Positions 1-44,671 of a stretch of 44,671 nucleotides of DNA are shown one piece after another. Source of the DNA: Bacteroidaceae bacterium (GTDB taxonomy: Bacteria; Bacteroidota; Bacteroidia; Bacteroidales; Bacteroidaceae); contig JAKSLL010000022.1 in NCBI GenBank assembly GCA_024401215.1, forward strand, positions 1-44,671, given 5' to 3'. The notes under the pieces are model-generated. The model made no database searches and was not told the origin of the DNA. It saw only the letters and a list, made by a program, of their open reading frames with translations. A program made the translations under genes and the position numbers. How positions within the stretch are numbered: the stretch's first letter is position 1; each line of letters opens with the position of its first letter.

Positions 1-1
1 A

Positions 2-82
2 TCACATGCTGCCCACAGAGTTGCCAATGGCATAGCAAGCGCAATAGTTCTTGGAGCACTCATCAACGCTGTTTGCTATTAA
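2..82 (+). CDS. C-terminal end of a probable membrane protein (partial)
   Basis: Frame 2 is open from the window edge to a TAA at 80-82 and encodes 26 residues ending GALINAVCY. The segment is rich in Ala, Gly, Ile, Val and Leu and reads like a final membrane helix (core ANGIASAIVLGALINA). It is followed by non-coding AT-rich DNA and a bidirectional terminator, which fits the end of a plus-strand gene converging on the GH10 gene. The family cannot be named from so few residues, and the frame could be open by chance. Confidence 0.4.
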   Translation, partial: SHAAHRVANGIASAIVLGALINAVCY

Positions 83-433
83 GTAATGGTAAAACAACTC
101 AAGTTTTCGCAAGTAATAATTTGCTAATCATCATGTTTTCCTCTTTCTTGTGTGTTCTCCTATTTTTCTAAAATAAGCCTACGGCAACCATTAAACTTGT
201 TTTGTTGTTCAAAGCGCCAATTAAGAAAACAAAAGAAACGCAAAAAACATAAGAAAACAGCAACGATTCATCAAGTTAAAGCGAAAGTTGAATAAAATAA
301 TAACCACACATAAGCATAATCCCTAAAAAAGTCCCCTCCGACTTCCCTATTGGAAAGTTGGAGGGGGGCTTTTTTTCTTCATGGAGACTTAGCATTTGCT
401 CTCTGCTGAGTTCCTAGGAGTATTCCAAGTCTC
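83..433. other. AT-rich intergenic region between convergent genes
   Basis: About 350 bases with no convincing coding frame. It is A/T-rich and contains only the bidirectional terminator at 325-376. The placement between a plus-strand gene end and the minus-strand GH10 stop explains it. Confidence 0.6.
325..376. terminator. Bidirectional Rho-independent terminator
   Basis: Arms 333-344 (CCCCTCCGACTT) and 355-366 (AAGTTGGAGGGG) form a 12-bp stem with one G-T pair. An A run (325-330) precedes it and a T run (370-376) follows it, so each strand sees a stem followed by U residues. It lies between two converging genes. Confidence 0.85.
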
Positions 434-3142
434 CTACTTCTTCAAGATTTTCTTTCCATTCTTGATGATGATGCCTTTGTAGTTATCATCAACCTTCATG
501 CCTTGAAGATTATAAATTGCGCTATTGCCATCGTTGTTGGCGTTCACCTCCGTAATGTCTGTTGGCACCACGCAGTCAAGCTGAATCTTGTCGATGTCAC
601 AGTTTGCTCCAGTAACATAGATGCGGAGAATCTGCTGACCTTCTTTAAGAGTCTTCTTCACGTTTGATGTCACGGTCTTATAAGTGTCCCAGCTGTTTTC
701 GCCTGTCTTAGGCACGCTGAATGACCAGAGTGTTGTCTGCTTGCCATCTTCGCCCACAAGAGATACGCGGAATCCAGAATTTGTTGTGCCTGATGACACT
801 ACAGCGCTACAAGCATACTGACCAGCCTCCTTCACGTTGACGGTGTACTCCAGCCACTCACCAACAGCTGTCCATCCAAGACCATAGCCGCCGTTGGCAG
901 TCTTCTTGATGTCAACACCAGCATTGTCGGTACGATAGTTTGCCTTGCCGCTGTCTTCGTCATCAGAGTCGTGGAATGTGAATCCTTCCTCACCCTTGTC
1001 GAAGTTTTCTGCCTCAACAATGCCTGGTATGGCTATCACGCCCTTGTATGGTGTACGCTTAGGATTCACCTTTAGGTCGCAGGAAGCTACCTTTGACTGC
1101 TTGCCATCTACGTCAGTAGCTATTGCTGTGATTTTAAGATTGCCTTTTGCTGTAGGAGTGTATGCTGTCTCAAAAGGTACACTCTTCACCTCCTTGAGCA
1201 ATACGCCGTTCATGAAGAACTTCACGCTCTTCATCTCACTCTCTGATGCCACATTGGCTGTGAGCATTGTCTTTGTGCCTACTGTAGTTACCTTAGGGTC
1301 GGAAGAGAGTGAGATGTCAATCTCTTCATTGAGTTCATAGCGTGAGAATGTTATCTTATCCACATTGATGACATAAGTGCCAGAACCGCCCACAAGCGAG
1401 AGGCGCAATGTCTGCTTTCCTGCCTCAAGCGGAACGACGAGGCGACCATAGCCTGACTTGTAGCTGCTCCATCCGCTTGTCTTTGGAAGCGCAACAGAAC
1501 TTGGTGTGAGAGATGTGAGTCCGTCAGGTGTGCTAAGCGAGATATTGAATGCCGCGCCATCCTCAGGAGCAGAATAATAGATGTCGTACTCATAGAGACC
1601 TGCCTCTTTCACATCTACAGTATATTCCATCCATTCTCCTACCTGTCCGTAACCTACAGCATAACCTGTGCCACCCTTCACTACGTCAATGCCTGTATCG
1701 TCAGAGCGGTAGCTTGCACCATCACCTTCCTTGTTGCTGTTTGCATCATGGAATGCTATTCCATCGGCACCAGAATCGAAATTCTCTGCCTGAATAACGC
1801 CAGGGAGTTCAGCAATGATGTTCTTGAATGGAGCGCGAGGGTTGCAAGACTTGATGTTAGAGTAACGCTGATATGTTGAACCGTCAGTACATGTAACTAC
1901 GGCTTTTATCTCATGCGCGCCAGTCACAGTTGGAGTGTAGGTTACCACATAAGGTGCCTCTGTCAGAGTCTCCACAAGCTTGTTCTTGATGTAAAGGTCA
2001 ACCTTCTCTATCTGCTTTGTGCGCATCTTGGCGTTGATGGTGATCGTTGTCTCCTCACCCTTCTCCACATTGAGGGATGCAGGCTTCACATATACAGAAG
2101 CTTCCTTCACCATGCCAGGGAAAGGACTCTTGGCATTCTTCGCCTTCTCTGTCTTCATGTATTCGCGCAGCCACGTCATAGCTGGGCGATCCTTGCCATT
2201 CTTGATGATGCCTGAATTTCCGTTAGTTGTCCATGTTCTTCCGTAAACGTAACCCCAGAGAGTGACACCAGCCACATAGTCAGCTTCCCACATATATGGT
2301 ATCTGCTCTTTGTATCTCCTCAGCTGAAGGTCATCGTCATCTGTACCGATATCGTACTCTGTGCTGTACATCGGCATCTTGAGTGCATTTTGTATCTTTG
2401 TCATCGACGACTTGAATTTCTCTGCTGAGCAGTCAGTAAGGTCATGCGACTGGCATCCGTAGGCGTCGATAGGTGCACCTGCGTCGCGGAGAGTCTTCAC
2501 GAGGTCTATATACTCGTCGGTATTCCACTGGAAAGTATTGAAGTCGTTGTAGATGAGGATGGCATTAGGCCAGCGTTCGTAGGCGAGTTCAAATGCCTTG
2601 ATGAGCCAGTCATAGCCTGTCTTGCCTGTGCCTCCTAGGGCTTCGATGAAATATGGAGTGCCTGGCTGGTGACCTGTAATAGCCTCATTCACCACATCGA
2701 TAAGCTGGAGGTTTGGATAGTGGCTTTTCACAGCGTCCATCCACTGCACGATCTCCTTATATCTCTGTGCCGGTGTCTGCTTCTCGAGCCAGCTTGGATA
2801 TTGCGCACCCCACACAAGGGCATGAAATTTGAATGGGAAATTATGCGACTTTGCATAATTGTATGCGTTGTCGCTGCCGCCCCAGTTGAATGAGTTGTTG
2901 TTGCCTTCGATAGAAGCCCACTTCGACTCATTCTCACAGGTTATCTGATTCCACATCTTATAATAACTCTCATTTCCGTAATCAACATTGTAAGAGGTTG
3001 TTATGTTGCCGAGAAACTTGTCTGGGTTGGACGACAGCTGCGCATTGGCAACAGAAGGATAGAGGCATCCAGCCACAGCCGCTAACAGTCCGGCAGACAT
3101 CGTCTTTCTTAGGTTTTGATTTGATTTATTAGATTTCTTCAT
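434..3142 (-). CDS. Secreted GH10 endo-1,4-beta-xylanase with two CBM6-like modules
   Basis: Cleaves internal beta-1,4 links of xylan outside the cell. The 902-residue product has a signal peptide (about 1-35, ending VANAQ) and a GH10 barrel at about 40-330. The acid/base is E153 in DVVNEA and the nucleophile is E262 in STEYDIG. Next come an Ig-like segment (about 345-430), a CBM6-like module (about 446-605, starting PGVIQAENFD), a second Ig-like segment (about 610-690) and a second CBM6-like module (about 700-860, PGIVEAENFD). The last 30 residues (IYNLQGMKV...NGKKILKK) resemble the C-terminal tails of Prevotella secreted proteins, possibly a type IX secretion signal. It stands apart from the other xylan genes, near the left edge. 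Family and modules are clear from motifs; module borders are approximate. Confidence 0.93.
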   Translation of the reverse strand: MKKSNKSNQNLRKTMSAGLLAAVAGCLYPSVANAQLSSNPDKFLGNITTSYNVDYGNESYYKMWNQITCENESKWASIEGNNNSFNWGGSDNAYNYAKSHNFPFKFHALVWGAQYPSWLEKQTPAQRYKEIVQWMDAVKSHYPNLQLIDVVNEAITGHQPGTPYFIEALGGTGKTGYDWLIKAFELAYERWPNAILIYNDFNTFQWNTDEYIDLVKTLRDAGAPIDAYGCQSHDLTDCSAEKFKSSMTKIQNALKMPMYSTEYDIGTDDDDLQLRRYKEQIPYMWEADYVAGVTLWGYVYGRTWTTNGNSGIIKNGKDRPAMTWLREYMKTEKAKNAKSPFPGMVKEASVYVKPASLNVEKGEETTITINAKMRTKQIEKVDLYIKNKLVETLTEAPYVVTYTPTVTGAHEIKAVVTCTDGSTYQRYSNIKSCNPRAPFKNIIAELPGVIQAENFDSGADGIAFHDANSNKEGDGASYRSDDTGIDVVKGGTGYAVGYGQVGEWMEYTVDVKEAGLYEYDIYYSAPEDGAAFNISLSTPDGLTSLTPSSVALPKTSGWSSYKSGYGRLVVPLEAGKQTLRLSLVGGSGTYVINVDKITFSRYELNEEIDISLSSDPKVTTVGTKTMLTANVASESEMKSVKFFMNGVLLKEVKSVPFETAYTPTAKGNLKITAIATDVDGKQSKVASCDLKVNPKRTPYKGVIAIPGIVEAENFDKGEEGFTFHDSDDEDSGKANYRTDNAGVDIKKTANGGYGLGWTAVGEWLEYTVNVKEAGQYACSAVVSSGTTNSGFRVSLVGEDGKQTTLWSFSVPKTGENSWDTYKTVTSNVKKTLKEGQQILRIYVTGANCDIDKIQLDCVVPTDITEVNANNDGNSAIYNLQGMKVDDNYKGIIIKNGKKILKK

Positions 3143-3226
3143 TACTATATTTGATATTTATTTAATACAGGTTTGGTGATGACAAGCAGCTGTACTAACC
3201 ACTTATTATAATCATCACTTAGCAAG

Positions 3227-4069
3227 TTACATCCTTACTACTTTTGTGAATTCAGGCTTTGCATCTCCCTCAGCAATCACATAAATTGTTGATGTTGACA
3301 CATTTCCTGCCTGGTCTTTGTTCTCCACGGTGTATTTGTACTCCACACCGCCCTCGATGCTGCGTGAGCCTACTGTAGATGGTGTGCCGAGAGGGAACTG
3401 GTAGTCGCCGCATGCTGTGTCAAAGATTTCCTTCTCTTTGTCTGTCACAGCTGCCTGAGCAGAGAATTCAGGGAGTGCCTTCACCTCGCCATCCTTATAT
3501 CCGTTGCTCTTGAGGAAGTAGTCCACCTCTTTCTGCACAGCTGACATTCTGGCGTTTCTCACTCCGTAGCCTTCCACCACCTCTGCGCTGCTGAGCACCT
3601 TCTTCATATCGGCTGTGCTGGCATCAAGACCTCCGCTGCCGAATGTGGCGAATGTCACAATTTTCTTTCCTGCAAAGTCATACTGACTTACAAGACTTGC
3701 TATCGGTGTGGCGTATGTGCCAAACCATATAGGGTAGCCGATGAATATCACGTCATACTTGCTTATGTCAGATGTCAAAGGCTTGATGGCTGGTACTTCG
3801 TTGTTCTGCTTCTCCTTCTGGCATCTCTCTATAGTCTGATTGAAATCGCCGTCATAAGGTGTCTCCACCTGTATGCTTTCTATGTCGGCGAGAAGTTCGA
3901 GTTGAATCTGCTCTGCTACAGTTTTTGTTGCTCCACCTGCCTGTGAGTAGTACAGCACAAGGTAGTTAGGTTTCTGATTTTCACTTGCCGCATCATCTTT
4001 CTTGGATGCGCATGACAAAAGAATAAGGACTAAGGATAAAATTGAAATAGAAAATAATTTTTTCATCAT
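3227..4069 (-). CDS. Flavodoxin-like lipoprotein
   Basis: Probably an FMN-binding electron-transfer or quinone-reductase-like protein anchored in a membrane. I chose the ATG at 4069 (or the adjacent one at 4066) because MKKLFSISILSLVLILLSCAS is a typical lipoprotein signal with lipobox LLSC; the open frame extends further upstream but that extension does not look like a protein start. The mature part opens with a flavodoxin fold signature, YLVLYYSQAGGATKTVAEQI, the phosphate-binding loop. Later segments KYDVIFIGYPIWFGTYATPI and KIVTFATFGSGGL match flavodoxin strands 3 and 4 and the loops around the flavin ring. About 100 residues at the C-terminus lie beyond the usual domain and are unassigned. 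It sits 77 bases downstream of the FKBP gene and may share its transcript. Confidence 0.85.
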   Translation of the reverse strand: MMKKLFSISILSLVLILLSCASKKDDAASENQKPNYLVLYYSQAGGATKTVAEQIQLELLADIESIQVETPYDGDFNQTIERCQKEKQNNEVPAIKPLTSDISKYDVIFIGYPIWFGTYATPIASLVSQYDFAGKKIVTFATFGSGGLDASTADMKKVLSSAEVVEGYGVRNARMSAVQKEVDYFLKSNGYKDGEVKALPEFSAQAAVTDKEKEIFDTACGDYQFPLGTPSTVGSRSIEGGVEYKYTVENKDQAGNVSTSTIYVIAEGDAKPEFTKVVRM

Positions 4070-4145
4070 TATTATGGTTTTGATAATTTGTCTGCAATTT
4101 GGTTGGGGGGAAAATGGCGCACTATACAATTCTTATGAGAGTAGC

Positions 4146-4550
4146 CTACCCTACTGATATAAGCTTTATCTCAAATACGAGTGTGGAGTTGCCTGGTATG
4201 TCTCTGCCTGCACCTCGCTGACCATAGCCCATGTCGGATGGGATGTACACAATCCAGTGGTCGCCAATGTGCATGCTGACAAGCGCTATTTGGAAACCGC
4301 TGATTAGCTCGTTCACTCTGAAGGCTTCTGGACAGCCCCTCTCAAAGGAGTTGTCAAACACTTTACCATCGATAAGCGCACCCTTGTAGTGACAAGTCAC
4401 TATGCTTCGGGGCGACACAGTGCCTTCTCCATTGCCCGACTCCAGAACTTTATACAGTACACCAGCACGAAGTTCCTTCACACCCTCTTCGCTGCGAAGG
4501 TCTTCAAGATATTTCTCATTTATTTTCTTATACGATTCTTTCTTGCTCAT
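4146..4550 (-). CDS. FKBP-type peptidyl-prolyl cis-trans isomerase
   Basis: Catalyses cis-trans isomerisation of X-Pro bonds and helps protein folding. The start at 4550 (MSKKESYKKINEKYLEDL) gives 134 residues; a longer open frame exists upstream, but its extra 26 residues look like translated leader. FKBP landmarks are VLYKVLESGNGEGTV, the VTCHYKGALIDGKVFDNSFERG hairpin region, the GFQIAL helix, the IPSDMGYGQRGAG loop and the closing STLVFEIKLISVG strand. No signal peptide is seen with this start, so it is probably cytoplasmic, whereas many Bacteroidetes FKBPs are exported. A TACATTTG box on the minus strand lies about 90 bases upstream of the start. Confidence 0.9.
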   Translation of the reverse strand: MSKKESYKKINEKYLEDLRSEEGVKELRAGVLYKVLESGNGEGTVSPRSIVTCHYKGALIDGKVFDNSFERGCPEAFRVNELISGFQIALVSMHIGDHWIVYIPSDMGYGQRGAGRDIPGNSTLVFEIKLISVG

Positions 4551-4636
4551 AATCCGTTGCTTGAAATTGATTTTCCTTTTTTGCGCATCAGCATATTGAG
4601 TTATGGTTTGCGATGCACAAATCGCCACAACTGTTA

Positions 4637-4644
4637 CAAATGTA
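4637..4644 (-). promoter_or_regulatory. Candidate -7 box for the FKBP gene
   Basis: The plus strand reads CAAATGTA, that is TACATTTG on the coding strand, matching TAnnTTTG. No TTTG is found at the expected upstream distance, so support is partial. Confidence 0.4.
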
Positions 4645-4719
4645 CGAACTTTATATTTAAATAAATATGTGAAAAGGCTTTTTTTTGCATTTACTTCATC
4701 ATTTTAGCATTGAAACACA

Positions 4720-4727
4720 TATCTTTG
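4720..4727 (+). promoter_or_regulatory. Candidate -7 box for the radical-SAM gene
   Basis: TATCTTTG matches TAnnTTTG and lies 66 bases before the ATG at 4794. The nearest TTTG (4684-4687) is 32 bases upstream of it, too far for the usual 19-21. Confidence 0.4.
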
Positions 4728-4793
4728 TGGTCGTTTGGCGGTGTGGTGGACTACAAAAACCACAGTTCAAAACATTAAAATACACAATAGCAG

Positions 4794-6098
4794 ATGCTTA
4801 CAGAAGATACACTCGAAAAATTACGCATACTTGCAGAATCGGCGAAATATGATGTGTCATGTTCGTCGAGCGGTACTGTGCGCAAAGGCAGGCAGGACAT
4901 GATAGGTAACACTGTCGGCGGCGTGGGCATCTGCCATAGCTTTGCCGATGACGGACGATGCATTTCGCTGCTGAAGGTCATGCTCACCAACTACTGCATG
5001 TACGACTGTGCATACTGCATAAACCGCCGAAGCAACGACATACGACGCGCCACTCTCTCTGTACACGAACTGGTGGAGATTGTCATGGAGTTCTACCGAC
5101 GCAACTACATCGAAGGACTCTTCCTCAGCAGTGGCGTGGTGCGCAACCCCGACTACACAATGGAGCGACTCGTGGCTATTGCTCGCGACCTGCGCACCAT
5201 ACATCACTTCAATGGATACATACACCTCAAGAGCATTCCCGGCGCAAGCCGCGAACTGGTGGATCAAGCCGGACTTTATGCCGACCGCATGAGCGTCAAC
5301 ATCGAGATACCTAAAGAGGAGTCGCTCAAGCTCCTCGCACCCGAGAAAGACCATAAGAGTGTCTATGCACCTATGCAGTTCATTCAGCAGGGGGTGCTCG
5401 AACGCAAGGAGGACCGCAAACGAGGCATACGACACACAACACGCTATGTGCCTGCCGGACAAAGTACACAGATGATTGTGGGTGCCACGGCAGAAAACGA
5501 CCGCGACATCCTCACTCTATCCTCCTCTCTCTACTCCGCACCCACCATGCGACGCGTCTATTACTCAGGGTATGTCAGCGTAAACACCTACGACCCACGA
5601 CTGCCTGTGCTCAAGCAGCCACCTCTCGTGCGAGAAAACCGCCTCTACCAAGCCGACTGGCTCATGCGCTTTTATGAGTTTAAGGTGGAGGAGATTGTCG
5701 ATGAAGCAAATGCCAACCTCGACCTTGAAGTGGACCCAAAACTCGCATGGGCATTGCGGCATCCAGAACAATTTCCCGTCGACATCAATAAGGATGACTA
5801 CGAACGCATACTACGAGTGCCGGGCATAGGTGTCAAATCGGCAACACTGATTGTCAACTCACGACGCTTCAACCGCATCACCTCATACCACCTCAAGAAG
5901 ATGGGAGTGGTGATGAAAAAAGCTAAATATTTCATAACATGCGGTGAACTGACCGACGGAGCATCATCACCTATCATCGGCATCAACGAGATACGTCCAG
6001 AACGACTGAAGCCTATGCTCATCTCTGCCGCACAAAAGAAAAAGGCTGCTGCCGAAATGCAGCTATCTTTTGACTTCAAAGAGGAAGATGCTACTTGA
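4794..6098 (+). CDS. Radical-SAM protein linked to DNA metabolism (TIGR03916 type)
   Basis: Probable radical S-adenosylmethionine enzyme of the family annotated as putative DNA modification/repair; the substrate is unknown. It has 434 residues. The cluster-binding motif is CMYDCAYC (C68, C72, C75), following LLKVMLTNY as in radical-SAM barrels. A helix-hairpin-helix at about 345-370 (RILRVPGIGVKSATLIV) suggests contact with DNA. The next gene on the same strand is the usual DUF4130-type partner, so the two probably act together. The coding strand is visibly richer in C than G in the lines I counted, unlike the genes right of the replicon. The family is recalled from motifs and gene pairing. 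Confidence 0.9.
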   Translation: MLTEDTLEKLRILAESAKYDVSCSSSGTVRKGRQDMIGNTVGGVGICHSFADDGRCISLLKVMLTNYCMYDCAYCINRRSNDIRRATLSVHELVEIVMEFYRRNYIEGLFLSSGVVRNPDYTMERLVAIARDLRTIHHFNGYIHLKSIPGASRELVDQAGLYADRMSVNIEIPKEESLKLLAPEKDHKSVYAPMQFIQQGVLERKEDRKRGIRHTTRYVPAGQSTQMIVGATAENDRDILTLSSSLYSAPTMRRVYYSGYVSVNTYDPRLPVLKQPPLVRENRLYQADWLMRFYEFKVEEIVDEANANLDLEVDPKLAWALRHPEQFPVDINKDDYERILRVPGIGVKSATLIVNSRRFNRITSYHLKKMGVVMKKAKYFITCGELTDGASSPIIGINEIRPERLKPMLISAAQKKKAAAEMQLSFDFKEEDAT

Positions 6099-6123
6099 GA
6101 ATCACGAAATGCGAGATTCTAAA

Positions 6124-6291
6124 TACGAAGTACGAAATACGAAATACGAAGTACGAGATACGAATTAGAGGTCTATTTCCTTGCTAAATCTTAACTCTTA
6201 ATTCTTAACTCTTAATTCTTAACTCTTAATTCCTAATTGAGTTTACTCCCAAAACTACATAACTTAAAAACTCAAAAACTTAAAAACTCAA
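6124..6291 (+). repeat. Three successive short tandem-repeat arrays
   Basis: Six 7-base units of TACGARR type fill 6124-6165. Three perfect 14-base units TTAACTCTTAATTC fill 6191-6232. Two copies of AACTTAAAAACTCAA at 16-base spacing fill 6261-6291 and touch the ATG of the next gene. All lie between the radical-SAM gene and its partner. Confidence 0.9.
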
Positions 6292-7076
6292 TGCTCATCT
6301 ACACCTTTGACAAGACTCTCGACGGACTCCTCACAGCCGTATTCGACGCATTCTCACTCCATCAGCAGCCAGACAAACTGCTGTGTCAGGGTGCGCAACT
6401 GCCACTATTCTGCGACGAGATACACAATGTCACCACAGTAGATGAGAGAGCACAAAGAGTGTGGAAAGGACTTGAGACACGTCTCTCGCCAGAAGCCTTA
6501 CGACTCATCACCGTCAGCAGCTTGTCCGAACTCAACGAACTTTACGACCCTCTCTTTCAATACCTCTGCAAGGTGTTCAGACGTCCCAAGGGAGCGCCAA
6601 GCATCGAACGCAACTTCTCCGACCCTGATGTCCTCGCTGTCACCAATATTGGCAAGAAAGTCATGCACGAACGACTAAGGATGATGCAGTTTGTGAGATT
6701 CCAGAAGGCTAAAGACGGCACTTATATCGGCATCGTCTCGCCTGACCACAATGTACTGCCACTCGTCATCGACCACTTCAGCGACAGATTTCGCACCCAG
6801 CCGTGGATGCTCTACGACGCCAAACGCCAATACGGATTCTACTACGATCAGCATGAAGTGACACGCATCACCTTCGAAGACAGCCTGCAGCTACCCTTCT
6901 CCTCAGAAGACGGCAAGCTCAACGATAGCATCATCAGTTCCGATGAAAAACTGTATCAGGAGCTGTGGCGCACATACTTCAAAGCCATCTGCATCAAGGA
7001 GAGAATGAACCCACGGAAGCAACTGTCCGACATGCCGCGCCGATACTGGAAATACATGACGGAGAAAAACTCCTAA
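6291..7076 (+). CDS. DUF4130-type DNA metabolism protein, partner of the radical-SAM gene (TIGR03915 type)
   Basis: Function unknown; in other bacteria this family is found beside, or fused to, a uracil-DNA-glycosylase-like domain and next to the radical-SAM protein. I set the start at the ATG at 6291 (MLIYTFDKTLDGLLTAVFDA) because the 18 codons before it are a tandem repeat opening with TTG. It has 261 residues. Recognisable points are the N-terminal YTFDKTLDGLLTAVFDA strand-helix, KVMHERLRMMQFVRF in the centre, and the end NPRKQLSDMPRRYWKYMTE, the most conserved stretch of the family. No glycosylase domain follows, so this is the short form. It is 192 bases downstream of its partner. Confidence 0.87.
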   Translation: MLIYTFDKTLDGLLTAVFDAFSLHQQPDKLLCQGAQLPLFCDEIHNVTTVDERAQRVWKGLETRLSPEALRLITVSSLSELNELYDPLFQYLCKVFRRPKGAPSIERNFSDPDVLAVTNIGKKVMHERLRMMQFVRFQKAKDGTYIGIVSPDHNVLPLVIDHFSDRFRTQPWMLYDAKRQYGFYYDQHEVTRITFEDSLQLPFSSEDGKLNDSIISSDEKLYQELWRTYFKAICIKERMNPRKQLSDMPRRYWKYMTEKNS

Positions 7077-7093
7077 TAAATCCCATAAATAAT

Positions 7094-7615
7094 ATGACAC
7101 GTCAACAAATCGTCACCGATTACTTACAAGCTCACAACATACCCTTCGAGCTTTACAACCACCCCGAAGGCAAAACCATCGAGGAAGCAAAACGATGGTG
7201 GAGAGAAGACGGTTCAATGCATTGCAAGAACCTCTTCTTCCGCAACCACAAAGGCAACAAGCACTACCTTGTATGCCTACATTGCGATTATGACCTCGAC
7301 ATCCATTCACTCGAACAACGTCTCAAGGCATCGCTCGTCGCACAAGGACTCCCCTCATGCGGCAAGCTCTCATTCGCATCGCCAGAGCGCATGCTCAAAT
7401 ACTTGGGGCTCGAACCAGGCAGCGTCTCGCCTTTCGGACTTATCAACGACACCGAACACCATGTACATCTCTTCCTCGATAGCCGCATACACAATGCCGA
7501 CACCCTCTCGTTCCACCCCAATGACTGCCGCGGCACCGTCGTCATCACACGCGACAACTTCGAGAGATATCTCCAGTGCGTAACCAATAAATATGAATAT
7601 ATTGATATCCAATAA
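7094..7615 (+). CDS. YbaK/ProX-type aminoacyl-tRNA editing protein (prolyl-tRNA deacylase-like)
   Basis: Likely hydrolyses mischarged tRNA in trans, most like ProXp-ala (Ala-tRNAPro). The ATG at 7094 gives 173 residues (MTRQQIVTDYLQAHNIPFEL); an upstream in-frame ATG lies inside the preceding gene and is less likely. Family landmarks are IPFELYNHPEGKTIEEA, then HCKNLFFRNHKGNKHYLVCL with the conserved Lys near the active site, PSCGKLSFASPERMLKYLGLEPGSVSPFGLIND, and the closing HPNDCRGTVVITRDNFERYL. It starts 17 bases after the preceding stop, so it probably shares a transcript with the radical-SAM pair. Confidence 0.88.
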   Translation: MTRQQIVTDYLQAHNIPFELYNHPEGKTIEEAKRWWREDGSMHCKNLFFRNHKGNKHYLVCLHCDYDLDIHSLEQRLKASLVAQGLPSCGKLSFASPERMLKYLGLEPGSVSPFGLINDTEHHVHLFLDSRIHNADTLSFHPNDCRGTVVITRDNFERYLQCVTNKYEYIDIQ

Positions 7616-7638
7616 CCTAATTTTTCACTTTTAAACCA

Positions 7639-7683
7639 CCCCTTACATGCACCTCTCCCCATTGGATGTGCACCAAGAAGGGG
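7639..7683 (+). promoter_or_regulatory. C-rich/G-rich hairpin ahead of the esterase start
   Basis: CCCCTT (7639-7644) pairs with AAGGGG (7678-7683), and TGCAC (7648-7652) with GTGCA (7668-7672). The G run lies 10 bases before the ATG at 7694. It resembles the hairpins before the xylan genes. Confidence 0.55.
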
Positions 7684-7693
7684 TTCCATCTTT

Positions 7694-9181
7694 ATGAAAA
7701 AACTATTATCTATCGTGTCAGTCATCCTGGCACTCGTGGGTTGCTCATCCAAAATTGACAACCCTGTGCTGACCATCGAAGGTGGTCAGATTCAAGGCGT
7801 GATTGCCGACGATCACGCCGATGTGTTCGTCTATCGTGGCATACCTTATGCAGCACCTCCAATTGGCGAACTGCGCTGGAAAGCCCCACAACCAGTCGTG
7901 CCATGGAAGGGAGTTAAAATTGCCGACACCTTCGGACACCCCGGCTATCAAGCTGTCCACTACCCTGGAGGCTATGCCACAGAATGGGGCTATGGCGCAG
8001 AGGCACCCTACAGCGAAGACTGCCTCTACCTAAACGTGTGGACAAAAGCCCCAGGACAAACAGACAAGAAGCTACCTGTGGCACTGTGGATACATGGAGG
8101 AGGCTACCGTGAGGGATGGGGCACCGAACCTGAATTTGACGGACAGGAATGGGCAAACAAAGATGTCGTCCTCGTAAGTATCAACTACCGACTCGGTGTA
8201 TTCGGTTTCCTCACTCACCCTGCACTCTCAGAGGAAAGCCCTAACCACGTATCAGGCAACTACGGCATCCTCGACCAGATAGAATCCCTACGATGGATAA
8301 AGAAAAACATAGCGCAGTTCGGAGGCGACCCAGACAATGTCACCATCTTCGGACAGAGCGCAGGAGCAGGCAGCGTCAAGACAATCTGCGAGTCACCACT
8401 CGCACGCGGTCTCTTCCATAAGGCAATCATCATGAGCGGCGGCGGCATTGCCCTCCCACAAACTTCAGAAGAGGACAACACCAAGGCAAATCCTGCGAGA
8501 CGCTTCTTCTTCTCCTACCCTAACCTACAAGCTTCTGAGGAGGCAACAAAGAAAGTCATGGATTGGGCAGGCTTCACCAATCTGCAAAAGATGCGCGCAG
8601 CATCTACTGAGATGATCTACACCGCAGGCAACTACTACAACATCAAAAACGAAGAACAGATTTGGCTCACAGGCTTCCCTATCGTTGACAACTACGTCAG
8701 CAAAGAAACCTTTGACGATGCTGCCCGCGACGGCTCACTCGCCGATGTGCCATACATGATAGGTTACACTCTAAACGACCTCGGCGACATGCAAGAGGGC
8801 ATAGCAGAGTTCTGCCGCGTGCGTCAGAGCAAGGGAGGCAAAGCATGGGCGTATGAGTTTGCCCGTCCACTTCCTGACGATGGTTCACACCCAGAAGTCA
8901 CAGAGCGACTCAAGGGCGCCTTCCACTCATCCGACCTCTGGTATGTGTTCAAATCCCTCAAGCATTGCTGGCGACCATGGACACAAGGCGACAGGGATCT
9001 CTCTGAGAAGATGCTCACCGCATGGACAAACTTCGCAAAATACAGCAACCCTAACGGACCACAAGACGGAGAATGGACACCATGCACAAAGGAGAATCCA
9101 AACTTCATGCTCTTCAAACTCGACTCTAACAACGTTGAAAAGTCTGAGATGGGTAAACCTATCAAAGCAGAAGACAAGTAA
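7694..9181 (+). CDS. Type-B carboxylesterase lipoprotein
   Basis: Serine ester hydrolase of the carboxylesterase/lipase type-B family; in this genome it may remove acyl or feruloyl groups from plant polysaccharide, which is inference. It has 495 residues. The N-terminus MKKLLSIVSVILALVGCSS carries a lipobox (LVGC, C17), so it is probably a periplasmic or surface lipoprotein. Seen motifs are EDCLYLNVW (about 108-116), the oxyanion-hole HGGGY (about 134-138), and the nucleophile elbow FGQSAGAGS with S222. AFHSSDLWYVF near residue 420 supplies the likely catalytic His. It is followed by a strong bidirectional terminator. Confidence 0.9.
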   Translation: MKKLLSIVSVILALVGCSSKIDNPVLTIEGGQIQGVIADDHADVFVYRGIPYAAPPIGELRWKAPQPVVPWKGVKIADTFGHPGYQAVHYPGGYATEWGYGAEAPYSEDCLYLNVWTKAPGQTDKKLPVALWIHGGGYREGWGTEPEFDGQEWANKDVVLVSINYRLGVFGFLTHPALSEESPNHVSGNYGILDQIESLRWIKKNIAQFGGDPDNVTIFGQSAGAGSVKTICESPLARGLFHKAIIMSGGGIALPQTSEEDNTKANPARRFFFSYPNLQASEEATKKVMDWAGFTNLQKMRAASTEMIYTAGNYYNIKNEEQIWLTGFPIVDNYVSKETFDDAARDGSLADVPYMIGYTLNDLGDMQEGIAEFCRVRQSKGGKAWAYEFARPLPDDGSHPEVTERLKGAFHSSDLWYVFKSLKHCWRPWTQGDRDLSEKMLTAWTNFAKYSNPNGPQDGEWTPCTKENPNFMLFKLDSNNVEKSEMGKPIKAEDK

Positions 9182-9216
9182 TCATCCGTTATTGGTAATA
9201 TAGAAAAGACAAAAGA

Positions 9217-9273
9217 GAGGGGAGAGATGAAAAATGTCAATTGTATGATTTGACATTAGTCATCTCTCCCCTC
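9217..9273. terminator. Bidirectional terminator between esterase and MATE genes
   Basis: GAGGGGAGAGATGA (9217-9230) is perfectly complementary to 9260-9273. Inside it a second pair, TGTCAA and TTGACA, extends the stem. The two flanking genes converge here. Confidence 0.88.
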
Positions 9274-9316
9274 CTTCTTTGCTATCTATATATTGTCACA
9301 TTGCAAGGACACCACC

Positions 9317-10672
9317 CTACCCTCTCTTCCTGATAACATACCGGAAACGGCAATAATAGAGAATGCCAGCGGTGGTGAGCCCGAAAGGAAAACTCCACCA
9401 AATGCCTACTGCTCCCATTTGAAGAGGGAAGGCGAAAAGATAGGCGAGAGGCAGCGAAACAACACAATAGGCGATGAAGGCAAATGGCATGAGGTAGCGC
9501 ACATCTTCGACGGCTCGCAGCGCGTTGGCATAGCATATCTGAAGGCAATCGCCAAGCTGGTAACAGACGAAGGGAATCATCATGGCTATGACTAAGAGGA
9601 TGACGTCTTCGCTTGTGGTGAAGGCAGAGGCTATAGGACGAGCGAGGAGAAGGATGATAGTTGCCATAACAGCAACACAGACAAGGGATATGAAAAGGGC
9701 TGTGGTAGAGGTGCGACGCACTCCTTGCAAGTCGCCTACACCACGAAAATGAGAGATGCGTATGGCGGCAGCGGAGCAGATGCCGTAGATTATCATAAAA
9801 CAGAAAGTGGAGATGGTAGCCATTACCTGATGGGCAGCAAGGGCGGTAGTGCCTATCCATCCCATAAAGATGGCAGCAATATTGAAACTGCAGGCTTCGA
9901 GGGAGAGCTGCACACCGATGGGGATTCCAAGACGAAAGAGTGTGAGGATGTGACGCTTAGGAACAGCTGAAGAAGACGATGGAGCAGACGTGCTGGTATA
10001 GCTTGGACGCTCTTTGCAGATGAGAAGGGCAAGCATCATGGCAAGACGTGAGAGAAGGGTAGCAATGCCTGCGCCAAGCAATCCAAGGGCTGGGGTGAGG
10101 GGGCTACCAAAAATGAGGAGGAAATTGAGAAGGATGTTAAAGATGTTGCCGCTGAGCATCACCCACATTGAAGTCTTTGTGTCTCCCATGGCATCGAATG
10201 TCTGTTTGAGGGAGTTGAAAACAGCAATAATGGGCATAGAGACAAGGAGGACGAGGAAATAAGGTTTGATAAGCGGAAGGAGCGGTGTGGGCTGTCCAAG
10301 AGCCTCTATATTAAAGTAGAGAACGGTGAGGAGAGCAGCGACAGCAAGGCTTGTAAGTAGGTTGACGATAATGCTGTCGTGCTTTGCCTGTCGCACGGCA
10401 GAGAATTCACCACGACTGAAATGTGAGCCAACCACTGGTGTTGTGGCATAAGATACGCCAAGAAGGAAGTAGAGGATGAGATTGTAGAGGTTGTTGACAA
10501 ACCCTGCCGCTGAGAGTTCGTCGGTGCCATACTGCCCAACCATTATGGTGTCCGCCCATCCTTGCAGAATAGAGCCGAGCTGAGCAATTATGATAGGGAG
10601 GGAGAGGGAGATAATACTTAACCCCCTCTGCCCTTTTGCGAACAGAGGGGATTTTTTATTGTGCATTTGCAT
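9317..10672 (-). CDS. MATE-family multidrug/cation antiporter
   Basis: Integral inner-membrane efflux protein of the MATE family with about 12 helices. I chose the ATG at 10672 (MQMHNKKSPLFAKGQRG; 10666 is an equally good alternative), 451 residues. The longer open frame runs back through the serB coding sequence and looks like a shadow. The first helix begins ISLSLPIIIAQLGSILQGWADTIMVGQYGTDELSAAG, the typical MATE start, and the repeat half begins LGIPIGVQLSLEACSFNIAAIFMGWIGTTALAAHQV. The gene overlaps the 3' end of serB by about 17 bases, implying translational coupling. A hairpin (10622-10650) lies just inside the coding region. Confidence 0.9.
   Translation of the reverse strand: MQMHNKKSPLFAKGQRGLSIISLSLPIIIAQLGSILQGWADTIMVGQYGTDELSAAGFVNNLYNLILYFLLGVSYATTPVVGSHFSRGEFSAVRQAKHDSIIVNLLTSLAVAALLTVLYFNIEALGQPTPLLPLIKPYFLVLLVSMPIIAVFNSLKQTFDAMGDTKTSMWVMLSGNIFNILLNFLLIFGSPLTPALGLLGAGIATLLSRLAMMLALLICKERPSYTSTSAPSSSSAVPKRHILTLFRLGIPIGVQLSLEACSFNIAAIFMGWIGTTALAAHQVMATISTFCFMIIYGICSAAAIRISHFRGVGDLQGVRRTSTTALFISLVCVAVMATIILLLARPIASAFTTSEDVILLVIAMMIPFVCYQLGDCLQICYANALRAVEDVRYLMPFAFIAYCVVSLPLAYLFAFPLQMGAVGIWWSFPFGLTTAGILYYCRFRYVIRKRG
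10622..10650 (-). promoter_or_regulatory. Hairpin at the start of the MATE gene
   Basis: CCCCTCTG at the left end pairs with CAGAGGGG at the right end, 8 bp, within the first codons of the MATE gene and just after the serB stop. It belongs to the C-rich/G-rich hairpin type seen elsewhere in the window. It could slow ribosomes or attenuate read-through. Confidence 0.5.
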
Positions 10673-11879
10673 CAAGATAGCTGTCTTTGAATCCGAGGAA
10701 GTAGAGGACGCCATCGAGGCCAATGGTATTGATGCTTTGCTGGGCGTTAGCAACAACACGTGGCTTAGCATGAAAGGCTATGCCGAGACCTGCCTCTGAA
10801 AGCATCGGAAGGTCGTTGGCACCATCACCTACAGCGATGGTCTGCTGGAGGTCCACTTTCTCGACCTGAGCTATGAGTCTGAGAAGCTCTGCCTTGCGGC
10901 GACCGTCAACAATCTCGCCCACATAGTTGCCTGTGAGCTTGCCGTTGTCGTCAATCTCGAGTTCGTTAGCATAGACATAGTCAATGCCGTAGCGTTTCTG
11001 AATATATTCGCCGAAGAATGTGAAGCCACCTGAAAGAATAGCAATCTTATAGCCGTATTTCTTAAGGACATACATGAGGCGGTCAACCCCCTCAGTGAAT
11101 GGCAGGTTTTCGGCAATCTCACGCATGACGCTGACATCAAGCCCCTTGAGAAGCTTACAACGCTGTGTGAATGACTCCTTGAAGTCAATCTCTCCACGCA
11201 TAGCAGAGGCTGTTATGGCTGCCACCTGATCGTAAACACCATGCTTGCGAGCAAGCTCATCGATGACTTCAGCCTGAATGAGGGTGGAATCCATATCAAA
11301 GCAGATGAGTCGTCGCATACGTCGATACATATTGTCGTACTGGAAGGAGCAGTCAATCTCAAGTTCCTTAGACATGGCGAGGAGCTGGCGATGGAGGTCC
11401 TCACGGTCACGAGGATTGCCTCGCACAGAGAATTGTATGCAGGCACGAGTTTTCTCGAGTGGATGGAGGATGGACGCACGTCCTGTTAGTCGCTTGATAC
11501 CATCAATATTAAGTCCTTGGTCGGCAATAAGTTTGCTGACCGCCTCTATCTGACGTGCTTCAAGGCGACGACCTAGGACGGTAAGCATAAAACGGTTTTT
11601 GCCCTGTCTGCTCACCCACGCCTCATATTCGTCGATGGTGATAGGGTAGAACTTGATGTTGACATTGAGTTCGCTGGCTTTGAATAGCAGCTCTTTCATA
11701 ACCTGTCCTGAGTGGCGCTCCTCAACACGGATGAGGATACCAAGGGAGAGGGTGGAGTGTATGTCTGCCTGACCGATGTCCTGAATGTGTGCGTCGTAGC
11801 GGGCAAGAATCGTCATTATGCTTGCAGTAAGACCTGGACGGTCTTCACCTGTGATACGTAATAATATTAGTTCTTCCAT
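10656..11879 (-). CDS. serB: Phosphoserine phosphatase with N-terminal ACT domains
   Basis: Last step of serine synthesis: O-phosphoserine to serine. It has 407 residues. An ACT domain at about 1-80 opens LLRITGEDRPGLTASIMTIL, a second ACT-like region spans about 95-170, and the HAD phosphatase spans about 190-400. HAD motifs are visible: CFDMDSTL with D195 (nucleophile) and D197, the AILSGGFTFF motif II, and VGDGANDLPMLSEAGLGIAFHAKP with the metal-binding Asp pair. The long ACT-bearing form is common in Bacteroidetes. It is followed, with overlap, by the MATE gene. Confidence 0.96.
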   Translation of the reverse strand: MEELILLRITGEDRPGLTASIMTILARYDAHIQDIGQADIHSTLSLGILIRVEERHSGQVMKELLFKASELNVNIKFYPITIDEYEAWVSRQGKNRFMLTVLGRRLEARQIEAVSKLIADQGLNIDGIKRLTGRASILHPLEKTRACIQFSVRGNPRDREDLHRQLLAMSKELEIDCSFQYDNMYRRMRRLICFDMDSTLIQAEVIDELARKHGVYDQVAAITASAMRGEIDFKESFTQRCKLLKGLDVSVMREIAENLPFTEGVDRLMYVLKKYGYKIAILSGGFTFFGEYIQKRYGIDYVYANELEIDDNGKLTGNYVGEIVDGRRKAELLRLIAQVEKVDLQQTIAVGDGANDLPMLSEAGLGIAFHAKPRVVANAQQSINTIGLDGVLYFLGFKDSYLDANAQ

Positions 11880-11901
11880 AAGAATAAGGTACCTTTTTAG
11901 A

Positions 11902-11935
11902 CCCCTTGAGTCATCTCTAACTCCACATAATGGGG
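11902..11935 (-). promoter_or_regulatory. Small C/G hairpin upstream of serB
   Basis: CCCC at 11902-11905 faces GGGG at 11932-11935, with GAGT/ACTC pairing inside. It ends about 22 bases before the serB ATG. It is weaker than the other hairpins of this type. Confidence 0.35.
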
Positions 11936-12003
11936 AAAAAGGATGTCATGCGGGGTGTGGGAAGGTATTATATTTTTATTAAGTGTCTCTTTTTGTTCTG
12001 TGA

Positions 12004-12696
12004 TTAATAATCCCACCAGCTGAGTTTATCAAGGTTTTCGCTGTCGCCTCCACAGTATTTTTCTCTTGCGGATTCGAATGCTGACTCGCTGATGGTTGTC
12101 ACCTTACCTGTTGCCTTGTCTGTCTTTGTGTAGGTGAACTTCACATTACCTCCTCCCAGAGGGTCGGCGGTGTAAGTATAGACGGTTGCAACCTTGCTCT
12201 TTGAGTAGATGTAGATGTTATCACGCTCATAGCCTATAGATACGCCCTCATAAGTACGCACAGCATGAGTGGAGGGATAGATGCTGACACCGCTCTTGTC
12301 GAAGCATGTGCAAAGACGGAAGGGGAGGTCTGCTATGCCATCGCCATTGCCGCAGTCGAATACGAGCATCTTGTAAGATTTTGTGAGTGCAAGACATTCG
12401 TATGTGGCATCACCATCAATATCGACATAGGCACATTGGGTGATTTCCTGGTCATTGCCAAGGTCATCTTTAGGTGCGAGCTTCTCCATCTCTTCACGGT
12501 TTTCACTCCACAGGGACATACTATGACCAAGGTAGTCATCACCCATCTCACTCTCATCGATGTATTCTTCTACCACAATGTCGGTGTTTACTTCCTTTAT
12601 GGTGTCGGCGTTGCTCTCACCATCAGCCATAGCTGCTCCCCCACAAAAGGAGAGAAGGACAACACTAAATAATCTGTACAAACTTTCTTTTCTCAT
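12004..12696 (-). CDS. Secreted protein of unknown function
   Basis: I do not recognise the family. The 230-residue product begins MRKESLYRLFSVVLLSFCGGAAMADGES, a signal peptide probably cut after AMA. The mature part is acidic at first (DIVVEEYIDESEMGDDY). It then carries alternating strands such as CAYVDIDGDATYECLAL, a calcium-loop-like DIDGDA also seen in FG-GAP or EF-type loops, and FDCGNGDGIADLPFRLC. It has four or more cysteines in the mature part. It lies about 125 bases upstream of serB on the same strand and is probably periplasmic. Confidence 0.75.
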   Translation of the reverse strand: MRKESLYRLFSVVLLSFCGGAAMADGESNADTIKEVNTDIVVEEYIDESEMGDDYLGHSMSLWSENREEMEKLAPKDDLGNDQEITQCAYVDIDGDATYECLALTKSYKMLVFDCGNGDGIADLPFRLCTCFDKSGVSIYPSTHAVRTYEGVSIGYERDNIYIYSKSKVATVYTYTADPLGGGNVKFTYTKTDKATGKVTTISESAFESAREKYCGGDSENLDKLSWWDY

Positions 12697-12848
12697 AATT
12701 ATGTATTAAAGGAGTTAGCGGGAGTAACAAGCCGATGCCTTTGATTGCTATGCCTCGCCATCTGCCAAATGTCCTATACAACCACTAAGGCGGTTTGGAG
12801 GAAGTACTTCGTCAGTGCTGAGCATGGCAACCCATGCAAGCAATCCCC

Positions 12849-14063
12849 TCAAAACATCTTTACCACTCTCTCTATACCTTCAACAAGCGCATCTACCTCT
12901 TCCAAGGTGTTGTAGAGTCCAAAGGATGCTCTCACGGTGCCTTCTATGCCGAGACGGCGCATGAGAGGTTCTGCGCAATGGTGACCTGTGCGCACTGCTA
13001 TGCCAAGACGATCAAGGAGTGTGCCCATATCGAGGTGATGGATGTCGCCTACAAGGAAGGATATTACAGCATCATGGTTATCGGATGGACCAAAGATGCG
13101 CATACCGTCGATGCGACTCATCTGCGTCATGGCATAGCGTGTGAGCTCCTGCTCATGACGGAAGATGTTGTCCATGCCAAGAGCTGTGACATAGTCGAGA
13201 GCCTTGGCTAAGGCGTGGGTGGCAACATAGTCAGGTGTGCCTGCCTCAAACTTATATGGGAGAGTGTTGTAAGTGGTGTTTTCGAACGACACGTTCTTTA
13301 TCATCTCACCTCCACCCTGGTATGGTGGGAGTCTGTCAAGCCAATCCTCTTTACCATAGAGTACTCCAACTCCTGTTGGTCCGTAGATTTTATGTCCTGA
13401 GAAGGCAAAGAAATCGCAGTCAAGTGCTTGCATGTCAACAGCGAAGTGGGGCGTTGACTGTGCGCCATCGATAAGCACGGGGATGTTCATTGTATGAGCA
13501 CGGGCTATGACCTCGCCAACTGGATTGACGGTGCCAAGCACATTGCTGACATGGGCGCAGCAAACAATGCGTGTGCGCTCATTGAGAAGCGATGAGTACG
13601 CCTCAAGGTCGAGCACACCATCATCACTCATTGGGATGACACGCAACTTCGCCCCTTTGCGCTGGCACAGCATCTGCCAGGGCACGATGTCGCTGTGATG
13701 CTCCATAGTGGATACTACTATCTCATCGCCCTCATGCACAAACGCCTCACCAAAGGAGAAGGCAAGGAGGTTGATGCTTTCAGTTGTGCCACGTGTGAAA
13801 AGCACCTCATTGACAGAGCGAGCGTTGATGAAGGCACGCACTGTCTCTCGGCTCGCCTCGTGAAGGTCGGTGGCCTGCTGTGAGAGAAAATGCACTCCTC
13901 GATGCACATTGGCATTGACATTGTAGTATTCGTCCACCATAGCCTCGACAACGCATCTCGGTTTTTGTGTCGTTGCGCCGTTGTCAAGATAGACAAGCGG
14001 ACGGTTGTATATCTGCCGGGAGAGGATTGGGAAATCCTCACGAACTGTTGTTATATCGTACAT
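12849..14063 (-). CDS. sufS: SufS-type cysteine desulfurase
   Basis: PLP enzyme that takes sulfur from cysteine for Fe-S cluster assembly. The start at 14063 (MYDITTVREDFPIL) matches the usual SufS N-terminus and gives 404 residues; an ATG six codons upstream is possible. The PLP lysine is K225 in AFSGHKIYGPTGVGVLYG, and the persulfide cysteine is C363 in RTGHHCAEPLMRRLG. EHHSDIVPWQ and the closing GTVRASFGLYNT are also typical of the SufS branch rather than IscS. No other suf genes are next to it; presumably sufBCD lie elsewhere. A good Bacteroidetes promoter lies about 60-95 bases upstream. Confidence 0.95.
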   Translation of the reverse strand: MYDITTVREDFPILSRQIYNRPLVYLDNGATTQKPRCVVEAMVDEYYNVNANVHRGVHFLSQQATDLHEASRETVRAFINARSVNEVLFTRGTTESINLLAFSFGEAFVHEGDEIVVSTMEHHSDIVPWQMLCQRKGAKLRVIPMSDDGVLDLEAYSSLLNERTRIVCCAHVSNVLGTVNPVGEVIARAHTMNIPVLIDGAQSTPHFAVDMQALDCDFFAFSGHKIYGPTGVGVLYGKEDWLDRLPPYQGGGEMIKNVSFENTTYNTLPYKFEAGTPDYVATHALAKALDYVTALGMDNIFRHEQELTRYAMTQMSRIDGMRIFGPSDNHDAVISFLVGDIHHLDMGTLLDRLGIAVRTGHHCAEPLMRRLGIEGTVRASFGLYNTLEEVDALVEGIERVVKMF

Positions 14064-14126
14064 TTTGTTTTGCTTAAACAAGTAGTTTTGTTATGAGCCA
14101 TCCTGCCTTGATGACAAATGGCGGTG

Positions 14127-14160
14127 CAAAGGTACGGAAAAAGTTTAAATTAATGCCAAA
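14127..14160 (-). promoter_or_regulatory. Promoter of sufS
   Basis: On the coding strand a TTTG (complement of 14157-14160) is followed after 22 bases by TACCTTTG (complement of 14127-14134). This matches the Bacteroidetes TTTG and TAnnTTTG elements with slightly long spacing. Confidence 0.65.
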
Positions 14161-14172
14161 GCAGGAGTGTCT

Positions 14173-16602
14173 TTACAACTTAAACGCCATACTTGCCTTT
14201 ATGTCTGCCACGCTTGCCCCGATGTATGCCTTGAAGGTACCTGGCTCGGCAATCCACTTATGGGTGTTCTCGTCGTAGAATTTGAGGTCGTCAGCAGAGA
14301 TAGTGAATGTGACTGTCTTTGTCTCGCCAGCCTTGAGAGCGACCTTCTTGAAGGATTTGAGTTCTTTGGCAGGACGGGCAACAGATGCCTTGTCGTCACC
14401 GATGTAAAGCTGCACAACCTCCTTACCATCGCGGTCGCCAGTATTTTTCACGTCAATAGTGACAGTGAGCGTTTCTCCCTCTGCAATGGTCTTTGAAGAA
14501 ATGGTAGGGTTGCTGTAGGCAAAGGTGGTGTAACTAAGTCCGTAGCCAAATGGGAATACTACAGGCTGCTTCTTTGTGTCGAAATAGCGATAGCCCACGA
14601 AAATATCCTCTGCATAGAACTGCACTTCATTGCCTTTACCCATATGCTTGCGACCATTGAAGTCTGTGTTGATGTCTGCTGTTGTGAAGCCAGCAGGGAC
14701 AGACTTCTTGAGGAGGGCAGACTTAGCTATAATATCGGCAGAGCGTGGGTTGCTGTTGCTGACAGAAGCCTCATCAATGAGTCCAGAAGGCACACGATCA
14801 AAGCCTGTGACAAGTGACTTGAAAGCATCAGGCACATTCTTAGGCTCTACGCCAGGATAGGATATAAGTCCGTACTGATGAGCAGGGTAGTCTTCGAGAC
14901 GTGCAGCATAGGAGAATACGGTCTTTCCACTTGGATTAACATCACCACTGAGTACATCGACAAGGGCATGTCCCGCCTCGCTGCCTCCGTACCAGTTCTG
15001 TACAAGAGCACAAGTCTTGCTTACCCATGGCATAGCGACACTATTACCGCTTGTGATGACTGTGATCATGTTTGGCTGTATAGCAAGGAGGTCGCTGATG
15101 AGTGCGTCCTGTCCGTATGACATATTATAAAAACGGCGGTCACCACCTTCGCAATCCTCAAAGTGGTTTTTGTTGAGACCGCCAATATATATTATAAGGT
15201 CGGCCTTTTTTGCCTTGTCGAGAGCGTCAGCACGGAGAGAATCCTGAAGAGTCTGAGGTATGACATCTGCACCATCATAACGGCTTGCGCCTGACTCATA
15301 GCCCTGTGAATAGAGGATGGTCCACTGACTTCCATAACGCTCCTTGATGGCGCGGAGAGGGCTCACTTCATCCTTTGGCTTAAGTTCGGAAGAGCCACCG
15401 CCTGCGCAAAGAGACTTTGTGGCGTTGTCGCCCACCACAAGCACTGTCTTGTAGTTGGAAGCTTCTATAGGGAGAAGTTTTACACCTGTCTTTGTCTTGT
15501 CGTTTTTGAGAAGCACAATACCCTCCTGCGCTATCTTGCGGTTGGCGGCTATATGCTCAGGAGAATTAAGGCTGCCGTATGGGCTGCGGCGATCGGAGGT
15601 GAGGAAGATAAGACGCAGGATGCGTGCTGCCTTGTCATTTACAATGTCCATGCTTACCTCTCCTTTCTTTGCCATCTCAAGATAGCGCTTGCCAAGATAG
15701 TAGTCATCGTAGCCAAAACCAGCTGCCTCTGTTGTGAGTCCGTTAGTGTACGACCCCATCTCTATGTCAAGCCCATAGAAAACAGATTGCTTAGTGTCGT
15801 GGGCTGCCCCCCAGTCCGTGATGACCGCACCCTTAAAACCAAGTTCATCCTTCAAGATGTCGTTAAGAAGATATGGGTTGTGTGATACATGCACTCCTCG
15901 ATAGCAGTTGTAGCTGCCCATGATACTCCATGCACCTCCCTGCTGTATGGCAGCCTTGAAAGGCGCGAGGTAGATTTCATGGAAGGCGCGGTCAGACACT
16001 TTAACATCTACATGTCCACGAAATTCCTCCTGATCGTTAAGCACAAAATGCTTGAGACAGCATGCCACGCCGTTGCTCTGGAGCCCCTGGATGTAAGGCG
16101 CAGCCATAGCTCCGGCAAGATAAGGGTCTTCACCCATATACTCGAAGTTACGTCCATTGAGAGGTGTGCGGTAGATATTGACACCAGGACCGAGAAGAAT
16201 GTTTTTCTTGCGATAGCGTGCCTCCTCACCTACACTCTTGCCGTAGAGGGTAGCAAGTTCTGGATCCCAAGTAGCAGCAAGACAGGTGAGGGCAGGGAAT
16301 GCTGTACAATAGTCGTTGGTCCAATGGGAGTGTCCCCAATCATTCCAGTTAATCTCCATACGCACACCATGAGGGCCATCGCTCATATAAAGTTCAGGAA
16401 TGCCTAAGCGTGGACATCCTGGTGATGTAAACTTACTTTGGGCGTATGTCATTCGACACTTCTCTTCGAGGGTCATGCGACTAAGTGCGTCTTGTACACG
16501 CTCCTCAAGTGGTTTGGTCTCATCCTGATATACAGGTGTTGTCTGCGCTTTAGCAAACAATATGGACGCAGCGGAAAGGGCTGCGAGAAATAGTCTTTTC
16601 AT
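14173..16602 (-). CDS. GH3 beta-glucosidase/beta-xylosidase, exported
   Basis: Exo-acting retaining glycosidase. The start at 16602 (MKRLFLAALSAASILFAKAQ) gives a signal peptide and 809 residues; the 12 codons before it are unlikely to be translated. It has a GH3 N-terminal barrel with LLGPGVNIYRTPLNGRNFEYMGEDPYLAG, the KHFVLNDQE segment, and the nucleophile Asp of AVITDWGA (D263 here). A GH3 C-terminal alpha/beta domain follows, and the C-terminus is a fibronectin-III-like domain (VTIDVKNTGDRDGKEVVQLYIGD). It follows the GH2 gene with a 62-base gap, so they are likely co-transcribed. With GH2 and GH31 this suggests xyloglucan oligosaccharide breakdown, where GH3 removes backbone glucose; substrate is inference. 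Confidence 0.92.
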   Translation of the reverse strand: MKRLFLAALSAASILFAKAQTTPVYQDETKPLEERVQDALSRMTLEEKCRMTYAQSKFTSPGCPRLGIPELYMSDGPHGVRMEINWNDWGHSHWTNDYCTAFPALTCLAATWDPELATLYGKSVGEEARYRKKNILLGPGVNIYRTPLNGRNFEYMGEDPYLAGAMAAPYIQGLQSNGVACCLKHFVLNDQEEFRGHVDVKVSDRAFHEIYLAPFKAAIQQGGAWSIMGSYNCYRGVHVSHNPYLLNDILKDELGFKGAVITDWGAAHDTKQSVFYGLDIEMGSYTNGLTTEAAGFGYDDYYLGKRYLEMAKKGEVSMDIVNDKAARILRLIFLTSDRRSPYGSLNSPEHIAANRKIAQEGIVLLKNDKTKTGVKLLPIEASNYKTVLVVGDNATKSLCAGGGSSELKPKDEVSPLRAIKERYGSQWTILYSQGYESGASRYDGADVIPQTLQDSLRADALDKAKKADLIIYIGGLNKNHFEDCEGGDRRFYNMSYGQDALISDLLAIQPNMITVITSGNSVAMPWVSKTCALVQNWYGGSEAGHALVDVLSGDVNPSGKTVFSYAARLEDYPAHQYGLISYPGVEPKNVPDAFKSLVTGFDRVPSGLIDEASVSNSNPRSADIIAKSALLKKSVPAGFTTADINTDFNGRKHMGKGNEVQFYAEDIFVGYRYFDTKKQPVVFPFGYGLSYTTFAYSNPTISSKTIAEGETLTVTIDVKNTGDRDGKEVVQLYIGDDKASVARPAKELKSFKKVALKAGETKTVTFTISADDLKFYDENTHKWIAEPGTFKAYIGASVADIKASMAFKL

Positions 16603-16664
16603 TTTTATGTTGTTTTTGTAGTTTTGTCTTTTGGTCATTTTTAGTCTCGCCAGTCTATGATAAT

Positions 16665-19202
16665 CTATTCGCTTGTGATGTTGATGACAGAAGTCTCCAA
16701 TCCATCACCTTTGGCTGTGAGCTTAGAAACGCCCTTGTCACCATTATTCTGAAGAACGACGAGACATTTGCCGTAGTAGGCTTTCCTCTTGGTGTCTTTG
16801 AAACGCTCAAGAGAGATTGGCGAGCCATTATCAACACCTGCCACGAAGGTGCTGCCATCAACCTCAAAATGAATGAGGTCGCTGGCATTAGGACAGAGGT
16901 TGCCCTGCTTGTCAACAATCTCTACAGTGACAAATGAAAGGTCTCTGCCATCTGCGTTGATTGTCTCTCTATCCGCTGACAGACGTATGCGTGAAGGCTT
17001 GCCGGCTGTCTTTATTACTTTCTGAGCCACATCGCCACCATTCTTGTAAGCAACAATCTTCACCTCGCCAGGCGCATACTTCACTCTCCACATGACATGA
17101 AGCTGGTCAGCTGTCTTGCGACGGCGACCCTGGCTTTCGCCATTGACAAAAAGCTCGACTTCGTCAGCGTTGTTGTAGTACGCCCACATGTCAACCATAC
17201 CATCCTCACCCAGAAGACTCGGTTGAATGCCTTCGCCAGCGTATGCCTCATCGCCCCAGTTCCAGTGCGGAAAGAGATGGATGGTAGTTTCCTTAGTGAG
17301 TTCGGCTTTGTAAAGATAAGCCACATCCTTAGGGAAACCGGCAAGGTCGAAAATACCGAAATAGGATGAGCGAGCAGGCCATCCATAAGGTGTTGGCTCA
17401 CCAATATAGTCGAAGCCTGTCCATACATACTGTCCTGAAATCCAAGGATATTTCTTCATAAGGATGAGCGTCTCCTCGTGAGTATTGCCCCATGGTGCAT
17501 GGCAATTCTCATAGCTTGAGCATGAGAAAGAAGGGTCGGCAAAAGGCTTGTCCCATCTCTCTGGCCACAGATACATGCTATCGGAAGGCATGCGATAGTA
17601 GCCGCGAGTCATGAGGGCAGAGTTGCTCTCGGTGATGATAAACGGCTTGCCTGGGAAGTTGGCAGGCACATCAGGGATGTTATGGTTGTGGTAGTTATAG
17701 CCAATGATGTCGAGCGAACCAGACTTGAAGAGATGGTTGTTGACAGCAGGTTCATTGCATCCTGCTGTGATAGGACGAGTGCGGTCTATGGCGCGAACGA
17801 AGTCTGCAAGTTTCTTGCAGAGAAGAGAGTTGACGCTCATCGACTCTCCATCCTTGGCAAGCATCTCCTTTGAGTGACCGAAGTTTAGGATGAGGTTAGC
17901 CTGCTCCAACGATAGGGTGTCGGCATCAGCCTGACTCCACTGCTCAAGCACTTCATTACCAATGCTCCACATAACGATAGAAGGGTGATTGCGGTCACGG
18001 CGGATGAAGTCGGAGAGATCGCGCTCATGCCATTCGTTAAAATAGCGCGCATAGTCGTGGGCTGTCTTGCGTTTGCGCCACATGTCAAAGCTCTCATCCA
18101 TGACGATGAAGCCCATCTCGTCGCATAGCGAGAGGAGTTCAGGTGAAGGAGGGTTATGCGAACATCGTATTCCATTGATACCTATTTCCTTGAGCTTTGT
18201 GAGCTGACGTCGAATAGCGGCTTTGTTGACAACAGCACCAAGACAGCCTAAGTCGTGATGATTGCACACACCCTGTATCTGCATCTTCTGGTCATTAAGA
18301 TAGAATCCGTCGGACTTGAATTCAGCCTTTCGCAATCCTGTACGTGTGTTATAGCGCTGAATGATGCCCCCTGTCTGTATGCCATAAATTTTGGTTGAGA
18401 TGGTGTAGAGAGCGGGGTGGTCTGGACACCAATATTGAGGAGCAAGCACAACAAGATCTGCGCTGTCAGTCATTGTCTGCCCTGCCTTAATCTTATACTC
18501 ACGCTTTGGCGAAGTGGCAATGATACGCCCGTAGGGATCGATAAGTTCATGCGCCACGCAGAATTTGGTGTTTGAACCATCGTTCTGGTATTCGGTATGG
18601 ATTGTGAACATGGCACGGTCGAGGTTCCTATATTTTCCTATCACATAAGTGCCATTATGAGCCACATGCACCTTAGGCTGAGCTGTTAGGTACACATTGC
18701 GGTAGATGCCACAACCCGAATACCAGCGGCTGTTTGGCTGTTCGCGATTATCAACGCGCACAGCTATGACATTCTTACCTTCACGGTTGACGTATGGCGT
18801 GATGTCGTAGCCAAAACTTATGTATCCGTAAGGACGTGTACCGAGATTGTGCCCATTGATGAATACTGTAGCATTCATATAAACACCATCAAAGTCAATA
18901 CGCAACTGCTTTCCCTTGTCGGACTTTGGCAACTCGAAAGTTTTGCGATACCAACCCACACCACCAGGCAAAGCACCACCACCCGTACCACTTGGGTTAT
19001 TGATGCTGAAATCGCCTTCTATAGCCCAGTCGTGGGGGAGGGTTAATATGCGCCATGATGAGTCGTCATACGACACGTCGCTGTACGAAGGATTATCGCC
19101 AAGGATGAATCGCCAGTCGGAGGTGAACAATTCTCTACTGATGTCTTGCGCATTGGCAACAAAAGAAAATGCCAATGCCAATATTGCAATTAAATGCTTC
19201 AT
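16665..19202 (-). CDS. GH2 family glycosidase (beta-galactosidase-like), exported
   Basis: Retaining exo-beta-glycosidase. The start at 19202 (MKHLIAILALAFSFVANAQ) follows a possible ATG two codons upstream (19208) and gives 845 residues. Domain order is a sugar-binding jelly roll (about 25-180, SSWRILTLPHDWAIEG), an Ig-like middle, a TIM barrel (about 305-600) and a C-terminal extension with a big_2/DUF4982-like Ig domain. The acid/base Glu lies in MWSIGNEV (E417) and the nucleophile Glu in IITESNSA (E525). GIRCSHNPP and NYHNHN are conserved barrel motifs. Its neighbours GH31 and GH3 make a beta-galactosidase acting on xyloglucan side chains plausible, but GH2 also includes mannosidases and glucuronidases. 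Confidence 0.9.
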   Translation of the reverse strand: MKHLIAILALAFSFVANAQDISRELFTSDWRFILGDNPSYSDVSYDDSSWRILTLPHDWAIEGDFSINNPSGTGGGALPGGVGWYRKTFELPKSDKGKQLRIDFDGVYMNATVFINGHNLGTRPYGYISFGYDITPYVNREGKNVIAVRVDNREQPNSRWYSGCGIYRNVYLTAQPKVHVAHNGTYVIGKYRNLDRAMFTIHTEYQNDGSNTKFCVAHELIDPYGRIIATSPKREYKIKAGQTMTDSADLVVLAPQYWCPDHPALYTISTKIYGIQTGGIIQRYNTRTGLRKAEFKSDGFYLNDQKMQIQGVCNHHDLGCLGAVVNKAAIRRQLTKLKEIGINGIRCSHNPPSPELLSLCDEMGFIVMDESFDMWRKRKTAHDYARYFNEWHERDLSDFIRRDRNHPSIVMWSIGNEVLEQWSQADADTLSLEQANLILNFGHSKEMLAKDGESMSVNSLLCKKLADFVRAIDRTRPITAGCNEPAVNNHLFKSGSLDIIGYNYHNHNIPDVPANFPGKPFIITESNSALMTRGYYRMPSDSMYLWPERWDKPFADPSFSCSSYENCHAPWGNTHEETLILMKKYPWISGQYVWTGFDYIGEPTPYGWPARSSYFGIFDLAGFPKDVAYLYKAELTKETTIHLFPHWNWGDEAYAGEGIQPSLLGEDGMVDMWAYYNNADEVELFVNGESQGRRRKTADQLHVMWRVKYAPGEVKIVAYKNGGDVAQKVIKTAGKPSRIRLSADRETINADGRDLSFVTVEIVDKQGNLCPNASDLIHFEVDGSTFVAGVDNGSPISLERFKDTKRKAYYGKCLVVLQNNGDKGVSKLTAKGDGLETSVINITSE

Positions 19203-19325
19203 CAACATGATATAATAATGTATGTGTTAGATGTGAGTTAACATAAGTTACAAGTAGTGGGGGAGTACGTTGGCAAGAGATAACGGACTATTTTTTCAAA
19301 ACGCATCGGGTCCGGTGGTCCTCCT

Positions 19326-19377
19326 AAAAAAGCTATGTCGCTATAAAAATATAAAAATAAATTTATAGCAACATAGC
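19326..19377 (-). terminator. Terminator downstream of the GH31 gene
   Basis: GCTATGT-GCTATAAA (from 19332) pairs with TTTATAGC-ACATAGC (to 19377), 15 pairs with one mismatch. On the minus strand it is followed by six T (19326-19331). It separates GH31 from the GH2-GH3 unit. Confidence 0.8.
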
Positions 19378-19387
19378 ATTATTTGCT

Positions 19388-22300
19388 TTACAGCTGCACT
19401 GTGGCAGACTTTCCATCGTATTTCACAACTTTGCCCTCTGCCTCAGGGTTGTAGCCTTGAACCTTGTCTTTAGAAACTGCTACTATTGTGAATGTGCGGT
19501 TTTTAAGCATTCCAGGATATTCACCTTGACGGTCAGCAATAGTAAGAGTCTTCTTTGCATCGTTATAAGTAAACTTTATCTTGGAATAGCGTCCTGCCTC
19601 ATATCCATAGTTTACACCTTCATCTTCATATAGAGTGAACTCTCCGTCTGCACCTTGATATACATAAAGGCGGATATTATCAGCTTTCTTCTGCTGAGTG
19701 TATTCGATTGCTGGGCCGAATGGGATTATGCTTCCTGCTCGGACACAGAGAGGGATGTGGCTGTATGGAGCAGGCATAGTCTTTGTCTCACCTCCATTGC
19801 TGACAATTTCTCCTGTATAGAAGTCATACCAAAGATTATCCTTAGGGAAGTACACCTCACGCTGACGAGCACCATACTGATAGACAGGGTTTACCATGAT
19901 AGCAGGTCCAAACATAAACTGATAGCCAATATTATGTACAGCCTTGTCTTTTCCGAAATCCATAACAAGAGGACGCATTATGGTATAGTCATTGAAATGC
20001 ACGTCAGCAGCAAGAGAGTAGATGTAAGGCATAAGTCTATAGCGAAGCTGAAGACATGACTTTATTACATCGTATGCAGGATGACCTTCTGGAGCTATAT
20101 TCCATGGCTCACGGAATGGGAATTGACCATGAGAACGATAAATAGGAGCGAACATGCCAAGCTGATGCCAACGAGCGTTGAGTTCACGCCAGTCTTTAAG
20201 GTCATTGTTTTCAATGCCTTTCTCATCATAGAGACTCTGGGCAGCAGCATATCTCTTCTCAACAGAGAAACCACCAATATCCTGACTCCAGAATGGCACA
20301 CCAGAGATAGAGAAGTTCAAACCAGCAGTTATCTGAGCTTTCAGATCCTCCCAACGAGTGCCTATATCACCTGACCATGTTGCTGTAGAATAACGCTGTT
20401 CAGCTGCGAATCCGTTTCGAGTCAAAAGGAATACACGCTTATTATTAGGTGAGAAGTCATTGCCAAAACCACGTTGATTCCACTTTGCTTCAGCCATAAG
20501 CTTCTTAGAATCGAGAGGGTCAATCTTGCTTTTTTCTACGGCTGTCTCATAGCCACGCTGTCCGTCATAGATAGCTTCTGCATTGACAATAGAATAAGCA
20601 TTGAAATATTCATCTGAAGAACCGTATTTAGTAGGTCCGCAGAGTAATTTGCGATACTCAAGATCAGTACAGTCGCGGACATTAGGCTCAGAGGCATCCA
20701 TCCACCACGCATCCATACCTATAGTGCCAAGCTTTTCGTAAAGCTGTCGCCAGAAAAACTTACGAGCATCCTCATCATAAGCATCATAGAATGCATACTT
20801 ATATCCAAGCCAGTCGTAAAGGCTGTCCTTGACAGATTGCTGATAGATATAGCCTTTGTCTTGAAGCTCTTTGTAATTATCGACAGTGAGATAATACTTA
20901 GGCCAACATGAAATCATAATCTTGGCATGATTCTGATGTATAGTGTCTATCATACCTGCCGGGTCTGAGAAACGAGAAGGGTCAAACTCAAATGCTCCCC
21001 ATGAGTCTGGTGTCCAATAGTTCCAGTCCATGACGATATTGTCAATAGGAAGATTACGCTGGCGGAATCCATCAAGAGCATCAAGAATCTCACTCTGAGT
21101 CTTATAGCGTTCACGACTCTGCCAATAACCAAGAAGCCAATCCGGCATAATCTGAGCCTTTCCTGTGAGTGTGCGATAACCAGAAATAACCTCATCCGCG
21201 TTATCACCATCAATGAAATAGTAGTCGAGCTGCTTTGTCATCTCGCTCCAGAATGAGAGCTTGTTCTGCTCCGCTTGATCTACAGGAGCGTAAGCACGAA
21301 GTCCACAATATGCCTCACCACCATCAGGTGTCCACTCAAGTCGGAATGTGTATTTCTTGCCTTTTTCAAGGTTTACGGCAAACTTACGAGCATTAGGATT
21401 CCACGCTGTGCGCCAGATTGTCTGCTCTGTACTGCCTGTGCCTGCCACATCCTCTGTGTAAACATCTTTGCCATCAATGAAAATGCGCTGATAGCCAGAA
21501 TAGTAATGGCTGAATTTATATTCGCCAGTCTCAAGAGGCTCGATTGTACCTTCATACACAACTGTTGCATTGTCGAGTCGGAAACCCTTTGGAAGGTTTT
21601 TAGCTGACTTGAGGTTTTCGAAATACAAACTGTCTTCACGACGTACGAGGGTTTCCTGCCCTGGAGCAGAATATGTGCCAGTGAGAGCACCCCCTTTGCC
21701 ATCTTTATCTTCAAGCTTGAACACTTCATGTAGCTGGCTGTAGTCGTTAGGATTGCCAAAACGGCAGAGCGAATAACTATCGAGAAGTATACCGTAATTG
21801 TTAGATGAAACAATAAATGGTATGCTTACCTTAGTGTTATACTGGAAAAGCTCCTCGTTCTTTCCCTTATAATTCCATTCATCAGCCTGATGCTGTCCCA
21901 ACCCGTAGAATGCTTCGTCATCGGGGCTTTCAAACACTTGACGAATGGTCCATCCCTGATAGTTTTCTTCTTTGCCATCTGCATGTGTCTGCACACATTG
22001 GTATGGCTTGAACTCTTTGCCGCCACCATTTTGTTCGTGAATGATAAGGTTACCCACCGAGTCGGTGAACCATACTTCGCCAGTAGAAGCAAGAACATTT
22101 GCCTTGATAGATTTAGTAGAAATTGTGACAGTATCTCCAAGATTGCTCACCTCATAAGGTGTCTCCATTTTCTGGTCAACAATAATAAGACTTTGTGGGT
22201 CACTGAATTTATCTTCAGCAGTTGCAGACACACGGAAAATTTTCTCACCCATAACCTGCAAACGCACAAGTTTCGGAACAGACGAAATGCTGTCTGCCTG

Positions 22301-22408
22301 TCTTACTTGAACAATAACTCCATTCTCGGTGGTCTTATACACACCTTTGTCACCGCAATTTGCAAGAGCAAGTCCTGCAAACATTAGAAACAAATAGTTT
22401 TTTTTCAT
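19388..22408 (-). CDS. GH31 alpha-xylosidase-like lipoprotein with inserted PA14 domain
   Basis: Probably removes alpha-linked xylose from xyloglucan oligosaccharides. The 1006-residue product begins MKKNYLFLMFAGLALANCGD, with a lipobox-like LANC (C18), so it is likely lipid-anchored. After an N-terminal beta domain, a PA14-like insert spans about 245-375 (ATVVYEGTIEPLETGEYKFS, then a strand with IFIDGKDVY). The GH31 barrel follows, with DWNYW, the nucleophile D571 in WWMDASEPN and the acid/base D681 in WSGDIGTRW. The PA14 insert is known from alpha-xylosidases of Bacteroidetes xyloglucan loci and from Cellvibrio Xyl31A. It has its own terminator before GH2. Family assignment is firm; substrate is inferred from the PA14 insert and neighbours. 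Confidence 0.92.
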   Translation of the reverse strand: MKKNYLFLMFAGLALANCGDKGVYKTTENGVIVQVRQADSISSVPKLVRLQVMGEKIFRVSATAEDKFSDPQSLIIVDQKMETPYEVSNLGDTVTISTKSIKANVLASTGEVWFTDSVGNLIIHEQNGGGKEFKPYQCVQTHADGKEENYQGWTIRQVFESPDDEAFYGLGQHQADEWNYKGKNEELFQYNTKVSIPFIVSSNNYGILLDSYSLCRFGNPNDYSQLHEVFKLEDKDGKGGALTGTYSAPGQETLVRREDSLYFENLKSAKNLPKGFRLDNATVVYEGTIEPLETGEYKFSHYYSGYQRIFIDGKDVYTEDVAGTGSTEQTIWRTAWNPNARKFAVNLEKGKKYTFRLEWTPDGGEAYCGLRAYAPVDQAEQNKLSFWSEMTKQLDYYFIDGDNADEVISGYRTLTGKAQIMPDWLLGYWQSRERYKTQSEILDALDGFRQRNLPIDNIVMDWNYWTPDSWGAFEFDPSRFSDPAGMIDTIHQNHAKIMISCWPKYYLTVDNYKELQDKGYIYQQSVKDSLYDWLGYKYAFYDAYDEDARKFFWRQLYEKLGTIGMDAWWMDASEPNVRDCTDLEYRKLLCGPTKYGSSDEYFNAYSIVNAEAIYDGQRGYETAVEKSKIDPLDSKKLMAEAKWNQRGFGNDFSPNNKRVFLLTRNGFAAEQRYSTATWSGDIGTRWEDLKAQITAGLNFSISGVPFWSQDIGGFSVEKRYAAAQSLYDEKGIENNDLKDWRELNARWHQLGMFAPIYRSHGQFPFREPWNIAPEGHPAYDVIKSCLQLRYRLMPYIYSLAADVHFNDYTIMRPLVMDFGKDKAVHNIGYQFMFGPAIMVNPVYQYGARQREVYFPKDNLWYDFYTGEIVSNGGETKTMPAPYSHIPLCVRAGSIIPFGPAIEYTQQKKADNIRLYVYQGADGEFTLYEDEGVNYGYEAGRYSKIKFTYNDAKKTLTIADRQGEYPGMLKNRTFTIVAVSKDKVQGYNPEAEGKVVKYDGKSATVQL

Positions 22409-22454
22409 CTTATGATATGGTATTATATTAGTTAGTATTATTTCTAAACAATCG

Positions 22455-22462
22455 CAAATTTA
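22455..22462 (-). promoter_or_regulatory. Candidate -7 box for the GH31 gene
   Basis: CAAATTTA on the plus strand reads TAAATTTG on the coding strand, 46 bases before the ATG. No TTTG is present at the usual distance, so it is only a partial match. Confidence 0.4.
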
Positions 22463-22565
22463 AGGATAATTGAGATATTTTTCATCATAACACCCATAAT
22501 TTCATCCATTTTATTGACACATATATATAAAAAGGTGCATTTTGAATGATATTAACAATCATATT

Positions 22566-22597
22566 TTTGTTGTTCAACTTCTTTTTAACTACCTTTG
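22566..22597 (+). promoter_or_regulatory. Promoter of the M6 metalloprotease gene
   Basis: TTTG (22566-22569), a 20-base spacer, then TACCTTTG (22590-22597): a full match to the Bacteroidetes housekeeping promoter. It leaves a leader of roughly 35 bases before the ATG at 22639. Confidence 0.75.
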
Positions 22598-22638
22598 TCA
22601 CAATAATTTCGTAAATATTTAAAATAAAAAGATCATAC

Positions 22639-24237
22639 ATGAATAAGTTTTTTGCTTTTGCATTAGCCACCTTAACTCCAATTCTTGCTTCTGCACAGGA
22701 AGAGAGTATGGAAAGACTAAGGATAGAAAACACAACGGATTACACAAAGCCGGTAATATCTAAATTCCATAAAGTAGGCTTAAGGAGTACCGCGCCTATT
22801 CCATGTACAGGTAGTCCAAAAATCCCCGTTGTTTTGGTTCAATTCAACAACAAAAAATTCACTGTTGAAGACACAGAAGAGAAGGTGAAAGAGAATTACC
22901 ATAAGTTTTGTAATGGTTCAGGAATATTAGGAAAGAGGTATCAAGTACAAAACGGAATATGGGGGTCAATATCAGACTATTTCATCGAGCAGTCTGACTC
23001 TATTTTTCAACCAGAATTTACAGTGATTGGCCCTGTTACACTTTCCGAAAACTACGAATATTACGGCAAAGATAGTAATAACAGCAAAGATGTCAACATA
23101 GATAAGTTCTACTCAGAAGCATGCAAACTGGCTATAGAAAATAACAATATAGACTGGACACAGTTCGACAACAATTACGATGGCAAGGTCGATTTCATCT
23201 TTTTCATCTACGCAGGTCGCGGACAAAACAACACAGTAGAAAATAATAGTAATCTTATATGGCCAAAGGAAAACGCATCAGGAATGGCAATAAATGTTGA
23301 TGACAAAAAAATATGGTTTGCTGCTTATGGGTGCTGTAATGAACTGATAAACAACAAACAAGACGGAATAGGCACAATGTGCCACGAGCTGAGCCACGGA
23401 CTCGGACTGCCTGACCTATACGATGTGAAAGGCAAAAGTTATGGTATGGACTATCTCGATCTAATGGACGCAGGAGATTATCAAATCCAAGGCAACCAGC
23501 CATGTTGCTATTCTGCCTACGAAAGAGATTTCATGGGATGGAGAAAACTTGAAGTATTACCAAATGATGAAAAACTCAACTTGAAACTGCTGCCAATAGA
23601 AACAGGTGGTATAGGCTATGTGATAAAAAATCCTTCAAAAGGAGATGGCACAGAATATTTCATACTTGAGAACAGACAAAATCTTAATTTCGATACTTAC
23701 TTAGGATGCCAATCTGCAGCCGTCTTCAGAGATTATGGACCATGCCATGGTCTCATGATAACTCATGTGGACTATTTTGAATCAAAATGGATCTCTAATA
23801 ACGTAAATGCAGATAGCGAACATCAGCGATTTACACTCGTGCCTGCTGACAAAGCATTAGTTTCATCAAGTATCGCCGGTTACACTTACTCATACTTTCG
23901 TTCATTAAGAGGAGACCTATACCCTGGTGGAGAAGAAGTAACAGAAATGTCAGATTATAGCGTTTTTAATGGCACGTTCTATGATAGAATTACTGATATC
24001 AAGGAACATGAAGATGGCACAATAACTCTGAAGATAAATGGCGGCATAGATGAGCCAGAACCACCAGTAAATCCTGGAGATGAAGATGAACCAAATGCTA
24101 TCACGTCTCTTACTTCAACAAACAGTGTTGTATACAAAATCTATAACGTACAGGGACAACACATACAATCTCTACAGAAAGGTACAAACATCATAAAGTA
24201 TTCTACCGGCGATATTAAGAAAATCATAGTTAGATAA
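22639..24237 (+). CDS. Secreted M6-family metalloprotease (immune inhibitor A-like)
   Basis: Zinc endopeptidase exported from the cell. It has 532 residues; the signal peptide is MNKFFAFALATLTPILASAQ. The active site is CHELSHGLGLPDLYD, with H249, E250 and H253 as the HExxH motif and D259 as the likely third ligand, in the M6 pattern HExSHxxGLPD. FDNNYDGKVDFIFFIYAGRG and GGEEVTEMSDYSVFNG are other family blocks. The last 35 residues (VYKIYNVQGQHIQSLQ...KKIIVR) resemble type IX secretion tails of this group. It is the only plus-strand gene between 9.2 and 26.6 kb, has its own promoter and ends in a terminator, so it is a single-gene unit. Codons are more AT-rich than in the neighbouring glycosidases. 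Confidence 0.9.
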   Translation: MNKFFAFALATLTPILASAQEESMERLRIENTTDYTKPVISKFHKVGLRSTAPIPCTGSPKIPVVLVQFNNKKFTVEDTEEKVKENYHKFCNGSGILGKRYQVQNGIWGSISDYFIEQSDSIFQPEFTVIGPVTLSENYEYYGKDSNNSKDVNIDKFYSEACKLAIENNNIDWTQFDNNYDGKVDFIFFIYAGRGQNNTVENNSNLIWPKENASGMAINVDDKKIWFAAYGCCNELINNKQDGIGTMCHELSHGLGLPDLYDVKGKSYGMDYLDLMDAGDYQIQGNQPCCYSAYERDFMGWRKLEVLPNDEKLNLKLLPIETGGIGYVIKNPSKGDGTEYFILENRQNLNFDTYLGCQSAAVFRDYGPCHGLMITHVDYFESKWISNNVNADSEHQRFTLVPADKALVSSSIAGYTYSYFRSLRGDLYPGGEEVTEMSDYSVFNGTFYDRITDIKEHEDGTITLKINGGIDEPEPPVNPGDEDEPNAITSLTSTNSVVYKIYNVQGQHIQSLQKGTNIIKYSTGDIKKIIVR

Positions 24238-24271
24238 GCATCAGAAAAGTTTATCATACAATAACAAATAT

Positions 24272-24309
24272 AAGCATCAATTGTCGAATGTGATAATTGA
24301 TGCTTTTAT
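24272..24309. terminator. Terminator between protease and methyltransferase genes
   Basis: AAGCATCAATT (24272-24282) pairs perfectly with AATTGATGCTT (24295-24305), followed by T residues. The genes on both sides converge here. Confidence 0.85.
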
Positions 24310-24371
24310 TTTGGTAATTCAAATAATTTATAGGTTTATACTTGGATTTATGTATAACAAAACTGCAGTAA

Positions 24372-25115
24372 TCATGCACGACTGATACAAGCCAAATAAT
24401 CGTAATGTTCACCTTCAAGCACAAGCTCAGCCTTGAAGCCGTTCTCTTCAGAATAATGCTGAAGAGTGGCAAAATCTAAATACAACCAAGAAAAAGGCTC
24501 GCCCTTAATACGCTTGTATTGCATCTGATACTCCAACTCACCATAATAAGCACCATTGAGATTTATCTCAAATGACCCATCTTCATCCTCAAATATGTAT
24601 CTTATATCAGATGAATCCATATATACACAACCTCCATCAGCAAGAAGCAAGTCAACCTTCTTGAAGAATGATGAGATATTTTCAACTTTGCCAATTATGC
24701 CTGAACCATTCATCAAGAAAAGTATTGTATCGTATTTATATATTTCTGTAGGTTGTCCTTGTACATCACTACACAAGTCATAAAAGTCAATCAACATAGC
24801 TTTATCAACACCACGCTTCTGCATAGTTTCAACTGACAATGGTGAAACGTCTATAGCATCAACCGATTTTTGCATATCTTGCAAAACTAATGCATGACAG
24901 CCTGCTCCTGCTCCTACGTCAAGAATTTTCCCCTTAGCATTCTGCAATGCATATTGCTCTATCTTCGGCATCTCATCATATTCGCGAAATAATGTTTCGA
25001 CAGGTATTTCATCTTCCTCAAACTGTGGAGAGAATACACGAAGTCTGCCAGCAACTCCATTTTTGTAGAAGTCTGATATGGCTGCACCCATTGGATCTTT
25101 GTCTTTTCTTATCAT
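24372..25115 (-). CDS. Class I SAM-dependent methyltransferase
   Basis: Transfers a methyl group from S-adenosylmethionine; the acceptor is unknown. It has 247 residues and no signal peptide or membrane segment. Motif I is KILDVGAGAGCHAL (about 63-76). It is followed by the acidic end of strand 2 (SVDAIDVSPLSVETMQKRGV) and motif IV-like YDTILFLMNGSGIIGKVENISSFFKKVDLLLADGGCVYMD. The family resembles small-molecule methyltransferases (UbiE/Methyltransf_25). It is the gene immediately left of the AT-rich replicon region and is transcribed away from it. Confidence 0.88.
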   Translation of the reverse strand: MIRKDKDPMGAAISDFYKNGVAGRLRVFSPQFEEDEIPVETLFREYDEMPKIEQYALQNAKGKILDVGAGAGCHALVLQDMQKSVDAIDVSPLSVETMQKRGVDKAMLIDFYDLCSDVQGQPTEIYKYDTILFLMNGSGIIGKVENISSFFKKVDLLLADGGCVYMDSSDIRYIFEDEDGSFEINLNGAYYGELEYQMQYKRIKGEPFSWLYLDFATLQHYSEENGFKAELVLEGEHYDYLACISRA

Positions 25116-26660
25116 GTTTATACATCTATATTTTTATAGTTTTATACAAAAATAGCAACAATGCTTTATATTACCAAATAAAAATAAGATTATTTCATTC
25201 TATTATTAATGGAAAAATATAAAACAATTATCATAGGTCGATTTGTTTGACATAACTTAAAAATAAAAATTGAGCCAAAAAAATTAATTGATCAATATAG
25301 AAATATAAATATAGTTTTATTGGGAAATGTAAACATAGAAGAACACAAAACTTTTGTGTCATTAAAGAGTGGGTACTGATTCAACGTAATTAAAAAAAAT
25401 AAATAAATATAAATATATGACAATATAAAAATATAATGATAGTAAACAAATGATAAAATAGCAATTGTCCATTGTCCATCATGAAAGAAATTAAGAGATT
25501 TAAAATTTCCACTAAATCATAAATACCTATGCTTAAACATGACTATAACTATTGAATCAAAACAAACAGTTTGCTTTGTAACGTAGCGTACCAAAACTAT
25601 CTTTCTGAATTAAAAATCCACTTGTAAATGAAAAATGAATAATATATGATTAAAGAAAACACACTTATGTAATTGAAAATGAATACAGACAAAAGCGATT
25701 TTGGATAGTTTTATATTTTTATATTGTAATATAATAATAGTAAAACAAATTCCTGGTAAAAACATCTGTATTGTCAAAACCATTTTGGCTTAGCGCAGCT
25801 ATGCGATAAACATACAAATAACAAAAAGAATGAAAATATAAGAATAAACAATTATGCTGACAAACATTTACAAGGAAATATCGTTCACTTAAACATAAAA
25901 TGTAAACAGACATGAAATATTATATACCTTTGATATTGTTATGATTATCCTAAATAAAAGGAAAAACGATATAGGATATATGATTTTATAGTTTTATATA
26001 TAGATATTAATATAGAAAACATGAAAGAATTATAAATATTAAAACAATATATTATTACTATCGAATACCAGATAGTTATCAATATTATTCAAATAGATAA
26101 CGCATCATAAAGAAGAAAGAGTGATGAGAAAAATCCACGAAGACAAAAGATTAAAATATTAAAATAGTTTTATATTTTAGTATGTCCAAGCAGTATGCGA
26201 TTTCATCGAGAAAACTAAAAACTTTATATGACAATTATAAAAATAGTTTTATAGAAAGTAATAAAAATGGAAATAAAGTTTGCTATGAACAACTTTAAAT
26301 ATGATTTTATAAAACATTTTCTTTGTAAAACTATTTTCATAAGAAAAAATAAAATATCTTTGCAGTCGAAAATATATTTATACATACGAATATTCATATA
26401 AAACTATAAAAATACAATAATAGCAAATAAGAAATATAGCAACATGTATAAATATAATTTTATAGATTCTATAAATATTTCATTATAGCATCAATGCTTT
26501 ATATAAAGAAATAAAAAGAGATAAATATAAAAATATATAAATGCATTGATAGAATCATATAAATAAAGGAACGTATGATTCTGCTATAATCGAAAAGAAA
26601 GAATATAGAAAAATTGATAACATTAAATAAATAAAAATATAAAATTATAAAACAATAAAA
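25116..26660. other. AT-rich gene-free region upstream of parA, candidate centromere or unwinding element
   Basis: About 1.5 kb with very low G+C and no credible gene; one short open frame at 25719-25913 looks fortuitous. It contains seven copies of ATAGTTTTATA (starts at 25136, 25311, 25705, 25988, 26164 and 26243, with one inverted at 26397-26407; the 25311 copy is 10 of 11). It also holds variants such as 26301-26311. Such density is far above what base composition predicts. Placed just upstream of parA, it could be the partition site read by the ParA system or a melting region. TACCTTTG (25925-25932) and TATCTTTG (26355-26362) are promoter-like boxes. Confidence 0.65.
26355..26362 (+). 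promoter_or_regulatory. Candidate -7 box upstream of parA
   Basis: TATCTTTG matches TAnnTTTG. It lies about 300 bases before the parA ATG, and no clear TTTG stands at the usual distance upstream. If used, it would give a long AT-rich leader. Confidence 0.35.
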
Positions 26661-27437
26661 ATGGCAAAGACAATTGCAATACTAAATTTTAAGGGTGGAG
26701 TTGGTAAAACAACAACAGCGATAAATCTTGGAGCTGCATTAAACATCCTCAAGAAAAAGGTTCTTCTAATTGACCTCGACTTTCAATGTAACACAACATA
26801 CACACTGAATTTTGAAGTTGGAGATGGCGAGACGATATATGATACTCTCACAGCTAAAGAAGAATCTGAACTTCCAATTTATGAATACAAAGAAGGATTC
26901 GATTTTGTGCCAGCTAGCATACAATTAGAAAATGTAGGAGAACAATTAGTGAACAGACTTCGCAAAGAAGAAATACTCAAAAGAATAATAAGACCATATT
27001 CTGACTTGTATGACTACATACTTTTAGACTGTCCACCAAACGGAGGAATTCTAAACATCAATGCTATGTCGGCAAGTGACTCATTACTCGTACCTATTGA
27101 CTGCGAAGTATATTCACTTCAAGGTATGAAAATGATAACAGACAAATTCAAAGAAGTGAAAGAGTATATAAACCCGGATTTGGAAATTGAAGGATATCTT
27201 CTCACACGCTACGACGGAAGACTTGCGCTTCATAAAATGGCAGCGGTTCAAATGCATCAAAAATATCCAGGTGAAGTTTTCAATGCAAAAATTAGAAGAA
27301 ACACTGATCTTTCAAAAACTCCAGCTGAACATCTTACCATATTTGACTACAATCCTCAAGCAATAGGAGCAGAAGACTACATGCAGCTTGCTCGAGAGAT
27401 TACAGGAATAAAAAGAAAATCTACAGCAAAAAAATAA
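26661..27437 (+). CDS. parA: ParA-type partition ATPase
   Basis: ATPase that segregates a replicon together with a centromere-binding partner. It has 258 residues. The deviant Walker A box is FKGGVGKTTTA at about 10-20, Walker A' is VLLIDLDFQCN, and Walker B is YDYILLDCPP (about 115-124). There is no N-terminal helix-turn-helix, so it is of the short (Soj/type Ib-like) class rather than P1/F type. The start is preceded by an A-rich leader, as usual in Bacteroidetes, with no Shine-Dalgarno. The next gene, 84 bases on, is a small basic protein that could be its partner, and rep lies 2.4 kb further, so this is a replicon maintenance block. Confidence 0.95.
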   Translation: MAKTIAILNFKGGVGKTTTAINLGAALNILKKKVLLIDLDFQCNTTYTLNFEVGDGETIYDTLTAKEESELPIYEYKEGFDFVPASIQLENVGEQLVNRLRKEEILKRIIRPYSDLYDYILLDCPPNGGILNINAMSASDSLLVPIDCEVYSLQGMKMITDKFKEVKEYINPDLEIEGYLLTRYDGRLALHKMAAVQMHQKYPGEVFNAKIRRNTDLSKTPAEHLTIFDYNPQAIGAEDYMQLAREITGIKRKSTAKK

Positions 27438-27521
27438 CACATATTATATATATAAGGAAAACTCATATATTTATATAAAAGTTGAGAAATATAATTATTG
27501 TAAAATATAAAAATTTAAGAT

Positions 27522-27869
27522 ATGGCAGTTAAAAGAAAAATGGTTGATCTTGGTAAATCAATGCAAGAATTCGACGAGCGCATAGAAGCACAAAAAGCTA
27601 CAACTCCTTCACTCATGGAGACATTAGCACCAATTAACGAACATCCTAAGAAAAAGGAGGTAAAAGTTTTTGATAGAAAAAAAGAACGCCCTGATCAGAA
27701 GTGCATACATTTTGACAGAATGACAACTGTGAGAATTAACGAGATGAAAAACTGGAAGAGTATGCTCGGAGAGAAAACAACGGTAGAAGACATAGTATAT
27801 GATGCTGTCCAGGAATATCTCGCAAAAAATTACGAAGAACTCAAATTAAGAGTAGAACAATCATATTAA
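27522..27869 (+). CDS. Small ParB-like candidate DNA-binding protein
   Basis: Not recognised with certainty. It has 115 residues and is highly charged. The N-terminal half looks disordered (KATTPSLMETLAPINEHPKKKEVKVFDRKKERPDQ). The C-terminal 50 residues (IHFDRMTTVRINEMKNWK, then TTVEDIVYDAVQEYLAKNY) read as a short strand and two helices, which could be a ribbon-helix-helix fold like that of type Ib ParB proteins. Position directly after parA and before the iterons supports a role in partition. Two iterons begin 27 bases after its stop. A search for structural similarity to ParG/omega-type RHH proteins would test this. Confidence 0.7.
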   Translation: MAVKRKMVDLGKSMQEFDERIEAQKATTPSLMETLAPINEHPKKKEVKVFDRKKERPDQKCIHFDRMTTVRINEMKNWKSMLGEKTTVEDIVYDAVQEYLAKNYEELKLRVEQSY

Positions 27870-27895
27870 ACACATTATTAATATATAACTTTTTG

Positions 27896-27947
27896 TCGGA
27901 CGAATTAGTTAGCGTAATAACAATAACTCAACTGACAAATTAGTTAC
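27896..27947 (+). repeat. Iterons 1 and 2, just after the ParB-like gene
   Basis: TCGGACGAATTAGTTAG at 27896-27912 and ACTGACAAATTAGTTAC at 27931-27947, direct copies 35 bases apart. They lie close enough to the preceding stop to affect its transcript end or act as an operator. Confidence 0.85.
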
Positions 27948-28091
27948 ATAAAATAAAGAAAATAAAGCCAATTTCAAAAAGAGCTGAAGATAAAACCACA
28001 CATTTACAGAATTAATGTGCATAAAAAGCAAATTAGACTCTGGATGATGAAAAAAGTAATACAAAAAAATAAGGTAAAAAACTAATTTTAT

Positions 28092-28108
28092 CTTACTAAT
28101 TTGTCCGA
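28092..28108 (-). repeat. Single inverted iteron
   Basis: CTTACTAATTTGTCCGA is the reverse complement of the iteron with 15 of 17 positions matching. It is the only copy on the opposite strand in the region. Confidence 0.75.
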
Positions 28109-28307
28109 TGAATAAATGATAAATATTACAAACTATGATTTATTCATAACAGTAATATAATCAATAAGATATAGGAACATGTAATTGATGCTCTAAAAAA
28201 GAAAAATCCTTTCGAATCGATTTATATAGTTTTTAAATGAATAAAAAGGATATAAATATATCGTTTTTTGTAACTTGCTGATAATCCATTAAATAAACAG
28301 CATCTCA

Positions 28308-28554
28308 TCGGACAAGATAGTTAGTTATAACGGACAGATTAGTTACAAATATCGGACAAGTTAGTTAGTACTATCGGACGGATTTGTTACATTTGTCGGA
28401 CAGATTAGTTAAATTATCTATCCACATCCGACAAAATAGTTACTACAAACGGACAGATTTGTTAAAAAACAGCTTTATCAGACGGATTTGTTACTTTAAT
28501 AATATTAACGGACAGATTTGTTAGTTGTTACTTTTTGTCGGACGGATTTGTTAC
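28308..28554 (+). repeat. Core iteron array (ten direct copies)
   Basis: Ten 17-bp iterons. The first five are at an exact 22-bp spacing (28308, 28330, 28352, 28374, 28396). After a gap of 31 come 28427 and 28449 (22 apart), then 28478, 28508 and 28538 at 29-30. Spacings are close to two or three helix turns, which places bound protein on one face. Confidence 0.93.
28418..28426 (+). promoter_or_regulatory. DnaA-box-like site inside the iteron array
   Basis: CTATCCACA differs at one position from the DnaA box TTATCCACA. It fills the widened gap between iterons 8 and 9, where the 22-bp ladder is interrupted. Confidence 0.5.
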
Positions 28555-28587
28555 ATATATGAGACTTTATTAAATGTGGAATGCTTA

Positions 28588-28881
28588 TCTGACAGATTGG
28601 TTACATAAAAATTGGCTATACAAGATGTGAGTGAATATACAAGTTCTGAGTATTTCGTAAGACAAATTAGTTACTTTCATGAACTACAATATAGATGATA
28701 CAATAATTAGAAGGGCAGAGGATGTTACTTTTTGTCGGACGGATTTGTTACTTTTGAGTGCAGTGGTTGAATATCATCATTTCTTTACACCAGTTAAGAA
28801 TAATGAGGAGAGTGATAAAATATAATATGTAATATACGCAGGAATTAATATGTAAAAAGTATTGTCGGACAGATTAGTTAC
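28588..28881 (+). repeat. Spread iterons 14-17
   Basis: Copies at 28588-28604 (TCTGACAGATTGGTTAC), 28658-28674 (TAAGACAAATTAGTTAC), 28735-28751 and 28865-28881 (the last two begin TCGGAC). Spacing grows to 70-130 bases, unlike the core. Confidence 0.85.
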
Positions 28882-29047
28882 TCTATTATGATTAGGGGAT
28901 AATCTATAAATCAGTTAAAGGCTCTTTTATGTTATTGCTAAGCAGATGTTTCTTAAGACTGAGGGAGAGATGCGAGTATCGTGACCAACTAAAAGTTAGA
29001 CAGATGCGAGTGAAAACATAAATTCGGTCAGGATAAAATATCCAACT

Positions 29048-29056
29048 TGTGGATGA
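29048..29056 (-). promoter_or_regulatory. Second DnaA-box-like site
   Basis: TGTGGATGA is the complement of TCATCCACA, one mismatch from the DnaA box. It lies in the iteron-free gap between iterons 17 and 18. Confidence 0.35.
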
Positions 29057-29147
29057 CCAGGCTTGTTAATATTGGCAAAGACCAAAATACAATTTATCGA
29101 GCCGCACATAATGTATGGCATGTCAGAAAGAGTTGCTAAATATCTCG

Positions 29148-29473
29148 TAAGACAAATTAGTTACTTCTATGCCGCAGAAAAGTAATAAATATGAAGGTGT
29201 TGAATAAGATGATGTTACTTTTTGTCGGACGAATTAGTTACTTTTTATGTGAACGAGAAGTTTTCTATTTAAGATATTAATTAAGATTGTCGGACAGATT
29301 AGTTACTATTCTAACACATTCTTATTCTGGTATCCTATGAGTGGCAGATTAGCAATGATTAAAAGAAAACGTCACAAATTTTCATAAGACAAGTTGGTTA
29401 CTTTAGTGTAAAAGGAGAGAAAAGCGATATTTACTGATGAATGATATTACTTTTTGTCGGACGAATTAGTTAC
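29148..29473 (+). repeat. Spread iterons 18-22
   Basis: Copies at 29148, 29225, 29290, 29385 and 29457. Those at 29148 and 29385 begin TAAGAC, and each is followed 72-77 bases later by a copy preceded by TTACTTTTTG. The same pair occurs at 28658/28735, so the unit appears three times. Confidence 0.85.
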
Positions 29474-29828
29474 TTTTCGTAAGTAGGTGATCAAAATTAG
29501 TTTTATAATAGATATACTCTATTTTGATGCAGATTACTATCTTCAGCTGAAGGAGCTATGTGGGCATAGTGACTGAGGATGAAGTAGTAATATGACGAGA
29601 CAAGAAATGGATTAAATATCTATTTCGAAGACTCGGGGCGCAGCGCTCGACTTGTCGGAGCCAAAGAATGAAGGCGAACGAGAAGGTGCTAAGCGCAAGG
29701 GTGTTTCAAAAAAGAGTATAGATATTAGGAACACACTTACGAGGATGAACATATAAATAATTTTGATTACCTACTTAAGAGTATTTACATTTATTCTTGT
29801 GAGGCAGACGGCATACAGAAAATTCACA

Positions 29829-29845
29829 TCGGACAAATTAGTTAG
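29829..29845 (+). promoter_or_regulatory. Iteron 23, likely rep operator
   Basis: TCGGACAAATTAGTTAG stands alone, 24 bases before the rep ATG and about 355 bases from the next copy. Iteron replicons often repress their initiator gene through such a site; this role is inferred. Confidence 0.65.
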
Positions 29846-29869
29846 AAAATAGAAATACATAAATACTAT

Positions 29870-31432
29870 ATGGCAAAGAATGATAACGAGGGTGAGCCAA
29901 AGCAAACACCTCGTAAGACAAAAAAGCAGAAACGAGAAGACATTATTCTCACAAAAGATAATTTGCTATACCAGCCTTTAGCCCTTGCGGTTAACGGATA
30001 TGAAGCAACAGCATTTCAGCAGAATGTTGTCATTGCTGTGCTTCGTAAACTTCGTGGGGCAATCAAAGGGCAGCGTGACGGGCAATTTCAGAAGAAGCCT
30101 GTGCAGCTGAGCATTTTCGACAACGAAGGAGTACAGAAAAACTATCTTCGTGATGGTGATCTGGCTTTTGACATACATCTCAAAGAGCTTGGAGTTGACA
30201 CACCACATTACAACCAGGCATTCAAAGCTGTCTGCACTATTGCTGACGCCAAAGTGTGGGTGCCTGCTAAAAAGGGTGATGGAAAAGATATGTTAATCCG
30301 CAAGTCTTTCTTTGAGATTGGATCAGAGAATGTGGACATCATCAAAGATCCGCAGACAGGCAGAATGACGTATAAATATAAGAATCGTTCGCCAATCTTT
30401 ACTGTTATCATGAGCAAGGAAGTCGTAAATGTATTGTTTCCACAGGATGGAAGAATATACGATTTCATCGACAATACTGCCCTTATGATATCAGAGAAAT
30501 TCCCTAAGAGAATATACCTGTATCTATCAAATTTCAAGTATATGCAGGAAGGTTTTACTGTTGACTATTGGAAGTTCCGCCATGACATTGGATTCAATGA
30601 CAATGAGATAGACCCTGTCACAAAAGAGAAGATAATACTATATCCTCATTTCTGCGATTTCGAAAAGCGTGTGCTGCGTCCATCGGTAGCAAGACTCAAG
30701 GAAATGTCTGATAACGACATCAGCGATTTCTATTTTGAATATACGCCAATCAACAAGTCGGGAAAGCGTCAGAAGCACCCTGATCAGCTTCACTTCGACT
30801 TCTTCCTCTCTAATGTTGGCAAGAGTATCAAGGATGACAAAAATGCTACTCGCGAGACAATAGAGATAGAAAGCAGATTGCAGGAGGAGTTTGATCAGAC
30901 AATGACACAGATCAGGCGAATAATAACATCGCTGACACCTCAAGATTATAATCCTTTCATTCAGAAGATGGATGAGCTCAAAGAGATGATTGAATCAAAG
31001 AAGGGGCAGGTGAAAGATAAAAGAGCTTACTGCAACAAGACATTCACGGATTTCATTCAGACAAGAATTGAAGATAAGAAGAAGCATGAGTCAAAACCGG
31101 AAGAAGCGACTGTGCAACACACATATCAAGATAAATTGAATGATGAAGATGAGAAGCATTCTGTGATGGAGTCAGAACAATTTGTCCGATTATATACAGA
31201 TGAGGACTATAAGAAGTTTGTTGCAATAAAGGAGGCTTTGGCAAATATTCCTGGCATCGATGGTTGGCTGCCTGAAATCAATCTTTATCAAGTGGAAAAG
31301 AATACAGTCACCATTGTTGTGCCTACAAAAACTTTCCATGAGACATTCTCACACTATTTTGGAAGCATTCTTCTCGACAAAGTCCAGGAAGCTTTTGAGC
31401 GTGAAGTTGGCGTGGCGTGGGAGAATAAATAA
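29870..31432 (+). CDS. Rep_3-type replication initiator with DnaA-domain-I-like C-terminus
   Basis: Initiates replication by binding the iterons. It has 520 residues. The basic N-terminus (PRKTKKQKRE) is followed by a Rep_3/RepB-like double winged-helix region at about 25-320 (LALAVNGYEATAFQQNVVIAVLRKLR; FPKRIYLYLSNFKYMQEGFTVDYWKFRHDIGF; FCDFEKRVLRPSVARLKEMSD). Residues 330-405 look helical and charged. Residues about 447-515 read like DnaA domain I: a helix, W466 with LPEI, then KNTVTIVVP, F490-type positions in TFHETFSHYF, and a closing helix ILLDKVQEAFEREVG. Typical Rep_3 proteins are 250-400 residues, so this tail is an extension. A lone iteron precedes the gene and a strong terminator follows. 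Rep family is confident; the DnaA-like tail is my pattern match. Confidence 0.92.
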   Translation: MAKNDNEGEPKQTPRKTKKQKREDIILTKDNLLYQPLALAVNGYEATAFQQNVVIAVLRKLRGAIKGQRDGQFQKKPVQLSIFDNEGVQKNYLRDGDLAFDIHLKELGVDTPHYNQAFKAVCTIADAKVWVPAKKGDGKDMLIRKSFFEIGSENVDIIKDPQTGRMTYKYKNRSPIFTVIMSKEVVNVLFPQDGRIYDFIDNTALMISEKFPKRIYLYLSNFKYMQEGFTVDYWKFRHDIGFNDNEIDPVTKEKIILYPHFCDFEKRVLRPSVARLKEMSDNDISDFYFEYTPINKSGKRQKHPDQLHFDFFLSNVGKSIKDDKNATRETIEIESRLQEEFDQTMTQIRRIITSLTPQDYNPFIQKMDELKEMIESKKGQVKDKRAYCNKTFTDFIQTRIEDKKKHESKPEEATVQHTYQDKLNDEDEKHSVMESEQFVRLYTDEDYKKFVAIKEALANIPGIDGWLPEINLYQVEKNTVTIVVPTKTFHETFSHYFGSILLDKVQEAFEREVGVAWENK

Positions 31433-31474
31433 GAGTTGTGAGGCATAACTATTGCACCTTATGCTATTATATAT

Positions 31475-31520
31475 AGGTGTGCTTGAAAAGCAGGAAGTGC
31501 TTTCAAGCACACCTTTTTTG
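31475..31520 (+). terminator. Terminator after rep
   Basis: AGGTGTGCTTGAAA (31475-31488) pairs perfectly with TTTCAAGCACACCT (31501-31514), followed by a run of T. It closes the rep transcript. Confidence 0.9.
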
Positions 31521-31609
31521 TTCTTCATTGCAATGTTACTTTGTGTCATTCCAATACAGCTTAGTTTGTCATTTTTCAATATTGCTTTGTAACAGTTTTC
31601 GTGAGCTGC

Positions 31610-31719
31610 GTGTTACACGCGTAACACGCCGTATGTTACGCGTGTAACATGCCGTATGTTACGCGTGTAACATGCCGTATGTGACACATGTTACACAAGG
31701 CGTGTTGCACTTGCAACAT
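31610..31719. repeat. Array of five palindromes with an exact 23-bp period, parS-like
   Basis: Units of 18 bp at 31610, 31633, 31656, 31679 and 31702, separated by five-base linkers (GCCGT three times, then AAGGC). Unit type is RTGTTACRCGYGTAACAY; units 2 and 3 are identical, unit 4 is degenerate, and unit 5 reads TGTTGCACTTGCAACA in its core. Cores of units 1, 2, 3 and 5 match 13 of 16 positions of the common bacterial parS site TGTTTCACGTGAAACA. There is no ORF and no T run, so it is not a terminator. Confidence 0.85.
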
Positions 31720-31847
31720 ACAGCATCCTGCGCAAGGCTATACTCCAGGTATTATAAAAACCATTGCCTGTCGCTGATTTCCATCATAAAAACACTTGTT
31801 TTTTCATAGCTAAGTAACATTTTTGATAATGTTTGTTACATAATAAA

Positions 31848-31878
31848 TTTCAGTTAAAAGGATTTTTACTTAAATTTG
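31848..31878 (+). promoter_or_regulatory. Candidate promoter of the transporter operon
   Basis: TAAATTTG (31871-31878) fits TAnnTTTG. The upstream element at the right distance is TTTC (31848-31851) rather than TTTG, a weak match that would suit a regulated promoter. The leader to the ATG at 31972 would be about 85 bases. Confidence 0.5.
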
Positions 31879-31971
31879 CACTCAAATCTATATAACCTAA
31901 TGGGGAGATTGTGCCCCTATTTTTACGTCTTTTATTGATTATAAACTAAAATTTAACCTAATATTACAAAA

Positions 31972-33372
31972 ATGGCAGTTGATACTACTTCAGAAGCTAA
32001 TGGCTTCTACAAATTGAACTGGATGCAGCGCATCGGTTATGGTTCTGGTGACTTGGCTCAGAATCTGATTTTCCAAACTGTGGCATGTTATCTCATGCTT
32101 TATCTTACTACGGTGTTGAAGATTGATCCTGCTTTTGTGAGTGGATTGATTCTCGGAGTGCGAGCTCTTGACTGTATTTGGAGTCCTGTTGTAGGACGTT
32201 ATATAGACAATCACAATCCAAAATTCGGAAAATATCGTTCTTATCTTCTTTATGGCGGTATTCCGCTCACTATTGCAGCTTGCTTGCTTATGCTTCCTTC
32301 TGTAGCAGAATGGGATATGACAATGAAGATTGTCTATGCTACAGTGAGCTACACTTTGTTGAGTATGATTTACTCAGTAGTGAACATTCCTTATGGCTCT
32401 ATCATGGCAAGTATGACTCGTGACAACGACGAGGTGCTTAAGCTTACATCAACTCGTATGGTTTGCGCTAACATCGGTCAGATTATTGTACAAGCTGGTT
32501 TCCCTATCGGACTTGCAATGGTTCTTCATGAGACTATCAACTGGGAACAGGCTTCGTTCATGGCAATAGGTACTATCCCTGCTTTCATCATCTTGCCTTC
32601 TCTTCCTATCTTGAAGAAGATGTTTGGTAAGAAGGGACTTTATTACTTGCTTCTTGCTATTGGTTTTGTTGGCTTTGCCATTCTTTATGTCATCGGTAAG
32701 TTCTTTGACGTTGCTGAACTCAATATTGTAGTTCAGGGCGCAAAGGTAATGACAGGTGTTGGTCTTTTGGTTGGTTCTCTTATGTGGGCTTTGGTGCCAG
32801 AAGTAATTACTGAGGCTGAGTATCGCACAGGCAACCGTCCAGCAGCGACTGTCAATGCTCTTGCTGGTGTTGCTTTCAAGGCTGGTTTCTCTGTAGCAGG
32901 TTTCATCACTCCATTGGTAATGGGTTGGGTAGGCTTTAACTTTGCAAGCGAGGAGTCAGCACTTCCTACAGCTCCAAATGCTTGGTTCACAGTGACATCT
33001 GTCTTCGCTGTTGCAGGTTTTATTCTCTTGCTATTCTGCTTCAAGGGATGTCAGGAGCGTATTGCTACCACACCAGAGAAGCCTGTCACATACGGCGAGA
33101 TGTTCAAGGAGTTCGCTGCAAATAAGTGCTTGCAGCTTATGATATGTATCTTCATCACTGTGTTCTTAGCTTCATTTATCAGCGCACCTGTAAATGCTTA
33201 CTATCCAAAACTTGCTGATTATTCAGAAACAGCAAAGGAGGCACTTCTTTGGTTCACAACAATTATCCCTGCTGCTCTTCTTATTGTTGTCGGATTGCTT
33301 ATATATAAGTATCCTCTCACAGATGAGAAACTTGATGAGATGAACCGCGAAATTGAAGCAAGAAATAAATAA
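31972..33372 (+). CDS. GPH-family sugar:cation symporter, probable xylo-oligosaccharide transporter
   Basis: Inner-membrane symporter for glycosides or pentosides. It has 466 residues with about 12 hydrophobic helices. The N-terminus has the GPH layout: LNWMQRIGYGSGDLAQNLIFQTV, then DPAFVSGLILGVRALDCIWSPVVGRYIDNHNPKFGKYRSYLLYGGIP, where the Asp residues and the R-x3-D-N pattern match the MelB/XynP cation-site region. Directly downstream lie GH10, GH43, xylulokinase and GH67 genes, so xylan oligomers are the likely cargo. The order transporter-GH10-GH43 matches the xynD-xynA-xynB cluster I recall from Prevotella bryantii. A promoter-like box lies 94 bases upstream. Confidence 0.9.
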   Translation: MAVDTTSEANGFYKLNWMQRIGYGSGDLAQNLIFQTVACYLMLYLTTVLKIDPAFVSGLILGVRALDCIWSPVVGRYIDNHNPKFGKYRSYLLYGGIPLTIAACLLMLPSVAEWDMTMKIVYATVSYTLLSMIYSVVNIPYGSIMASMTRDNDEVLKLTSTRMVCANIGQIIVQAGFPIGLAMVLHETINWEQASFMAIGTIPAFIILPSLPILKKMFGKKGLYYLLLAIGFVGFAILYVIGKFFDVAELNIVVQGAKVMTGVGLLVGSLMWALVPEVITEAEYRTGNRPAATVNALAGVAFKAGFSVAGFITPLVMGWVGFNFASEESALPTAPNAWFTVTSVFAVAGFILLLFCFKGCQERIATTPEKPVTYGEMFKEFAANKCLQLMICIFITVFLASFISAPVNAYYPKLADYSETAKEALLWFTTIIPAALLIVVGLLIYKYPLTDEKLDEMNREIEARNK

Positions 33373-33386
33373 ATAAAAGAAAATCC

Positions 33387-33418
33387 ACTCTCCTTTGCCC
33401 TCTGATAGGGAGGGAGGT
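33387..33418 (+). promoter_or_regulatory. C/G-rich hairpin between transporter and GH10 genes
   Basis: CACTCTCC near 33387 faces GGAGGTG ending at 33418, with GCCCT/AGGG pairing inside. The 3' arm holds GGAGG (33413-33417). It lies 36 bases before the GH10 ATG at 33455. Confidence 0.5.
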
Positions 33419-33454
33419 GATTTCATACATTATATATTATTTACGCTAAAGATA

Positions 33455-34663
33455 ATGAATTATCGCAAAATACTCATCTCATCACTCTTTGTCAATGCTT
33501 CGCTTCTGTCGGTCAGCGCTCAGACACTCAAGGATGCCTATCGCGACTACTGGTACACAGGAGTGAGTGTTAATCAGTGGGAGGTGGCTGCTCAGCAAAA
33601 CGCTAAGAATGAGCATGATGTAACAGGATTTGTTGGTGCAGACCAAACAGCAGACTGGGCTGTTGTGGAGAAGAATTTCAATGCTGTAGTTGCTGAAAAC
33701 TGCATGAAGGCCGAGGTTATTCACCCTCAGGAGGGAGTGTATGACTTCACTCTTGCTGATCAGTTTGTGGAGAAATCTCTTGCAGCAGGCATGCGAGTTC
33801 ATGGTCATGTGCTGATATGGCATTCTCAATGCCCATATTGGTTCCATCATGACGCAAATGGCAAGCTTGTCAGCAAGGAAGTTCTTAAGAAACGCATGAA
33901 GGAGCATATCACCACAATCATGGCTCATTATAAAGGGCGTGTGTCTTCGTGGGATGTTGTAAATGAAGCATTTGAAGATGATGGTTCATTCCGCAACAGC
34001 CTCTTCTATCAGATTCTTGGTGAGGATTTCATACCATTGGCATTTCAGTATGCTCGCGAGGCAGATCCAACGGCAGAGCTTTATTACAATGACTTCTCTA
34101 TGAATAAGCCTGCAAAGGTTGATGGAGTATGTAAGTTCTTCCGTCCGCTCATCGATAAGGGGCTGCCGATAGATGCTATAGGCATGCAGGGACACATGAT
34201 TCTTGAGGATGGTGCTCAGGAAATCATCAGTCAGTATGACTATTCCATCAAGGCAATAGCATCTCTCGGAGTTAAGACCTTCTTCTCGGAGTTAGACCTT
34301 TCTGTCTTGCCAAACCCATACGGTTTTTCTGGTGCTAATGTGTCAGACCGCTTTGCTTATCGTCCCGAGGTTGACCCATATAAGGATGGCGTGCCAGCCG
34401 ACAAGCAAGCAGAGATTGATCAGTTCTGGGTGGACTTCTACAAGATGCTCATCACACATAAGGAAGACATAATTCGTCTTAATTACTGGTGTGTGAACGA
34501 TGGCAATTCTTGGAAGAATGACTTCCCAATAAGAGGTCGCCATGACTATGCAACGCTTGTTGACCGCAACAATCAGATGAAGCCTGTGGTGCAGAGAATC
34601 ATTGAACTTGTTCAGCCTCAGAGATCTAAGCAAGAAAAGGCAAAGAAGGCAAAGAAAAAGTAA
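33455..34663 (+). CDS. xynA: GH10 endo-1,4-beta-xylanase, single-domain
   Basis: Cuts xylan or xylo-oligosaccharides internally. The start at 33455 (MNYRKILISSLFVNASLLSVSAQ) gives a clear signal peptide and 402 residues; the frame is open 60 bases further up, but that part lies in the hairpin leader. The GH10 barrel covers about 25-385: VHGHVLIWHSQCPYWF, acid/base E171 in WDVVNEAF, and nucleophile E279 in FFSELDLSV. No carbohydrate-binding module is present, and the C-terminus is a lysine-rich tail (KQEKAKKAKKK). Lack of a binding module and the context of transporter and GH43 suggest it works on soluble oligomers in the periplasm, unlike the CBM-bearing GH10 at the left edge. Confidence 0.94.
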   Translation: MNYRKILISSLFVNASLLSVSAQTLKDAYRDYWYTGVSVNQWEVAAQQNAKNEHDVTGFVGADQTADWAVVEKNFNAVVAENCMKAEVIHPQEGVYDFTLADQFVEKSLAAGMRVHGHVLIWHSQCPYWFHHDANGKLVSKEVLKKRMKEHITTIMAHYKGRVSSWDVVNEAFEDDGSFRNSLFYQILGEDFIPLAFQYAREADPTAELYYNDFSMNKPAKVDGVCKFFRPLIDKGLPIDAIGMQGHMILEDGAQEIISQYDYSIKAIASLGVKTFFSELDLSVLPNPYGFSGANVSDRFAYRPEVDPYKDGVPADKQAEIDQFWVDFYKMLITHKEDIIRLNYWCVNDGNSWKNDFPIRGRHDYATLVDRNNQMKPVVQRIIELVQPQRSKQEKAKKAKKK

Positions 34664-34721
34664 ATGAGCTTTCTTGTGTGAATATAACAAATAATCGAAT
34701 ATAACAATACCGCCCTTGTAA

Positions 34722-34762
34722 CCCTCCACAAAAAAGGGCTCTCCCAAAAGGAGACGGAGGGG
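34722..34762 (+). promoter_or_regulatory. C/G-rich hairpin directly before the GH43 start
   Basis: CCCTCC (34722-34727) pairs with GGAGGGG (34756-34762), with an inner CTCC/GGAG pair. The G-rich arm is 8 bases before the ATG at 34771, the position of a Shine-Dalgarno sequence. Confidence 0.6.
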
Positions 34763-34770
34763 TTTCTATT

Positions 34771-35796
34771 ATGGAAGGTAAATTCTATCTTTGGCCAGCA
34801 GATTATATGGCTGACCCTTCGGTACACGTTTGGAACGACCGACTCTATATTTACCCATCTCATGACTGGGATGCAGGTGTAGGTGATGACGACAGTGGTG
34901 CTGAGTATGAAATGAAGGATTACCATGTATTCTCAACAGACGATCTTGAGGCTGTATGCCGTGGCGAGAAGGAGTTGGTAGATCATGGCTGCATCCTTAA
35001 ACTTGAGGATATTCCATGGGCAAGCCATCAGCTTTGGGACAATGATGTCCAGGAGAAGGATGGCAAGTACTATATGTATTTCCCAGCGAAGGATAAGACT
35101 GAGATTTTCCGTACAGGTATTGCTGTTGCTGACAGCCCAGAAGGTCCTTTCAAGCCATTGAACGACCCTATGCACGGTTCATACTCTATCGACTATGCCG
35201 TACTTAAGGACGATGATGGTGAATACTACTTCTACCTTGGTGGTATCTGGGGCGGTCAGCTTCAGTGGTATAAGGATAACAAGCTTGCTTTCAATGAAGT
35301 AGGTCCTGCATGTCCTCCTCCTGGAGATACAGAGGGCATCGTTCCTGCAAAGAAGTCAGAGGTTGACGCTCTTCCATCTCGTGTAGCTCGCCTTGCGCCA
35401 GATATGATGCATTTTGCTGAAGCACCAAAGCCAGTAATCATCCTTGGTGAAGATGGCAAGCCACTCAAGGCAGACGATCCACATCGCTTCTTCGAGGCAT
35501 CTTGGTGTCATAAGTATAAGGGCAAATACTACTTCTCATACTCTACTGGCGACACTCACATGATTTGCTATGCTATTGGTGACAATCCTTACGGACCATT
35601 CACATACAAGGGCGTAATTCTCACTCCTGTGAAGGCTGGTTGGACAACTCACCACTCAATCGTTGAGTTCAAGGGAAAGTGGTATCTCTTCCATCACGAT
35701 TCAGCACCATCTGGTGGAGTAAACAGCCTCCGTTCGCTTAAGGTTGCAGAACTCCACTATAACGAGGATGGAACAATTCAGACAATAGAGGGATAA
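34771..35796 (+). CDS. xynB: GH43 beta-xylosidase/alpha-L-arabinofuranosidase, cytoplasmic
   Basis: Inverting exo-glycosidase that releases xylose (or arabinose) from short oligomers. It has 341 residues and no signal peptide, so it acts in the cytoplasm on imported sugars. Five-bladed propeller with the family triad: base D15 in MADPSVHVW, pKa modulator D141 in SIDYAV, and acid E242 in HRFFEASWCHKYKGKYY. YNEDGTIQTIEG closes the domain without an extra beta-sandwich, so this is the short form. Gene order with GH10 and the transporter resembles xynDAB of P. bryantii. Specificity between xylosidase and arabinofuranosidase cannot be decided by reading. Confidence 0.93.
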   Translation: MEGKFYLWPADYMADPSVHVWNDRLYIYPSHDWDAGVGDDDSGAEYEMKDYHVFSTDDLEAVCRGEKELVDHGCILKLEDIPWASHQLWDNDVQEKDGKYYMYFPAKDKTEIFRTGIAVADSPEGPFKPLNDPMHGSYSIDYAVLKDDDGEYYFYLGGIWGGQLQWYKDNKLAFNEVGPACPPPGDTEGIVPAKKSEVDALPSRVARLAPDMMHFAEAPKPVIILGEDGKPLKADDPHRFFEASWCHKYKGKYYFSYSTGDTHMICYAIGDNPYGPFTYKGVILTPVKAGWTTHHSIVEFKGKWYLFHHDSAPSGGVNSLRSLKVAELHYNEDGTIQTIEG

Positions 35797-35986
35797 GACC
35801 CTCCCCCCTAGCCCCCTCCTGTTAAGTAGGGAGGGAGTTACCATGGGGTGGGAATGCAAGTCTTTTCTTACAAATAAAAATAAATAAAATAATAACTTTT
35901 TAAAACAAAATCCTAACTCCCAGTTAAGGTGTCAAATCATACTAACACCCCCTCCCTATTAACTGGAGGGGGCAAGGGAGAGGGTC
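35797..35986 (+). repeat. Paired inverted C/G-rich repeats between GH43 and xylulokinase genes
   Basis: The 41 bases at 35797-35837 (GACCCTCCCC...GGGAGGGAG) and the reverse complement of 35948-35986 are similar along their length, and each arm can also fold on itself. About 110 bases of AT-rich DNA lie between. The second arm ends 7 bases before the xylulokinase ATG (35994). Confidence 0.75.
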
Positions 35987-35993
35987 TTTCTTT

Positions 35994-37469
35994 ATGTATT
36001 TACTTGGTTACGACATAGGTACATCATCTGTCAAGGCATCTGTTGTTGATGCAAAGACAGGACAGACAGTAGCATCTGCTCAGTATCCAGATGCAGAGGC
36101 TCCAATCACTTCAAAGCAGGCTGGTTGGGCAGAACAGGAGCCAGAAATGTGGTGGGATGAACTTAAGCAGGCAACAAAGCGTGTTGCAGAGAAGGCTGGT
36201 TCGCTCGCTGAGGTTGCTGCTATAGGTATTTCATATCAGATGCACGGTCTTGTGTGTGTTGACAAAGAAGGCGCACCACTTCGTCCATCTATCATCTGGT
36301 GTGACGGTCGAGCAGTGCCTTATGGCAATGCTGCGTTCGATGCTATCGGAGGTGAGAAGTGTCTTGAGCATCTGCTCAATTCACCAGGAAACTTCACAGC
36401 AGCAAAGCTTGCATGGGTGAAGGAGAATGAGCCAGAAATCTATGCAAAAATTGACAAGATTATGCTCCCTGGCGACTATATCGCCCTTCGTCTTTCAGGC
36501 GGTGATAAGAAGACCACTATCTCAGGTCTTTCTGAGGGTATGTTCTGGGATTTCAAGAATAATGAGGTAAGTAAGGACATCCTCAACTATTATGGATTCT
36601 CTGAAAATCTCATTTCTGAGATTGTACCTACATTCTCTGTTCAGTCAAAGGTATGCGAAGCAGTAGCAGCTGAACTTGGCATTCCTGCTGGCACACCAAT
36701 CTCATATCGTGGTGGAGACCAGCCAAATAACGCTCTCTCGCTCAATGTTATGAAGCCAGGTGAGATTGCAGCAACAGGTGGTACTTCAGGTGTTGTTTAT
36801 GGTGTGCTTGGTGAGGTGAACTACGATAAGCTCTCACGCGTGAACACATTTGCTCATGTTAACCACAATCAGCCAGATACTCGTCTCGGTGTGCTTCTTT
36901 GTATCAATGGTACAGGTATTCTCAATGCATGGATGAAGCGTACTGTTGCACCAGAGGGAATCTCTTATGGTGAGATGAATGATCTTGCTGAAAGCGTGCC
37001 AGTTGGAGCAGAGGGTCTCTCTGTTATCCCATTTGGAAATGGTGCTGAGCGTGTGCTTCAGAATCAGAATCCAGGTGCTTCTGTTCATGGCATTAACTTC
37101 AATATCCACAAGAAGGCTCACATGCTTCGTGCTGCTCAGGAAGGTATCGCATTCTCTTTCGCTTATGGAATGGATATCATGGCAAAGATGGGAATGGAAA
37201 TTAAGACAATCAAGGCAGGTCATGCTAACCTTTTCCTTTCTCCACTCTTCCGTCGTACTCTTGCTGCTGTCACAGGCGCAACAATTGAGCTTTACGAGAC
37301 AGATGGCTCAGTAGGTGCTGCTTATGGAGCAGGTATTGGTGCTGGCATCTATAAGGATAGCGATGATGCCTTCAAGACTTTGAAGCATATTGCTACAGAG
37401 AAGCCTGTTGAAGATTGTGAAGCTTATAAGGCAGCATATAAGCTTTGGGTTGAGAGACTTGAGAAATAA
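35994..37469 (+). CDS. xylB: Xylulokinase
   Basis: Phosphorylates D-xylulose to xylulose-5-phosphate, feeding the pentose phosphate pathway. It has 491 residues of the FGGY kinase family. The N-terminal phosphate-binding strand is LLGYDIGTSSVKASVVD, and a substrate loop is ISYQMHGLVCVDKEG. SIIWCDGRAVPYG and YRGGDQPNNALSLNVMKPGEIAATGGTSGVVYG (with the probable catalytic Asp in GGDQ) follow. The C-terminal FGGY end has AGHANLFLSPLFRRTLAAVTGATIELYETDGSVGAAYGA. It lies downstream of GH43 in the same direction. Xylose isomerase, its usual partner, is not in the window. Confidence 0.95.
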   Translation: MYLLGYDIGTSSVKASVVDAKTGQTVASAQYPDAEAPITSKQAGWAEQEPEMWWDELKQATKRVAEKAGSLAEVAAIGISYQMHGLVCVDKEGAPLRPSIIWCDGRAVPYGNAAFDAIGGEKCLEHLLNSPGNFTAAKLAWVKENEPEIYAKIDKIMLPGDYIALRLSGGDKKTTISGLSEGMFWDFKNNEVSKDILNYYGFSENLISEIVPTFSVQSKVCEAVAAELGIPAGTPISYRGGDQPNNALSLNVMKPGEIAATGGTSGVVYGVLGEVNYDKLSRVNTFAHVNHNQPDTRLGVLLCINGTGILNAWMKRTVAPEGISYGEMNDLAESVPVGAEGLSVIPFGNGAERVLQNQNPGASVHGINFNIHKKAHMLRAAQEGIAFSFAYGMDIMAKMGMEIKTIKAGHANLFLSPLFRRTLAAVTGATIELYETDGSVGAAYGAGIGAGIYKDSDDAFKTLKHIATEKPVEDCEAYKAAYKLWVERLEK

Positions 37470-37505
37470 TATCTTTTGATTCACAGCTACTTATAAATAT
37501 TTTTT

Positions 37506-37574
37506 AGAGGTTAGAGTTTAGTGTGTAGAGTTAGTGGTGCCTAATCATGCTCTATCCCCTGACCTCTAACCTCT
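37506..37574 (+). repeat. Inverted repeat before the GH67 gene
   Basis: AGAGGTTAGAG (37506-37516) is the exact complement of CTCTAACCTCT (37564-37574), followed by five T and, a few bases later, the GH67 ATG. It may act as an intercistronic attenuator. Confidence 0.65.
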
Positions 37575-37584
37575 CTTTTTGATT

Positions 37585-39321
37585 ATGAAATATTTACTGA
37601 CTATACTATTGAACTTGATTCTTCTTCCTGTTTTCGGACAAGAGTTTTCACTTAGGCTTCTCAACCATTGGGATAATCCAGATGGTACTGTCGAGCGTGG
37701 ATACGCTGGTCGCTCTATATGGAAATGGGAGGAGATACCTTCTGGCAAGGCAAAAATGCCAGAATATCTGCGTGAAAGATATGATGAATATGGGCGAATA
37801 AATCATGAGATAGGCATAAATGGTACTGTTCTTAACAATGTGAATGCTAAACCTGCTATGCTTTCTTCTGATATGCTCCGTAAGACAGCTAAGATTGCTG
37901 ATATCCTTCGTCCTTACGGCATTCGTGTATATTTGTCTGTTAACTTCGCATCGCCAAAAGCGTTAGGTGACCTTCCGACTGCCGATCCGCTTGATTCTGA
38001 CGTGCAGAAATGGTGGGTAAACAAGGCAAATGAGATTTATAAGCTCATTCCTGATTTTGGTGGATTCCTCGTGAAGGCAAATTCAGAGGGCGAACCTGGC
38101 CCTATGGACTATGGAAGAACTCATGTAGATGGTGCAAATATGCTTGCTGCAGCTCTTGCTCCTCATAATGGAATTGTCATGTGGAGAGCTTTTGTCTATT
38201 CTGCTAAAGGCGGTGACCGAGCAAACCAGGCTTATGAAGAGTTTATGCCTTTCGACGGACAGTTTAGTGACAATGTCATAATACAGATTAAGAATGGTCC
38301 GATTGATTTTCAGCCTCGTGAACCTGTTTCACCTCTTTTCTTTGGTTTGAAAAAGACAAAGATGATGGTGGAATTCCAAATAACACAAGAATATACGGGA
38401 GGAAGCATACAGACATGCTATCTTGCTCCTATGTGGCGTGAATTCTTTGACGCAGTAGCTCATATTCCTGCTTCTTATAGCGATGATGCGCGTGGAGGCA
38501 TTGTTGGCATCGCTGGTGTGGCAAACATTGGTGACGCCCCAAATTGGACAGCAAATGACCTTGCAATGGCTAATTGGTATGCTTTTGGACGTCTTGCATC
38601 TGATCCTTCACTCTCATCACGCACCATTGCTGAAGAGTTCTTGTCGAAGTATTATACAAGTGATCCTCGTTTTGTACAGCCAGTCACTCAGCTTCTGCTC
38701 AAGAGCCGCGAGGCAGTAGTAGATTATATGATGCCTCTTGGCTTGCATCATATATTTGCTGGTGGGCATCATTATGGCCCAGAACCATGGTGTGAGCCTA
38801 AAGGATGGCGTGAAGACTGGCTTCCACGCTATTATCACAAGGCAGATAAGAATGGCATTGGTTTTAATAGAACGGAATCTGGATCAAATAATGTAAGTCA
38901 GTATCCTGAACCTTATAAGACAATGTATAATAATGTGTACACATGCCCAGAGAATCTTCTCCTTTGGTTCCATCATGTGGATTGGGATTATACAATGCGT
39001 AATGGCTTGTCTCTTTGGGATAATCTGTGCTACAGCTATGACAGGGGAGTTGTTCAAGCGAATGAGTTTGTCAAAACCTGGGAGTCTGTAAAGCCTTATA
39101 TTGACGGCGCACGCCATGCTGAGCAGTTGCGCAGATTCAACAGGCAGGCAAAAGACGCACAATGGTGGCGTGATGCCTGTGTGCTTTATTTCCAGCAATT
39201 TTCTGGCATGCCTATTCCGGCAGACTCTCCAGCTCCTAAGTATAAATTGTCTGATTTGATGAAATATCACTTGAATATTGACAATTATTCTTCAGCGAAG
39301 ATGGATGAACTTCCTCAATAA
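37585..39321 (+). CDS. GH67 alpha-glucuronidase lacking the N-terminal domain
   Basis: Removes 4-O-methylglucuronic acid from xylo-oligosaccharides. The ATG at 37585 gives 578 residues; two upstream codons start with TTG and are not needed. A signal peptide (MKYLLTILLNLILLPVFGQ) leads straight into the catalytic barrel at FSLRLLNHWDNPDGTVERGYAGRS. Catalytic segments are present: NSEGEPGP (acid Glu), IQIKNGPIDFQPREP (Asp) and MVEFQITQEY (Glu). The C-terminal helical domain is also present (about 330-570). Usual family members are about 680-730 residues with some 140 residues of N-terminal beta domain before NHWDN; that domain is absent and no remnant lies in the 115 bases upstream. Confidence 0.92.
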   Translation: MKYLLTILLNLILLPVFGQEFSLRLLNHWDNPDGTVERGYAGRSIWKWEEIPSGKAKMPEYLRERYDEYGRINHEIGINGTVLNNVNAKPAMLSSDMLRKTAKIADILRPYGIRVYLSVNFASPKALGDLPTADPLDSDVQKWWVNKANEIYKLIPDFGGFLVKANSEGEPGPMDYGRTHVDGANMLAAALAPHNGIVMWRAFVYSAKGGDRANQAYEEFMPFDGQFSDNVIIQIKNGPIDFQPREPVSPLFFGLKKTKMMVEFQITQEYTGGSIQTCYLAPMWREFFDAVAHIPASYSDDARGGIVGIAGVANIGDAPNWTANDLAMANWYAFGRLASDPSLSSRTIAEEFLSKYYTSDPRFVQPVTQLLLKSREAVVDYMMPLGLHHIFAGGHHYGPEPWCEPKGWREDWLPRYYHKADKNGIGFNRTESGSNNVSQYPEPYKTMYNNVYTCPENLLLWFHHVDWDYTMRNGLSLWDNLCYSYDRGVVQANEFVKTWESVKPYIDGARHAEQLRRFNRQAKDAQWWRDACVLYFQQFSGMPIPADSPAPKYKLSDLMKYHLNIDNYSSAKMDELPQ

Positions 39322-39357
39322 TTAAGAAGTTGTCTTAAAGATTTATACAATTTTCTT

Positions 39358-39394
39358 TGTCCTCATAAGCGTTTTCTACATGCTTATGAGGACA
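39358..39394 (+). terminator. Terminator after GH67
   Basis: TGTCCTCATAAGC (39358-39370) is perfectly complementary to GCTTATGAGGACA (39382-39394). Few T follow directly, so termination may be Rho-assisted. It ends the transporter-to-GH67 run. Confidence 0.75.
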
Positions 39395-39811
39395 ACGTGT
39401 TTTATATGACGGTTGTCGTTGTAATTTTAGTAATGGTGAATAATGACTTCGGAGGATTTTCTAACGTTGTCTGATCAAATTGTTTGTGTCTATTTTGAAA
39501 AAGATAGTATGACAGCGAAAAAACTTGGCTTATCTGCGATTCTCCGGATTAAATTTTGAAAAAGCGTGGATGATACAAGAGTTTTATCTTTCATCAGCAA
39601 TGTTTAAGAGTTGTTAATGATAATGCTATAATTGTCCAAGCGAAAAATACAGATTTGTTTTGCTACGTTACATAATTATCTTATAATCGCCTTTATCTGC
39701 ATGTTTTCGCTTTCATGACTTATATTTCACCTTGTTTTTGTAACATTTCCTTATGAATATGTTTCGTTTTTGTGTTAAAATAATGATTTATAAGAAAATG
39801 ATACATTTTTA

Positions 39812-39844
39812 TTGTTAACAGAAATTAGCATTCATATATCTTTG
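39812..39844 (+). promoter_or_regulatory. Distal promoter candidate of the susC operon
   Basis: ATTG with TTG at 39812-39814, a 22-base spacer, then TATCTTTG (39837-39844). It is about 475 bases before the susC ATG. Confidence 0.5.
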
Positions 39845-40151
39845 TACGTCAAAAATAATTTTGAAACAGAGTTTTTATAATACAGTAAATACTATTAGTT
39901 AGTTTATTATTTGGTTTAGTTAGAATTTTATTTCATACGTCGTAAAAAGAGACAGAGTTTCTCAATATATAATAATGTGTACTATGTAAAGAATGATGAC
40001 GGGTGAAGATGATAAAAATGTAAGTTAGTGTTACAAAGAATAAAGAATCTTTTATGATACAAAATCTTCTATATAACCCTTTTCTGATTTACCTTCAGTC
40101 TGGGTGAATTGAAAAAAATGTTTGTATAACTTAAAAAATGTTATTTTTTCT

Positions 40152-40182
40152 TTTGTTTGTATGTACAAATGCTATATCTTTG
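40152..40182 (+). promoter_or_regulatory. Proximal promoter of susC
   Basis: TTTG (40152-40155), a 19-base spacer, then TATCTTTG (40175-40182): full match to the Bacteroidetes consensus. It leaves a leader of about 130 bases before the ATG at 40321. Confidence 0.72.
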
Positions 40183-40320
40183 CACTTGCAATTAAAAGAA
40201 AGTCTCTTTAAGCATATTGTGTCAAGGAGGCAATAAAAAATAACAATCTTTAAAATAGAGAGAGAAAATAATTATTTATTAATATTTTTATCCTAGTTTT
40301 ACCAAAACAAAACCACACTT

Positions 40321-43300
40321 ATGAAAACAAAAATTTTGTTTTTGATGGCGGTATGTCTTATGGTTGTTTCAACCGCGTTTGGACAAAACCGCACAATCAA
40401 GGGTCAGGTAGTTTCGGACACAGATGGCGAGCCTCTTGTAGGTGCATCAATTGTCCAGAAGGGTACATCTAATGGTGTTATTACCGACATTGACGGTAAG
40501 TTCACTCTTACAGTGCCTCAGAACTCTGTCCTTGCAGTGTCTTTCGTTGGTTTCACTTCTCAGCAGGTTAAGCCAGCAAGTAATTCAATTGTAATTCGCC
40601 TCAAGGAAGACGCTGCTCTTCTTGGCGATGTTGTAGTCGTTGGTTACGGTACAATGAAAAAGAGCGACATCACAGGTTCTGTAGTGTCAATTGACACGAA
40701 GGAGATGATGAAGCGAGTACCAACTAACGTAGCTCAGGCACTTCAGGGTGCTGCTGCTGGTGTTATCGTAACACAGCAGGACGGTGCTCCAGACGCTAAC
40801 ACTCAGGTTCGCGTTCGTGGTGTCGGTTCTATCAACAACACATCTCTTCCTCTTTATGTAGTTGACGGTGTGAAAGTTGGTACAGATGCTAACTTCATTA
40901 ACCCTGCTGACATTGAGAGCATGGAAGTGCTCAAGGATGCTTCTGCAACTGCTATCTACGGTTCTGAAGGTGCTAATGGTGTTATCATGATTACAACTAA
41001 GCACGGTGTTCAGGGCAAGACTCAGGTTCAGTTCACTGCTGACTTCGGCCTCGCACAGCTTCCTTACAAGATTAGATGTGTAGGCGTTGACGAGGTTGCA
41101 AAGTCAATCCGTACAGCTAAGTATAATGATGATCCTAACTACACTCTTGCAAACTCAATTTGGGAAGAGAAATACGATGGTCAGCGCAACAGCATTGACT
41201 GGCAGGATCGTATGACTCGCACAGGCATCAAGCAGCAGTATGGCCTTTCTGCTTTGGGTGGCAACGACAAGACACAGTATAATTTCTCTGTAGGTTACCT
41301 CAACAACAAGGGTATTATCGTTAACACTAACTACAGCCGTCTTACTGCTCGTGCAGGTGTAAAATCAAAGGTTAATAACTACCTCGAGTTCGGTGGTGAT
41401 ATGAACTATGTTCGTACAGAGTCTAAGGGTTCAAACATTGGTCTTGGTAACAATATCAACGTTTCTTCTCATCGTGACCTTGCTTATATGACTCCTACTC
41501 TCGACTATGTTGATAATGGCAAGCTCATCCATGTAAACCCAGTTAACCCTGATGGTTCTTATGGCACAGGTACAATGTGGACAAGCAACGGTTGGGAAGG
41601 TAATACTAATATGGTTGCAAACATCTATGCGACTCAGATGGAAATCAACCGCAAGGATCGTATGAACCGTATTGGTACAAGTGCTTACCTCGATTTCACA
41701 TTCCTCAAGAATCTCAATGGTCATAGTCTCAATCTCCGTTCTGTTGGTTCTTGGAGCCACACTTCTACTGACAATGACAACTTCACAGGCGGTCAGCGTC
41801 GTTTCAACTACATTGATGGTGCTCTTACTGAGATCAAGCCTTTGAATGGTTTGGACACTAAGTACAGCTTCGACCTCGGTCAGAGCCAGAGCACTTCTAT
41901 GGGTCTTGAAACATACATGACTTACAAGTGGGAAACAGACTTCAACACTCTCACAGTCATGGCAGGTAATACTGTTAGCAAGTATAACGGTTCATGGGTT
42001 GGTGCTAGTGCTTACGATTTCCCATCTTCAACAATCCGTCTCACAAGCCTCGGTCTTGATGACGCAAAGAAGAAGGGTCAGGGCGGTTTCAACACTGACG
42101 TAAACATGATTTCTTACTACGGACGTTTGGTTTACAACCTCTACGATCGTTATATCCTCACAGCAACTCTTCGTCGTGATGGTTCTTCTAACTTCTCTAA
42201 GGGTAACCAGTGGGGTACATTCCCATCAACAGCCCTTGCATGGCGTATTAAGGAGGAAAGTTTCCTCAAGGATGTTGACGCTATCAGCAATGCAAAGATT
42301 CGTCTCGGCTGGGGTCAGACAGGTAACGCAGGTGGTATCGCAGGCAAGTCTATTTACGCACTCTCTTCTTCAGGCGTTAAGTACAACTTCTACAATGGAG
42401 CAGGTATCGAAGGCGGACGCCCAATCAAGACAAATGGTTACTATGCACCACTCGTAGATACAAATCTCAAGTGGGAGACTAACGAACAGTGGAACGTAGG
42501 TGCTGACCTCGGTTTGCTCAACGGTGAATTGAACATCACATTCGATTGGTTCATCCGCAACACTAAGGATCTCCTTATTGATCTTCCAATCCGCCAGTCT
42601 TCTGGTTACTCTTCAATCTACACTAACTACGGTAACATCCGCAACACAGGTGTTGAATTTTCTGTCAACTACAACAAGCGCATCAATAAGGACTGGAGCG
42701 TAAACGCTACTCTCAATGCTTCTACAATCAAGAATAAGGTAACTAAGCTCACAGACCTTCCAATCTATGCTCAGGCAACAGGTGGTAACTCAACATTCAC
42801 ATCTAAGGACGGTGCTGACGGCATCGGTGGTGACGGTTCTAACGCATTCCAGGTTGACGGTGGTGCAAACTGGGACGGACATTCAATCTCTAAGGTTGGT
42901 GAGGCTGTAGGTTCATTCTATGGTTATAGAACAGACGGTATCTTCCAGACTCAGGCAGAAATCGACGCTTACACTTATGTTGATGCGGATGGCAATACTC
43001 AGAAGACTTATCCAAATGCTAAGCCAGGTGACTTCAAGTTCAAGGATCTTGACGGCAACGGTATCATCGATGGTGGCGACCGTGAAGTTCTTGGCAGTGG
43101 TCTTCCAAAGTTCAATTATGGACTCAACCTTGGCACACAGTATAAGAACTGGGACTTCTCTGTTTACATGTATGGTGTATTCGGTCAGAAGATTCTTTCT
43201 TACTCTGCAATGCGTATGAGCACAATGTGGAACTCTGACGATAATACATCTACAGCTCTTCTTAAGAAGGATATGGGTAGAATTTGGAGCGCAGACAACA

Positions 43301-43620
43301 CAAGTGGTACTCTCCCACGCCTCACATGGAAGGATGAGAACAAGAACATGCGTGTAAGCGATGCTTGGGTTAAGAATGGTAACTTCCTTAAGATTTCTAA
43401 CATCCAGATTGGTTACACATTTGACAAGGAACTTCTCGCTCCTCTTAAGATTCAGGGTCTCCGTGTTTACGCTTCTATCCAGAACCTTTGTACAATCTCT
43501 CCATACACTCAGTACGGCGATCCAGAGTGTGGTCAGGGTAGTGTACTCTTCACAGGTCTCGATACTGGTCGTTATCCTAACCCACGCACTTATATGTTTG
43601 GTCTCAATGTAACATTCTAA
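40321..43620 (+). CDS. susC: SusC-like TonB-dependent outer-membrane transporter
   Basis: Outer-membrane barrel that imports oligosaccharides with its SusD partner. It has 1099 residues with signal peptide MKTKILFLMAVCLMVVSTAFGQ. A CarboxypepD_reg-like domain spans about 25-95 (IKGQVVSDTDGEPLVGASIVQKG) and is followed by the TonB-box region (DVVVVGYGTMKKSDITGSV). The plug spans about 110-230 (RVRGVGSINNTSLPLYVVDGV; MEVLKDASATAIYGSEGANGVIMITTK), and then the beta barrel ends in aromatic YMFGLNVTF, the usual C-terminal outer-membrane signature. susD follows after 12 bases. Proximity to xylan genes suggests xylan oligomers as cargo, which is inference. Confidence 0.95.
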   Translation: MKTKILFLMAVCLMVVSTAFGQNRTIKGQVVSDTDGEPLVGASIVQKGTSNGVITDIDGKFTLTVPQNSVLAVSFVGFTSQQVKPASNSIVIRLKEDAALLGDVVVVGYGTMKKSDITGSVVSIDTKEMMKRVPTNVAQALQGAAAGVIVTQQDGAPDANTQVRVRGVGSINNTSLPLYVVDGVKVGTDANFINPADIESMEVLKDASATAIYGSEGANGVIMITTKHGVQGKTQVQFTADFGLAQLPYKIRCVGVDEVAKSIRTAKYNDDPNYTLANSIWEEKYDGQRNSIDWQDRMTRTGIKQQYGLSALGGNDKTQYNFSVGYLNNKGIIVNTNYSRLTARAGVKSKVNNYLEFGGDMNYVRTESKGSNIGLGNNINVSSHRDLAYMTPTLDYVDNGKLIHVNPVNPDGSYGTGTMWTSNGWEGNTNMVANIYATQMEINRKDRMNRIGTSAYLDFTFLKNLNGHSLNLRSVGSWSHTSTDNDNFTGGQRRFNYIDGALTEIKPLNGLDTKYSFDLGQSQSTSMGLETYMTYKWETDFNTLTVMAGNTVSKYNGSWVGASAYDFPSSTIRLTSLGLDDAKKKGQGGFNTDVNMISYYGRLVYNLYDRYILTATLRRDGSSNFSKGNQWGTFPSTALAWRIKEESFLKDVDAISNAKIRLGWGQTGNAGGIAGKSIYALSSSGVKYNFYNGAGIEGGRPIKTNGYYAPLVDTNLKWETNEQWNVGADLGLLNGELNITFDWFIRNTKDLLIDLPIRQSSGYSSIYTNYGNIRNTGVEFSVNYNKRINKDWSVNATLNASTIKNKVTKLTDLPIYAQATGGNSTFTSKDGADGIGGDGSNAFQVDGGANWDGHSISKVGEAVGSFYGYRTDGIFQTQAEIDAYTYVDADGNTQKTYPNAKPGDFKFKDLDGNGIIDGGDREVLGSGLPKFNYGLNLGTQYKNWDFSVYMYGVFGQKILSYSAMRMSTMWNSDDNTSTALLKKDMGRIWSADNTSGTLPRLTWKDENKNMRVSDAWVKNGNFLKISNIQIGYTFDKELLAPLKIQGLRVYASIQNLCTISPYTQYGDPECGQGSVLFTGLDTGRYPNPRTYMFGLNVTF

Positions 43621-43632
43621 AACTCAGAAACA

Positions 43633-44671
43633 ATGAAAAATATATATAAATATCTTGGTATTGCAAGTTTGGGATGTCTCGCATTGACATCTTGCAACAA
43701 CGATGAGTTCCTCGATACTGACCACTATGATATTATTGATATCCAGGGTCAGTTTGAGAACGATGAAAACGCAAACATGGGACTTATAGGTGTCTATGAC
43801 CTCATGAATGCAAACGATGGACCTGATGGTGACTGGGGTTTTAAGCCAAACCTCTTCTCTGGTTGTCACCCAACAATGGATACTCAGGCAACAGGTTGGG
43901 ATAAGAACTTCAACAGTCAGAAGTGGGATGCTACAACTACTGAGCTTAATTCAGGTTGGTCACACGCATACGCTGCTATCGCTCGTGCAAATCTCTATCT
44001 TGCTGGTCTTGAAGAAAACAAGAAGAATCTCTCTGACAACTTCTACAAGCATGCAAAGGGTGAGGCAAGTGCAATTCGAGGATTCTTCTACACTTACCTT
44101 GCACAGACATGGGGTCGCGTTCCTATGCTTGCAACAGGTGAAGACTATTCATCTGCTCCACAGAAGGCTCGCGCCGCTACATACGCAGAAATGTGGGACT
44201 TCATTATCGCTGACTTCACTGAAGCTGCTAATGATCTTGACTATAAACCAATGAATGGTCAGTATGGTCGTGCTACAAAGGGTATGGCTAAAGCATATCT
44301 CGCTGATGCTTACATGTGGAAGGCATACCGTTCTTGCTGTGATTCAAATGGTATTTATGACGAGTCTAAAGCAAGTTCTGAAGAGTATAAGAGTCTTATC
44401 AAACTCGCTCAGAAAGAGCTTAAGGATATCATAGATTCAGGTACATACTCACTCAACCCTTCATTCTCAAGCAACTGGGATGTTGATGGTGGTGGATGGA
44501 ATTCAGAATGTATCTGGGCAGAAATCCTCGACGAAGGCGGCAACTATTCTGGTTGGTCTGACCGTATCTCTTCTCTCATGACTAAGTGGTACACTGCTTG
44601 TCCAGAAAACGGTGGTTGGGGCTCACTCTACCTCTCATGGGAATGGTACGCAAGCTTTGAGAAGGGTGACA
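43633..44671 (+). CDS. susD: SusD-like surface glycan-binding lipoprotein (cut by window end)
   Basis: Outer-membrane surface lipoprotein that binds glycans over the SusC channel. The window holds the first 346 codons. The signal MKNIYKYLGIASLGCLALTSCNN has a lipobox (LTSC, C21). SusD features follow: FLDTDHYDI near the mature N-terminus, WSHAYAAIARANLYL, and AIRGFFYTYLAQTWGRVPML, the TPR-like helices, then GRATKGMAKAYLADAYMWKA. It starts 12 bases after the susC stop, so the pair is one transcript. The C-terminal part is missing only because the window ends. Confidence 0.94.
   Translation, partial: MKNIYKYLGIASLGCLALTSCNNDEFLDTDHYDIIDIQGQFENDENANMGLIGVYDLMNANDGPDGDWGFKPNLFSGCHPTMDTQATGWDKNFNSQKWDATTTELNSGWSHAYAAIARANLYLAGLEENKKNLSDNFYKHAKGEASAIRGFFYTYLAQTWGRVPMLATGEDYSSAPQKARAATYAEMWDFIIADFTEAANDLDYKPMNGQYGRATKGMAKAYLADAYMWKAYRSCCDSNGIYDESKASSEEYKSLIKLAQKELKDIIDSGTYSLNPSFSSNWDVDGGGWNSECIWAEILDEGGNYSGWSDRISSLMTKWYTACPENGGWGSLYLSWEWYASFEKGD

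Follow-up and report, generated by a model that had tools for sequence, protein, structure and literature searches.

The closest described systems are the second chromosomes of Prevotella (P. intermedia chromosome II, P. nigrescens), which belong to the same order of bacteria as the host studied here and are secondary replicons that combine an initiator of the Rep_3 type with core genes. Chromosome II of P. intermedia is given as 579-868 kb long and bears rRNA and tRNA genes; the available part of that report places neither iterons nor plasmid-maintenance genes near its Rep_3 gene, reports no clear GC-skew transition and states, as of 2015, that the origin of the second chromosome was unknown (PMC4755523). 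On the 568-kb P. nigrescens record NZ_CP082843.1 we found a Rep protein 23% identical to the Rep described below (E 4e-16), with smpB and mutS2 a few genes away and no iteron array in the two surrounding stretches that were searched. A related initiator, annotated 'replication initiation protein' in the records listed, is carried by Rep_3 iteron plasmids of Bacteroides (PLSDB). Identity is about 24% over 68-72% of the protein among the matches listed (20 of 33), 30 of the 33 matched records are typed as conjugative, and the 20 listed are mostly 35-74 kb. Lastly, chromids, by the definition in the available part of PMC12456017, have in common with the replicon described here plasmid-type replication and partition together with core genes.

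The stretch of DNA analysed here (the window) is an entire contig, G000:C135, an open 44.7-kb piece of the MAG of an uncultured gut bacterium, 4.35 Mb in 234 contigs with 7.04% contamination; its relatives span 2.1-3.7 Mb. All sequence data were MAG contigs, without reads. The initial annotation of the window, made from the sequence alone, took Prevotella as its frame for the host. This frame does not hold, as the host genus is that of Candidatus Minthosoma, which at its naming corresponded in GTDB to genus UBA4334 of the Bacteroidaceae (PMC8957277, available part). In contrast to the second chromosomes of Prevotella, the replicon has a full par-iteron-rep block, apparent rings of 105-234 kb and no tRNA gene on the Rep contigs scanned. 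Like P. intermedia chromosome II, as far as the available part of its report goes, it shows no clean GC-skew transition. The kind of replicon is known, and the Minthosoma variant is new as far as our searches show; at the level of titles, our literature search found no publication on replicons of Minthosoma/UBA4334.

The block had been described as comprising parA, a ParB-like small gene, 23 iterons over 2 kb, a Rep_3 initiator, a terminator and a parS-like array. The initiator, parA and the terminator were borne out by family matches and structure. The 520-aa Rep (29870..31432, + strand) carries a Rep3_C winged-helix domain (PF21205; E 2.2e-5, 25.0 bits where the cut-off is 21.1), which was matched at E 0.01 in 10/10 Rep members scanned, the window protein included. 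The Rep3_N domain (PF01051) found no match in the window's own genome, nor in 10 Rep members at E 0.01. Behind rep lies an intrinsic terminator (31475..31520, + strand), whose arms at 31475-31488 and 31501-31514 are fully complementary and are followed by a run of T's.

A pattern search with the iteron consensus GGACARATTWGTTA, allowing up to 2 mismatches, matched the window at 24 positions, and 22 of these fall within 27898..29844 (21 on the + strand, 1 on the - strand); in 100 shuffles the whole window gave a mean of 1.28 and a maximum of 5. The array is far beyond chance, at 22 iterons over 1.95 kb by this pattern. The same pattern finds 4-14 sites in the relatives, in direct arrays of approximately 100-520 bp that are exceeded in length by the array of the window; since the pattern was derived from the window, these counts may be too low. 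As in Rep_3 iteron plasmids, the iterons adjoin the initiator gene, both in the window and in the relatives. An inverted iteron (28093..28108, - strand), whose TACTAATTTGTCCGA is invariant in 8/8 aligned origins, marks the upstream edge of the origin. It is followed by an AT-rich element (TCGAATCGAT ... TATAT ... TAA ... TGA; 28212..28285, + strand) with conserved alignment columns in 8/8 near origins, which is a candidate unwinding element. A stretch resembling this element is visible in two distant relatives.

The partition ATPase ParA (258 aa; 26661..27437, + strand) matches Pfam AAA_31 at E 8e-52 and is 86-93% identical in 6 other genus genomes and 91% identical in G410. The next gene encodes a protein of 115 aa (27522..27869, + strand) with 68-86% identity across 6 aligned relatives. 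The window protein has no Pfam or NCBIfam match, and a search of 7 members of the 115-aa family at E 1 found no Pfam match of the small ribbon-helix-helix partner type. Thus the proposed ParB-like gene stands as a conserved ORF behind parA, and its product is a candidate partner of ParA, ParB-like by position alone. We take a ParA with a small DNA-binding partner to resemble type Ib partition.

The proposed parS-like array, a 23-bp palindromic repeat at 31588..31725, is real as a repeat. Its palindrome is absent from every other Rep contig examined, and the array was therefore rejected as a conserved parS. A single occurrence of the palindrome was seen on contig G032:C1. Upstream of parA, a motif count revealed a parS-like cluster of ATAGTTTTATA / AAAACTATAAAA sites (25128..26656). 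The ATAGTTTTATA 11-mer, with at most 1 mismatch, has 16 sites in 25116-26660, some of them overlapping, where a local Markov model expects 0.65. Moreover, AAAACTATAAAA has 3-5 sites around parA and the ParB-like gene in each of 6/6 relatives, and these are all or most of the AAAACTATAAAA matches on the contigs concerned. The conserved TATAGTTTTATA cluster before parA is thus a better candidate for the centromere than the array at 31.6 kb.

Rep at 70% identity or more occurs in 8 of the 45 genus genomes, the window's own included and the 7 others at 70-77%. Two further genus genomes have it at 39-42%, and 9 have remote matches of 23-26% alone. In a family sample of 399 genomes, which includes genus members, 8 match Rep at E 1e-60, all in the host genus, one of 30 genera, a limit that hides weaker kin. 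A scan of named genomes gave 10 Rep loci, all in MAGs and largely in the same genomes as the genus set, with Candidatus Minthosoma equi and caballi among them. No relative was found among viral contigs. G002, G008, G016, G044 and G410 share the order parA, 115-aa gene, iterons, rep. In G024, whose Rep contig is 13.8 kb, two ORFs separate the iterons from rep, and in G035 rep lies on one contig and parA with the iterons on another. Among 4 species (pS 0.6-1.1), pN/pS is 0.05-0.11 for ParA, 0.10-0.18 for the ParB-like protein and 0.13-0.20 for Rep. Purifying selection acts on the replication and partition block, the origin of which is conserved. With gene order kept, origin elements conserved and pN/pS low, the block looks like an active system and not a relic.

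The flanks of the block are occupied by other genes. Downstream of rep, all on the + strand, a xylan module (31972..39321) comprises a GPH-type transporter (31972-33372), GH10 (33395-34663), GH43 (34771-35796), a probable xylulokinase gene, xylB (35994-37469), and GH67 (37579-39321), assigned by Pfam and NCBIfam; its gene order is the same in G002, G016 and G410. The FGGY Pfam domains of xylB score above their cut-offs, and XylB is its best NCBIfam match, yet under the cut-off. The module is followed by a SusC-like TonB-dependent receptor (family match; 40321-43620, + strand) and by an ORF cut by the contig end (43633-44671, + strand), which is SusD by position only. On the - strand to the left lie GH3, GH2 and GH31 enzymes (14173..22408), with orthologs on the Rep contigs of G016 and G035. 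Further left are sufS, encoding a SufS-family cysteine desulfurase (12849..14081, - strand; TIGR01979), and serB, encoding a phosphoserine phosphatase (10656..11879, - strand; TIGR00338). Both score above their cut-offs, in agreement with the initial annotation, and each is the sole match in its own genome (sufS at E 1e-100, serB at E 1e-60). In the other near-Rep genomes sufS lies on non-Rep contigs in 7/7 and serB in 6/6; serB was not found in G024.

The Pfam scan covered 25 window ORFs, with the cut ORF at 43633-44671 outside it, and found no integrase, relaxase or transposase family and no transfer gene family. The statement that the 44.7 kb lack the first three is thus upheld for these 25 ORFs, out of 87 of at least 80 aa in the window, many of which overlap the scanned ones. 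The window contains no Rfam family and no tRNA gene. The NCBIfam names XylB, PurN, HolB and RlmB, used here and below, are best matches under the curated cut-off, the Pfam domains passing their cut-offs where scanned, and ring genes without a family call carry names of our own reading. ORFs were picked greedily (at least 100 aa, overlaps dropped), so that some rep, par and holB genes were masked by antisense ORFs and recovered by tblastn or genome search, and ortholog listings have identity floors of 45-50%.

We then compared the placement of these genes among sister species. A single xylB gene is present in each of 41/45 genomes. Of the 8 near-Rep genomes, 6 have it on the Rep contig (G000, G002, G008, G016, G035, G044); the two in which it lies elsewhere, G001 and G024, have Rep contigs spanning 4.9 and 13.8 kb. 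In G002, G016 and G410, rep is followed by GPH, GH10, GH43 and xylB, and in G044 and G035 the transporter after rep is more distant (41-46%). Rep-less G029 carries xylB and holB on C37, a contig of 221 kb with five tRNA genes, and no near rep or parA was found in that genome at the limits used. The island on G029:C37 runs GH67, M6 peptidase, 807-aa gene, rRNA-methyltransferase-like gene, GPH transporter, GH43, xylB, 1328-aa gene, xylA, metF, holB and ricT, named from the family matches of orthologs, and its order is the same on G032:C1. For the flank that G029 and G032 have in common beyond the island (G029 50.8-63.3 kb), the Rep contigs compared yielded no reciprocal best hit at 48% or above. 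Found in 40/45 genomes, holB lies on C1 in G000 and on C98 in G002, both contigs with a tRNA-Leu gene. It was partly met on G410:C1, at the edge of the searched segment, and in G001, G008, G024 and G044 it lies on small contigs that allow no placement. The xylB and holB genes on the G016 and G035 Rep contigs are the only copies detected in those genomes, and G035:C28 further carries nrdD, metF, ricT and a PurN-like gene.

By gene order, the Rep contigs of G410, G016 and G035 would be circles of approximately 105, 135 and 234 kb. The G016 contig (C22, JAFUWG010000041.1; 134.8 kb) opens with 163 bp that precede the ortholog of G029 gene 8886, and the last gene that it has in common with G029 is the ortholog of 7401, the neighbour of 8886 on both G029:C37 and G032:C1; G035:C7 crosses this end junction, with four other ORFs between. 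The G410 contig (C1, CADAVI010000001.1; 105 kb) ends in GH67 and begins with an 807-aa-like gene followed by a methyltransferase-like gene. In G029 and G032 these two genes come after GH67 with one gene between, in the same order and orientation (43-47% identity for the 807-aa-like gene, 67-70% for the methyltransferase-like gene). In G035, C28 bears rep and C7 bears parA and the iterons, and a 163-bp repeat (97.5%) stands behind the iterons and ahead of rep, splitting the two and linking C28 with C7 on that side; we read this as an insertion of 28 kb or more. With parA and the iterons on C7, C28 alone was dropped as a complete circle. The other ends of C28 and C7 are joined by the gene order of G016, with some unmapped genes at both ends. 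A closure control, weak and from one contig, came from G029:C37, whose outermost genes in common with G032 stand 67 kb apart in G032:C1, of which 180 of 306 kb were covered in the comparison. No contig has a terminal overlap, which counts against the chromid reading. No tRNA gene was found on the Rep contigs scanned, a weak result, as the sampled stretches of dnaA contigs also gave none.

We conclude that the Minthosoma genus probably has a circular secondary replicon, a small chromid bearing a xylan island, and that the block supplies its origin, its initiator and its partition locus. In the relatives this is shown or suggested by gene order and copy number; for the genome of the window we infer it. 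A plasmid-type replication and partition system is present (parA, ParB-like gene, iterons, Rep), and genes that are chromosomal in a relative, xylB and, in G016 and G035, holB, sit on Rep contigs. A small chromid fits since xylB and holB lie on Rep contigs that appear to close, versus a tRNA-bearing contig in Rep-less G029. The initial proposal, an origin of a smaller chromosome or megaplasmid, holds in that the locus is complete and under selection and that three relatives appear to have separate circles with the xylan locus and core genes. As a second chromosome it fares worse, the predicted circles of 105-234 kb being far below the Prevotella second chromosomes in size, while serB and sufS leave room for integration. 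The rings are also small for chromids, by the size range that we take to apply. By analogy with iteron plasmids in general, Rep would bind the iterons and open the adjoining AT-rich element, at which the replisome would load. ParA and the small protein behind it would segregate the molecule, probably via the TATAGTTTTATA sites before parA. The replicon would have acquired the island for xylan use; in some relatives it would also have gained core genes, holB among them, that are main-chromosomal in the Rep-less sister.

Alternatively, the block may be part of the main chromosome in this genome, brought in by a plasmid that fused with it or was captured, and may no longer run a molecule of its own; it would then lie next to the xylan island, with serB and sufS close by. 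Single-copy serB and sufS do share the contig with the block, xylB, serB and sufS lie within 140 kb on G032:C1, and in Rep-less G029 the contig with the island also bears tRNA genes. Moreover, the GC content of the window contig equals that of a sample of other contigs (43.2 vs 43.4%). However, Rep, ParA and the ParB-like protein are under purifying selection, the iteron array is long, the block lies on apparently closing contigs in three relatives and no integrase family was found among the 25 scanned ORFs, and we regard integration as unlikely. That the window contig is an assembly chimera of replicon and chromosomal DNA is very improbable: the contig count, contamination and excess size of the MAG would allow it, and left of 14 kb only serB has a reciprocal best hit on the examined part of G032:C1, but for GH31, GH2, GH3 and an M6 peptidase, all left of the block, orthologs are present on the Rep contigs of G016 and G035, so that any join would lie left of ~14 kb, and there is no GC step between 11 and 17 kb.

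Composition and phylogeny hold several points against the small-chromid reading. The GC content of the G016 ring is 53.4% vs 50.5% (+2.9 points) and that of the two G035 contigs 53.1 and 53.9% vs 48.4% (+4.7-5.5 points). The reference samples, 105-167 kb of other contigs, are not proven chromosomal throughout; they include the dnaA contigs of G000 and G016 and, for G035, part of the dnaA contig. Dinucleotide distances fell beyond the range of the sampled chunks in 1/2 chunks of the window, 0/7 of G016 and 2/12 of G035. Cumulative GC skew, proposed as a check, has its minimum in the window at 9.4 kb and not at the iterons, and the detrended skew of the rings has no minimum there either; skew thus gives no clear-cut origin signal. 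Without detrending, cumulative skew rotated to start at rep was lowest immediately ahead of rep in both G016 and G410, which was discarded as net drift, being gone after detrending. In a weak test of arm asymmetry, the iterons rank in the top 1% (G016), 23% (G410) and 6% (G035) of positions. Also counted against the reading are the window contig, which does not close and carries serB and sufS, the low identity (43-47%) of the 807-aa neighbour used for G410, G001, where a near Rep lies on a 4.9-kb contig and the best ParA is only 56% identical, and the DnaA+SerB species tree (20 genomes chosen from the 45, G024 by DnaA only), in which Rep-bearing species are scattered and Rep presence requires 4 changes. 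The xylB tree likewise requires 4, and 2/7 branches of the Rep tree are firm; therefore Rep may have descended vertically and been lost in places, or it may have been gained repeatedly.

A small chromid with chromosomal sisters would give a relative, in the same order as Prevotella, with a mapped origin, an initiator and a candidate partition site, in which the movement of genes to a second replicon, and how genes become dependent on it, can be tested. Tentatively, and with the balance somewhat against it, the genus may be one in which division of the chromosome is in progress: an iteron replicon would have pulled the xylan island from the main chromosome onto small circles, with holB, ricT and metF following in certain lineages, and would have merged with the genes purN, cobW and rmuC. 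In G032 these last three genes lie on a contig bearing another, distant Rep. Were such a division under way, the par-iteron-rep block would serve as a model in work on the origin of the second chromosomes of Prevotella. The data also suggest that gut bacteria of herbivores can keep loci for fibre use on replicons at risk of being split up or lost in MAG binning. Where the island lies on contigs of Rep-less G029 and of G032, its GC content is 49.3% vs 45.4% for the rest of the contig in the former and 49.0% vs 48.5% in the latter.

The genus holds a second replicon family besides that of the window Rep, the 520-aa Rep3_C initiator at 29870-31432 (+). It takes in loci L011-L015, L018 and L020 as well as contigs C12 of genome G032 and C8 of G041 (L230-L235), and its Rep proteins show 74-89% identity to L011 versus only about 22-25% to the window Rep. 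Several of them sit on contigs of 43-65 kb that also carry a ParA with 42-45% identity to that of the window. A purN-like gene and others are common to G032:C12, G041:C8 and the contigs of G016, G410 and G035 that bear close relatives of the window Rep and are inferred to close as circles.

Iterons and rep can lie apart in relatives. Two ORFs separate them in G024, and in G035 a 163-bp repeat is found between them across two contigs, its two copies (97.5% identical) being located at about 93.0 kb of C7 (L092) and about 2 kb before the rep-side end of C28 (L055). In the window, a 23-bp palindromic array (31588-31725) has rep on one side and the xylan module (31972-39321) on the other; this array was absent from all other Rep contigs compared. 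Xylose isomerase was not found at E 1e-100 in G000 (the window's genome), G001, G002, G008 or G035, all five of which have xylB; this may reflect another pentose route or absent contigs.

The class III ribonucleotide reductase gene nrdD was identified in just 17 of the 45 genus genomes (E 1e-150). It lies on Rep contigs in G008 and G035 (C28, L052:9396-11603), on the same contig as a distant Rep in G015 (C27, L228), and beside a ParA of 45% identity in G002 (C30, L227). The closest nrdD in a PLSDB search was that of NC_022111.1 from Prevotella sp. oral taxon 299 (76.8%). This 1.77-Mb record is filed among plasmids; judged from its size, it is probably a chromosome.
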